A stretch of 64,000 nt of DNA from Siderastrea radians (taxonomy: Eukaryota > Cnidaria > Anthozoa > Scleractinia > Rhizangiidae). Where the stretch lies: contig OZ024897.1 in NCBI GenBank assembly GCA_964017195.1, positions 11,069,451 through 11,133,450 of the forward strand. Reading direction: 5' to 3'. Positions 1-64,000 of the stretch are shown piece after piece. Below the pieces are notes generated by a model. It had not been told where the DNA came from and did no database searches. It saw only the letters and a program-made list of their open reading frames with translations. A program made the position numbers and the translations under genes. How positions within the stretch are numbered: position 1 is the first letter of the stretch; each line of letters opens with the position of its first letter.

Positions 1-179
1 AGAAGTGAGGAGGACATGGCGAAAGAAGCATCCTATCTTGCTAGTTTATTCTGATTCTGTTTAAGCAATATTAAAATCAGAAGATGTGTATCCCAGTGGG
101 GATAATAACAGGGTGGTGTCACATAACGGGGGGGGGGGGGTGAAGGATGTTTTGGGGTGAACACTTTCCTCATGAAAAT

Positions 180-870
180 GGGCACACTTGGAACCAGATC
201 AGACTGTCTTTTACTCATTCCCAGTCATCTCTCTTTTGAGAGACATGCATTGGAAGGGAGCACGGGCTCCTATTCAACAAGAGAGACAACTGGGGACAAG
301 TCAGGGTCAGCTGGTCCTAGAGGGTGCAGGGACACATCATACATGTGCATTTGAGATGTATTGTCTAAGAGAGAGACAATAATTTTTAAGGACTGAAGTA
401 TGGCAGGGACTCTATGGCAGGGCGGACACTTTGTGTGACTGTCTACCTTGAAGAGAGATGGTTGTATTGAAGAAAGATAAATAAGGACTATAACACAGAA
501 GACCAACATTGTGTACATTGTACAGCAGTGTCCATCTATCAGAGAAAGAAAGTACAATCATGTAAAGTACAGAAGCATGTTAGAGAGAAGCCTCCCACAC
601 AGTTGTTTTTAGGGGAGTTGTATTACCCCTCTCCCCTAAAAATGACTGCATGGGAGTTAGTTAGAGACCAATACTATGTGTTTGTTGTGGATATAGGTGA
701 TATCAGAGAGGGATTCCCCAGAATGTCCATTACAGAGTGGGCCCTGTTAAATGACTAAGGAATAGCTGAGACATGCACAGTGTCCATTTTAGAGTCACCT
801 TTAGCTTAGAGAAGTGTCTGCTACAAGAGAGTTGTTACATTGTTGTTTTGTACGATTCTTGTTTAAAGGG
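180..870. repeat. Degenerate tandem repeat with AGAGAG / GTGTCC motifs
   Basis: Units of very roughly 50-90 bp recur, each with a TTAGAGAG-like or AAGAGAG-like core and a nearby GTCC or GGAC. Spacing is irregular and copies are diverged. The short open frames here are not supported as genes. A G-run lies at 129-140. Confidence 0.4.
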
Positions 871-1170
871 GATTGGGAGGAGGTCTCATTAAATTTCCAA
901 GTTCTTGTTTGTGGTTGTTTTGTTCAGGAAGGCTTATTTATTTTATGCATTTTGTATTTAATTTCACTGTTGTTCAGGATAGTGAGGTTACTGTAAGATG
1001 AAGACCTGTCATGGTCAGTTCTTTAGTGTGGGGGATTAAAACCTAATTTTTTTGAGGGGGGGAGGAGGGTGGGGGTATCAAGTAGTGGCTTGCTGAATAA
1101 ATGTCTCATGCTAACCTCCTCTGCGGGCAACTCTAATGAAATGAACCAGACACAATCGAGGGACATAATC

Positions 1171-1234
1171 GAAGAGTCGGGTTGTTTGGGAATGCAGCCC
1201 AAAACGGGTTGGTAAACTCCATCTAAAGCTAAAT
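1171..1234 (+). rRNA. 28S rRNA fragment, 5' piece
   Basis: The stretch contains the conserved 28S run GTCGGGTTGTTTGGGAATGC, then GCAGCCCAAAACGGGTTGG and TAAACTCCATCTAAAGCTAA. It stops at an inserted inverted-repeat element and resumes at 2658. Single-base differences from the conserved form (for example AAAGCT for AAGGCT) suggest a dispersed, non-functional rDNA copy. Confidence 0.8.
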
Positions 1235-2657
1235 GGGTGGTTCCAGAAAATATCCATACCCATACCACGGGCGGCATCTCGAAATTCCGAAGGGGAGGGG
1301 GGGTTACGTCGACTGGAATTCCGAGGACATGGGGGGGTTCATTGGACTGGAATTCCGAAGGCATGGGGGGATATTCAGGAGAGTAACTTTCAGTTTCAGT
1401 TGTAGTTAAGTCTCTTCAAGGTAAACTCGTCAAAAATGACTTATCTGAGGACGATGATTCACTCGTAAACACGAGACACGTTCAACTTAATCAACATGCC
1501 GGAGACACATTTCAATGCATGGTCATGGTCAATATAATGTTTATGCCAACATGACGGCTGAAAGCTGTTCACTTGCCAGTAGATCGGACACAAAAGCGAT
1601 CGTAGGCTTTTCTTCGATTGTTCTGCTCGAATACAATACTGTAGATCCCAGCAAAGGGTGTTCAGTCCCTATATTTAAAGATACCATCGAGACGCATGTG
1701 AAATTGTTGCGTTACACACCATGCGACGTTCATTGAAAAGGTCAGATTTCACGCGTTATGCAAATTTCATGCGCTTTTGATCAGACTACATTCACTATTT
1801 TGTACAAATTCTTTTAAAGTTGTCATTGACTTTGAGTTTCAATGTGAGTTTCATTTACTATTTTAATTTTAATCGAAGGATAAAGTGTGAGGAAAAAGTT
1901 TGATTTGTTCTCGCGCAATTTATTTGAGGCCGCAGTACAGTATGCAAATTAAGTTCACTGTGAACTAAAAATAATTGCAGGAAAAAAGCTCGCTATTTTA
2001 CTCTAATTCTTTTCCTAACGTCATAACCTTTGATTTTTAGACTAGGTTGCATTCAACAGTCTTGCTTTTGACGGCAGGTTTGAGTCTGGCAAACGCAATT
2101 TCCAATTTCAATTCTGAAAATTTTAGCTGTCTTGTTAATTAATTTTACGTCGCGTTCGGCACGCAAATCATTCACGGCAACCCTTGACACCAAAAATTAT
2201 AGACACGTTTAAACACTGGACCAAGCGTTGGAATGACTTCAAAGCCGTTTAAGTTTTCTAATGTTTAACGGGTTATCGGCTGTTTTCGTTTTGCCGTGGA
2301 TCGTAGGTTACAATGTAAAATATCACTCAATTGGCCGCTGTTTGCTCATCACGCAACGTTGATTGTTTGCTGTGCTGAATGTAGGTTTTTTCTTTCGGAG
2401 GGAGCAAATGGATTAATTTCCATTTAATAAAGGTGTTTGGAATATAGAGAGGGCTTTTCAAATCAGTTGGAAGAAAAAAGCAGCAATTCTTAAGGGGGGT
2501 TTGAATGATTACGGAATTCCGAAGGCATGGGGGGGTAGAACGGTTTGGAATTCCGAGGGCAAGGGGGGGTTGAGCATTTTGGAATTTCCTAAGGCAAGGG
2601 GGAGTCTAGATGAAGATGCCGCCCGTGGTAGGGTATGGATATTTTCTGGAATCACCC
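1235..2657. mobile_element. 1.4-kb inverted-repeat element inserted in 28S fragment
   Basis: The ends are inverted repeats of about 50 bp: GGGTGGTTCCAGAAAATATC at the left and its near-complement at 2608-2657, both followed inward by CATACC and CACGGGCGGCATC. AAT is present on both sides and once in intact 28S, so the target duplication is probably 3 bp. Inside each end lie two to three copies of a roughly 25-bp motif (GGAATTCCGAAGGCATGGGG and variants). No transposase is visible, so this is a non-autonomous element. Confidence 0.72.
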
Positions 2658-2667
2658 AATACTGGCG

Positions 2668-2702
<35 letters not shown>

Positions 2703-2917
2703 ATGAAAAGAACTTTGAAAAGAGAGTTAAAAAGTACGTGAAACCGTTGGAAGGGAAATGAATGGACTCAACAATGTGCCGTTTGAGATTCAGCCGGCCG
2801 GCGGGATTGGCTCGGGGTTTGCGGATCTGAATGGACCGCGGCCACGGGTTCGTTTCTCCTGGCCGTCGCACTTCTCTTGGGTGCGAGTCAATGTCGGTTG
2901 GGACTGGGTCTGTCATA
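2658..2917 (+). rRNA. 28S rRNA fragment, 3' piece (D1/D2 region)
   Basis: It begins AATACTGGCGTGAGACCGAT, continues AGCGAACAAGTACCGTGAGG and GAAAGATGAAAAGAACTTTG, and ends in GC-rich D2-like sequence near GGGACTGGGTCTGTC. The expected continuation of the 5' piece (CTAAATACTGGC) is restored by removing 1235-2657. No other rRNA sequence is nearby, so this is an isolated fragment. Confidence 0.85.
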
Positions 2918-3382
2918 AGGGTACTTTCAGTACTTAGAGGTGTGGCTAGTGTCTATGTACAATGAAACCGCAAATTATATAACGAAACCCTATGTAATGA
3001 ACACCCGGATACAACGAATGCTACTCTTCATCCCAGCAATAATAAAATGCTTGAAAAAGAACCCTGATATCTTGATATAATGAACCTCATTATAACAAAC
3101 GCATTTTGCCAGTCCCTTGGCATATCAGGGTTCCATTGTAACACTCTCCATTTGCCATAAGAACCCCTAGAAGAGTTTTAAAAAGGGCTATGTCATTAAT
3201 TTAAAAAAAATGTTTAAAGACATGTCTGCATTAGTGAAATCTTACAACATCATCTTTTGAGTTTTCCTTTTTGTTGTAAATTATATACAAGTTTGCAAAT
3301 AAACCTTTCTATTGTAGTGTTCTGTTTTCTACCTGAACTAACTTTAAAAAAAAACTTTTGGTGTACTGAGATGGGAACTTTA

Positions 3383-3878
3383 TGCGCCGATCAATTCGAA
3401 ACTTCAACATCCCCCCCCGGGCATACCCCGGGCATTTGACTGTGCATCGTGCCCGGGGAGGGGGGAATTTGAACGTTGCGTTGGAAGGGTGGGGAATTTG
3501 AACCGGATTTATCTCTTGTTCTGACGTAATAGGCCTGTGATTTTTTTCGGTTTTTGCAGGGTCTGACGGATTTACAAGATAGAATTTCGCCTTTGTTAGT
3601 GAATAACTCTTTGAAAAGGGTCTTTAATAGAAGATTGAAGGTGTCATTACGGCATATCTTTCTCTGAAAGGCATGTAAAGTGCTTGATTGAAGACCAAAT
3701 TTGTCTTAGAGGAGAGGCAGTTCAGCACTGATTGGTGGGGCATTTCAACGGCTTTCTTGCCCCAAGGGGAGGGAATTTGAACAAGCCAATCTTCAAAAGT
3801 TCAAAAGTTCAAATGCCCGGGGGGTTGCCCGGGGGGTTGCCCAGGGGGGGATGTTGAACTTTCGAATTGATCGGCGCA
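3383..3878. mobile_element. Foldback MITE, TTA target duplication
   Basis: The left end TGCGCCGATCAATTCGAAAC matches the complement of the right end, and both continue into TTCAACAT and runs of C or G. TTA directly flanks each side (3380-3382, 3879-3881). A 3-bp TWA duplication is typical of PIF/Harbinger. There is no coding sequence. Confidence 0.72.
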
Positions 3879-3881
3879 TTA

Positions 3882-5680
3882 GCGGTGCAGCGGTGCAAGG
3901 AAGAGTTCAGTTCAAAACATTACCGACATTAGGTCACACTTCTAATACGAGTAAGACTTTCACATTTCAAACCAGCTACGTTTCTAAAGCTCTCTTCCTT
4001 CCCTGATTCTGACCGGTTGAGAAGAAGGCTTGGAAAACGATTATTATATATTGGTGACAGACGACAATCTCAAGCCCGCTACCGGGTATTGAAAAGATTT
4101 TAAAAATTGTTCACAATCTCATACTCGTAGTTCAATCTGAAGATCACTAATTTTTAGAGAAGGGCAATGAAACTGATGAAAACACAATCTGAGAGTTATA
4201 AAGGGCCGTCTACAATGGCGATCATTGGTGAGATTTCAGGGCGATTTAGTGTGCCGCTCCAAATGTTAATTCGCAGACAACTGTTGGGCGCCTAATAACG
4301 GCAACTCGCAAAGAAATATTACGTAAAGCTGGTTGCCAGATTGAGCGGTTCACTCGAAAAAAAAAAAGCGAATTGAAAACCTGGTTGCACACCAGCAAGT
4401 TTTCTTTGTCGATTCTCCTTGAAAAGTTTATTTGGTCATGTATATTATGTGAATGAGCCATCCTTACTTGTGAAAAAGATTAACAAGCTTCCTTGACAAG
4501 TTTTTCTTTGTGACCGGCCTTTGAACACACCCAGAGCAACTTTTCTTCATACATTTTTAAGACAAAACTGGCACGTCAAACTTGACAAAACTGGCACGTC
4601 AATTATAACTGGGCAAGAGAACGTGTTAACGAACACCTCCCCAAATGTTGCCGTACACGCGAGAAAATAAGCCTCTTTAAAACATAACTTGTCCAGAAAA
4701 ATGCAATGTTTGCTTACACTGCTAGCAAGTTGACTGTTGTTCAAAAAATGTTTGGCAAATCTTCTAAGGCGACTTTTCACTAAAAAAACTTGTCTTTTTT
4801 GTCGTATACACGAGCAAATCATCCTCAGACTACTTATTCTGTTTTGCTCTTTAGAATCGTCTTATCCAATCGTTTACTTCTATATTTGTTGCTAATTGAT
4901 CGCCAAATACAAGAAAATTAAGGAAGGAAAATTTCCAAATTTTTTTTGGCGAGATACCGTTCCTTCAACAAACTGGCTACAGTGTGTGCAACAGGGATGC
5001 AGTGCACTTTTTTCGGTTTTTCTCTATCATTCTACTTCTGAAGTCAGTTTGCGCCCCAAATTGCGTGCAGTAATTTCTGCGTAGGACATGTGGTAAAAAT
5101 TTAGAAACTGCAAGTTGTGCGCAATGCTGCACATGTGTTAGGCGGTCATTTTCTTCAAGAGGCGCAAGATAACTGTTCCTCTTTGCTCCCGGGTTCTCGC
5201 TCCAAACTTTCTTACAGTGTCGTAGAAGGTATTTAATTTCAATTACAAGTGAAAGTCTATGCTTGCGCACAAGTAATACTGTGACGCAGTAACAATAATA
5301 CTGTCTTAAGACAAATTTTCAAAACAAGCCTTCATGTCTCAGCTAAAATAAAGTACAGGAGCAATCTTATCTTTACAAAGAACACGCTGGCCATTCAAAA
5401 ACACACCCAAACAACTAACTTACGGTGGAATGAGAGGATGTTGTTGTTGTTGTAACTACAGTCCTTTTAGTAAGTTGTTGCGTTATAACTCTGCGTTTTC
5501 AAGAAAGTTCAACCTGCTAGAGTATGTTCCTTTGAGAAAACATATCTTTCAATAGAGCTATCGTAAAACTACTGCAAAAGTTAATCCTAGGTCACTACAG
5601 GTGTATTATTACGCAACTGAAACGCAAAATATCACATAAAAGTTGGCTAGGCGTGGCATGGTTTTTCTGAAGAAAAAAAA
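3882..5680. other. Non-coding stretch with no recognised feature
   Basis: I see no exon with family similarity, no RNA gene and no clear terminal repeats in this AT-rich region. An (AAC)n microsatellite begins just after it, at 5690. Confidence 0.45.
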
Positions 5681-5820
5681 ACTACAACGATAACAACAAC
5701 AACAACAACAACAACAAAAAACAAACAAGACAGGTAAATGACGTCAAAAAGTATTAATGAAGAAACATTCATCTTCCAGTTGTCGTCCGTGGCTCACAAA
5801 AAAAACCTCTGTGGTTAGTT

Positions 5821-5950
5821 GGAGGCAGCGTGGCCGAATTGTTAGAGCGCTGGAGTGGTTAGGGCTCTGGAGGTGCTGGGTTCAAGTCCCGTTCTGAGCA
5901 CTGGCTGGAGTTGTTCTCGGTAGACCCGAGTTCAACTCCTCGGCTACACT
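5821..5950 (+). repeat. tRNA-derived SINE head, copy 1
   Basis: The run GGCAGCGTGGCCGAATTGTT AGAGCGC resembles a class II tRNA (Leu/Ser) A box, and GGTTCAAGTCCC is a B box about 45 bases later. The stems do not close well enough for a functional tRNA. A second copy is at 61313-61446 in the duplicated segment. Confidence 0.6.
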
Positions 5951-6371
5951 TGTAACTTAACTATATGATGTTCATATAAAGTCGGTGAAGTATGATTGTC
6001 CGGGTGACTGTAGTCCTGAGAAGGACTGTTTGTGATGACACTGACTGACGTTTCGACAACCTGAGTGGAAGTGATCATCAGAGTCAAGTGAACTGTGAAT
6101 CGTCAGTAGATGTTCTGGTCTTTGTCCTGATTGGTCGACGATCTCGTGATGTTATTGGTCGTCTGTCAGTTAAACTGTGATGTTTTTGGCTGTGAAGACT
6201 GTAAAGCGTGATTGGTGCGTTTTGATCCGTCCTTTGTTAGTCACTTGTGCCGTTGGCCAGTCTATTGTTAGTAAAATTAGTTGGTTTGACTATTGTTTTA
6301 CTGTCTTGTCGTTGTTGTCAATAAGTCGTTTCTAAGGTGCAGGTATAGTTGTTGGCAACGGTTCAGTTGTA

Positions 6372-6790
6372 ATTATAATGATAATAATAATGTTTAATAC
6401 TTCTATAGCGCTTTTTACATTCACATATGATCAAAAGCGCTTTACAAACTTCAAAAATCCTCTCTAATAATAAATTACATGATTTAAACGAAATTATCTA
6501 AAAACTAAAAGACTTACTAAACTATTTACATTATATTTCATAGTACAGTTAAAGAAAATTGGAATATGCCATTCTGAATAAATGCGTTTTAGCATTGTCT
6601 TGAAAGTAATTATATTAGTCTGGTCTCTTATCCCTTTTGGCAGTGCATTCCAGGTTTTGGGGGCAGATGCCCTGAACGATCTATCACCTAACGTGACTTT
6701 GTACCGACAAGTCGGATCTTCAAGGATCAGTCCATTGGACGCTGACCGTAGAGAATGTCTATTGTTTCCCTTGATTGTGTCTGATGAGTA
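6372..6790 (-). mobile_element. 5'-truncated CR1/L2-type LINE, 3' end
   Basis: The minus strand encodes HSLRSASNGLILEDPTCRYK and then GDRSFRASAPKTWNALPKGI, the typical extreme C-terminus of CR1/L2/jockey-type reverse transcriptase. The 3' end is an (ATA/ATG)n-like tail at 6376-6393. The equivalent position in the duplicate block (about 61845-61870) lacks it, so it inserted into copy 1 after duplication or its absence in copy 2 is a deletion. Confidence 0.7.
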
Positions 6791-7114
6791 AGTTAGTAAA
6801 CCTTGGCTCTTAATTTGATTTTTTGGGTGAGCACTTTTAACTAAAGAAACAGAAACGGCGTTAAGAGAAACATAAACCTTGGTTGACATCTAATCCCAGA
6901 ATTAGCGTTGATCGCCTCTCGACCGAACAACCTGCTGGTCGTGGAGTAACTGTTAGTACATGCACGCATTGTTAGCCATGTAAAGTAGAAAAAGTTGAAA
7001 GTGTCTGCACTCTATAGCTGTAACCTACAGCTGTCTCAGTGTTGATTTACGAATTTTCAAAAAAGCGCAAATCAACAATAGCAACAACAAGCGTTCATTT
7101 ATATTTACTTATTA

Positions 7115-9135
7115 CTCTTTTTACACACGGTTAAAACTTAATCAGGTAATCTCACGACTAACAATATTAATCTAAACATTAAAATACCACCTAAACCTGC
7201 ATTCTAAGAATGCCGTGTCTCTAACTTATAAGTAATCCCTTAAATTGATTAAGTGTTTTTGCCTTCCTTAGATTACAGGGTAGGCTGTTCCAGAGTCAGT
7301 GTTTGTTCGTGGAAGAGAGACAACTAGTTTATTTACAGAGTCCCTTAAAGAATAGCGCTTTCCATTACGTTTAAGAAATTTCGATGATAAGCATTCAGAA
7401 ACAAGACCATTCAAGACCGGTATACATTTTTTAGAGATAAAGGTGTTTCGATACAGTTTTTTGGGGATCACACCTAACTTTTTGAATCGGCTCTTAGACA
7501 GTCTTCTCCTTGTCAAATCAACGTGAAATTTGCGATGCTTGTAGTTTTTGGATTGAACTTTAGCATGGTTTACATTTTGTAAAAATCGATATTTCCATGA
7601 CAACGATAAACAAAAATCTTCGAAAACAGTAAAATTGAAATTTTGCACGATCCAGATTTCGCTTCGAAAAGCAAATACCAGCAACTTAAACTGTGGTGTA
7701 TGGCAAACAAAAATACAAGAACAAAAAATTCTGTATGTTTGTTTTGAAGTAAATCGCAAAAACATTTTCAACCTTTGTTTTTGCCTAATAATAGTAAATG
7801 CACCGAAAAATAATCAACGCTTTCACGAAATGGCTAGTAAATACGTTAAAAATGTGTCTTTTACTTACTATTTTACGCCTAGAAAAATTTGTTGAAACTG
7901 GTGTTCGCGATCTCGAGAACGACTTGTTTTTCTAAGATCATTCGCGTAATAATTTTGTGGTAATTTTTTAATTTGAGCGCTTTTGCGAAAATGTTAAGAA
8001 CGGCTCTATAGATTTTTTTAAAACATTAGACATGCGTGCTTGACGATGTGACCAGTTTCAGTTTTGAGTCTTATTAACATTGATTCACTGGAACACTTTT
8101 AGATTTAACGTTAAAGAGGGCGTATGAACCGACGGAGAAGGTTGCGTTACAAATTCACAGTTGGCAAGTAGATGCTAATATGTTGAAAGTAATGCGTTAT
8201 TCATTGCTTCGTGATTTTTATCTGGTTTCTTTGTTCTTTGTTGCACCGTAGATTACAACGAAAAGTAAGAATCATGAAGGAATGCATTGCGCATTACTTT
8301 GAATATATTAGCATTTACTTGCCAACTGTTTATATGTAACGCAAGCCTTCGGTCGGTTCACACATCCTCTTTAACGTTAAATCTAAAAGTGTTCCAGTGA
8401 ATCAATGTAACGCAAGCCTTTCCGTCGGTTCATACACCCTCTTTAACGTTAAATCTAAAAGTGTTCCAGTAAATCAATGTTAATAAGACTCAAAACTAAA
8501 ATTGGTCACATCGTCAAGCACGCATGTTTAATGTTTTAAAAAATCTATCGAGCCGTTCTTAACATTTTCGTAAAAGCGCTCAAATTAAAAAATTACCACA
8601 AAATTATTACGCGAATGATCTTAGAAAAACAAGTCGTTCTCGAGATCGCGAACACCAGTTTCAACAAATTTTTCTGGGCGTAAAATAGTAAGTAAAAGTC
8701 ACATTTAACGTATTTACTAGCCATTTCATCAAAGCGTTGATTATTTTTCGGTGCATTTACTATTATTAGGCAAAAACTAAGGTTGAAAATGTTTTAAAAA
8801 ATTTGCGATTTACTTCAAAACAAACATACAGAATTTTTTGTTCTTGTATACTTTGTTTGCCATACACCACAGTTTAAGATGCTGGTATTTGCTTTTCGAA
8901 GCGAAATCTGGATCGTGCAAAATTTCAATTTTAATGTTTTCGAGGATTTTTGTTTATCGTTGTCATGGAAATATCGATTTTTACAAAATGTAAACCACGC
9001 TAAAGTTCAATCCAAAATCAACAACTACTGCAAATTTCACGTTGATCTGACAAGGAGAAGACTGTCTAAGAGCCGATTCAAAAAGCTAGGTATGGTCCCC
9101 AAAAAACTGTATCGAAACACCTTAAAGTGCAAGAC
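7115..9135. repeat. About 2-kb foldback insert with arms of about 700 bp
   Basis: Sequence 7440-8160 is the diverged reverse complement of about 8400-9130, with a short middle that includes a further tandem copy of the arm tip (8335-8400 and 8400-8465). Both arms translate similarly (KYRFLQNVNHAKVQSK, RRRLSKSRFKKLG), but this coding match only reflects the inverted repeat. The insert is absent from the duplicate block at 61.2-63.7 kb. I do not recognise the short open frames. Confidence 0.6.
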
Positions 9136-10134
9136 CTGTAAACTACGATCTAAACGCGGGAAAAACTTACAACGTCTTTCTTTTTCAAGGAAAAACAAAC
9201 AAACAAACAATCTGACATCAAACTAGCACAAAAATTGAACTAACTATGCACACTGGACCAGACACTCAGTGTACGACTGCATATACCACTGAGTGACACG
9301 ACTAGTCCTTTTATAGCGACACTGGCTCATGTAAAGATTGGAACGGTTCAGATATATAGCTTTCCCTAAAAATGCTAGGTACCCCAGTTTGAGTAGCCAT
9401 TTTGGGGTAGGCCATAGGCGTCTATTGTCCTGTAACGAAAATGAACGGTGTGGATTAAACTACACCTCTTTTCCGTTTTTCAATTGTATCTCACTGTCTA
9501 AACACTAACGTATAGTTCCCATACCTAAACCCATTTCAGTTATCTATTTGTTTACACATGCATATTTGTCACCAGGGGCAAGTCTCGTAAAAAATGTCGA
9601 GTAAACGGCCTTTCTTATCATGAGGACTGGTGCTATTGTTATAGATGACCCGTTCCAAGAAATCTCGTGTAAATAGCATCTGCATACTTAACGAACTGAA
9701 TCTACTCCCGATCCGAGCAGTTACGTTTGTGTCAATTATGACCTTTGACTAATAGCATCATTTAAGTCTGCTTAGCTAAGGTGATTGTTATACGATAAAT
9801 ATCGATTCAGCCACGGTGTGTACTGACGTTCTAGGCGGATAATATCCTATTCAACCCATCGTGATCTCTGACTAGAATTTCTTTCAGGGACTTTTTCACG
9901 TATTAAACGAAACACAATATGCCTTGCTTATTCCCCTCTCTACGAAGAAACTGTTTCAAATTCTTTTTCTAAAATTCTTTTCTACGAAGTAACTGTTTCA
10001 AGATCTACTGTAAAATTCTAGCAGCAACACAACGACTAAAGTTCAGTTGCACTGACAATCCCAAAAGTTAGTTGTTTTTAGCTTCTCCCATGGCCTTCAG
10101 ACCAACATGAGCATACACTGAGACTTTTGGGTCG

Positions 10135-13100
10135 CTAGTTATCCCCTGGTATCTTGGTCTGCACAGGTGCCATGGTGCAAGCTTCGTTGTACCTGCCGCA
10201 GGTCCAAGAAGTGCCTTCTTTCGGTTTCAAACATATGAAGCAAAATTCCTTGCCGCATCGGCAGCGCATGTGTTTGCAAGCACGTACATGCTCAATAAGC
10301 ATGCCACAAGCTAAGCATGCGCGGAGAGAGGGGCAGCCAACCACTCCGACAATGGTCTTCCTGGGACAGTCGCGTAGAATTTTCAGGCGCTTGTCTTCGC
10401 CAGAGCAGTCAGAGTTTCCTGGAAAATAAATGCAACATGTAAGACAGAGATAACCTCTCCATTTTTCCTTTCAGGAAGGGTCTTAACTCATGTATTTTAC
10501 CTCATTATAGGAAATTAACGCTTGTGTTAATTAAGTTATGCACCAGTCATTTGAAACCCCCGGACCACCCCCCCCCCCACCTCAGGCATGACCGGGGCAT
10601 TCACTTTTTATGCAAATGAAAGCCAGTGAACTCCCTGGTCCCCGGGGCAAAAGTGAATGGTGAACTCCCCCGCCCCCATATGTCCAACATGCAGGGTACT
10701 ACCTTTTAAATGTCAACTCGTAACAAGGGATGACAAATATGATGATAGCCGTGAAAAGTAAACGTTGATTTGGGAGCAGCTATGGCAACACTTGAAACCC
10801 CTCGGTGTACAAGCTTAACAAATGTATTTCTTGTCAAAATGAAAGTAGGTCACAAAGAAGCATATCCCCGGTTAGACATTAATCGAAACAGCACAAAAGA
10901 ATGCGTAACTTAATCACTAATATTAACACAAAAGCTTAAGTTGTTCATCGATAGGTCAAGTCAGTGAGTTTAAATCCATACTATTTTAATATCTATAAAG
11001 TATCATTGAAAATATGCCCACCTTTCCTTATTAGACTTAAGAAATCTTCGGCTACAACAGCCTTTTTTAAACTGGAATGACACTAAACAGAGCATTTTAA
11101 TTTGCAGCTTTGTATCGCTCCCGGGGGGGGGGGGACTCCCATATGAAAGTGACGGGGATGCTTGTCGGAAAATTAGAATTAGCACCCCAAAGGAGACCAA
11201 TCTGGGCGTGGCTCCGGCTTTATTTAACCCCTAAGGGAGACCATGCAACACAGTTTAATATGGATATTTCTTGACACACAACCCTAAGCGATACCTGTGT
11301 TGGAAAAAATATTGGCTTTCCATCCTCAACACCCAAAGTGAGACCAAAATCTGCAATTTACAACCCTAAGCGAGACGACGAGCATCCCCGTCACTTTCAT
11401 ATGGGAGTCCCCCCCCCCGGGTATCGCTTCGCTTTGCAATTCGCTTTGATCGATCAATCAAAGAAGTGATGATAATGTATGTAAAATTACTATGCGGCAT
11501 GAAAATGAAGACTGCTGACCATGAAGTGACTGCCCCACTTATTCCCCGGTCCGGGAGGCTGTGATTTCTAGCACATTCCCCGTCTACCAGGGGACGAAAA
11601 TGGAGTGAATATGAAGTGAAAGTCCCCTCATTACCCTGGACATGCCCGAGGGGGGGGGGGGGGGACCGGGGGTTTCAAATGACTGGTGCATTACTTGAAA
11701 TTAACACCACTTAAATTGACGCGAATTGAAGGGAAAATTACTCCCCAATAAAGGAAACTAACGCAAAAGAGGGGGTAAAACTTCAAAATGAGGGAAATTA
11801 ACACGATTAGCACAAAGAAACACCTTGTGGTCACAACTGGAACAAATTTATTTCTAACTGAATATAAAGTTCACGAACAAAACAGGTCTACAGGTGTGTG
11901 AGGCAATTTCTTTACAGAGAAGGTGTGTTAAATTCTGCCTAAATGTAGGAAAGCTATTAATTGTTTTGTGGGTGTCAAGAAAGTCTAGACTGTATCCAGA
12001 ACAGGGGATTAAGATGATGGAAATTAAGGTCGCGGAAACTAACGCTCCACTTAATTAACAACGCGGAAATTAATGCTCACAGAAATTAACGCGACTTAAA
12101 TTAACGTGAATTGTAACAATTCACATTAATTTCATGGAGTGTTAATTTCCTATAATAAGGTAGTTTCAAATCCTGAATAAAATGTTATGTATATATGTAT
12201 GGTATGTTATGCTCTGATGTCATGTCATGTCATGTTATGATATCTATGTCACAGTATGTTAATGTTGTGTTATTATTATTATTATTATTATGTTATGTCA
12301 CGTCATGTCACTTCAAGTTATGTTATGTTAGATATGTCATGTTATGTTCATATTTATATTAAATTTTGTTACGTTATGTCATGCCTATCAAGTTATGTTA
12401 TGTTTCCTGTATTGTTATGTTATGTTAAGTTATATTAAAAGAAAAGGATAGGTTTAATGAAACCAAAATATAAAGTGTATAAAGCTTTCTACCCTGATAG
12501 TGAAGGTTTTTTATCTCTTTGACCTTTGTGTTTCATAGTCTATTCGCTCCTGTCTTATGTTCAGCGCAAAAGACAGCCGCGAATAGACTACAAAAAACAA
12601 AGTACAACTAAAGATGAAAAATCTTTGCCAGCAGGGTAAAAGCTTTCTCCCAATTAGTTCAATGGCTTTTACTATCAGTCACAGTCAGGCCAGCGGTAAA
12701 TCGTTACAGCTGCACTTGAAGAGTTTTCATGTCCTATTAGCTGACCAAAAAAAGAGCATAGCAATCACGAGTATACTGGTCGAGTACCACACCTGCACTT
12801 ACCACACTTCGTAGAGCTGCACGTGCCATCAGTCCACTCATGTAGACAGTGCCAACAGAACTCGAACGGTGTGTTTTTGTTTTTACTGCACACCGGACAC
12901 ACCACTCGGATGTGCTTTTTGTTAACTCTTTCCACCATCGAGTTGCAACTGGGGCACTCTTGAATGCCCATGGCCTTGATCAAATAATTTTGGGAGATCT
13001 TTTTCTCAAACTCCCTAATCTCGCCCTCTGTCAAAACAGCCAGACGTCGCACGTCTATGTAATCCCACTCAACACCACAATAAACAGGTGGCTGCTGGTC

Positions 13101-16100
13101 CTGGCTGATATAGGGACACAAAAATCGCGACCGCCCTGCGTCTAGTATGCTTCGGCAATAAATTGTAAGAGATTCGGGAGCTGAAAACAAAACATATAGA
13201 CATTAGTGTACGGCTTGCCTTTATTGCGGAGGTCCCCTCATACGGCGCAGTCTGCTGTATGCATATGATTACATCGGCTAAGCATAGAGACAGCCTTTAA
13301 AAAATTAACTATCTTGTAAGAGTTGGGGGATGTAACTGGACTAGATGGCAAATATTGCGTTTTCAATTTTCTATAAATTTATCTGTAAATTCTTGCTGCC
13401 GGGGGATTGACAACATATTATAAGAAAAAAAGTTTTTAACCAAAAAAAAAACAAAAACAAAAAGACATAACAACAAAGAGAAACAAAAAACAAACAAACC
13501 ATCCAGGATTCCAATCTATAATTTGTGCGGATTTCAAATATTGTGGAAATTATTTGACATCAGATTCTGTTTTTCGACTTTTTGTATATACAGTCCACCA
13601 GTTTTGCTCTTTGTTTGCGACATTTCTGTGATGGCGAATTTTAGATGAAAACAGGGAAGTCCTATTATCGCATGATTGCACGTTCTCTTGTATTTAGATT
13701 GGCATTGATGGTTGCAGGTGTAAATAAACGATGAGGTCGGAGAAAGAAAGGAAAGGAGAAGAAAGACAAAGAGAGAACGTTCACAGTCTCTCAAAAGGCC
13801 ACCTAACGCTTTACACAGTAGACTAACATTAAACTACATTTTCTTACTAATAGCGTGCCCACAAGGCATTTTGGCTCTCTTGTTTTCCGGGTCATCATCC
13901 CACGTGATCATGTCTGGTGCATCAGATAGCTCCACTGCGTCATCCAGTACTTTCTCAGGGGGAATGTCTGTTCCTCCCTTCAGGCGAAGGACAAGGAACA
14001 CTGTAGACCCATGCTGTAAGCCGTAGTCATTCAGGCGGGGGCGTTTGTCACTTGCGGGGTCCAATTGTTTCCCGGCATAAATAACACGTTGGGCCTCTTC
14101 TGGTATGCCATTCGTTTTGGACAACAAGGCTAGGAATTCCTTCACTGTGGCGTCCTAGACAAATTGAGCATGAAGGCTTTATGATCATTCCTTCGACTGC
14201 CCCTCTCCCTTTCTCCCCTCCAGGAGCCATACAGTCTCATTTGTTACTGTCCCACAAATTCAAACTAGTTTTTGAACTGCCTGGCCAGACCGGGTAGACC
14301 GGGGTCAAAGCCTCGCCTGAAAGCCGAGGTGAGCCCGGCCACAAGCCAGGCTTTGGCCGGGCTGGCCAAGGGATAAAAAACCGGGGAAGCCGTGGTCAGG
14401 CGGCCAGCCCGGGGCCAAAGCCAGGCTTGAAAACCTTGTTGAGCCAGGTCACAGGCCAGACTGGCTGGGCATAAAACACCAAGGCCAGCCTGACCAGTGA
14501 TAAATGTAAGACAACTGTGGCTGCCAAGATCAGCTGAATTAAATTAGTCAGTACTCAGACAAATAAAAGAAACCAGGAAATTAATTACTGGCAGGTTTAA
14601 GTTAGTTGCCAGGCAAATTGCCCAGACATTATTATTAATAAAATTGAATGCCATTTCAAAAATACTATCACAATAACATTTAATAGAATGATTTATTATA
14701 CATTGTTGCACGTCAAACATTGAAAGTTTTTCATTCAGTTGCATTATTTACAACAATTGTATAACAGCATCTTCTTATTAATGGTTATATACAATGTATA
14801 ATACAATAATGATATAATAAATAGAATTTCGTTCAGAAAGGAATAGTGCCCAAGAATCAAAAACTAATAAACTCAAAAAAATTGGTTTGACTTATTTTTT
14901 CTGATATACATGTATTTGCTCTTTTCATTCTTCTAAAACAAGAAGTTAAGTTTTAATTTCTAGGCAGCTATGAAAAGTGTCTTTGAATGTTTTGAATGTT
15001 TTTCCCCATGCGACTAAACATATAAAGGCAAACATGGAGAGCATTAGAATTTAGACACAAACACCCCATACATTTAAATTCCATTCAGTTAAAAAACAAG
15101 GTTTTACATTGTCTAGCAAACCAATGCAATCAGTAATCGGTTCAACTGACTAAAACATCCAGGAAATTGCAATATTGGTAGATTACAATCTATATAAGCT
15201 ACTGCACAAAGAACTGCTGACACCATAGACTTGTATGTATAATTATGTGTTATGGAAATACAGAGCCATAAGCTTTTAAGCTTGCATTGAAAGACTTGGT
15301 CACTATTTTAAATGTCTTAAATCTACATTTAAACCTTGTGTTCTGTAATTATGAGTCAAATGCAAAAGAAAGTGGTATCAACAGAATTTAGTGCCATGTT
15401 TAAGCAACTTAGCTTATTAAGAACCAGCATTAGTGACTTGATATCGCTCTGCTGTTTGAGTGTCAGTCTCCGCTGAAGTCTCAGCTGAAGTCATTGAACA
15501 AAGTGTTGAATACAGTCAATATCTACAACAAAACATAAATGAATGGTCAAAACCAGCTTATAGATCTGAATGATGCTGCATTTAACACATGCTTAAAGAG
15601 CAATATTCTTTTAAGGTATAATTACTACTCTAACAGTCCACAAGCTGTAAGCTCAAGTTTCATTTACTCCAGACATTTCACAATTTAGGAGATCCTTTGA
15701 GCATTTAAACAAGGACTCAAATCCTCTGTCATTCTTAGTTACTTTCAAAAAATGTGCACAAGCCTGGTAGAAAAAAGTATCCAGATTTAAGCTCAAGCTT
15801 TAATAAAGGACGTCTGTCTGCCTGCTTCAGATCCTCAAACATTTGCAAACATTTAATGCATGGTTCAATTCTACCTGTTACCATCTCCCCCCCGGGCATA
15901 CCCCTGGGGGTTTGCAGTTTTTTGCTCACTTGGAGGTCTATTCCCCACCCCCGGGCACGCAGAAAGAGACAATTCCCCACCCCCGGGACTCCTCATCGAC
16001 CACAAATACGTTGTTTTGCGAACAAAATATAGATGACGATATTGATTTCCGTACAATAGCAAAACCAGACATTTTGACAAGAATTTAAACGCTTTTCTAG

Positions 16101-19100
16101 AGTTTATTGAATAAAGGATTCTACACGTATAATAATAAAATAAAAACATGAACACGATATTTGCAAAAGAAAACTGAAGAAAAAACTCTAACCGTACTGG
16201 CGTAACGGCAGACCAGTAAAGAGATGGTCTTCGCCATGTGTGTTATTCTAAATACAGCACATAAGAGGCCCGCGAACAAATTGATGGCAGCATTTAATGG
16301 AGCTTTTCTTAGCTTGTTTTATAAAAACACTGGACTGAGATCTCTGTTTAATATAAAGCCATGCATCCGTTTTTATATAGAGTCTATTTAAGTCGTCTTA
16401 TTATGTATATATAAATACGCTGAAGAAATATTTCTTTGTTTGTGACGAACGCCACCATTTGAATACGCATCAAACGCACATTCGTTTAACGAGCTGTAAT
16501 TAACGTACTATCGAATACAGATTTTAATTTTGAGAGAGTATTCTTCTCTATTTACAAATTCTAGAGATTTTCCCTGGAAATAGGCAGTCTTCTCCACATG
16601 GTCCGGCGCCATTGTGTCAACCGAGAAGTTTATATTTTCGATTTACCCCGCCCCCCTACCCCCGGGACAAGACCGCTTCAAACAATTCCCCACCCCCGGG
16701 CCTGAAGGGCTGGACTTGTCCCCGGGGTTGCCCGGGGGGGGAATTGAACCATGCATAAGCTGCTTAACTCAGAAGCACATGGTCGATCTTTACTTAAAAT
16801 AATCATTAAGACGATTTCCGCTCAACGTTCGAGCAGTAAGTGCAAAAATTAAGTTACCAAAAAAATACTTGCAGCACTGTCACATTTTGAGAACAGATAA
16901 GAAGAACTTATCGTTACTTTTGGTCCCAAGCTGACCCCGCGAGAGAAAATTGGATTTGAAGTTATCAATATTTCAATTAAAAGACGCTTCATGTCAGTTC
17001 AAAACAAAATGGCGCCCGTTTTTAGCATACTTTTACGAGATTTGAAATTAATTTTCTTGAGAATGCTTGAGAATTTCATCGCGGGGTCACTTGGGCAAGT
17101 GAACTAGAGTGAGATGTTTCAAATAGCATTTAAAATGTTACTGTGCTATGAGTAGTTTTTTGGTAAATATTTTTTGCACTTATTGCTCGAACGTTGAGCG
17201 GAATCCGTCTTAATTTTGAATCCAATCTTTCAAAATTATCATTTGCCTTCAACTTACCTCAGCCTAAGGGTAGCTGATCCACCTTCTGCCGCTCTGATTC
17301 TTCATTTCAAGCTCAAAAGAGGCAAACATTTCAAGCCACGAACTGAACACAAAAAATTGCGCCGAAACCGAACAAAAACGGTCACTATCTGAGCCCGCAG
17401 TGATCTAGCTGCTGACCGAAACAACCCAATTTGTTTCCAGGCTCCTCAGAAATGTGTTGTGAATTTCAAGATGGCGGTTGCTCTAATAGTCTCCTACGCA
17501 GCCGTTTTTGGTGGCGTCACGTTGTCAACAAATTCCACTTTCTTTCCGATTTTAAAGCTAACATAATCCAAGAAAAGGATCAAAAATCATTTTTTGACTT
17601 ATACAGTGGCTCTAAAGAAATTGACTTCTCGGAGAAGTTTGCTCAATCTGGTTAAAGCTGTGTTTGATAGCTGTTTATACCTCAAGATGAATGTGTGACT
17701 AGACACAATATTTTTAATAGCACTTTTGGTGTAGGAATTTCAAGTTTACTACACATTCAAGGCGATTAAAAATTTCTCAGTTCCAGATCTTTTAAGGTGA
17801 AGTCTTCTAATATATGAGTGGCTGAAGAACCAGTTTTAATTGTAACTTCAGAGACATTTAAAATGCTGAAAATAAAACATCTAGTAGTGACCTCTAGTAG
17901 AGTTCTTTGATATCTCGATATTATGACAGGATTAGCAAAAACAACCTATAACTTTCACTCCATGAGAAAAATGCTAGGCTTCTCACGACTACTTTTCAAT
18001 GCTAGAAAATCCAAGAAAGCCTGGCTAACATCTTAGTGGCCAGGAAAGCCGAGTTTTTATTTTTTGTTTTTTGGCCAAGGTTGCGGAGAAAGCCTGGCCT
18101 TGGAACTAACATGGCCGAGAAAGCCGGACTTTTGTGGCCAAGGTTGCCAAGAAAACTTGGCCGTGGCTAGGCTTGCCAGGCTTTACCAGGCCGCATTTTC
18201 CTGGTAAGCTTGGCCAAAAACCCGGAAAGCCCGGCCTGGCCAGGCTTTGCCAGGCTGGCCGGGTTTTTGACCGGGCTCCTGATGCAAGGGTGAAGAGGCT
18301 AAACCCATGTGGTTGTACCCACAGTTTGTGCTTGCAATTGTGACTCTTGAACGAGCTCCGTCACGAATAAAGCATCTTGAACAAATTGGGCCAATCTTTT
18401 CAAGTTGTTTAGTTTTGGTTTATTATTACTTCTTGAGTGTTTTTCTACTTCAGGAAACTATTATTTTGAGGTTTCCTTCATGTGAAAATAATTTTGTAAG
18501 ATCAGAAAAATGGATGAAAATACTGTTTCATAGCTCCTTTGAGTGCACTGTTCCTGGCACTAGGTCCTATGACCGAGTAAAATGAATAAAAAGAAAGGAT
18601 GGATGGATGGATAAATGGATGGATGGATAATTGGATGGATAGATGAATTAATGAGTGGACTGCTCAATGGATGGGCTGGCAAATCAAGATGAAAAAATCA
18701 ATAGTTTAGTGAACAAATGTCCCGTTCAATGAATAACAAACAAACTAACTAACTAACTAACTAAAGGAAGAAATGACTCAAACACATAGGCCGATCTTTG
18801 TTTACGGCAGCAATCTTTGATCATCGCGTATCATAAATTATCACAAATTTTATAGTTAGCTTGGTAAGCGAAAAACACGAAAAATTGAAAGAGACTGGCA
18901 CATTTAGTAAAAAGAGCAAATATGAGAGGAGACTGTTGAAGATTGAAGGAGTTGTTCTTTTTTAAAAAACGGCAAATTTACAGACGTTTGTATGGCCATA
19001 CAAACATCTGTAAATATTGTAAGTTTAGAAGGCATAATTTGAAACCGGTTTCAATCCTTTTTTTTTTTTCATATGCTCTTTCTAGTTATAATCTTTGTTC

Positions 19101-19752
19101 GTTTATCGGATGAATTTCAATTTTCAAGATGTAAACAATGACGTCAGCAAAGATCCGCCTATATAGATAGGTGAATGAACATTGAACAAATAAATAAATA
19201 AATAAATAAATGCCTACCTTACAGCCTCACGAACTACATTTCCATCGATTTATGAAATTTTTAAGTACTCACGAAATTAGGGAAAATAAAATATTTTTAA
19301 GTATGCCCTGAATAGAAAATAATCATGTGACTAGTAATGATATTTAAGCTCTCCGTCGCATAGGTTTCTACAGGTCAAACAAATAAGGGGGCTATTTTCT
19401 AACGAAATTGTGTGCTGCGTCGGTGGGGAAGTGAGTTGATAAGTTAAACTGGCCATGCACCGTAGAGAAATTGAAAGCTGACGTTTTGAGCGTCAGCCCT
19501 TCGTTATAGCGAATCCATCCAGATTTTTGAGTTTCTATAAATCAGTTTTGTTGTAGTGTGTCAGGTGCTAAGTGGCAGGTTTTGACTACAGCGATCCCAT
19601 TAATGACCAACGATAGACTGATTGACCATCTTGCCGTTGCAAGTGTTACCAGTTGCAGTTAAACGGATATTAGAGCTTACCTTGTGAATGTCGATAGCTG
19701 TTGTCCCACCTTGCAAACCTTTCACAAATATCTGAATTATTCCTGGTGCCAT
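10135..19752 (-). CDS. UBL-RBR (RING-in-between-RING) E3 ubiquitin ligase, 4 exons, 346 aa
   Basis: RBR ligases take ubiquitin from an E2 onto a RING2 cysteine and then transfer it to substrate. The exons are 19681-19752, 13848-14154, 12803-13180 and 10135-10418, all with GT/AG borders and phases 0, 1, 1; the total of 1041 nt gives 346 aa plus TAG. Residues 6-85 are a ubiquitin-like domain (IQIFVKGL start, [14 protein letters not shown] end). RING1 is poor: after MPCGHAI (Cys122, His124) it lacks a clear leading Cys-x-x-Cys. The IBR starts at ECPSC (about 202-205), with CPVC and FEFCWHC. RING2 runs from [11 protein letters not shown], with [10 protein letters not shown] placing the likely catalytic Cys at 300, then CGKEFCFIC. 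The UBL-plus-RBR order recalls parkin, but the RING0 domain and parkin-like length are absent. The start is the ATG at 19752. A near-identical last exon lies at 63267-63547. Domain assignment is strong; substrate is unknown. Confidence 0.85.
10539..11690. mobile_element. Foldback element with TTA target duplication, hosting a nested element
   Basis: The ends TGCACCAGTCATTTGAAACC and the complement at 11671-11690 are flanked by TTA (10536-10538 and 11691-11693). G/C runs lie just inside both ends. The middle is interrupted by the second inverted-repeat element at 11120-11421. It lies in intron 3 of the UBL-RBR gene. Confidence 0.72.
11120..11421. mobile_element. Nested hAT-like foldback element
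   Basis: The ends are CCCGGGGG and CCCCCGGG, followed inward by an inverted copy of GACTCCCATATGAAAGTGAC and GGGGATGC. Sequence TATCGCT flanks both sides (11113-11119 and 11422-11428), a 7-8 bp duplication suggestive of hAT. No transposase is present. Confidence 0.62.
12180..12440. repeat. TATGTTATGTCATG-type simple repeat
   Basis: A low-complexity stretch of variants of ATGTTATGT and ATGTCATGT, including an (ATT)n run at 12268-12288. The open frame through it is an artefact of composition. Confidence 0.6.
14270..14490. repeat. GC-rich GGCCAGGC repeat cluster, left
   Basis: Multiple overlapping GCCAGGC, GGCCGGG and CCAGCC motifs. A similar cluster in inverse sense lies at 17990-18280. They may be ends of one larger repeat, but I could not define termini. 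Confidence 0.4.
15857..16755. mobile_element. Foldback element with TAA target duplication
   Basis: The ends TGCATGGTTCAATTC and GAATTGAACCATGCA are flanked by TAA (15854-15856 and 16756-16758). Just inside are C-runs and CCCCGGG motifs, as in the elements at 3383 and 10539, and a repeated TTCCCCACCCCCGGG motif. The arms are long relative to the AT-rich middle. Confidence 0.72.
16810..17209. mobile_element. 400-bp TTAA-flanked foldback element
   Basis: The left end GACGATTTCCGCTCAACGTT and the complement of the right end (GACGGATTCCGCTCAACGTT) pair for about 60 bp with a few mismatches. TTAA flanks both sides (16806-16809 and 17210-17213). Its ends are unlike those of the element at 45700-52067, so it is a different TTAA family. 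Confidence 0.72.
17990..18280. repeat. GC-rich GGCCAGGC repeat cluster, right
   Basis: Repeated AGGCTTGCCAGGC, GCCTGGCC and GGCCGGGTTTTTGACCGGGC motifs, reverse in sense to 14270-14490. Both lie in intron 1 of the UBL-RBR gene. Confidence 0.4.
18598..18650. repeat. (GGAT)n microsatellite
   Basis: Tandem GGAT units with a few substitutions run through GATGGATGGATGGATAAATG and on to about 18650. Confidence 0.8.
19681..19752 (-). CDS. Exon 1 of the UBL-RBR ligase (first 24 residues of UBL)
   Basis: This 72-nt exon starts with ATG and reads [20 protein letters not shown] and then DIHK before a GTAAGC donor. It supplies the first two beta strands of the ubiquitin-like fold, which are missing from the next exon at 13848-14154 (which starts DATVKEF). 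Both borders are phase 0, so the join is exact. The 5.5-kb intron between them contains three foldback elements or repeats. Confidence 0.82.
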
Positions 19753-22700
19753 CGATCCAAGTAGCTTCAAATACAAAAACTACTAAACTCGGAAAAGCAG
19801 AGCAGGAACCAAATGCTTGTCTTTCGAAGCTCACAGAAAGTTCTAACAATGGACCGATCGAGGACTGCACTGGTCCGTAATAAACTTGGACATGGGCTAG
19901 TTATATTGACCGCCGCAATTATGTAGTGACGTCATATGACGGGAAAATTCCCAAATTCTGTTTCGCTTTTGAACTTGGATCACGCGTGTTCTGAAAAGTA
20001 ACACAGAAACTTTTGAAGAACTGATCTCGCAACTTCCGTGGGAAATCAAAACCAGGCCCTACATTTATCGTTTAAAATATCGATGATTATTTAATTTTAA
20101 CAGATGGTCAATTCATGACAGTGTATGACAAAAGCGACAGTCTTAGCTAGGGGATTCCCCTGCAAAACCGAAAATCACTCTTGTTGTGCAAATGCTCTTG
20201 TTATTTTCAAGGTGATAATTTCTTATATCGGGAACAAGAAGCTGACACTTCCGAATGCTTCTCATAAAAAAAATAATTAAGTGAGATCAGCAGAAAAGTA
20301 CAGACGTTCACGATAAGAAGAAAGTCAGTTATGCATGACGTCATTTTTCTTACGGGCCGTGGAGTATCCGGAATTAGTGACTCAAACAAAGAAAGCGATT
20401 TTCCCAAAATACTAATACAACAGGGGAACAAAAACAGCAAGGCCGCAAGACGACATTGCGTTGGCTCAACAACAAAGTATCATAACATCAACTTAACGTT
20501 TTTTAACGGGACTTTAAACTTCATTCAATATATTGAACTAGCCCGTTTCTGATCAGATGTTTGCAAAATTTTGAAAGCCATGCCGGAGCGGATTATTTTA
20601 GTTAAATGATTTTACTTTGCTTTGTTTTGTTTTCCGTCAAATTCTGGCAATTGATTGGGGGTCATTCGATGAGCCCTGTGTCAATCCAAATTTAACTCTA
20701 CTGAATCAAACGAGTTAAACGCCATTGTTGAAAGGACACGTTTGTTATATGGTTGTGTATACTGCTTGTATTTTCGCACCGCGGTACAATAAAATTCTTT
20801 TCGTCTTCTAGGCTAAATTCACTTTTTCGAAAATTTATAAATGCAGTTGAAGAAACATTTATCAACAGCATTTCATTACATGTATGCTTGCGTGATCCGA
20901 GCGTCCCACACGTCAGCGGGAATTTCCCTTAGGGTTTTTCCCAGAAAACATATCATGCAGCATTGCGTTTATGACTAATATTTGTTTGAAAAAGCAAAGT
21001 CTGTTCGATCTGGATTTCGTTGTTGCATCCACAATGAGCTTACGAAGAGACTTCATTTCCAGGTGAGGAAATTCACTTTTCTAACATATGCTTTCGTGGT
21101 GATAACAATTTATAACGGATTATAGAATGAGAATAATATTAATCGTATTTTTTTGAAACGAAGTCAATGCGAAAATAAAAATTTCAGAGTCGAATAACAA
21201 ACATCTTATTACCAATATATATGCAAAATTGATGGAGTCACCATAGAACAGTGGGAAAGCTTCAAGTGCGTTGGATTTCGATTCAAAAGCCATGTGATCC
21301 ATCATCCCCTTCCCACCCAAGTGGAGGTAAGCCTTGAGTATTGCTTAGGAAGGAGGATCAAGAGCCAACGGTGCTCTTTTTTGTCACTCAGTCAAGAAAT
21401 TCTTAGCTTGTCATTAACAACAAACAACCATAGGCAATGATTCGTAGTCATCAAACGTCAGTTGACAAGGGTGAGGGGTGGGAAGGGGACGAAGGGACCC
21501 CCGCACCCAATTTGCCCAGAAGTCATTAGTTATCTTGTGCTTTGAGTCCGCGAGCTTCTTGGTCATCTGGAGGTTGCAAAGTAGTGGATTTTTTTGCGCG
21601 GTTCTGGTTCTTAGTGCGTATTCTTTTCATTGTTACGGTAAACAGCCAACAAAAAAATCATATTCTTTTCACCACGTCAGGGTCCTGGGGACTCTGTTAC
21701 AAGATTATTTGAGACTGCGAAAGAGTAGTACCGGTAGTTCCGTTATTAATGGTCGCCACGCAACGCTCCTCCCCCACTACTAGAGGAGTGGTGGCCGAGT
21801 TTGCTTTTTGCCAAGTTTCTGTGTATAAATTTCAACTGTGAGTGAAGGCTTAAAGGAAACAAAAACCAGAAACACTGTAGCTAATTTTCTTTTAATGACT
21901 ACAAAAACATTTATTTGACCTTTAATAACAACGCTGTTAACACACTGAACTAAAACAAGTGGACTTGGGTAGAAAGGGACAGCTACCAGTAAGCTTATAT
22001 TTGCTAGGTTTTACACGACAGTGACGTACAGGAGGTTGCGACAGCTTTCAAGTTGTTTTGCAGTATCCTTGTTTGCAACATTGTCGTTACATTTGACATT
22101 TTGTTATGTACAACATGTAATCTTGTTACATTTTTCTAAAATCGTTTAAGGGTCAGTCCCAGGTTGAGAAAAAAAGGTGTTAAAACCCTGAGGTTTGCAT
22201 TTTAAGAGACAAGTCAAATCTTTATGGCATTGTCCTCTACCTGTTGTTATAGTGAAAGCCAGTTTTGAGAAAAATTACGGTTTTTTTCGAAAGACGAAGT
22301 TAGAAACTAAGTACGTTTTACATAGGCTTACAAACAAGTTAAAATTGGCTTTTTAGTAGACTGCCAGCAGTCCCTTTCTGGATAGTTGATAGGTTGCGCG
22401 AGATAGCCGAGAGCGCAAGCTATCAACAGTGCGGCGAGATTGGAGCGAGGAGAAAAAAGGGGGAAGAGACTGAGGGAGAGGCTGGAGGGAGGTTAAAATG
22501 TTGTTAACGACTTTTCCGTGAACGTTTTTGAAGCTAATTTACAAATAGTTCGTTCAAAGATTCGAAAACCGTACGGTGAATGGTTATCTTTTCCAAAAGG
22601 AAAATGTCTTTTTGTTAGCGATAACAAACGGTTTGGTATCGGCAATTCAGTTTTTCCCCCTTGCCAGAGAATATCATCGACCGAACAAAACAGTTTTCCA

Positions 22701-22842
22701 TAGAAAATTGTTTTCCACTATTTAAACAGCCGTGGGTAGAAACGCTAAATCGGTCCGTTAGTTATCCACTACTATTAGTTGTCGATATGACAACTAATAA
22801 CCGAAAACAATTTCTCTCGTCTGTGGAGGTGAAGTTTGTCTC
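19753..22842. other. Intergenic region between UBL-RBR ligase and polyamine oxidase
   Basis: This contains the upstream region of the ligase and the 3' flank of the oxidase, both on the minus strand. I recognise no exon, RNA gene or terminal repeat here. A promoter for the ligase must lie near 19753-20100, but I see no clear core element. Confidence 0.45.
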
Positions 22843-24163
22843 CTATGCAATAAAACAACTAAGAGAGATAAATCCAGCAAGCAGACTAACGGGAAACAAA
22901 CCCATCCGCGACGATTTGCTCTTCAACTTGCATTCCTGTGTTTTTATGATCACTGGTATGCCTGTGGAAGGCTGGTATGACTCACATTTCTCCCCCTTGA
23001 TGCATCCAGCGATCTCCTCGGCTCTCTCGAGTCCACTGAAGTACGCTCCCTGAAGATAGCCATACCAGTCTGCATGGGTTGCCTCACCAGCAAAAAACAA
23101 ATTCTTCAGGCGACCGGCCATGTTAGCCCAAACTGTCGAATCTGTTCCGACCACCGGGTCTGCCCACGATCCCTGTGTGTATGGGTTCCGCGACCATTTG
23201 CTCACCACAATTTCTGTGAAGGATAGAGGAAAAAGTTATTAAAATCCGTCCGTCCGTCCGTCAGTCAGTCAGTCAGTTAGTCAGACAGTAAGACAGTCAA
23301 TGAACATTTATGCCTTACCAAGACACAGTTCACCGTAATTACGTGTTATCAAACGATTACCTGTGGCATTGGTTATGTTGGATCCATACATGTTTCTCAG
23401 AACTTGCATCACTTGTTCCATCGTTTTGGAATCATCCTGCCATTCTACCTTTAGTGCTTGATCTCCTGTTACTCCTGCAAATAGAGCAGTTGATCCAGGA
23501 AAAAACCCAGCTCGATCAAGGTCGAAAAAGGCTGGATAGTTCTGGGTTGGGGTTGGTACTGAAACGTGTAAGATCCATTCATTGTCATCCCAGAAATCGC
23601 TCGGAAACTTAAGGAAAATCTTTGTAAAGTGGATTGGTCTCAGACGATAAATGGCTTCTTTCTTCCAATCTGGCAAGGGTGGGTCAAACTGCACCGAACC
23701 ACTGTACAGCACCCCAGCGCTGAAAGTGCACAGGGCGTAGTCTGCGGTGAACGTTTCTCCCCCAGCTGTGGTGACTTCAACACCGTCCTTATCGTACTTG
23801 ATCTTCGTCACCGTTTTGTTGATTAGTATCTTGTCTTCAAAGCTTGAATAGAAGTCACTAAAAAGAGTCCAGATGCCTCTTTGGTCTGTAATAAACAGGT
23901 CTTCCCCTGGGCCCCCCATGTTGTTCAACGATGTTAAGTATTCGCTCTCTCCATACTCAAAATCGATGTCATACCAAGAGAGAACCTTTTTCAGAGGGGT
24001 GTCGGACCTCCAGCCGAGAATGTCTAGTCCAGTGGATACAGGCATATCTCTGGGTGGGATGTCCTCTTCACCTCTTTCCTCCCCCATCTCAAACAGCTTT
24101 TCAGCGGTCTTCTTCCATTCTTTAAAGACTTTCATGTCTGTTATGTCCACTCCGGCATCGTTT
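22843..24163 (-). CDS. Flavin polyamine oxidase, exons 2 and 3 (catalytic and C-terminal parts)
   Basis: These exons (23361-24163 and 22843-23213) continue the N-terminal exon at 52509-52849; the joined frame is 1515 nt, giving 504 aa, close to the roughly 500 aa of plant-type secreted polyamine oxidases. Exon 2 enters with phase 2 (AG|A) and leaves with phase 1. The substrate-domain signature LGWRSDTPLKKVLSWYDIDF resembles the family's GGWRPKTPLE region. Exon 3 carries the second FAD-binding stretch NLFFAGEATHADWYGYLQGA (about 419-438) with the GEATH core. The protein ends in a hydrophobic tail of about 20 residues (about 485-504) after a basic KLKSKSSR stretch, which looks like a membrane or GPI-anchor signal. 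It should oxidise spermine, spermidine or acetylated polyamines outside the cell or in the secretory route; specificity cannot be read from sequence. Confidence 0.88.
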
Positions 24164-24867
24164 CTAAGAAGAATAAGAAAACAGTAAGTAAGGTTGACTG
24201 CGCGCCTTAATGCAGAAGGATATCTTTTTACGCACATGGCCGCCTCCTTCTTCTTCACCTTTGGATTTTTTGGTGACTGCTCAACAGTTTCTGCTTTCCT
24301 GTGGCCTCCCAAACTTGGCAGAGTTTTTCCTGATCTGAGAAGTTTACCAGACATGCAGCGACAAGTCAGGCTGTTCAGTTGAGATACGAAAGATTTCGCT
24401 CGTCACGGAGCTGAACTTGACACTTCCTCACTACACGATGCCCAGCCACGTGTCACGTGTTAATAATAACAACAGTTAACATTACTTAGAACACTACTAT
24501 CACTCTACTTACGACACTACTTACACCCACACTCTAGCTTCATTTACTACTTACTTTCTTTACATTTTTCATTTATCAAAAAAAGAGAGAGAAAACACAC
24601 AGACCACTAAGAAATTCAGGCAGAGTTTTTGGATCTGGGATTGTCATATTAATCCCTAGCATTTTTTTTAATACATCAAAACTAATTAATATATAAATTT
24701 AGCCAAGCCTAAAAGCGGAGCCCCCCTTTTTGTTTTGTCTGTTTTTTTTTTGTTTTTGTTTTTTGTTTTGTTTTGTTTTTGCTGGCAGTTATTAATTTGT
24801 GCAAATACTCTCATTCAAGTCGTTAAATTAAAGAAAAACAAAAAAACAAAGAAAAAAAAGAAAAAAA

Positions 24868-24946
24868 TTCTGCTTTCGCTGAGTGTCGAACCCGGCTCGT
24901 CGGCGTGAGATGCCGGTGACTAGTCCACTAGGCCATGGGCGTTTAA
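24868..24946 (-). repeat. tRNA-Glu-like sequence (SINE head or pseudo-tRNA)
   Basis: The minus strand reads CCCATGGCCTAGTGGACTAG, then an anticodon-like arm CCGGCATCTCACGCCG (CTC in the loop), then CCGGGTTCGACACTC. This is close to tRNA-Glu, but the T arm (CACTC for the expected CTCCCGG) does not pair, so it is not a functional tRNA. Confidence 0.6.
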
Positions 24947-25296
24947 CGTTAAGTTAAAAGTTAATTTTAATACTTATTTCTTTCTTCGTGACAAGCTGCC
25001 TATCAGCATGAAAATGCTGGTGTTTTTCCTGGAAAAATGTGTTCGAAACGCCGTAAAAACCATGGTTGTGGACAGAAAAAACCAAAAAGCACTAGCTCTG
25101 CTATATTTGGCGTCGAAACCGCTGCGAAAAGCTGCGAACTCAAGCGGTGTGCCGACCGAGTTTGAACAGAACCGACGAGGCAAATTTGAACTTTTTGCCT
25201 GAACTTTATCGCCTAATTTCTTTCGCCTAAATTGAACTTTTCCCCTTCCACCAAAAAGACAACTGAGTGTTCTTTTGAACTTTTTTTTTCCACTAA

Positions 25297-25868
25297 CAAA
25301 TTTGTTTTTGACTTTTGTTGTCTTTGCTTGTTTTGCTACAACGCGGGTCAACATGCGATTTCGCGCCAAAAACACACGGGATTCAGCACAGGGTTGTATC
25401 CAGTGTATGAAGTGTATTGGTAGCCCTCTGGTGCGGACGGACGGACGGACGTACGGATGTAAGGACGTACGGATGTACGGACGGACGGTCACGTGACTAT
25501 TACGTCACTACCAAAATTTTTTGGCTTGATAGGTTACCAAATTTCCTTAGCAACGGAGCTCCGCTGACGCGCTAGCGCGCTGGCTCCGCTATTATAACGC
25601 TTACCGATTACAACACTAACGGAAGAAATATTACGAGGCGCATGCCATCGGTCAAACAAAGCAAACATTGCTTGTCCATGTTCACCGCAGACGCTTAATA
25701 ACACCCCTCTGGAGAAGAAAGGGTCAATGTTGTGGCGTGAAAATAGTCCCAAACTCGACTTCCATTTAGCAAGATATCGGAAAATCCGGCCTGCTTAAAC
25801 GGAGATTTTTGCGTTTTGGGGTGAAAAATGTGCTGAAATTTAAATTAAATGCCTTTTACGTATATATA
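25297..25868. repeat. 575-bp tandem duplication, unit 1
   Basis: This is nearly identical to 25871-26442. It includes a GGAC/GTAC quartet array at about 25434-25490, the palindrome GTCACGTGAC, and CGCTAGCGCG. The unit ends with ATGCCTTTTACGTATATA. Confidence 0.8.
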
Positions 25869-25870
25869 TA

Positions 25871-26442
25871 ACAAATTTGTTTTTGACTTTTGTTGTCTTT
25901 GCTTGTTTTGCTACAACGCGGGTCAACATGCGATTTCGCGCCAAAAACACACGGGATTCAGCACAGGGTTGTATCCAGTGTATGAAGTGTATTGGTAGCC
26001 CTCTGGTGCGGACGGACGGACGGACGTACGGATGTAAGGACGTACGGATGTACGGACGGACGGTCACGTGACTATTACGTCACTACCAAAATTTTTTGGC
26101 TTGATAGGTTACCAAATTTCCTTAGCAACGGAGCTCCGCTGACGCGCTAGCGCGCTGGCTCCGCTATTATAACGCTTACCGATTACAACACTAACGGAAG
26201 AAATATTACGAGGCGCATGCCATCGGTCAAACAAAGCAAACATTGCTTGTCCATGTTCACCGCAGACGCTTAATAACACCCCTCTGGAGAGGAAAGGGTC
26301 AATGTTGTGGCGTGAAAATAGTCCCAAACTCGACTTCCATTTAGCAAGATATCGGAAAATCCGGCCTGCTTAAACGGAGATTTTTGCGTTTTGGGGTGAA
26401 AAATGTGCTGAAATTTAAATTAAATGCCTTTTACGTATATAG
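25871..26442. repeat. 575-bp tandem duplication, unit 2
   Basis: The second unit starts at the same base as unit 1 (ACAAATTTGTTTTTGAC) and differs at only a few positions, so the duplication is recent. The open frames inside both units mirror each other and do not resemble known proteins. Confidence 0.8.
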
Positions 26443-26889
26443 AATACTCCTCAAATGTCAAGAGAAGGAAATGAAATGATTTTCTCAAAGGGATAACAAA
26501 CTATTGTCAGTTTCTGGCGATTTTTCCGAGAAACAAAGGAAAAACTTGAAAACACATGCCGATGTTTTCAAGTTGCAATCCATTTCCAGCCTAGCGATCC
26601 GCAGCCAAACACACTTAATTACAGTCTCCAGAGAACCGGTAGAGTAGTTTTAAACGAAACTTAAGCAGTTTTTGGGGTTTCCTCTAATTAGAATATGTCT
26701 TTCAGCTTTTCAAAGTTTTCCTTAAAATTGGTGACCGGAACTACAAAACGAATACCCTCGCTTAAACGCTTCGGTCAGACGCCAAGAGTCGACAGGAGAT
26801 CAACAAGGTCTTCGTTTTGTAGAAAAGGCTGCCTCGCTTAAATGCTTTGTCAGTTGACAAGAGACACGAAATCGATGACGTCTTCGTTT

Positions 26890-28870
26890 TGTAGAAAAGG
26901 CCTGGGAGAGCGGTTGAAACAAAGGTTAATTTAGTGAGTGCCGCTAAGGATTTTACTATGATGTTAATTTTCCCACACAGCGTCAAGTCCCTGGCATTTT
27001 TCCAAGGAAAGCAATTTAGGTTGTAACTGAGTTTTTACTGTAAGAAATATTCTGGTCTCTCGAAAAACAAATACCAAGCGCATATACATAATCTTTTGGC
27101 CAGCGTATACCAAAGGGAGTATCAGCCCTGTGTTTATTTGAGGCTAACCATAGTGCCTCGAGTTTGGACGTATTTAACTCCAGCCCCGAGCAGAACCTGA
27201 AAAGATCCAGTTTTTTAGCAGATTGCTAGCCGAGATAGTATCCCTGACAAAACAGGTAGTGTCATCTGCATATTGGGATAACTTGAATTCATTGGAGTTT
27301 ATCGATAAACCCTTTATGGATTTTCAATTCTAATGGCACATGCTAGAAGCTCGATGGCAGTAACAAACAGAATTCCGGAAAGGGGGCACCCCTGTCTAAC
27401 TCCGCGTTCCAATGAAAAAATAGGGTGTTTGCAAAGCCATTATCTGTAACACAACTTTCTGGCTTTGTGTGAACCGTTTTGATCCATTTCACCAGCAGAT
27501 TCCCGAAACCAAACGTTTCTAGAGCCTTGATCAAAAAGTCCCATTCGATACCGTCAAACGCCTTTTTGAAATCTAGAAATAAGGCGATACTGGGGAGATT
27601 TACATTTTGACAATGCTCCGTTATGCCCGATATCAAACGAATATTTGCCCAATAAAGCGTTTTTGACATAACCTGTTTGATCACTGTGGATCCTCCAGTT
27701 TTCAAGTAACGTTTTGTTCTTGTCCTTCTTCGGAATAAGGGTAATAAACCCTCTTCTTTGAGAAATGGCCAATTCACCACACTCAAAAGCATAATTCAGA
27801 CTGTTGACTAGTTCTTGGCCCAAAACATCCCAGAACGTTAAAGGAGAAGGTCACTCCAGAAACGGTGTATTTTTTGAAATCGCTAATAAAAAGATAACAC
27901 TAAGTTGAGTTACTAACCGTGGTTTTAGCTCCTAAAGTGCATCCGATCCCACTTTAGAAGCTAAAACCACGGTCATTAACTCAACTTAGTGTTATCTATT
28001 TAATGGCGATTTCAAAAAATACACTGTTTCTGGACTGACCTACTCCTTTAAATAAAACTCAGCCGAAAGGCCTTCCGTACCGGACGATTTGTCTTTGGCC
28101 ATTTGCTTCAGAGACGAAAGACACTCGTCTTTTGTAAGTAGACCTTCACGTGATTGCTTTTGAACTTCCGATTTTTTAGGTAGCACCGGGTTATCAAATA
28201 AGAAGTTGAACTGCTCGTCGTCAGGACTCACCCCCGTGGAAGAGTAAAGCTCTTTGTAGAATCCGCCGACACCTTCATTTAAGATTTCTTGAGGTTCAGT
28301 TATCGCGGTTTTGTTCGGTAGCCTTAGCTCTGTTATGAATTTAGTACTATGATTTCTCCTTTCAAAGTGGTAAAAGTATTTGGAGTTGCGCTCATCCTGT
28401 TCGCACCAGCGAGCTCCACTCCACACCATCGCCCCCTTGGTTTTTAGCATTGATAATTTATTTATGTGAAATTTGGTCACATTCTCCTGAGATGGATCTA
28501 AAATTTCTTTTGCAGATTTCATAGTTCCTGTTGCAACAATTGTTCCTCCTTTCTGCGCTGCCTAACAAGCCTTTTTGAGTAAAATAAGCTGCAACTTCGT
28601 ATTTCCGTTTTTATCATATCCCAGTAGAGCCTTTCAGTATCAGTTACACAGCGATATTTATCCTTATACTTCTCTACGTTCGTTTTAAGATCGTCAAAAA
28701 CTTACTATCTTTTAAAAGAGAATTATTGAACTTGAAAAAACCTGGCCCACGCTTCTCATAATCTTTAGACAAAAGAGCGAAAGAAACTGCCGCATAATCT
28801 GAAAAAGAGACTGGAACTATCTTGCATTCTTTTATCTGATTAATGATGCCATTAGAAACTAACCAGTAAT
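26890..28870 (-). mobile_element. L1/Tx1-type LINE, broken ORF2 copy
   Basis: The minus strand encodes RGPGFFKFNNSLLKDSKF, WSGARWCEQDERNSKYFYHF, GELAISQRRGFITLIPKKDK, SDQTGYVK, IALFLDFKKAFDGIEWDF, QYADDTTCFVRD and DLTLCGKINIIVKSLA. That is the region from the linker after the endonuclease through the reverse transcriptase. Frameshifts are frequent, part of the NWRPIS-LL segment is missing, and a 206-bp MITE interrupts it at 27842-28047. It is head-to-head with the copy at 28979-34036. It is inactive. Confidence 0.8.
27842..28047. mobile_element. 206-bp TTAA-flanked hairpin MITE inside the LINE
   Basis: Almost the whole element is one hairpin. The ends are AGGAGAAGGTCACTCC and its near complement, and the arms pair through GATAACACTAAGTTGAGTTA and CCGTGGTTTTAGCT. 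TTAA flanks both sides (27838-27841 and 28048-28051). Removing it rejoins the LINE frame from SAEFYL to GQELVNSLNYAF, so it inserted after the LINE. Confidence 0.82.
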
Positions 28871-28876
28871 CTAGGG

Positions 28877-28951
28877 GTGCGTTTCTTTGGGAGAATCCAA
28901 AAACGGATTTGTGATCCCAGATCATATGGATTCTTCGACACCAAAGAAACG
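28877..28951. repeat. Short GTGCGTTTCTTTGG palindromic repeat between two LINEs
   Basis: TGCGTTTCTTTGG at the left pairs with CCAAAGAAACGCA at the right. Between them are AATCCAAAAACGGATTTGTG and GATCATATGGATTC. Related sequence is at 34430-34615 and, on the minus strand, at 56690-56760. It sits exactly where the two divergent LINE copies meet. Confidence 0.55.
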
Positions 28952-28978
28952 CAAAATCCGAAAAAGGAATATTTTGTC

Positions 28979-29802
28979 ATGACAAGACAGGCTGAAGTGC
29001 TCGAAGATGACTGCAACACGTTAGACGAAGACCAAGCAGAACCAAGCCTTCTTGAAATTAAAGAGATGTTAATCGACATACAAATTTCTATTGCTTCAGT
29101 CATTGCCGATAATCAAGCGATCAGAAAAGAAATTGACGATCTCCGCCAAAAGCTTGATGACCTTTAACGGAGAAGAGTTAAAGGATTTAAAAGCGTCTCT
29201 CAAGAAGACGAAAGATGAGAATGAAGCCTTAAAGATCTCCTTAGCGGCGTTGAATACCCGGCTTACAGCAACAGAGAAGGAGCTGCAGAATCAAAGCACA
29301 GAATGCGAGCAATTGTGGGAAAACCTCGACCATTTAGAGCAGTATTCGCGTAAAAATTCTCTTGAAATTCATGGCGTTCCGCAAGACGCGAACACATCCA
29401 CAGAACATGTAGTGATTAAAGTGGCTGAAGCCCTTAACATTACCGTGGAACCCGAGGAGATTGAAATATCACATAAAATCAATCAAGGCAGAAGCATCTT
29501 AGTAAAGTTCTGCAGCCACAAGACGAAAGCAAAAATTTACAAAGAACGCACAAAGCTGAGACATGTTAAAATCGCGGATTTATTCCCGGGCTATCCTTCT
29601 ACAGCCCGACATCGTATATTTGTTAACGAAAACTTAACGGCTTTCAGGCGATCCTTGATCAGTAGAAGCCGCAAACAAGAGAAGAAAGGAGGGATCATTT
29701 TAGAGTGTCTGGTCCTTGGACGGAAAGGTATATGTCAAAAGCACCCCAGAAGGATCTCCTGTAAGAATTCTTACAGAAGAAGACTTAAATGATATATAAA
29801 CG
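28979..29802 (+). pseudogene. LINE ORF1 (coiled coil plus RRM-like), frameshifted
   Basis: The protein runs from MTRQAEVLEDD through a coiled coil (LLEIKEMLIDIQISIA, then TRLTATEKELQNQS) to LEQYSRKNSLEIHGVP, the RRM signature of L1-type ORF1 proteins, and on to KVYVKSTPEGSPVRIL and DLNDI. Frame changes near 29155 and 29705 are needed. ORF1 normally binds the element's RNA as a trimer. Confidence 0.72.
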
Positions 29803-30129
29803 GTATTTATATATAAACATTTATTGCTGACACTGGAGTTAATTCTTCGCCGGATGTAGCGCGGCAGTTCAGGCTCGGTAACTGCCTTTCGCACCTGAAA
29901 AAAGTAGGTAAATGTTCGCTCTATGTGTGCTTAGTTTAGCTGTTCTTCTATTTGTTTATACTTTGTTTAATTCTTGTTTGCTCCAGCTCGTTACTGGCCC
30001 AATTATGCAAAGCCCACCACTTTGTCTTTCGACCAAAAGACACCTGTCGAAGTCCCTTGCCATTGCAATTACGCGTAAAATATCCTTTGTTTCACATCAG
30101 GAACATCATGAACTCGCACTTCAACTTTA

Positions 30130-33100
30130 ATTTTAAATTCCAACTTTAAACGTGAAGGGGCTGAATAAATCAATCAAAAGGCGCTCGATCTTCAGATGGT
30201 TACACAATCGAAACTATCACTTCACGTTCCTGCAAGAAACTTACAGTTCCATAGAACATGCTCGCATCTGGGAAGCCGAATGGGGTGGAAAAGTATTTTT
30301 TAGTCATGGTACATCACATAGTAAAGGTGTCATGACGCTAATTAATCCAATACTAGACTTCAAAGTGGAAATTGCGCCTTGACAGACAAGGACAAAAAAG
30401 GTGGAAACTCAGTTTCGAGGAAAGCCCTTGTAATCAAAGAAATCGAGCATCTTGCCAGTCTTTACAACTTAACAGACATTTGTCGTGACTGTAACCCCCA
30501 TGGGGAAGGTTTCACTTGGAGAAATAAATCTGCCAAAATTCAATGCCGCTTAGACTTCTTTCTTATTTCCAAAATACTCGTCAATGAAGTATTTACATGT
30601 GAAATTTTGAACGCTCCCGAAACTGACCACTCTGTTATCACGTTATACCTTAAATCCGAAAAAGCAAGGCAGCCCAGAGGTCCTGGCTTCTGGAAATTCA
30701 ATAACTCCTTACTTGAAGAACATGAATACTCCAACAGACTCCGAGAAAACATAAACCTTTTCAAAAACAAGTACGCTGATGTTGAAGATTTAAGCTTGAA
30801 GTGGGACCTACTTAAAATGGACTGAGATTCGTGGTTTTACAATCAAATATTCTAAAATCAAGGCCAAAAAAAGAAAAACCGAAGAGGTTATACTCCAGCA
30901 TAAAGCTAACAAGCTACTGCAAAAATCCGCAAAGAATTCCAGCGATAAACAACTCTTAAACGAGCTTTACGAGACAAAATCGCGCTTAGAAACAATAATG
31001 CGACAAAAGACAAAAGGAGTTATTATTAAAGGCAAAGCTCGGTGGCGTGAACAAGGCGAACGCAATACTAGATACTTTTTTAATCTAGAAAAGCGTAATC
31101 AAAGCAGGAAAGCGGTTACAAAATTAAAAGTTGGCAACGATAAATACACTTTCGACCAGTTTGAGATATTAGAGGAGGAAAAACGCTTTTATGAAACACT
31201 ATACAGGTCAGAAAACATTGACGAGCAGAGTCTGTCTGGATCCACTTTTTTCAAATCCGAGAATATATCCCCGTTAAAAGAAGAAGAAATCCAGATGTGC
31301 GAAGGTCTCGTCTCAGAAAACGAATGTTTAAACGCTCTGAAAGAATTCAAAAACGCTAAATCCCCTGGTTCCGATGGTTTCTCTGCGGAGTTTTATAGAT
31401 TTTTTTGGCCTGAGCTAGGTCCTGAAATGGTTGCCAGTTTTAATTATGGCTTTCGGACTGGAACTCTTTCTATTAGTCAAAGACGTGGAATCATTTCGTT
31501 AATTCCTAAAAAGAACAAAGATAAAACTTTGCTTGAAAATTTAAGGCCAGTCTCTCTGCTTAATATAGACTACAAAATCCTGACTAAAACTATCGCAAAA
31601 AGGCTAGAAAAAGTGCTCCCAAAAATCATAAACTCCGATCAAACCGGTTACGTCAAAGGCCGCTTCATAGGTGAAAATGTTAGACTAATACAAGATGTCA
31701 TGTTTTTCACTGAATACACGAAAACACCCGGGATTGCTATATTCCTCGATTTTAGAAAAGCATTCGACACAATAGAATGGCCTTATCTCAAGGTTGCCTT
31801 ACAAATGTTTAATTTCGGCCCTGATATTCTAAATTGGTTTCAAATAATTTACAACCAAGTATCCAGCTGCGTCTTGCACAACGGCCATGCATCTGAATTC
31901 TTTCTTCTAGAGCGAGGAGTCAGGCAAGATTGTCCCTTGTCGGGCCTCCTTTTTGTTATCGGAATCGAACTTTTCGCTAGGGCGGTAAAAAACGACCCGA
32001 ATATCAAAGGTATTAATGTAGGCCAAAAGGAAATAAAAATCACACAATATGCGGATGACACCACGGTCCTGGTACGTGACGGCGACTCAGTGCCAAGATT
32101 ATTAAAACTTTTAGAAGAATTCAAAAAAGTCAGAGGCCTACAAATTAACACCAGCAAAACAGAAGCCATGTGGTTAGGTACATGGAAAAGCCGCAAGGAG
32201 AAACCCTTCGGTTTCAAGTGGCCACATGATCCTGTTCTCGCTCTTGGAGTGCACTTTTCTTATGATTCTGAACGTGCCAAGAAGCTTAATTTGGAAGATA
32301 AGATAGCCATATTGGAAAAAACTCTCAATAACTGGAAGCGAAGAAAACTCACTCTTATTGGAAAAATACACATTGTGAAAACATTAGGCTTGTCCAAACT
32401 TATTTACAGCGCTTCTGTATTGGCAATGTCGAAACATACTGTAGAGAGAATTAACAAAATCATTTTTAACTTCCTCTGGGATGGCAAACCTGCCAAAATA
32501 AAGAAAAAACTATTATTGCCGAAAAAAAGCATGGCGGACTAAAAATGATTGACTTTGAAATTATGGAACGGTCACTCAAATTAGCTTGGATTAAAAGAAT
32601 TGCAGAAAACAACCTCGCTGCGTGGAAAATAATTCCAGAACAGGCATTGAGCCAATACGGTGGTTTCGCGTTTTTCTCTCAATGCCAGTAAGATATTAAT
32701 TTTTGTGACCTTCAAAATTTACCGGAATTTTACCGAACCATTCTGAGTTACTGGCAAAATTTTAAGCTCTTAACTGGTGTTGAAAAAGCAGCACAGAACC
32801 AAATAATTTGGAACAATCGCAACATTCTCGGAGACGGAAAACCAATTATGTATAAAGCGTGGCTCAAAAAAGGAATAATTCATATCAAGGATCTAATCAA
32901 CGAAGACTTAAAGTTTCTTTCTCTAACCGATCTTAAAGCAAAATTCAACTTAGAAGTACCTTTCACTGTCTATTATGGCCTAGTAAATGCTATCCCAGCA
33001 AGTTGGAAAGAAAACATCCAAAATACGGATGTTGCCCCATCAGAAGTCGTACCGTCTCTCCTACTTCCCTCTACCAAAATAGCTTACTCGACCATACTTG

Positions 33101-33657
33101 GCAAAAGCTACTCTGTACCAACAGCTGAGAGTAAGATTTTAAATTATGGCTTCACTACAGACAACATCCAAAAGGTCTATATGCTTCCATTTCAAATTTT
33201 GAAGGAGCCAAAGTCAATAATTTTCCAGTTTAAAATCATTCACAACATCCTACCCACGCAATCTAGCTTGTTCCGTGCGGGTATAAAAGACAGTGACATA
33301 TGCCCCTCATGTAATTCTGAAAGCCAATCTTTAAGTCACATGTTGATTACATGTGATACTTCCTCGTCGATTTGGAACCACTTCAAACACTGGTGGCAAA
33401 AAAGCTTTCAGGAACAAACAAATTTACCCGAAAGCGTGATTCTGTATGGCTGGCACAAAAAATCAAACACCTGGCTAGTGTTCAACTACACGCTCATTAT
33501 TGCAAAATACCACATTTTCACCACAAGTGTAGGCAATGGGAACCTGGATTTTGAAGGTTTTCTCTCACGCCTGAAAAGCGAGCTTACTATTCTGCGAACA
33601 ATAGCATCTACAAATAACAATCTGGAGCAATTTACAGAAACTTGGACCGCTGTGTGA
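30130..33657 (+). pseudogene. LINE ORF2 (endonuclease plus reverse transcriptase), broken
   Basis: It starts LNVKGLNKSIKRRSIFRWL with HFTFLQETY of the AP-type endonuclease, but most of the endonuclease core is deleted near 30380. LDFFLISK and TDHSVITL mark its end. The reverse transcriptase is nearly intact at 30998-32542, with RRGIISLIPKKNKDKTLLEN, LRPVSLLNIDYKI, SDQTGYVKGRFIGEN, AIFLDFRKAFDTIEW and the catalytic QYADDTT. Frame breaks occur near 30825 and 32540, and an in-frame TAA near 32689. The C-terminus has CPSCNSESQSLSHMLITC, the CCHC knuckle of L1/Tx1 elements. It is not translatable as one protein. Confidence 0.85.
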
Positions 33658-34652
33658 TAGGGCTAGAGGTATGTGTGTGTACTTCTCTGTGCGTCCGTCG
33701 CTTTGCTGTTAGCTGCGCTAATGCTCTTATACAATTCGTTTACCTTCCTTTTTTTTTCTTTTTGTGCCCTGTGGAGTAGTGCAGGATATTGTATTATTTT
33801 GTAATTTTAGTATCATAAGTTACTGTTTAGCAATTAAGTATTATACGTTATTGTTAAGTGTTTCATTGTAAGTTTCGCTTGTAGCCTACTAAGTCTGTAT
33901 CGTTGTAAAACAGTGTAGAGTACTTTTATAACATGTAATTAAGTATTGTACGTTAGTGTATAATTTTCATTGTATAGTAGCGTGTAGATTTGTAATTGCA
34001 CTAATAAAAAAAAATGTTCAACTGAAAAAAAAAAAAAGAGACAGGCTGGAGGCACGCAATATACATATCAGAACGGTATTGCTCTCGTATTGCCCTAGAA
34101 TTCAACGAGAATGGAATACAAATAATTTATAAACAAGGACAGTATCTGCAGTAGTTCAAGTGATCGAACTCGCTATTTGCGTTCACAATTAGCAAAATCT
34201 GGTCCCTGAATTACAGAAATGGTACACAAATAAAGTTATCCTGACGTGTCAATGCTTCTGTCTGTACTTTTGGAGAAAACTTTTCAAATATACGGAACGG
34301 AATAATCACCTGAATTTTCGTTTTTACGATCGAATGTTTTGTCACGCAAGATCGAGAGAAAATACTGATATGGCGAGACCAGTAAATTTGCATGGAAGAC
34401 CGCTTGACAGATGTACTATTTTCGGATCCATCCCCCAAAGAAACGCACGGATCATAAATCCTTAAAATCCGGATTTAGATTTGATCTGATGTATCCACTC
34501 GGAGTATGGATTCTTCAGATCACTAATCCCTGATTAATCTATTTTCGGATTTAGGCAAAGAAACGCAAAATCCTTAATCTGGATTTGGATTTTCCCAAAG
34601 AAACACACCCCTAATCTGCAATCTGTAAAAGTAATTATAGTACCATGTAAAC

Positions 34653-34853
34653 TAGACTGCGAGTAGTCTCTAATTTTGGCGATGCCGATTGTGGGGCGGG
34701 CAAAATACACACGCGCGCGCGCGAAATTTCGAGGAGACGCGACGCGAAGGGAGCGCCGAAAAGTGGCGTCTCCTCGAACTTTCGCGCGCGCGCGTGTGTA
34801 TTTTGCCCGCCCCACAATCACAATCGCCAAAATTAGAGACTACTCGCAGTCTA
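34653..34853. mobile_element. 201-bp hairpin MITE with 9-bp target duplication (MULE-like)
   Basis: The ends TAGACTGCGAGTAGTCTC and the complement pair for about 80 bp each side, including GGGGCGGGCAAAATACACAC and (GC)n runs. CATGTAAAC flanks both sides exactly (34644-34652 and 34854-34862). A 9-bp duplication is characteristic of Mutator-like elements. Confidence 0.82.
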
Positions 34854-34961
34854 CATGTAAACAATGACTCATTAGCGTGCATATGCCGCACTCTAGGATT
34901 CCACAGAGATTATAATTAGAAATAGCTTAATTGAGCTTTTTCTCCCAATGGGGCAGCCTCC

Positions 34962-35050
34962 GCTCGAGTGTAGGTTTTTGTCGAGAGTCGAGGGTCGAGG
35001 GTAATATGTCGAGGGTCGAGGGAAAAATGTCGAGGGTTCAAAAATGTCAT
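34962..35050. repeat. GTCGAGGGTCGAGGG minisatellite, left
   Basis: Units of TGTCGAGGGTCGAGGG with spacers begin after GTGTAGGTTTTTGTCGAGAG and end GTCGAGGGTTCAAAAATGTC. The reverse-complement counterpart is at 42327-42438. Confidence 0.75.
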
Positions 35051-35184
35051 CTACATTCAGGCTTTGAGTCTCTTGTCAAAAAGCGAGAATTCTTAGGTCG
35101 TTTCTGCATCATTGAACAGTTTACATTTTTGTATACGATTGAATACTTTCATGCAGTTAGCAGCATTCTGAAGATATCCAGGCA

Positions 35185-35975
35185 TCGCAAGCGAGGAAGT
35201 TTATCAAACGCTGTGGCGATATGCCCGGCAGCAGTCTCAAATAGACTAAAATGTTCACCAAATTTCCCCAGAAAGCCTTTCTCAAACCTCATGAAACTAT
35301 TATATCTTTGTTTAGAAATGTCAAGCGCCTGGGCTCACTATAAATTCGCTACGTTACCAGGAAATATTTCTTCCCAGACTGCCCAGCAGACTGCCGTCTC
35401 AAATGGACTAAAATGCCCGGCAGTCGGAAATTTGTATCTCATTCAGCATTTCCACCCGCTTGTGAGTATTCGATGTTTCTCTCAATGTTATATAACTAAT
35501 TCAGTGTCAGCTTTTAATTAGAACTGATTTCTTTTAAATTTTCCGACTGCCGGGCAATTAGTCCATTTGAGACCGTGCCCGGCAGTCTGAGCAGAAATGT
35601 TTCGAAGTGTCAACAGCATAGCGAATTTATTGTGAGCCCAGGCTTAGACATTTCTTCAACTACTGAAAAACCAAAATGATTTTTGGAATCGCTTGACGTT
35701 GCTAAGCGAACATCTTATACTCTCAAGCCGTTTGTATGAGCCTAGCAGTGGAAATTCTGTAACATGCACACTTTCCGACTGCGGAGCTGAAACTTTTCAG
35801 TGTCGAGGTCATAGCGATGACCAGCGATTTCATAGACTCTTCATAGTATGCCCACGCGAAAATATCCCATTAACTACACAGCCAAAATAATTTTTGGTGA
35901 ACATTTTAGTCTATTTGAGACTGTTGCCGGGCATATAGCCACAGCGTTTGATAAACTTCCTCGCTGCGATGCCTT
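35185..35975. repeat. Long imperfect palindrome with GCCCGGCAGTC motifs
   Basis: The outer arms pair 35185-35265 with 35897-35975 (GCATCGCAAGCGAGGAAGTT on the left, its complement on the right), and the inner arms pair 35330-35415 with 35545-35660 (CGCCTGGGCTCACTATAAAT). TGCCCGGCAGTC motifs mark the centre. It is probably a foldback element; termini and target duplication are not clear. Confidence 0.6.
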
Positions 35976-35979
35976 ATTC

Positions 35980-37385
35980 CGAAAACGCGGGGTGGGGGTG
36001 CGGGGTGCGGGGTGCGGGGTGCGGGGTGCGGGGTGCGGACTGCGGTTTGCGGGGTCAACAAAAACCGAAAAAAATTTTTAAAAAATAACAATAATACAGC
36101 CAAAATAAAAAGGAAAACAAACGAAAATAGCTAAATACATACAAAAATACAATAAAAAATACAAGAGAATGTAAAAATAGAGCGAGAATTGAATATTTAA
36201 CTGTCACGCGAACCAATAAATAAGCGAATAAATAAATAAATAAATAACGAGAAATTTTTGTCATTTGTAATAATCGTGAGGTCGCCGTAGAACACTATTT
36301 TTCGCTCTCTTTGTCATTTTATTTTATTTCTGCTGCATTTTCACCGCTTCTGTGACCAAAACAAAACACAGCTGAACCGTGTGTCGAGCAATCCGAGTTA
36401 ATCAGACACCATGTTGATTTCACGCACGAAAATAAAATCGTACAGTAAGGGATGGACCATTAAGTATTTGATAGGAGGGGATGGGGTGGGCATTTTTTTC
36501 TGCAGGAATTTGTTTTCGCGGCTAAAAGCTTTGTATGAATTTTATTTCACTAGCTTGCCATGTATCTCTTTGCTTTGTGCCGCTATGCACGATTTTTATT
36601 TCTTCTGCAGAGACGCTGTACAGGAATTCTGTTTTCTTACTTGCCAACCAACCCCAGCCCCCTTCAAAAAGAGAATTGTCCGTCAGCAAACAGCTATGTC
36701 TGCGACTGGACATGGACAGCCGATTGTTCACTTCAGTTTCTTTGGAAAAAACTAACTTGTGTTTTTAGAAATAACGATATTATTAAATTCATGGAACCCA
36801 AAATGCAACTGAACGGTATATCGAGCGATCGGAGCCAATAGAGTTGATTTTACACACGAGAATAAAATCGTGCCGTGCTTGCGGAACTGTTCCCGTAAAT
36901 TTGCAATCTTAGCATCGTCAATCTTCTGCTTGATCTTAGCATCAATTAACCATTGGTTCATACGTCAGCGTGCTTCATCGAGATATGAAGCACACGGGAA
37001 GTTTGGAGAGCACTCAAGAAGCTAGAGTTGCTCTCAGCTACGCCTCGAGCAACTCTTACGCATCTTTCGTGCTCTCCAAACTTCCCGCGTGCTTCATATC
37101 TCGATGAAGCACGCTGACGTATGAACCAATTGTTAAGTCAATGTATAGTGCACAATTTTATTCTCGTGCGTGAAATTGGTTCGCGTGAGATGCAAATAAT
37201 CAATGTTCTCTTTATTTGTATATTTTACTTGTACATTTAAATTGTCACGGTATTTTTGTCTGGATTAAGCTATTTTCTTTTGATTTCGTCTCTTCTGTTA
37301 TTATTTTAAATTTTTTCGGTGTTTTTGACCTCGCACCCCGCACCCCGCCCCCCGCACCCCGCGTTTTTGGAACACCCCTTATCTC
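35980..37385. repeat. Inverted-repeat element with GGGGTGC minisatellite ends
   Basis: The left end (35980-36100) has AAAACGCGGGGTG and GGTGCGG units, followed by CAAAAACCGAAAAAAATTT; the right end (37290-37385) carries the reverse complement. Inside lie a direct repeat pair with GAATAAAATCGT (about 36370-36440 and 36810-36880) and the hairpin at 36952-37130. A repeat with AATACCCAAA units follows at 37400-37515. Confidence 0.58.
36952..37130. mobile_element. 180-bp hairpin element
   Basis: ATTGGTTCATACGTCAGCGT at the left pairs with the complement at the right, and the arms continue through GAAGCACACGGGAAGTTTGG and GAGAGCAC to a small loop. The pairing is nearly perfect for about 75 bp each side. 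Flanking duplications are ambiguous. Confidence 0.7.
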
Positions 37386-37724
37386 AGGGTCGGCCAGGGG
37401 GGGTAGTGGTATACCAGTATACCCGAAAAAAAATCGCCAAAATACCCAAAAATACCCAAAACTCCTCCCAATATACCCAAAATAGATTGAAGCGTTGTAT
37501 ACTGTATACCCAAAATTAGTAGTAACAAAGCAAGCACTTATTTAGCACTCCACCAACAAGGAAGAGACATGCATCATTCGTTATCCATTTAATTGAGAAC
37601 TGGCAATCAGTCAATCCACACTGAGGCCGGACTGTCATTACTTTCTCACGATAACAGATCACACGGTCACAAGGAATGGTCACGTGTCAGATTGAATAGA
37701 AAGATGGTTGGCTATGGTTCATGA

Positions 37725-38135
37725 ATTTTAAGGGGTACACTGGTATTTCTTGAGAAGACCATTGAACCACTGGAAAATGTCAAGAAAGAGGTTGTTGTTG
37801 TTCACAGTGAGAGTCTTGATCAAGAAACTTTAGCTCCTCCCGAAGCGGATAATGGCCGGTCTCGTGGGCGTGCTCAAAAACGGCGGCGGTCTGGGTACAC
37901 GCGAGTCGTATCTTTAATTCTTTCATGCATAGATCTTCCTGTTTCCCATGTCAGCGATGTAGACTTTGCCGCACTCATAGGAAATCCTGTAAACCACGTA
38001 CGCCATCTCGTTTATTCGGATCAACCGTTAGAAAATGTTCCTAGAAATTTCGTCATCCCTTGTTTTAGACGCACAAACGTTTTATTGTTCTCTAATGATA
38101 ATAAAAAAATAGGTTCAAGTGCAATTTTGCCTTGA
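37725..38135 (+). CDS. Unrecognised open frame of about 136 residues, possible exon remnant
   Basis: An open frame without an internal Met reads LVFLEKTIEPLENVKKEVVV, a basic segment RSRGRAQKRRRSGYTRV, then LSCIDLPVSHVSDVDFAALI and GNPVNHVRHLVYSD. Composition looks protein-like, and the basic patch recalls a nuclear localisation signal. I know no family for it. It may be an exon of a mobile-element gene, since it abuts the 38-42 kb repeated block. No splice sites were established. Confidence 0.25.
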   Translation: MLRGTLVFLEKTIEPLENVKKEVVVVHSESLDQETLAPPEADNGRSRGRAQKRRRSGYTRVVSLILSCIDLPVSHVSDVDFAALIGNPVNHVRHLVYSDQPLENVPRNFVIPCFRRTNVLLFSNDNKKIGSSAILP

Positions 38136-38294
38136 ATCGCTTAATAAAACAAAAAGTCACCTGCCGTTGCTGCCATTCTCCTGCTTCTTTTGGGTATGTT
38201 GTGTTGCACGTCGGTTTCGTCCTCTCTTTCAATCAAATCATCATCAGCGGTAAGTTCCGGTTCTTCAAAAGAGATAACTTTGTGTTCTGATGCG

Positions 38295-39633
38295 GTGGGG
38301 AGTAGCAAGGAGCGACAGGCCTGCACGACTTCTAACAGTGGAAACATTTATATAATGTAGCCTCTTAATATTTTTGTACTGACAAGTATGTGGTTTTTAA
38401 GAAAGGATTGTTGTTGCAATGACTGTCTTGGTTTTATAAAGTGCCATTAAAGCGTGTTTGAGCTTTGGCACCGTTTGTTGACATTGAGTTCAGTCAAATG
38501 CGTAACAATTAGCCCCTTTTGAAACTGTGAGTTTCGTGTCGATAGGGCTCGATATGTTTCCTCCTTTTGAAAGCAAGTCTTTCGACTGCCGATTTGTACA
38601 GGCAAGACCATGGTTTCGACCCTCCACATGGGTCTCGTCAGTTGCCGGGATTGGTTTTGCGAGTTGCTCTTATGCAAGCTCATGTACGTTTTGAGAATGA
38701 CAAGGCATTCTGTTTGGCAAACGTTTTCCGTTGTGTATTTATACCCACTATGTGGATTAAAAATCCAGGATTTCTATTGGTTAATCAAAGGCGGCCAACT
38801 GTCAGATGTGGTTTTCGATCCTTATCCATTTGAAGCTTACGTGTGTTTGTATATGTTGCGTTTTTGACATTTTAGCACTCTTTTTTAGGTTGAATTGAGG
38901 AGTTGGCCGTTATCTGATTTGATGCGTACAATCTTTTTGCATAGCTGCAGTGTAGTTGTTTTGAATGTGGTGCAAATTGCTCTTTCACTCCTGTGATTTT
39001 TACTGAGTGCTGATATGTGATTTTCTAACACGTGTGCTTATATTTGGGCAGTAGTGTTGCTATTTGCTAGCTACGCGTTCTATATCACGGTCTTTCGACC
39101 AATTTTTTCTTCTTTCATATTTGAAGTGGGATTGGTTTGGAGGTATTTTAGAGGTAATTGAAGCGAGCCGTTACATTTTAAGCGTCGCATGTTTAGGATT
39201 TTGACAACTCAAGGTCATATCAGTATGAAGGACTCCTGTGGCTTTTGCCCTTGGATTGTGTCTGTGTTAATAAGCGACTCAATGTAGTCTCGAATCTTTA
39301 CTCTACTTACTCTACTCTACTCTACTTGTTATTTTCAAGATGTGTTTATAGGTAAAGGTAGAGCGTAAAAATTCAATTACGTTCCACCAAATATTCAGTA
39401 GATAACGTTTTTATAGCCACGTATGTAGGATGTTAAGATCGAAAAATGTGCATTCTAACTGGTCCTTGCCAGCCAGTCAGCTTGCTGTGATTTCGATCGG
39501 ATAAGATTTGTAGCTATAGCTTTTTTTTATAAGAGGACTGTACTGAAATGCGCTTTCTTTCACAATGTTAAAATGTTTTTTGCGTACTATGTAATCCCCT
39601 GCAGAAATACACAACAGGTTGTTTTATTTCCTC
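38295..39633. repeat. 1.3-kb repeat, direct copy 1
   Basis: This matches 39753-41087 in the same direction with few differences (offset about 1458 bp). It starts TGGGGAGTAGCAAGGAG and ends at ACAACAGGTTGTTTTATTTCC. The inner open frames are shared between copies and resemble no known protein. Confidence 0.78.
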
Positions 39634-39752
39634 GGCATTGAGGTGATGTGTTAGGTAGTTGGCGTGTATTTCTTGATAGGTTTTTACAGTACATATTCTG
39701 ATGGCTAATGGTTTCACGCGTTAGAACGGGGCTCTGTCTGAATACAATCACA

Positions 39753-41087
39753 GTGGGGAGTAGCAAGGAGTGACAGGCCTTCACGACTTCTAACAGTGGA
39801 AACATTTATATAATGTAGCCTCTTAATATTTTTGTACTGACAAGTATGTGATTTTTAAGAAAGGATTGTTGTTGCAATGACTGTCTTGGTTTCATAAAGT
39901 GCCATTAAAGCGTGTTTGAGCTTTGGCACCGTTTGTTGACATTGAGTTCAGTCAAATGCGTAACAATTAGCCCCTTTTGAAACTGTGAGTTTCGTGTCGA
40001 TAGGGCTCGATATGTTTCCTCCTTTTGAAAGCAAGTCTTTCGACTGCCGATTTGTACAGGCAAGACCATGGTTTCGACCCTCCACATGGGTCTCGTCAGT
40101 TGCCGGGATTGGTTTTGCGAGTTGCTCTTATGCAAGCTCATGTACGTTTTGAGAATGACAAGGCATTCTGTTTGGCAAACGTTTTCCGTTGTGTATTTAT
40201 ACCCACTATGTGGATCAAAAATCCAGGATTTCTATTGGTTAATCAAAGGCGGCCAACTGTCAGATGTGGTTTTCGATCCTTATCCATTTGAAGCTTACGT
40301 GTGTTTGTCTATGTTGCGTTTTTGACATTTTAACACTCTTTTTTAGATTGAATTGAGGAGTTGGCCGTTATCTGATTTGATGCGTACAATCTTTTTGCAT
40401 AGCTGCAGTGTAGTTGTTTTGAATGTGGTGCAAATTGCTCTTTCACTCCTGTGATTTTTACTGAGTGCTGATATGTGATTTTCTAACACGTGTGCTTATA
40501 TTTGGGCAGTAGTGTTGCTATTTGCTAGCTACGCGTTCTATATCACGGTCTTTCGACCAATTTTTTCTTCTTTTATATTTGAAGTGGGATTGGTTTGGAG
40601 GTATTTTAGAGGTAATTGAAGCGAGCCGTTACATTTTAAGCGTCGCATGTTTAGGATTTTGACAACTCAAGGTCATATCAGTATGAAGGACTCCTGTGGC
40701 TTTTGACCTTGGATTGTGTCTGTGTTAATAAGCGACTCAATGTAGTCTCGAATCTTTACTCTACTTACTCTACTCTACTCTACTTGTTATTTTCAAGATG
40801 TGTTTATAGGTAAAGGTAGAGCGTAAAAATTCAATTACGTTCCACCAAATATTCAGTAGATAACGTTTTTATAGCCACGTATGTAGGATGTTAACATCGA
40901 AGAATGTGCATTCTAACTGGTCCTTGCCAGCCAGTCAGCTTGCTGTGATTTCGATCGGATAAGATTTGTAGCTATAGCTTTTTTTATAAGAGGACTGTAC
41001 TGAAATGCGCTTTCTTTCACAATGTTAAAATGTTTTTTGCGTACTATGTAATCCCCTGCAGAAATACACAACAGGTTGTTTTATTTC
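39753..41087. repeat. 1.3-kb repeat, direct copy 2
   Basis: This is the second direct copy. The 115 bases between copies 1 and 2 (39634-39752) reappear reversed immediately after copy 2, which shows how the third, inverted copy is attached. Confidence 0.78.
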
Positions 41088-41745
41088 CGTTCTAACGCGT
41101 GAAACCATTAGCCATCAGAATATGTACTGTAAAAACCTATCAAGAAATACACGCCAACTACCTAACACATCACCTCAATGCCGAGGAAATAAAACAACCT
41201 ATTGTGTATTTCTGCAGGGGATTACATAGTACGCAAAAAATATTTTAACATTGTAAAAGAAAGCGCATTTCAGTACAGTCCTCTTATAAAAAAAAGCTAT
41301 AGCTACAAATCTTATCCGATCGAGATCACAGCAAGCTGACTGGCTGGCAAGGACCAGTTAGAATGCACGTTTTTCGATGTTAACATCCTACATACGTGGC
41401 TATAAAAACGTTATCTACTGAATATTTGGTGGAACGTAATTGAATTTTTGCGCTCTACCTTTACCTATAAACACCTCTTGAAAATAACAACTGACAAGAA
41501 GAGTAAAGATTCGAGACTACATTGAGTCGCTTATTAACACAGACACAATCCAAGGTCAAAAGCCACAGGAGTCCTTCATACCGATATGACCTTGAGTTGT
41601 CAAAATCCTAAACATGCGACGCTTAAAATGTAACGGCTCGCTTCAATTACCTCTAAAATACCTCCAAACCAATCCCACTTCAAATATGAAAAAAGAAAAA
41701 ATTGGTCGAAAGACCGTGATATAGAACGCGTAGCTAGCAATTCGA
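41088..41745. repeat. Inverted third copy of the 1.3-kb repeat (about half)
   Basis: This is the reverse complement of about 39067-39737, starting GTTCTAACGCGTGAAACC and ending at GACCGTGATATAGAACGCGT and AGCTAGCAA. It ends abruptly inside the repeat. Confidence 0.75.
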
Positions 41746-42164
41746 GAAAGGCGGAAAATCTTGCGACCACAAGATACAAAAAAAGATCTTTAAAAAAGTA
41801 AAAATGACAACAAAATAAATTATTATTTACTCTATTTCTTCTTGTCAATAAATTGTTGCAATGAAGAAAGGTCGTGTACAAGCACTTTGTGAACTGGAAA
41901 AAAATTTTTTTTCGAGAAAATCGTAGTTCGCGTCGGCGGCGATGACGAGTGTGGTTTGAGACCAAAAAAAAAGGATGCTGGAGGAAAACCACGATGCTGG
42001 AGGGATGGTGTCGTGAACCCAGGCAGGCGGAGTTTGTTTGGGGGTGAAAGCGCTTAGGTGGGAAATAAAGCCGTGTTGACTTGAAGCGGGCGCCTTCTTG
42101 GAAAATGCGTGACGTCACGCGCAAAGAGTCTAACAAACTAATTCTGTCGCGTTATTTCAGAGTT

Positions 42165-42325
42165 GGCTTGGTGGCGCAGTGGTACGGCGCGCTCATTGTA
42201 AATCAGAAGGATGGCGGTTCGAGTCTCGGGGCCGGTGCGACTGTTTGTTTTATTTTATTTTCTTTCTTTCAGTGTTTTTTGTTTTGTTTTGTTTTGTTTG
42301 TTTTTTAATTAAAATAAAAAAAAAA
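42165..42325 (+). repeat. tRNA-derived SINE with T/G-rich body and A-rich tail
   Basis: TTGGTGGCGCAGTGGTACGG looks like an A box and GGCGGTTCGAGTCTCG a B box. It is followed by TTTTGTTTTGTTTTG and then AAAATAAAAAAAAA. The anticodon-like arm (CTCATTGTAAATCAG) resembles tRNA-Thr but pairs poorly. Confidence 0.6.
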
Positions 42326-42326
42326 T

Positions 42327-42438
42327 GTCGACGTTTTTGAACCCTCGACATTTACCCTCGACCCTCGACATTTTACCCTCGACCCTCGACATAATACCCT
42401 CGACCCTCGACTCTCGACAAAAACCTACACTCGACATA
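42327..42438. repeat. CCCTCGACCCTCGACA minisatellite, right
   Basis: This is the reverse complement of the array at 34962-35050, including the same outer edge (TCTCGACAAAAACCTACACT) and inner edge (TTTTTGAACCCTCGACA), but with one more unit. Confidence 0.75.
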
Positions 42439-43779
42439 ATAGCAGGTGGTGTGCGCACTAAGACCGCAATGCATTATTTTGATGAATTTCCAACATGGCG
42501 GAATTTTGTTGTGATGCGAGCGGTTTTTCGGGTGAGTTTGATCATCGTTTGCACAACTTTCGCTGGCCTTTTTTCTGCTACAATATTAGATTTGAAAAGT
42601 TCAGGAATAGTAAAGTGAGGTTTTGACGTCGAAGGTCTTACATTTAGAGCTTATCATGGTAAATTTTGACATTTCTCGAACGAGGTAAAATGGCCGATTT
42701 TTCTCTTCGTCTAGTAGGTCGGAAGTTTTTGTCTAACACGGCTTTCAGCTAGTGGTGCTTGGCGTAAAATTATATTACATCAAAAGCTTTGAAATTTTCC
42801 AATATGGGAAACATAATGCACCAGTATGCACCAGTCGATCTACGCCGTTTCGACTAAACGAAAAAGGCCCTTTTTTGAGTGTTAACCGTCTGTACTTTTG
42901 AAGTTTCATGCGTCGAGTTAAGCACTTTCATTCCACGATCTTCCACTGTTTTTGGGAGTTATATAGTTTCCTTCAAAATGATTTAATTATGTGTTCTTTG
43001 GGACTAAGAGAATCCAATTTAGAAGAAGAAGTTCCCGTAGATGATCAAGATGGACGTCAAAAGAGCACTGGTTTACTGAAGAAGCCAGCGAATTATTTGT
43101 TTGTACTGTACTGATTCTCATGTCACAGTTGAATTATAGTACCTTTAGAACACCCAAAATAACTTTTCAGTCTTTTCCAGTTTATTTAGGGGACTGGGAA
43201 GATAACAAACTGCTATTTCTGCTGCATGAATTGCTTCTACCCGAGTGGGCCTATGTAGCCTGTTCCAGGCTCTAGCATGATAAATGGGTTTACTGATGTC
43301 CATAATTGGCATCATTAGAGCTTCATACTATCATTTTGATTACCCATGTACTGAAGGTCACTTTGAAATGTTTTATTGCATCTGTTGTAACTAAAAAGTG
43401 ATTCCACAACAACTCATTAGTGGAGACTTCATGCACAGCAAATCGCCTGTTGTGGAAAGGTGAGAAGTTCAATAAATGGTTCGAAACTTAATGAGGTTCA
43501 AATGGGTTTTATTCATTATTTTGCAAGTGGTTAGCCTGCATCACTGAAGAGCAAAACCCTGGTGTTTAGTTTGTCTCTGACACAGGCTTCAAGCTGTTTG
43601 ACCAAAAGTATTTCATTTAATTTGTCAAGCTTGGTAAAAATAAGACCTGCCTCCTACTCATTTGATGTCAACTTTTCAAGTCTGTATTCCAGCCTAGTGT
43701 CCCATCAGGCAGGAGCTTATACCAGTTTAAATAGCTTGAAGAGACTAGGAGTATTCTCTCCCGCCTCTCCCTGGATGGG

Positions 43780-43985
43780 ATGTTAGTCTATCGCAGGGTT
43801 ACCCCACAGCAGTAAACTTGCCAGTACCCATTTACACACCTGGGTGGAGAGAGGCACTATGAGAGTAAAGTGTCTTGTCTAAGAACACAACACAATTACC
43901 CCAATTACCCTGGCCATGGTTTGAACCCAGACTGCTCAATTTCAGAGTCCAGCGGAATAACCATTAGTCAACCATGCCGCCCTCA
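43780..43985 (-). repeat. tRNA-derived SINE, minus strand
   Basis: The minus strand starts GAGGGCGGCATGGTTGACTA, with an A-box-like GCATGGTTGACTAATGG and B-box-like GGGTTCAAACC. The body contains a conserved motif (CCTGGGTGGAGAGAGGCACT on the plus strand) that recurs, diverged, at 44585-44765 and, in the other orientation, at 59935-60245. Confidence 0.58.
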
Positions 43986-44584
43986 AATTATCAAGACACT
44001 ATGGAAATATTATTATTGTTATGAAATGACATACATGTAGTGTTTCTTTCACAATGTTTTATTTATACAAATTCAGCAACCTTAAGGAAAGATATTTAAA
44101 TGTATCTGAATAGGTTGTCACTTGATGTGTTGCTTTATCTAGTTGGTTTATTCTTGATTACGAAGCTTCCCTTGGAGAAAAAAAATTCTGTCTCCAAAGT
44201 TATCCTCCAGACCTGTGCATTTTATATTCAGCTGCTGTTGCAGTGTAATATCTCTGAATAAAGAACAAAAAATAACTTGATTATAAACCAGTTCTGTCAT
44301 AAGTGAAGTAGCAGTAATAAAGCGAAGTAAACTATCACGGTCTGTATACACACAACAGTAGCAGGAGAAGGGCTTCCAGTACGATTTTCACACAAGTTAA
44401 AGTACGAGTTGTTTTGCAAATAACTGTGGTTGGTTCAAAATTACACCAGCTAGGTCAGACATAAACATTGGTTGACAGCATGGTAGACAAATACCTTCAA
44501 CAATTTTAAGCATCCAGCAATTATTTAAAATTGTGAAAAAAGACTGCACTTGGCCTACACCATTGTAGTTTAGCAGCCCTGGAA

Positions 44585-44765
44585 GCTAGTCCATCACTGG
44601 TTACCCCTTGCATTACATTAGGTTGCCCTAGTATAGCTGAGAGAGTCACTTGTGAGATTATAAGTGTCTTGCTCGATAACACAAAACACCCCCAGTCATC
44701 CTTCGAACCAGATCCAGAGGAGCTTATTTCTCTAATGGCAGCTGGTAATCAAGCCTACATTGCAA
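44585..44765 (-). repeat. Diverged copy of the same SINE family
   Basis: Shared landmarks are GTCCATCACTGGTTACCCC, AGTGTCTTGCTCGATAACAC and CTTCGAACCAGATC, in the same order as at 43780-43985. Confidence 0.5.
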
Positions 44766-45962
44766 GGTATGTAGCCAGTTTAAAAGTGCTAATAAATAAA
44801 AATTCAGCTGATAGATTTGCTGTTTAGACTACCACTGATTTACTTCACCCCAGTAGACAAATATTTTTAATTTGCCTTAGTGATATGTTTTTGGATCAAA
44901 ATCAAACTAATTTACAAGAACACAGCATTTTTTTATAAATCTAACTAAATAACTGTAAACTGAAATCGTAGTTTGTTGCAGGAAGTATCTTTGCTTAACA
45001 TTTGAAGTGTCGTAAAACCAGAACTTTCTTCGATGTTGCTAGATACTGTCATTATGAGAGAAAACAAAAAATAACTTTTGAAAGATATCATTCCTCGAAT
45101 ACTTTGCGAAATCAAGAATTAGAAATTAGAAACAAAAGTTAAGCAATTACGAAGATTGCTAGCTTTAATGCTTAGTCTAAGTAATACGAAATAAATCAGG
45201 ACACGTACCATAACATCAACTTGTTTCAATTCGAGATACGATATACTTATTCGCAGTGGTTAATGAAGCTAAAGGGCAGCCCTCTTGCAAACATTACATC
45301 ATTAAATTTAAGCTTACAACCTACATCGTGTTTAAATATAGGTTTCTTATCTAAATATTTATGTTTACAATCATGATTCTTACCTCGGGCTTAAATGCAT
45401 TCAAGTCCCGTCGAGGCGTCGCGACACAGAGAACCGATATTTTAAACTCCACGCACTGAAGTCTGAGGAAATCTTTGATTCCTAAGATCGACAACATGTC
45501 AAAACCAGGATATCCATCGCAAAAATCACAAAAGCTGCGATATTTTGAACGGAAAGAAGTAATTTTGGCGTTCACAAGAGATCCTCAGGCGATGGCCGCC
45601 ATGAGCAAATGATGCTAAACCGAAACAAATACCAGCGTGCATTGCGGTCGTAGCACGCACACCACCTGACATAATAGCATCTTACAGGCAATCAATTAAA
45701 GAGTCTGACCCACCCAAGAGCCTTTGCGCGCTTACATCAGTTCAGACGCCATTTTCGGGGCACCCAAAACTCCGGATTTCATCGTTAGAGAAAGTAATCC
45801 TTCTCCATCGAGCGGTCACTGCACAAAGCAGCCTCTATTTTCACATAAATATTTTCGTCGTTTATTGTTCTTTCTGTACTGGGTATTATTTGTGGACAAT
45901 CGCTACTTTCCGAACGGTAATCGAGTGGGATTCTGTGCCTGTTCAGAAGTTCCTCCGTCGCA

Positions 45963-48900
45963 ATGGCGGCGAATCGTCCCAAGATGGGACGTCCACGGAG
46001 GCGAGAAGGCATCAAACGACTCAAATTGCGAGAGTCAACGTTTAATCCGTGGAACGAGCGAAAGGAGGCTCTTGGGCTTCGAAGAATTACAAACAGCGAG
46101 TTCGCCGAAATGCTTCTCCATCAGCATTTCAGTGCCCTTCAAGAAGTACGCGTTCGACTCACCCGGGATCTCACCATGGTCGTGGATCACCACATTCTAC
46201 ACCTTCTACTCCGAGGCGAGGTAAGAAAATGTTTCTAACATGTTATCAGTAAATTGGCTTCTTTGTTGTGCTATCCAGCCAATGTTCTAGCTGGCAATAA
46301 ACGATCTTGTATCTAACTTCTGTGAGTGACAAATGTTGAGTAGTCTGTGTGACAATGTTTTGAATTTATTCACAGAGAGAAAGGAATTGTTCCTGCAGTC
46401 AGCGCCTGTTGGAATAAGACGCGGACCTGAGGATTTATCAGTGTCCCCGTTACCCTTTGCCAGTGCTTCAGACAACACATCTGTTAGCAAGTGAGTTCTT
46501 GTTTCTATCTGAGAAAGCAGTGAGAGTACTTTGAAGTCAGTGTGTATGTTTGGCAATATTTATTATTTGTCACTTTCAATGAGAAATCTTGTGACATTTT
46601 TCGGAACTTCGAAAAGTGCGGCATTTACTGATATAGTCTATTTCTGGTGTATTTAGCATTGAAGGTGATGTAACTGCTAGTTCCACGATACACTCTGAAG
46701 CCCGGAGAAGAGCTCGCCACATGTCACCAGACTCTTCTCGAGCAGGTCCAAAGTTGGAATCCCTACTTCTCCACTTTGGAAGGAAACCCTCACTCAGAAG
46801 TTGTGAGCGATGAGGAGTAAGAGAGTTTTACCTTTCCATCTATCTACCTATTATGCTTTATTGTGTTGTTTGATTGTTATTGGTTGGATTTACAGGAATT
46901 TTTGTATATAATTTTCCTCATGTCACACACCTGGCAGTTGAACTAACCCATAGGTGGAGGGGGTAATGCTTTCAAAGTAACTTTGAATTTGTTTGACTGA
47001 CCCATCAGTTACACATGGTGGTGACTTGCTTGTGTTTCTTGTGAGAACAGCAGAGGTTTTTATTTGTTCTTTGTTGTGTCATCCTTGTATTGTGAATAAT
47101 ATTTTAGTATAGTTCAATGTGCGATGCTTACAGTGGCCCTTATCAAAAGTGAGGATACCAAATGTCTCTCATATTTCCATTAGAGTTCAAATATATGTAT
47201 TTTTCTCTACATTCAAATTGAAATATTGTTTTGTTTTGTATCTGCATGCCAACGGCTAAATTCATGGGTAAGATAATAAAGTCCATGCAGGATATGCTGA
47301 GACAAAGCCGGGGACCATAAACATGAAAAAAAGAATGAGACCAATATCTGGCCTTCTTAACCAAACGAGCTTTATCAATGGAGGTTTTATAACATGGTTT
47401 ACTGCGATTCACTGGGCAGACAGACAAAAGGCAATCCTGAGCAGGCAAGTTATTGACTCTGGCTTGCCTGTGTGAGTAGCCAATCATGGCACAGGATTTG
47501 CTTCATCATGCACACGAGGGGAACCAGCCATATTTGTAATTACTGCTTGACTGTTTTGTATATTGCTTCTTTCAATTTAGAACCTAATTGTTTTGCAGGC
47601 TGGGAAGATCAAGGGCTGTGAAAAACTCTTGCAGTGGGTTGAACCAGTGTGAAACCATTTTTGGCAATGTGTGGAAACTTGTGATGGAGATCTTGAATTG
47701 TTGAAGGTATGTGACTTTCACTTTGGGTCAGGTTGCTCGAATTAACATTTTGTGGCAAGTTAGAGTATTCAATTTTATGTTGTGGCATCTTATAAAATAA
47801 GTATTATGTCCTCCTTTTAAGGACAAGTGGTTAGGGATAATGCACCATGTCTGTGGGGAGCATGAGTGGGATGGAGCTACTTGTTCCCATGGACCACTGA
47901 CTGAAGTGGAAGGTGGTAAGGAGTACTTAGCCATGAACTCCAAGGCTGCAAAAGAGTTGCGGAAGATCGTGTTGGACCATGAATGGCTAAAGAGTCTGGA
48001 ACACTATGTGTTTTTCAGGTACATTTCGGGAGAACAGTTTTTTGATGACACTTGCATCAGACCTTTTAGATGACTTAATCCGTACCCATCACTGAATAGA
48101 TCTGAATGGATGTACATGTACCTTTTTATTAGAGTGGCTTATAGTATTCCCTGTTGTATGGCATGGTCTGTGAGCACTCAAAGTAAAGCCAATCCTGCTA
48201 TGTCATTGGCAACCTGTGTAGGCAATATGCTTGGTTGTATGTTACGTAATAGTAACTTTTTATATGGGTCGTCATCGCCTACTGGTGGTTTTTTACAAAG
48301 CAAGCCTTGTCTGAAGTAAATCAGTAGTAATAAGTTAAAAATTAAAAACTATACCTGTCAGTACAGCTGGATCTTGACTTTGTTTTGGTCCTAATTTTGT
48401 AATAAAATAATTTGGCCAATATTCCACCACCTTTATCTCATGCTTGACCAATAACCCATATAATTATAATGTATCTATTTAAAAAATGACTCAAGTAATG
48501 GCTCAGTCTTGAATTTTTGTTATATTTATCTAAACTAGGCATACAAGCAACTTAGAAAACTTCAACTCGATGCGTCTGAAGTATGCTCTGAAATGGATTG
48601 CATTTGGGTAAGTTCATGTTCATGCAAATAGAAGGAAATCTGTTGGGAAAAAATTACAAACTAGGATGATAGTTTGTTGGGAGACAGGTTATGTTGCCCA
48701 CACCATTTTCCTTGTTCGTCTGCTTCAAAGTATACAATAACTTCAACTGAATGTTAATGTTTCAGGTATGAGGTCTTTACTGGGCAGATTTTGTTAGCAG
48801 CCCTGGACCACAACTTCCATGTTTTCCGCAAGACCCTGGAAGGGCAGTTTAAAAAGATCTATTCCAAACGTTCAGGAAACTGGAGGGTGGAACCTGTGAA

Positions 48901-49054
48901 GGAACCCAAGCAGTATCCTCATTTGGCTTTGCTCCAGGCAGACATCTTGCGACGTCGTGCAGAAGATAAAGATGCCATTACCAGGCACATTGAGGTCTCC
49001 CCATCCAATCCACCTTGCACCAACAATAGCTATGAAAAGGGCCCCTTCAACTGA
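45963..49054 (+). pseudogene. Decayed transposase-like gene of the TTAA element
   Basis: Exons that fit by phase are 45963-46220, 46376-46490, 46657-46816, 47599-47706, 47822-48018, 48539-48607 and 48766-49054. The start MAANRPKMGRPRRREGIK is a basic helix-like region, then comes a Ser-rich linker. Later exons give GKIKGCEKLLQWVEPV-stop-NHFWQCVETCDGD, a Cys/His exon (HHVCGEHEWDGATCSH), and the tail HTSNLENF...LKYA...LLAALDHNF. From memory, this tail pattern belongs to a large uncharacterised mobile-element protein family in fish and cnidarians. Lesions: an in-frame TGA at 47650-47652 where the family has Trp, frame changes within exon 1 (about 46110-46150) and exon 3 (about 46750), and no recognisable central catalytic part between 46817 and 47598. 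The exon phases otherwise agree, so the gene was once intact. Confidence 0.65.
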
Positions 49055-50830
49055 AGAGTTGGTCAAAGCTAAATTGTCATGCTTTCAGACTCAAGAGAAA
49101 CCAGAATAGGTGTTAACAGACTATTTAGTGACAGGGTTCCCACAGTCAGGGAAAAGTAAAGGAATAGCAGTTATCTTTCAAGGTCAGGGAAACCTCAGGG
49201 TATTTTCTATCACGTCAGAGAAATTCTACATTCTCTTATTTTGTGAAACTTTATTTTCAGTTAACCAGATATATATTTCTAGATATGGGAAGGCCTATAG
49301 TTGTAGAAAGTGTCTAGTAGTGATTTGGTTTTTATGATTTCATACCATAGAAGCCATCATAATGGTCATCCTTTGTTGTCAGGGAGAAGTCTGTGAAAAG
49401 ACAGGAATTGATTTTGTCCTGATGGGTAGTAACCTGGGTAACTAAACTAAGAATGTTTGTTTTACTGGTTGATCACTGTTTGATCTTTTCAACATGAGAA
49501 AAATTCGAATTTTGTTAAAATGCTTTGTCTGTAAATATTAACATAATTGTCTATCAAAATTCCCAATTTTTTTATTTGGAAATACTTTAGTGAAATAAAA
49601 AGAAATAAATATATCAGAAATTTCATTCTCAGGAGACAGGACTGAGAAAGAATTGAAGTCTTTATAATTATGATATATATGCACAACATTATGATTCATC
49701 AAGTGTACCAAATCGACAACCATCATATCATGGAACAAAGGTAAATAAATGTTGTCACTTGTAATAATTATTTTCAGCATTAAAATGGATGAGAAACAGA
49801 GATTTTTTGACCTTTTCTTGTGTGAATGGGAGTATTCTGTTACTGTGCAAATCCAGGAGCCACGAACACTAGAATTATTTCTGGAATATTCTTATGTTGT
49901 GAAGTAAAAGCCAATCAGCTGCTAGATAAAAAACCACAACCTGTAGCAATAATTAGGTTTGTGGCTTGCAATTTTTTCTTGTGGTTTGATCTCCCATCTG
50001 ATTGGTCATGTGTTCATGGTTGTTGGATTCGCAAAGTAAAACTTAATTTTTCACCCCCACTTCATTACCCAATATCAAATCAAAGTGTTCATGGTTTTTG
50101 GTTTTGCACTTCATCAGCCAGTACTACAAAATACAGGCTATAGCCCCCATATCATACTTATAAGGCTATTGACTCATCAGTTATGTTCCCTGCAATAAAT
50201 AAGCATACCACAGACCTCCCTGAAATGTTTATTGTGAAAACATTTTCCACTTGCCAACAAAACAACCTTTTCAAAGTAGTGCATGCCCCGGACCTATAAG
50301 CTGCACTTTACAGTATGATGATAGCCCCAAATATTTACAAATGAGTTTACCGGTAGTCAAGAAAAAACTTGTAGGTTGAAAAAGTGCTTTGCTTTAACAC
50401 TAACTTCTCTCCAACTGTTTCCAGACTTATCTAGTTGACATGTTACATTGGGTGGGTGGGGGGGGGGGGGGGAGAGAAGGGAGGGCATTTTTAGGTTTTC
50501 TTTTTTCAATAAAAACTGGTAATGACAAATAGGCCTTCAATCCCCATTTCCAATGGAATGGAAACACCAATGAGAATGTTTCCTTACTTGTCACAGCCTC
50601 CAAGCAAACTCTCTTGGACGGGTTGGGGGAAGAGAGCTTGCTGGCAGGCTATAGTGACCATTCACATACTTCTTATTAGCCCTATGCATCATAATACATT
50701 GATATTTCAAAGCGAATTCACTGTCACTGATGGGCCTTAAAAGAGCAACATGACAGAATCTTTTTAGAATCTTGGGAAAATACTAATTTTGTGAGGAAAT
50801 AAGCGCAAAATGCACTTTGTTTCAATGCAC
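49055..50830. other. Intergenic core of the TTAA transposon
   Basis: This stretch separates the 3' ends of the two convergent transposon genes. It is AT-rich with a G-run at 50452-50474. I see no coding region, RNA gene or inner inverted repeat in it. Confidence 0.5.
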
Positions 50831-51989
50831 CTATGAACGGCGAAGGCCCATGTAATTGCCATCTGGAGCTGGAGAAGCTTGCCTAATGGTTGTAACTACA
50901 CAAGACGGCAAAATTTTTCGATTCCGCCTTCCAAGTTTTCCATATTTCCACAACGTGTACTGCCGGTATGCGGCCTTCCGGTAACTTTGAGTGGAGTAAT
51001 CAGGCTCATCTACACGGATGTCACACCTGGCTCTTATTGCCAACTGCAAAACTTCCCGATCTAAACAGGTGGTGTTGAACATTACATAGGAAGTAACACA
51101 GGTTCTTTTCTGGTAGCAAACAGTTTCCTGCTCATCCTGCATCCTTCGGCACACTCCACAATGTCATTTTCCGGTTCTGGCGGCTCTGACTCTGGATCAT
51201 TTGCTCCTGTTAGTAGATCTCTGGCGTATTCTACACTGCCACGGCCTTGGCTCAGTACCCTGATGAGAAGGGTTTCCTTTTCAACCTCTGATAGCTTCTT
51301 CACAAACTCCTATCGTATAAGACAGGAACAGAGAGACTTCAGCTACAAACAATTTGTAAGCAAGTGCCAATTTTTCTCGCTTGCGTGCGATAATTTGTAC
51401 TAAACTAATGCTTACCTTTATTTCATTCTCGGACTCTTCTACAGCTCTTCGGTGGCGTGCATATGCGCTCGGGTTATTGAACACAGGCTGGACTTCAACG
51501 GCCCCATTTTTGCAGGCAGCTTTGCTCGTTCCACACTGACAACTCGACGTGCATTTGGAGTCTGCATTCCGACACGGGCAGCCTGTCGACCTCGCACTCT
51601 TCTTTCGGCTACATGTGTTTTTGCAGCGGCAAACCTACAGTGCCAGAGCCAGTCTCGTTTGAGTTAAAAAAAAAAAACATCGGAAGAAATGCATATTCTT
51701 ATTTTGAAGCGGAGAAATGTAAAGCTGGGATGATTTCTTACCACACGAGCGACAACAGCGCTGCTTGGTCCGGCGACTGAATCACGGCGAGCCGTGGTTC
51801 GATTCGGCTCACGTTCACTGGCGATCCGTAAGCATCTACAGCAGGACGTTCTGCGTATTCGTCTCCACTTAAACTGTCGCCAGTGATATTTAGAGCTTCT
51901 TCGCTATCGCTCATTTCCAGTTGCATCCTTTCCGCCATGTCGATGAGAAGAATCTCGCGCGCTAAAGGACAAATGAAAGCTATACCCAA
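50831..51989 (-). CDS. CXC-type cysteine-rich plus P2X7 intracellular-domain protein in the TTAA element
   Basis: Three exons are visible: 51742-51989 (acidic N-terminus with MAERMQLEMSDSEE), 51416-51634 and 50831-51309. Exon 2 reads VCRCKNTCSRKKS...GCPCRN...KCTSSCQCGTSKAACKN, with twelve cysteines in paired C-x-C spacing, like the CXC (tesmin/CRC) metal-binding class. Exon 3 has a helical linker (EFVKKLSEVEKETLLIRVLS), then CGVCRRMQDEQETVCYQKRTC, TTCLDREVLQLAI, YRKAAYRQYTLWKYGKLGRR and NRKILPSCVV...PAPDGNYMGL, matching the C-terminal zinc-binding ballast domain of P2X7. No channel part is present. A one-base frame break occurs near 51165 between EPEN and HCGVC, and another frame change is needed near 51820 to reach exon 2 in phase. 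A role in DNA binding or transposition control is inference. Confidence 0.72.
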
Positions 51990-52508
51990 ATATGGGAAGA
52001 ATACAACGGTGTCCCGGATAATAACAATAACAGAAGCGCGCGTTGCAAACTGGGTGGGTCAGACTCTTTAAGCCAATTAACGCTTTCAGGTAAAATTCCT
52101 TCCTCACGGGCCGTCGTATTGTTGGTCTTGGTCAACATAAATAAAGTTTGAAGCGGTGCAAATTTGAAAGTATTTACTCAATCAGGACCGCCACTGATGT
52201 CCAATAATGTTTTAGAACTGTAAAACTTTCCATATTTCTACCACGACCGAATTTTAAACGAGTTACAATTAGCTTACGCTGTTTTAAATTAGCACGAAAG
52301 AAAGTGAACAGTGACCGCGCGATCGAAGTCCCTCTTTAGCGCTCACAAATGGTCCTGTTTGTAAAAATATAACTGCAATTTTGTGCTCAGAGGAAATGTT
52401 AGAATTCACGATATTTTATTGCTTGTGCATTTGGCCCAGATAGGAAAAATTGCCAAATTAAAGGGATGACTAAACTAATTAACTGAGTATATCCATTGTC
52501 TAATTTAC

Positions 52509-52849
52509 CTGATGCGTATATTGGTGAAGTTTGACCTCGTTACTGTCAAATTGTGCTTGTTCTTTAAAGGAATCAGTGGGTTATCTTCCTCATCTGCAAA
52601 ATGAATCCAGTTAGCTCCCAGTTCTACCTTCATCCCTGCAAACGACGCCTGCTTTATTCGTCCGCCAATGTAATCTTGTCCTTCCAACACAATAAAGTCA
52701 GTAATTTCTTGGTCGTGCAGGGTTTTCGCTGCTGTGATTCCTGCAGCACCAGCTCCTAGGATTATAACCTTTTTCCTTTCTAGGGGAGCTGTGGCTACCA
52801 CAGCAAAAGTTAAGCAGAGAAAAAGCAGTGATGCTTTCATCGCCGACAT
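52509..52849 (-). CDS. Flavin polyamine oxidase, exon 1 (signal peptide and FAD-binding fold)
   Basis: The exon begins MSAMKASLLFLCLTFAVVAT, a typical signal peptide; the second Met (residue 4) is an alternative start. It is followed by KKVIILGAGAAGITAA, the Rossmann GxGxxG motif at 32-37, the acidic residue ending strand 2 in VLEGQDYIGGRI (Glu56, with Arg64), and VELGANWIHF. It ends at 52509 with AG|GTAAAT, phase 2. The matching acceptor is at 24163, giving FTNIRIR-NDAGVDITDM across the join, where I recall family members having FTNY-x-x-YN-x-x-G-x-DVT. The intron is therefore about 28.3 kb and holds most of the mobile DNA in this window. Confidence 0.88.
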
Positions 52850-53027
52850 CTTACCGTGCTGTGTGATGCTCGGAAAAGCATAGAAAGGCGTGGCGCTTTG
52901 TTGATTTGCCTATTTGCATAACTTCAGCATTCACCCAGCCTATTCAAAATATGCAATAACAGGGGTGCGTCACGCAGTCACGCAATCGTTAAAGAATAAA
53001 GAAACGTTCCAATGCAGTTCCTACGGA

Positions 53028-53525
53028 ACCCGACATCTGAGTTGTCAAAATCCGACATCCGAGTTGTTTAAAAAATCTGGCATCCGAGTTGTTTGAAATC
53101 CAACGTCAGCCGAGTTGTTTTTAAAATTTTGACATCTTAGTAGTCTTGTGCATTACCTTGTTCGGATTTCATGAGCCATGAACAGACTGTGATACCATTC
53201 TGCAAGTACTCATACAAGTTCTGTCTGAAAAACAATAGCTTCAAGTATATATTCCTACTGAAAAAGGATACGATTTAGTTGTGTAACTTGTGTCCTCTGT
53301 TTCTTAGTGGTGGTGTATATTCCGGTAACGTGCATCAGTGAAACCATTAGTACCGATCAGTACGATCAAGATACTCAAGATGCTCAAATAAAAAAGTAAA
53401 AGTGTAGCTTTCATTTTGTCCATTTTTGCAAGCCCTCGTCGGATTGTATCAACTCGGATGTTGGATTTTAGCAACTAGGATATCGGATTTTAGCAACTCA
53501 GATGTCGGATTTTCGTAAAGCGGAT
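53028..53525. repeat. Foldback with inverted arrays of CCGACATCCGAGTTGTTT
   Basis: The left array (53028-53140) has four diverged copies of CCGACATCCGAGTTGTTT. The right array (53440-53525) has the complement repeated three times (AACTCGGATGTTGGATTTTA and variants). The middle is unique. It may be a non-autonomous element with subterminal binding-site arrays; exact ends are not defined. Confidence 0.55.
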
Positions 53526-53796
53526 TCAACCGAAGCTATCCGACATGGTTGGATACAACTTTTTTGTACGAATGTCAGATAGCAATCCACCTTTCTTCAA
53601 CACTTCTAAAGGGGGCAATATACGTAGATACCTTTTCTCCCAATGTTTTAGCCTTTTTTCGTAGTTATCTCCATGAGATTTCGTTCAATCCAAAAATGCC
53701 ATAATAGGATCTTAGTACGAACTCCCAGAAGTCTGAAGGAATTTTTTTCGCGATTTTCAAACTGAACGTAAAGAAAAAGAAGGATTAGGGGAATTG

Positions 53797-56203
53797 ATGA
53801 ATTTTAAGAAAATTGAAAATTGTTATGAATTAAAGGTGAGTTAAATTAAAATGTACAGTTAATAATTAATAGATGGACACCAAAACAGTCCACAAACAAA
53901 GCCAAGTGCTCTTACGTGGGAATGGACTGTCTGGGGGTGTATACAAAAGTTTAATCCTTCTTTTATTTCTTTCTTGAATTTGATCCTATTTCCTAAAATT
54001 TCACGTACATTACCCCCATAAAGTTAAACAACCAACGCTTCTGATATGCTTGCAGTTATGCTGCGTTTGTGCATCAGTCTCTAGTGAAGACCACTAAAGC
54101 TTCACACTGAACCACTGACCTAGATAGTGCCGTTTGTGTCTTTTTTTATATGATATGACAAAGAGTACAGAAAGAACTGAAACAGCTGCAGACTCTAAAG
54201 CCTCATGGAATTGAAGTGAGCGTTCCATCTGACAGCCTTCAAATATGGGAAGCTACGGTACCTGGCCCAGATGAGTCTCTCTACAAAGGTGAGCCGGTAA
54301 TCTTTTTCTTGGGAATTTTTCTGCATTTTAAGGAAAACGTGTGAAATTAGTGTAGAAAATAAGTGGTGGTACTCGTTTTCATGCAAGCTGAGAATTGCAA
54401 GCAAAAGCGGAATCCGAAAACATTCTAAACTTTGTGCTTGCACTTATAGTTGTCGATGTTTGTATGGAATCTTATACTTCCTTAGAAAAAGAGGACAGAC
54501 GTTCCGAAAACTCAGTAAAGAAACTGAAAAGATTGGATGCATCTTTAATTCTGAAATATCCTGTACCTTAATGTTTGATTATCTTTCAGGAGGACGATTC
54601 AAAGTTCAAGTCTATTTGCCGTATCCTTTTGACTTAATTTGTTTTAGCTTTTAACAAATAGCCTGCGTCGCAGACGTAAAATAACGCTGGTAAAATTTCG
54701 TCCGTCACGCAGACTATTAACAAAGCGATCCTTAATTATCTCACGTCTTTTGAAGAATTTCGATGCAATGATGCAATTTCATGTCATTTGGACATCCTTG
54801 ACAAAATATTAACTGTTATCCAGTGAAAATTATCCTCTTGGACCACCTACGGTAAGTGTTAAAAAAGAAAGAAAAACTTAGAGCAATGTAAAACGAAAAA
54901 GTTGCATGGCTCATAGGAACATTCGTTGGTCCTCTCCCGGAAGAAGTTGCTAAGGGTTACAATCTTTTACTTGTTCATTTTTCTGTCACGTTGATTTACT
55001 TGGTTCTGTCAAGGTGATTATACTCGATAAAAGACGGTCTGAAAAGCGTGGGCTAGGAAGAGACCTCTGAATGAATTGTAATTAAGACCCTTTTAAACGA
55101 GTTATTTCATTCGTACAGGAGTTACTCCCCTGGGCGAGGTTTAGGCCGGTGTCTGGTCATTTTTCCCTTGGGTGCTTACTTTTGAACTGGGTGACATGAG
55201 TTTATTGGGGATATTAGTCATCCCTTCCTTAATCACAGGGACGAAATTTCTTCCCGAGATGAAAACCACGTAAACGCAAAATGAATTTTTTTCTCGGATT
55301 AAAAAAAAAAAAAACAGTTTCAGCCGGTGGTTTAGCCCTGGAAACAAACTGTTTTTAATTTCAGTCACCCAGCCGATCTCCCCGAAGAGAAATGATCCCG
55401 GGGAGAGAGGCAGAAATAAACCCCTTATACAATAAATCGTTTTCTTTATACAATGTGTTTCCTCAGACAGAGTAGAATTAAGGACAAACGGGTGCATGGA
55501 AATGTTCTATCCGTTTGTCTTGGGCCTAAAACTGAGATGATTATGAGAATTATGAATAAATGCATGCGGCTATTCAGTCCATGTTTAGTTCCACTTTCTG
55601 AAGAGAAGGACAATTTTTTCATTCCTCCACCTTTGTAGGGTCTAATTAAAAAAGAAAAATTGATGTTTTCTTTGCGTCAGAAAACCTCACCAACTAAGAG
55701 TTGGTCAGGTTTTTGCTGTGAGTTGGCAACTCGCAGCCTTGTATCTCGTCCTGACATGAAATTTGAGAGAGTTTGGAGAGGATTTATGTGTGCAAGAGGG
55801 AACCGTTATGAACTCGTCACAGTATGAAAGTCGAACTGGTATTATGTAAATCCCTTGACTTGATAAGCATTGTTTCACGGAGATAAGTTAATATAAACCC
55901 TTTGTGCTTCACTTTTTTAGGTCAATAACCTCCACTTCTCTTTGTTTTACGCAGGTTCGTTTTCTGTCTTCAATCTATCACGTGAACGTGAGCCCAACAA
56001 CCGGTCACGTGTGTCTAGGATTTCTGTCAGAAGAGAACTGGTTACCAACTCGCTGCGTGCAAGACATATTGAGTGGTGTTTTCTCCCTGCTCATCAGACC
56101 TGAACTGGAGAACGCCGCTGACCAGGCGCTACTGCAGGCGCATAATCACAACAGGGCGAATTATGAAGCTAAAGCCAGGAAAAGCGCAAAGAACGCTCGA
56201 TAG
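53797..56203 (+). CDS. E2 ubiquitin-conjugating enzyme-like gene
   Basis: Well-supported exons are 54171-54288, 54590-54620, 54824-54851 and 55955-56203, with phases 1, 2 and 0 agreeing. The product reads KELKQLQTLKPHGIEV, LQIWEATVPGPDESLYKGGR, FKVQVYLPENYPLGPPTVRF, then SIYHVNVSPTTGHVCLGFLS, which is the UBC fold with the active-site Cys in GHVCLG. The canonical His-Pro-Asn tripeptide is HVN. About 140 residues are certain. A possible first exon at 53797-53835 (MNFKKIENCYELK, GTGAGT donor, phase 0) would complete the N-terminal helix and give about 154 aa, but this is uncertain. The donor after YLP (GTATCC) is weak. The C-terminus is basic (NYEAKARKSAKNAR). Partner E3 and modifier are unknown. 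Confidence 0.75.
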
Positions 56204-58627
56204 AAGTCCTCGTATACTGAGGACTGGGGACAACAAATACAGTTTCGGCGTGCTATCCACGCAATGATACCAGCCAGTAGCATCATTGAACCCCACTGTA
56301 ATTTCCTCTGTCATTACGTTGCCGAGGTAGTTTGAATATCTTGTGTTAGAAGCTTAATCGGCTTTCAGTTAGTTTTTACTGCAACCACTGGAATGTAAAA
56401 CACTTCACCAGTAAAGTTCCTACTGAGTGACTAAATGACCGACTTACTGCCTGACTGAGTTACTAAGAGTCACAATCTTTCATCTTTCTGTCGCTTTGGT
56501 TTTCTTGGTTCTTTAAAGATGAATATGCTCAATAACCGCTGACCTGAAAAGCGTGCGCTAGGAAAGAGACTTTCTGAATTGATTGTAATTTTACAAGAGT
56601 CATTCCACTCCATTGACGGTTCTATAAGTCTCAATTCTGCGTCGTCATAGTAACTGATCCTTTTCGGGATTTCCCGTTTCTTTGGTGGTGAAGAATCCAT
56701 ATGATCAGAGATCACAAATCCGGTTTCGGATTCTCCCAAGAAAACACACCTTAGTGTCGTGAACTTAGCGATTTCATATTATGCCTGTGTCATTAACTGA
56801 ATAAAAGATTTTCTCATATATTCACCAGGCTTAAAATTCACCATCACATTAATCAAAACAAAAATAATTTTCTGAATCCCTAGGCCGGCAATTCTGAACA
56901 AATATCGAATACTTTCAGAACGTTTGAATTATAAGCCTTTTCGTCGAAATCCTTTCAAAATTTGGACTACCGGGCATTTACTCTTGAAAGATTCGTGCCG
57001 AGCTGCTGGGCATCCAGACGCTACCATAAGAAAAACTGATTTACAAGTTTGCCGTGTGGGAGTACGAGGAGAACAGTCATTAAGTAATACTGATCTCATT
57101 TAAGCTAAAAAGGAGTAAAAAGTAAAACAAGAAAAGAAATAAAAAACAGGAAGAAAATACCCGTTAGTCCAGTAGACCAGGTTTACCAGAAAATCTTATA
57201 AACTTTTGCAAATTTGAAGAATCTGAAGTACATCAAGTACATGTGGTAATTTCCTGATCACAGAAAAGTAAACAACAGTCCCCATAAGCAAACCCCAAGT
57301 TTATTGTCCGCAATCAAATGTTTCAGAACGATTCTATATACATGCATGGTATATTAATATATAGAAGTATAAGGCTTATAATAAACTGAGATGACACTCA
57401 CATTTAAATATCTGTTTTCAAACGGCGTTTCCCAGGCAACGTATCAATTAAGTTTTGATTGAATTATACATTTATATCTTCCCAACGTCAGTCACATTTC
57501 TCATTTGACCGTACCGTATACAGGACATGCCATTTTAAACACATTTTGTCGTCCTTTGACGGTCCCGAAATTTTAATTATTCTTGATATTTGCCCAGTAT
57601 ACTATATTAAAATTACAAAATCAACAGAAACGTTTCGACAAATAACTAAATTGACGAGTAACTGTCAAATACTTGCAAATCGTTAATCCGGCCCAGAGTG
57701 GAAAGAGCGTAGTTCATAGTTGACTCTAAGGATAAAATTAACTTTCGACTTTATGGAACTAAAAAAAATGGTAAATCAATTTTTAACGTCATAGTGTAGG
57801 GAGTAGTCGCCTAATCTCTCGAGCCAGGGGCTCATGTGTAAACACTTGACGTCCAGGTCGAATTGGAATTTCGAAGTGTTGGTTTTTTTGGAGGGAGGAA
57901 AACCGGAGGACCCGGAGAAAAACCCACGGGGCAAGGAGAGAACTAAAAGTGCAACCCTTCAAATGAAAGCTATTTAGTAGTACTTTTTGCGGTGCTGCTT
58001 ATTATGCTGTTCTGAGAGTTGTATATGTTGTTCTCTGTGGAACATACAGTTACCATTCAAACAAATGCTGCTAAGCAGTGCTTTCTTGTGGTGTCCATTT
58101 TCATGGACTACCAGGTTGTTCCAGGTTTTTGAGACTGTGGATGAAATTCTAAAGTGTGACCATTCAAATGAAAACTGCTGAGCAGTAATTTCTTATCGTC
58201 CTCGGGGGGGGGGGGGGGCATTATATTCTAAAGTGTGGCCCTTCAAGTACTGTCCTGTGGTGCTCAGTTTATTACGCCGTGCAAGGTTGTTACAGCTTAA
58301 GTTTGTGAAGCAAATCCTTAAGTGTGCCCTTTGAAATGAAAGCTACTGAGCAGTACTTTCCTTTGCTCCAATTTATTATGGTGTGTTAGATTTCTCTAGC
58401 ATTTCAGTGCGTGGAATAAAGTGGCCTTTTAAATTAAGAAAACTAATTACTGAGCTGAATTTAGAGAGATGTAGGAGGAAAGATCCAGATAACGTCTTTA
58501 CTGATGCCTTTGATCAGCTAGGAAGATGAAACGCGTCAGTTATCGGTTATCGCGGAGGTTCATTGTACGAGATGTGTTGCACGTAACCGAACAAACCCAT
58601 ACGTAGTTCGCTACCCACAAAGGTTCA
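56204..58627. other. Convergent intergenic region between E2-like and GH63-like genes
   Basis: This holds the 3' flanks of both genes, a minus-strand copy of the short GATCATATGGATTC repeat (56690-56760), and the tandem repeat at 57945-58430. No other gene is supported. Confidence 0.45.
57945..58430. repeat. Degenerate tandem repeat, units of about 100 bp
   Basis: About four to five units each contain CCTTCAAATGAAAGCT, GAGCAGTACTTTC, GGTGCTCA, TTTATTATG and AAAGTGTG motifs in the same order. A G-run lies at 58205-58218. Confidence 0.6.
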
Positions 58628-61145
58628 TCAAAGATGGTAAATTGGATGCTGCATGTCTTGTGAGTTTTTTTCTTCGTTACTCAAGTTCTTCTGGATGGCG
58701 TTTCTGTTCCTGTCGACAGCAATTTTATCGAGTAGTGGAGCCACCAGAGCTGTCCAACCAGTTTGGTGACTGAAAACATGTGAAAAAAAAAAGAAAAGAA
58801 GTTAACTTCAACAACAACAACAACAACAAAAACAACAACAACAACACATAAAGAAAACTGAAATCGAAAAAGGAATTGAAAACCGATTCGCCTTCAATCA
58901 CAGAGAAAATCGTTTCATATCCCACATCGCACCTTCAATCGTGTGAAGAACTTTGATTCGATCCCTCCGGCTAGAGTACTTGTAAAAAGAACTATAAGTC
59001 ACTATAATTTCGATAATTGATTGCTTATGTCCAATCAGGAAGAGACTCCAAACTATACTTAATTAACTCATTCAGTGAGGAAACCTCAGCAACGTCAATC
59101 TTTCAGAAGAATGTTTTAGTCCAAAAGGCGGATCCCCTTTTAATGGCGGCTATTATTGATGGACCCCCATTTATCCGGGTTTGCTGTATTTATGGAGTGG
59201 GCGGGTTTAAGGGATTTTTAAATCAGAAAATAACTGCACATTTTGTCTGCCTAAAATAAAGTGGCCAAAATAATGGGATGACCACATCTTGAAAAGGGAT
59301 GGTCGGCAGCAGAGGATGGGGGTGGGGGTGGGGAGGGGAGACCACTGTATCAAAAAAGGCCTGGTTACTCACCTCGCTCCACATCCTCTTCCGGTTTCAG
59401 GGTCAAAGTACTCGTAGAACAGAACCAGTTGGTTCCAGTCCTCGTCCGTTGCGTATCGCTCCTCGTTTCCGTGACAGGGCCTGTAGCCGAGTTTGTTTGG
59501 GAGAAAAACTGACACCAAACGGCGGGAAAGCTCCATGGAAACGTCTCTAAGACGCATTTGATTTCCAGAGCCGGTTGGACATTCGACTTTAAAGCTGTTT
59601 CCGTAGAAGTAATCGTGGCGTTTGAGGGCTTCCACAATAAGATAGTTGACTGGAATTCAACGAAAGAAAAACTCTTAGGGTCGATTACGCGAGGTTTAAA
59701 CAGCGTTTAACAAAACCGCGGTCTAAACCAATTTCAAGATGGCCAAACCTGATGTTGAAACATTGTTTATTGTAAACAGTGTCAAGAGGGCATGAAGTAC
59801 AGACTAAGACAACGTTTATCTGCCTAAAATGACCCATTAATAACCGGATTTGGAGGTCACGTCATTGTCTAAAACCGCGGTCTAAAATAGACTTCGTTTA
59901 AATAACAGGCCCTCAAACTTTTTTAAAGGACTTAACGGGGGGTATGGCCTTGACGGTTAACGTGGAAAAACGTAATTTTAAGTAGTCACGATTGCGGTGA
60001 CAATGGAAAGTCACAAGATATGTGTGGCCCGAAACGCGTTCGCAGGGTCGAAGGTTCAAGGCTCGGTCTCTGCATCGTTATCGTCGTGTTGCTTCCTTAG
60101 ACGAGACACTCGAGACAATATACTCCACATTGTCTCTCTCCACCCAGCTGTATAAATGGGCATCAGCAAGGCATTAAGGATCCTAACAAAATGCTAGCGG
60201 TAACTCTGCGATAGACTAGCATCTTATCCAATGAGGACTAGTAATGTTCCTCGTTGCTTCACGCTAGGAGCTTCATGCTATGAAAATCGGAATAGGCTGG
60301 TCAGACAGTTTTGGACCTCTAGGTTCGTAAAGACTATATCTAAATAGAAAAAAAAACTTTTCTATAAGAATCACTTTTTTCTCTACGTACTACAAAACCA
60401 AATGGGCCCTCGCCAGTTACTGTTCCCGCCAAACATGTGTGTGTTGGACTCTCCGGGAACATAATCCACTTTGTACGTTTTTCCGTCCAAGTCCAGCTCG
60501 TAAGGATGCCTTTCGTGGTAACGTGACACTGAGCGGATGCCGTATGGTGACAGAAATTCATCTTCATCCAACATGTACGACAACAGGCTACGCAGCTGAC
60601 CACGAGAAGGGATCGCCAGCAGGTATGAGTCATCGTTTGGATTCAAGTAAGCAATCTGTTGAAACAAATTAATAATGTAATAATAAATAATAAGTAATAA
60701 ATAAGAATTGCAGTGTACATGTTATATCCACATAGTGGCGCTTCTGACTTCATCCACTATTTCAGATGGAAATATTACGTACCTGTCCAGCTCGGTCTTT
60801 CCTGTTCTCCATAAACCAATTTAACTGTTTTCTGAAGCCAGGCAATTTGTCTAGATACTTCCCATCCAGCACTAAGCATGCCATTAGAGGAATCAGACCA
60901 ACTAAGCTACGCACGCGCAGAGGAAAGAAATCGTCTCCTCTGTGAAAGTGATCGTAGTAAAATCCGTCCTCCGGATCCCAGAGTCCAAACCCATCTGACA
61001 TTTGATTAATGGCGTCCGCGATACTGGTGAAATGTTCCAGGAATTTGATAGCCATGTCTTCGTAAGCTGCATCATTGAGAGCGAGCTCTAATGAGATGTT
61101 TAGCATCACAACAGAGTACAGGGCCATCCATGCTGTGCCGTCCGC
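58628..61145 (-). CDS. GH63/MGH1-like glycoside hydrolase, C-terminal 347 aa
   Basis: Exons are 60783-61145, 60394-60655, 59373-59649 and 58628-58769; phases 0, 1 and 2 agree and the total of 1044 nt ends in TGA. The sequence has ADGTAWMALYSVVMLNI, GLWDPEDGFYYDHF, LRVRSLVGLIPLMA, GNSNWRGPIWF, YFYGNSFKVECPTGSG and HQTGWTALVAPLLDK. This is the (alpha/alpha)6 toroid seen in the family that includes yeast YMR196W, grouped with GH63-type glucosidases. Family members as I recall them are about twice this length or more, so the 5' exons must lie to the right. Between 61146 and 64000 I see only the duplicated repeat block and the RBR exon copy. The WFFN join is one residue shorter than the family's WFP-x-N. 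Substrate is unknown. Confidence 0.72.
58802..58847. repeat. (AAC)n microsatellite
   Basis: AACAACAACAACAACAACAA with one interruption, within an intron of the GH63-like gene. A similar array is at 5690-5716. Confidence 0.8.
59935..60245 (+). repeat. Diverged plus-strand copy of the same SINE family
   Basis: It starts GGGGGGTATGGCCTTGACGG, has a B-box-like GAAGGTTCAAGG, and ends with CTCTCTCCACCCAGCTGTAT and GCGATAGACTAGCATC. It lies in an intron of the GH63-like gene. Confidence 0.5.
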
Positions 61146-61312
61146 CTAGAGCAAGGAAAAATCGAAAATTTTCAGATGCTACGTTGACGTTCTGAACCAC
61201 TGAACAAGCAAACAAGACAGGTGAATTAGAAATGACGTCAATAAGTATTAATGAAGAAACATTCACCTTCCAGTTGCCGTCCTTGGCTCACGAACCTCTG
61301 TAGTTATATTAG

Positions 61313-61446
61313 TTGGAGGCAACGTGGCCGAATTGTTAGAGCGCTGGAGTGGTTAGGGCTCCGGAGGTGCTGGGTTCAAGTCCCGTTCTGTGCACTAGCT
61401 GGAGTTGTTCTCGGTAGACCCAAGTTCAACTCCTCGGCTACACTTG
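61313..61446 (+). repeat. tRNA-derived SINE head, copy 2
   Basis: This is almost identical to the copy at 5821-5950, with the same A and B boxes and the same downstream sequence (GTCGGTGAAGTATG, GACTGACATTTCGACA). It is part of the block shared with 5.7-10.4 kb. Confidence 0.6.
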
Positions 61447-63266
61447 CAACTTAAGTATATGATGTTCATAAGTCGGTGAAGTATGTAATTGTCCGGGTGA
61501 GTGTAGTCCTGAGAAGGACTGACTATTTGTGATGACATTGACTGACATTTCGACACTGAGCGAAGTCATCATCAGAGTCAAGTGAATTGTGAATCGTCAG
61601 TAGATGTTAAAAGTATCCAGTTGTTGTCCTGATTGGTCGACGAAGTCACGGTGTTATTGGTCGTCTGTCAGTTAAGCCGTAATGTTATTGGCTGTGAAGA
61701 CTGTAAAAGGCGATTGGCACGTTTTGACCCGTCTTTTGTTAGTCACATGTCCGTTGGTCTATCTTTAGTAAAATTAGTCGGTTTGCCTATTGTTTGTCCG
61801 TCTTGTTGTTGTCGTCAATAAGTCGTTTGTAAGGTGCAGGTAGGTTCAGTGCTGTTTGTTCTAAGTTAGTAAACCTTAGCTCTTAATTTGTTTTTTGAGT
61901 GAAGAACGTTTTTAACGAAAGAAACAGAACCGTTGGTTGACGTCTAATCCCAGAATTAGCATTAATCGCCTCTCGAACAACCGGGCCGTGGAGTAGCTGT
62001 TAGGACAGGCACGCATTGTTAGTCTTGTGAAGTAGAAAAAAGTTGAGAGTGTCTGTACTCTATAGCTGTAATCTACAGCTGCCTGTATACGTACAAGGGT
62101 TAACTGCTTGCCACTCCTGGGTTCCTCTGGGTTAAATCTCTCCAGTCTCAGTGTCGATTCACGAATTTTGAAAAAGCAGAATTAAACAATAGCAACAACA
62201 AGCCTTTATACATTTTTTTGGAGGTTCAAGTGCAATTTAGTTAACACACTTAGCGTAACTACGATCTCAACGCCGTACTTTTTCAAGGAAAAACAAACAA
62301 ACAAACAAAATCAAACTAGCACAAAAGTTGAACTAACTATGCACACTGGACCAGACACTCAGTGTGCGACTGCACGTACTACTGAGTAACACGATTAGTC
62401 TGTTTATAGCGACACCAGCTCACATAAAGATTGGAACGGTTCAGATATATAGCTTTCCCTAAAAATGCTAGGTACCCCAGTTTGAGTAGCCATTTTGGGG
62501 CCGGCCATAGGCGTCTATTGTCCCGTAACGAAATTGAACGGTGTGGAGAAAACTACATCCTTTATCCGCCTTTCAGTTGTATCTCACTGTCTAAACACTA
62601 ACGTATACCGTATACCTAAACCCGTTTCAGTTGTCTAACTTCTTGTTTATGCATGCGTATTTGTCACAAGGGTGAAGTCTCGTGAAAAATGTCGAAAAAA
62701 GGGGCTTTCTTATCATGAGGACCGGTGTTATTGCTATAGATGACCCGTTCCAAGAAACCTCGTGTAAATAGCATCTGCATACTTAACAAGCTGAATCTAC
62801 TTCCGATCCGAGCAGTTACGCTCCTGTCAATCATGACCCTTGACATATAGCATCATTCAAATCTGCTGAGGCGACTATTATACGATAACAATAGCTCTGA
62901 TATCGTCTCTTGACGATAAATATCTATTCACTCATGGTGTGCACAGACGTTCTAGGCGGATAATATCATATTCGACCCATCGTGATCTCTTACTAGAATT
63001 GCTGTCAGGGACTTTTTCACGTATTAAACAAAACATAATATGCCTTGCCTATTCCCCTCTTTACGAAGAAACTGTTTCAAATTCTATTGGAAAAATTCTT
63101 GTCTACGAAGTAACTGTTTCAAGATCCACTGTAAGATTCTAGCAGCAACACAACAAAGCTAGATACTAGTAAAGTTCAGTTGCATTGACAATCACAAAAG
63201 TTAGCTGTTGTTAGCTTCGCCCATGGCTTCGGACCAGCATGAGCAAACATTGAGACTTTGGGGTTG

Positions 63267-63547
63267 CTAATTATCCCCTGGAATCTTGGTCTGCACAGGT
63301 GCCACGGTGCAAGCTTCGTTGTACCTGCCACACTTCCAAGAGCCTTCTTTTGCTTTCAAACATATAAAGCAAAATTCCTTGCCGCATCGACAGCGCATGT
63401 GTTTGCAAGCACGCACATGCTCAATGAGCATGCCACAAGCTAGGCATGCGCGGAGGGAGGGGCAGCCAACTACTCCGACAATGGTCTTCCTGGGACAGTT
63501 GCGTAGAATTTTTAGGCGCTTGTCTTCACCAGAGCAGTCAGAGTTTC
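63267..63547 (-). CDS. Paralogous last exon (RING2) of a second UBL-RBR ligase
   Basis: This 281-nt exon has the same acceptor, reading frame and stop as exon 4 of the ligase at 10135-10418, and its protein differs at only a few positions. It is one residue shorter (KAKEGSWKC instead of [10 protein letters not shown]) and keeps [18 protein letters not shown] and CGKEFCFIC. No frameshift is visible. It lies in a duplicated block, and the GH63-like gene on the same strand has its missing 5' exons beyond it. So it is either the 3' end of a complete paralog reaching past base 64000 or a stray exon copy within that gene's intron. The sequence does not decide between them. Confidence 0.7.
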
Positions 63548-64000
63548 CTGGAGAATGAAATAAATGTGGTTCAAATTTGGTTTGGGTCCAATTTTTATTT
63601 CCTTCGTCTTATACTTGTAGCCATAAATCAAAATGAAATTTGAACCAAAATTACAATTGAAGTACAACATAAACCAAACAGGTAAGACAGAAAAGAATAA
63701 AAGAAAAGGAAAGTTGTAATGAAACAAAATTACAAAGTCCACTTAAAGTCTTCTCCCAAGTGATAATTTACAAATATCCACCGAAGTGGAGGTCAGTAAG
63801 TGTTTTAGTGCATACCAAACCAGTGGATAGCCAGAACCAGAGAGTTCCTTTTCTTCTGAGAAATGAGGCAAAACTCGCCCGCGAAATCCAGAACGGTGCT
63901 GGGCGGTGAATAGCGGATACTTTCCCGAGTTTGAGCAGCCAATCACAATGCGGGAAAACCACTAACCACTGTTTTGGTACACACTAATGACTGATGGCTA

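Follow-up and report, generated by a model that had tools for sequence, protein, structure and literature searches.

The Kol0 group of Kolobok DNA transposons carries a second gene, KolX, beside the transposase (Kojima & Bao 2022, PMC9587614). According to that study, KolX has the ballast fold of P2X7, and both P2X7 and Nanor are argued to derive from it. Kolobok termini begin with 5'-RR, unlike those of piggyBac, and a few piggyBac families encode a KolX-like protein without most of the seven cysteines (PMC9587614).

Here we compare these systems with an element in a 64,000-nucleotide stretch of Siderastrea radians DNA (the window). Including a TTAA on each side, it occupies positions 45696-52071, about 6.4 kb. 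Judged from its sequence, it is almost certainly a defective Kolobok transposon of the Kol0 group, belonging to a family that spread non-autonomously. We base the Kol0 assignment on the layout, a transposase together with KolX. As described for Kol0 elements of the Kolobok-1_XT type (PMC9587614), there are a TTAA duplication, 5'-RR termini, a KolX with the ballast fold and occurrence in a cnidarian, and relatives of the element add a DDD/E transposase with DxxH and a zinc finger. The window copy differs from that description in having no catalytic exons and a frameshifted KolX. A further difference is the N-terminal cysteine cluster of KolX in the relatives found here, which is not known to have been described in PMC9587614. 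The T2-MITE of Xenopus, a non-autonomous Kolobok (PMC6004289), resembles our element in its TTAA, its AG-type termini and its presumed spread without a transposase of its own; in contrast, most of both genes is recognisable in the ~6.4-kb window element.

Ends and target sites

The element has perfect 17-bp inverted ends, AGAGTCTGACCCACCCA on the plus strand (45700..45716) and its counterpart on the minus strand (52051..52067), as the initial annotation of a TTAA transposon had stated. Each end adjoins a TTAA target site duplication (45696..45699 on the left, 52068..52071 on the right, neither assigned a strand), so that the inverted repeat is perfect over 21 bp when TTAA is counted. Both ends start with 5'-AG and thus have the 5'-RR ... 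YY-3' form of Kolobok, together with its 4-bp TTAA duplication. ISL2EU elements duplicate 2 bp of target. That identity was rejected, given the 4 bp duplicated here.

Within the window, no end match with up to 3 mismatches was found beyond these two (0.17 expected by chance). Genome-wide, the exact end (TTAA plus 15 bp) occurs 57 times (27 forward, 30 reverse, the window's two among them), which we read as at least 35 copies; the reversed pattern, searched as a control in the same genome, gave 0 matches. The initial annotation had proposed such a search, with the single-element reading to be abandoned if the ends were unique, and the 57 occurrences uphold that reading. TTAA is present on both sides of all 18 two-ended copies (L009-L026), a check that is not independent because these copies were retrieved with a pattern containing TTAA. 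At one end of L034 and of L042 it has decayed, to TAAA and TTAC respectively. Two loci, L037 and L038, have their right flank in common and resemble a single locus that was duplicated. IMG/VR yielded 0 matches to the element ends and, for KolX, 16 pattern matches with no relative among them, an expected outcome for a transposon of animals.

By analogy with the Kolobok superfamily, we infer cut-and-paste movement at TTAA. A piggyBac-type element would have the same TTAA target, and a KolX-like protein, without most of the seven cysteines, does occur in a few piggyBac families (PMC9587614). Counter to this, the AG termini are of the 5'-RR kind that separates Kolobok from piggyBac (PMC9587614), and the transposase relatives among the matches listed are of Kolobok type and carry the DxxH signature. 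We regard a piggyBac origin as having next to no probability; of the initial "Kolobok/piggyBac-like" label, we keep the first half and drop the second.

Remains of two convergent genes

On the plus strand, the gene remains match Kolobok-type transposases. The N-terminal exon (GRPRR...RLRESTFNPWNERKE; 45963..46221) is 72% identical to Montipora P0061 and aligns with residues 10-53 of the Montipora transposase P0065, a protein in which N-terminal and C-terminal exons are joined. It is followed by remnants of exon 2 (...LSVSPLPFASASDNTSVSK; 46366..46491; residues 75-116 of P0061) and exon 3 (46658..46817), the latter with an internal frame change relative to homologues that recurs in nearly all of 22 aligned copies. 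Further downstream lie an exon with an in-frame TGA at 47650-47652 (KGCE..QWVEPV*NHFW; 47599..47706), the zinc-finger region (HHVCGEHEW..CSHG; 47822..48019), the exon with the last catalytic Glu (HTSNLENFNS; 48540..48608) and the C-terminal exon (LLAALDHN...; 48767..49051). Comparison with L046, a relative in the same genome, places the exons that encode DxxH and the two catalytic Asp at 46818..47598, where no transposase similarity was found. Only P0062 overlaps 46900-47560, and it is an open reading frame that traverses this non-coding DNA in a different copy. The window copy keeps the zinc finger and E alone, having lost D, D and DxxH. We aligned 14 transposase relatives, out of 120 among the matches listed: D, D, D-x-x-H and the zinc-finger C-x-H are present in all 14, and the last E in 13, the exception (P0071) ending early.

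KolX lies on the minus strand, convergent with the transposase remains inside the same TTAA-bounded element. Exon 1 (51740..51938, ATG at 51938) shifts frame ahead of its splice site relative to homologues, and exon 2 (51416..51634) encodes the cysteine cluster C-x-C...C...C-x-C...C...C-x-C...C. Exon 3 (50834..51309) encodes the P2X7-type ballast domain (Pfam P2RX7_C, PF20478, E 8e-20), and a 16-bp deletion at about 51163 has shifted its frame and removed the WC.C motif. P2X7 structures (PDB 6u9v, 9e3m and others) match the ballast region by sequence profile (best E 2.4e-16). Both PF20478 and the P2X7 profile thus identify the second protein as a KolX with the ballast fold, although its gene is broken here. 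P0002, the KolX of Actinostola, was modelled with AlphaFold from an alignment of 36 out of 55 proteins; the mean pLDDT is 59.9 and the pTM 0.34. The P2X7 receptor is matched in its C-terminal ballast tail alone, and the element has no P2X channel part. As the initial annotation proposed, this gene belongs to the element and is not a receptor.

The initial annotation had also given the minus-strand gene a CXC-type domain. Scanning 10 rows (the window and nine homologues, of which P0005 and P0016 are without part or all of the cluster) for the cysteine region gave no Pfam match at E<=1, and six rows gave no solved structure in the PDB at E<=10. We therefore rejected the CXC (tesmin/TSO1-like) identity, and take the pattern to be a mere resemblance.

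Damage shared across the genome

The C-terminal part of the transposase P0063 is matched at 33 of 45 loci, and both catalytic Asp are absent from all 33. Specifically, the match begins at residue 469 or beyond in 32 of them, whereas both Asp precede residue 430; in L034 it begins at 456, the additional stretch being intron DNA. The ballast deletion is found in 10 of 22 aligned copies. Variable sites are distributed over the three codon positions as 42/34/31 in the transposase and 31/40/36 in KolX. In other words, neither gene has a codon-position bias, and coding variability equals non-coding. The sharing of lesions among copies, together with this absence of bias, points to a non-autonomous family. 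An assembly artefact was rejected as the cause of the lesions, as many insertions with different flanks carry them. No autonomous partner bearing the exact AGAGTCTGACCCACCCA ends was found.

Two further families were found in this genome. In L046 the two-gene layout is complete: all parts of P0063 are matched in order, D, D, DxxH, E and the zinc finger are present, and KolX is convergent. Its TTAA-flanked inverted ends are 32 bp long and differ from those of the window element. L047 preserves KolX and the right end of a third family. The families, whose bodies can otherwise be recognised mainly in their coding DNA, share conserved motifs that lie immediately internal to the ends and are specific to each side, GCCATTTTC (left) and TGTTATTGTT (right).

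Could the window hold an intact transposon with two genes, the second of them encoding an accessory factor not recognised before? TTAA ends enclosing both genes, recurrence in other copies and the gene pair in L046, there with other ends, agree with this. The missing catalytic exons, the TGA, the frameshifts and the evenness over codon positions refute it for the window copy; what survives of the two spliced convergent genes proposed initially is convergent remains, not working genes. The initial annotation had also been unable to put a published name to the layout. Because Kolobok elements with KolX and its ballast fold were already published (PMC9587614), that claim of novelty fails, and we consider the whole proposal extremely improbable.

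Alternatively, KolX may have been retained by the host or the family as a useful protein, through domestication or as a repressor, independently of transposition. In the other subfamily (B), 8 of 12 copies retain an open exon 3, and between families KolX dN is 0.29-0.37 with dS saturated. Against this, variable sites within the family are spread evenly over KolX codon positions, among singletons and shared sites alike, and we judge retention very unlikely. In view of the open exon 3 and of subfamily B dN/dS values of 0.23-0.87 (NG86; six pairwise values, L045 in every pair), some selection may have acted on KolX in the source copies of that subfamily. Saturation of NG86 dS precludes a between-family ratio for exon 3 of KolX and exon T7 of the transposase; for exon T5 the ratio is 0.21 (NG86, 64 codons).

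Proposed history and significance

The favoured reading, a defective Kol0-group family, implies an ancestor with two genes, a DDD/E transposase on one strand and a convergent KolX on the other, with a TTAA target and AG termini. This ancestral element would have lost the exons with the two catalytic Asp and DxxH. Non-autonomous spread would then have followed, presumably by mobilisation in trans, with transposase from an external source recognising the ends. The subfamily to which the window copy belongs would also have had its KolX ballast domain destroyed ahead of the spread.

KolX is a putative accessory protein. According to one conjecture, which we think improbable, the KolX of cnidarian Kol0 elements would be a zinc-cluster protein that has two cysteine-rich modules and assists the transposase in recognising the left and right subterminal motifs. 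If so, the P2X7 ballast would descend from a DNA-end-recognition module.

New here are a genome in which two more families with KolX accompany that of the window, one of them in a complete two-gene element, and a Kol0-derived family that spread after catalytic capacity was lost. Our findings independently support the published claim that 'P2X purinoceptor 7-like' annotations in corals and anemones refer, at least in part, to accessory proteins of transposons and not to receptors. Given spread after such a loss, damaged genes are to be expected behind these annotations.

Ends and dispersal of the family

The element's terminal inverted repeat, AGAGTCTGACCCACCCA, occupies 45700-45716 and, in the opposite orientation, 52051-52067. 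As the initial annotation described, these ends are perfect over 17 bp (21 bp including TTAA) and directly bordered by TTAA; no third match occurs in the window at up to three mismatches (0.17 expected). The annotation had also asked whether the ends are found only here. They are not: a search of the source genome, covering 804.8 Mb in 439 contigs (the window belongs to contig 11), returned 57 exact occurrences of TTAAAGAGTCTGACCCACC and 0 of the reversed control. Read by position, the 57 ends form 22 pairs that face each other, with 13 left unpaired, and thus represent at least 35 copies including the window's. Spacing is 6.3-6.4 kb, as in the window, for 17 of the 22 pairs and 6.7 to 14.2 kb for the remaining five.

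Flanks differ from copy to copy, with the exception of L037 and L038. These two copies, about 203 kb apart on contig 8, have their right flank and internal deletions in common and are probably one locus, duplicated after insertion. Another locus, L042, holds a miniature derivative of 913 bp (from base 201). It has the same ends, its right TTAA decayed to TTAC, and all that is left of the element is about 490 bp at one end and 436 bp at the other.

Around the window copy lie minus-strand exons of an amine oxidase: 52505-52909 encodes the N-terminal part (profile 2-66), and 23308-24402 together with 22843-23235 the C-terminal parts (profile 188-442). If these belong to one gene, the transposon sits in its introns together with a plus-strand LINE-type retroelement (29073-33657), which has a reverse transcriptase (PF00078, 30800-32542, plus) and an upstream ORF scoring as PF03258 (29073-29792, plus).

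The transposase and KolX genes

In the first protein search, the plus-strand exons matched seven transposase-like proteins. Searching more widely with four of them as queries found 328, of which 120 were listed; 14 of the 120 were aligned. All 14 carry the signature D ... D ... DxxH ... C-x-H, and the last E is present in every one except P0071, whose sequence stops early (13/14). P0065, from Montipora, unites the window's N-terminal exon and C-terminal exons in one protein. For the coral relative P0059, Pfam gives a 'Mutator-like transposase' match of 30.1 bits (cut-off 26.5). In a second predicted Montipora protein, P0061, the Kolobok N-terminal exon type is fused to a FLYWCH zinc finger.

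The minus-strand gene, KolX, matches Pfam PF20478, the intracellular (ballast) domain of P2X7, at E 8e-20, and a profile built from this domain and nine relatives recovers P2X7 chains in PDB (best E 2.4e-16). A protein search with the gene returned 55 proteins, and all rows with a stated organism are cnidarian. Eight cysteines of its cysteine cluster are invariant in six aligned rows. The CXC identity proposed for this cluster, which goes no further than a resemblance in cysteine pattern, did not hold up, as we found no Pfam family at E<=1 (10 rows) and no PDB match at E<=10 (six rows).

The initial annotation could name no such two-gene element from the literature, but the central idea, a P2X7-tail gene as part of a Kolobok, is already in print. 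According to Kojima & Bao (2022, PMC9587614), Kol0 families code for KolX alongside their transposase, the ballast fold is present in KolX, and P2X7 arose by fusion with KolX; Nanor is judged a likely domesticated KolX. Orphan ballast proteins across animals, including cnidarians, are described by Rump et al. (2020, PMC7016195), in whose main text the stem 'transpos' has 0 occurrences.

Judged by eye from the KolX and transposase match lists, the pairing is repeated in two other animals. In Oculina patagonica, KolX-like ACROYT_G034119 and transposase-like G034118 have consecutive locus tags and contigs of the same reported size; in Exaiptasia, the homologues P0003 and P0071 are both on contigs of 301,168 (same reported size). 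Actinostola KolX and transposase matches lie on contigs differing in size and give no support for pairing, nor do most other rows of the two lists, which show no shared contig. Missing pairing is weak evidence, since the lists give the longest contig per cluster only.

Lesions in the window copy and across the family

The two spliced, convergent genes of the initial annotation are both recognisable, but the copy is broken. Of 123 transposase-like proteins compared with the element region by tblastn, 97 match at E<=0.01, and among these only P0062, an ORF through the corresponding non-coding DNA of another copy, overlaps 46900-47560. P0059 aligns with the window copy only from residue 282 onward, so the copy lacks the portion of this protein that holds the two Asp and DxxH. 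The transposase exon has an in-frame TGA at 47650-47652, and KolX has lost the WC.C motif through a 16-bp deletion, which also causes a frameshift. Relative to homologues, the frame also changes in exon 1 of KolX and in exon 3 of the transposase; both changes occur in all or nearly all of 22 aligned copies, and unusual splicing at these exons is therefore possible.

The damage is common to many copies. We scanned 45 loci (37 fetched stretches and 8 short loci overlapping them) with P0063, P0065 and P0059. Any transposase match was present in 39 and a P0063 match in 33, loci with only an end or a fragment being uninformative on catalytic residues. The P0063 match begins at residue 469 or later in 32 of the 33 and at 456 in L034; in P0063, the motifs that contain the two Asp start at residues 361 and 427, and the one that contains DxxH at 455. 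An intron of L034 reads LDVLH opposite LDVWH, formally a DxxH, with neighbouring residues mismatched and both Asp absent. None of the catalytic motifs was found in an upstream extension of L019 (27% identical).

The 22 aligned copies (the window's, L009-L025, L034, L039, L040 and L045) leave out the interrupted or partial L026-L033, L035-L038 and L041-L044 and the short loci. Ten, the window's included, have the ballast deletion, of 16 columns in 8 copies and 28 in L009 and L013; it is absent from 12. The TGA is present in 8 of the 22, L019 being the one with TGA but without the deletion. The window copy and L010 are 99.8% identical.

Across these copies coding and non-coding DNA are equally variable, and variable sites fall evenly among codon positions in the transposase (42/34/31, p 0.40) and KolX (31/40/36, p 0.57). 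Splitting by single or shared sites or by subfamily gave no significant skew; the lowest p, 0.073, reflects a trend to fewer third-position changes. Counter to this, 8 of the 12 copies in the subfamily other than the window's keep KolX exon 3 open, and NG86 ratios for six pairs within that subfamily, each pair including L045, range from 0.23 to 0.87.

A complete relative and possible sources of transposase

L046, a locus in the same genome with other ends, holds a relative in which the two-gene arrangement is complete. The element (1170-9928) has TTAA and 32-bp identical inverted ends; its transposase matches run in order along it, with both Asp at 3000-3932 and DxxH at 4459-4554, and KolX is convergent at 9793-8571. 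L047 contains the KolX and right end of a third family. Five ends were read from the three families, both ends of two and the right end of the third; each starts with AG and has an inner CCMACC-like core. AG ends and TTAA are reported for Xenopus Kolobok (PMC6004289). Side-specific motifs lie further inside: GCCATTTTC at about base 50 in both left ends read (window element, L046), and TGTTATTGTT at about base 36 in all three right ends read (window element, L046, L047).

A genome search with P0063 listed at least 66 matches, among which we identified no transposase source whose ends are exactly those of the window element. Many have open frames, and thus sources of transposase exist in the genome. 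Since the copies examined lack a catalytic core, we infer that they must have been mobilised in trans.
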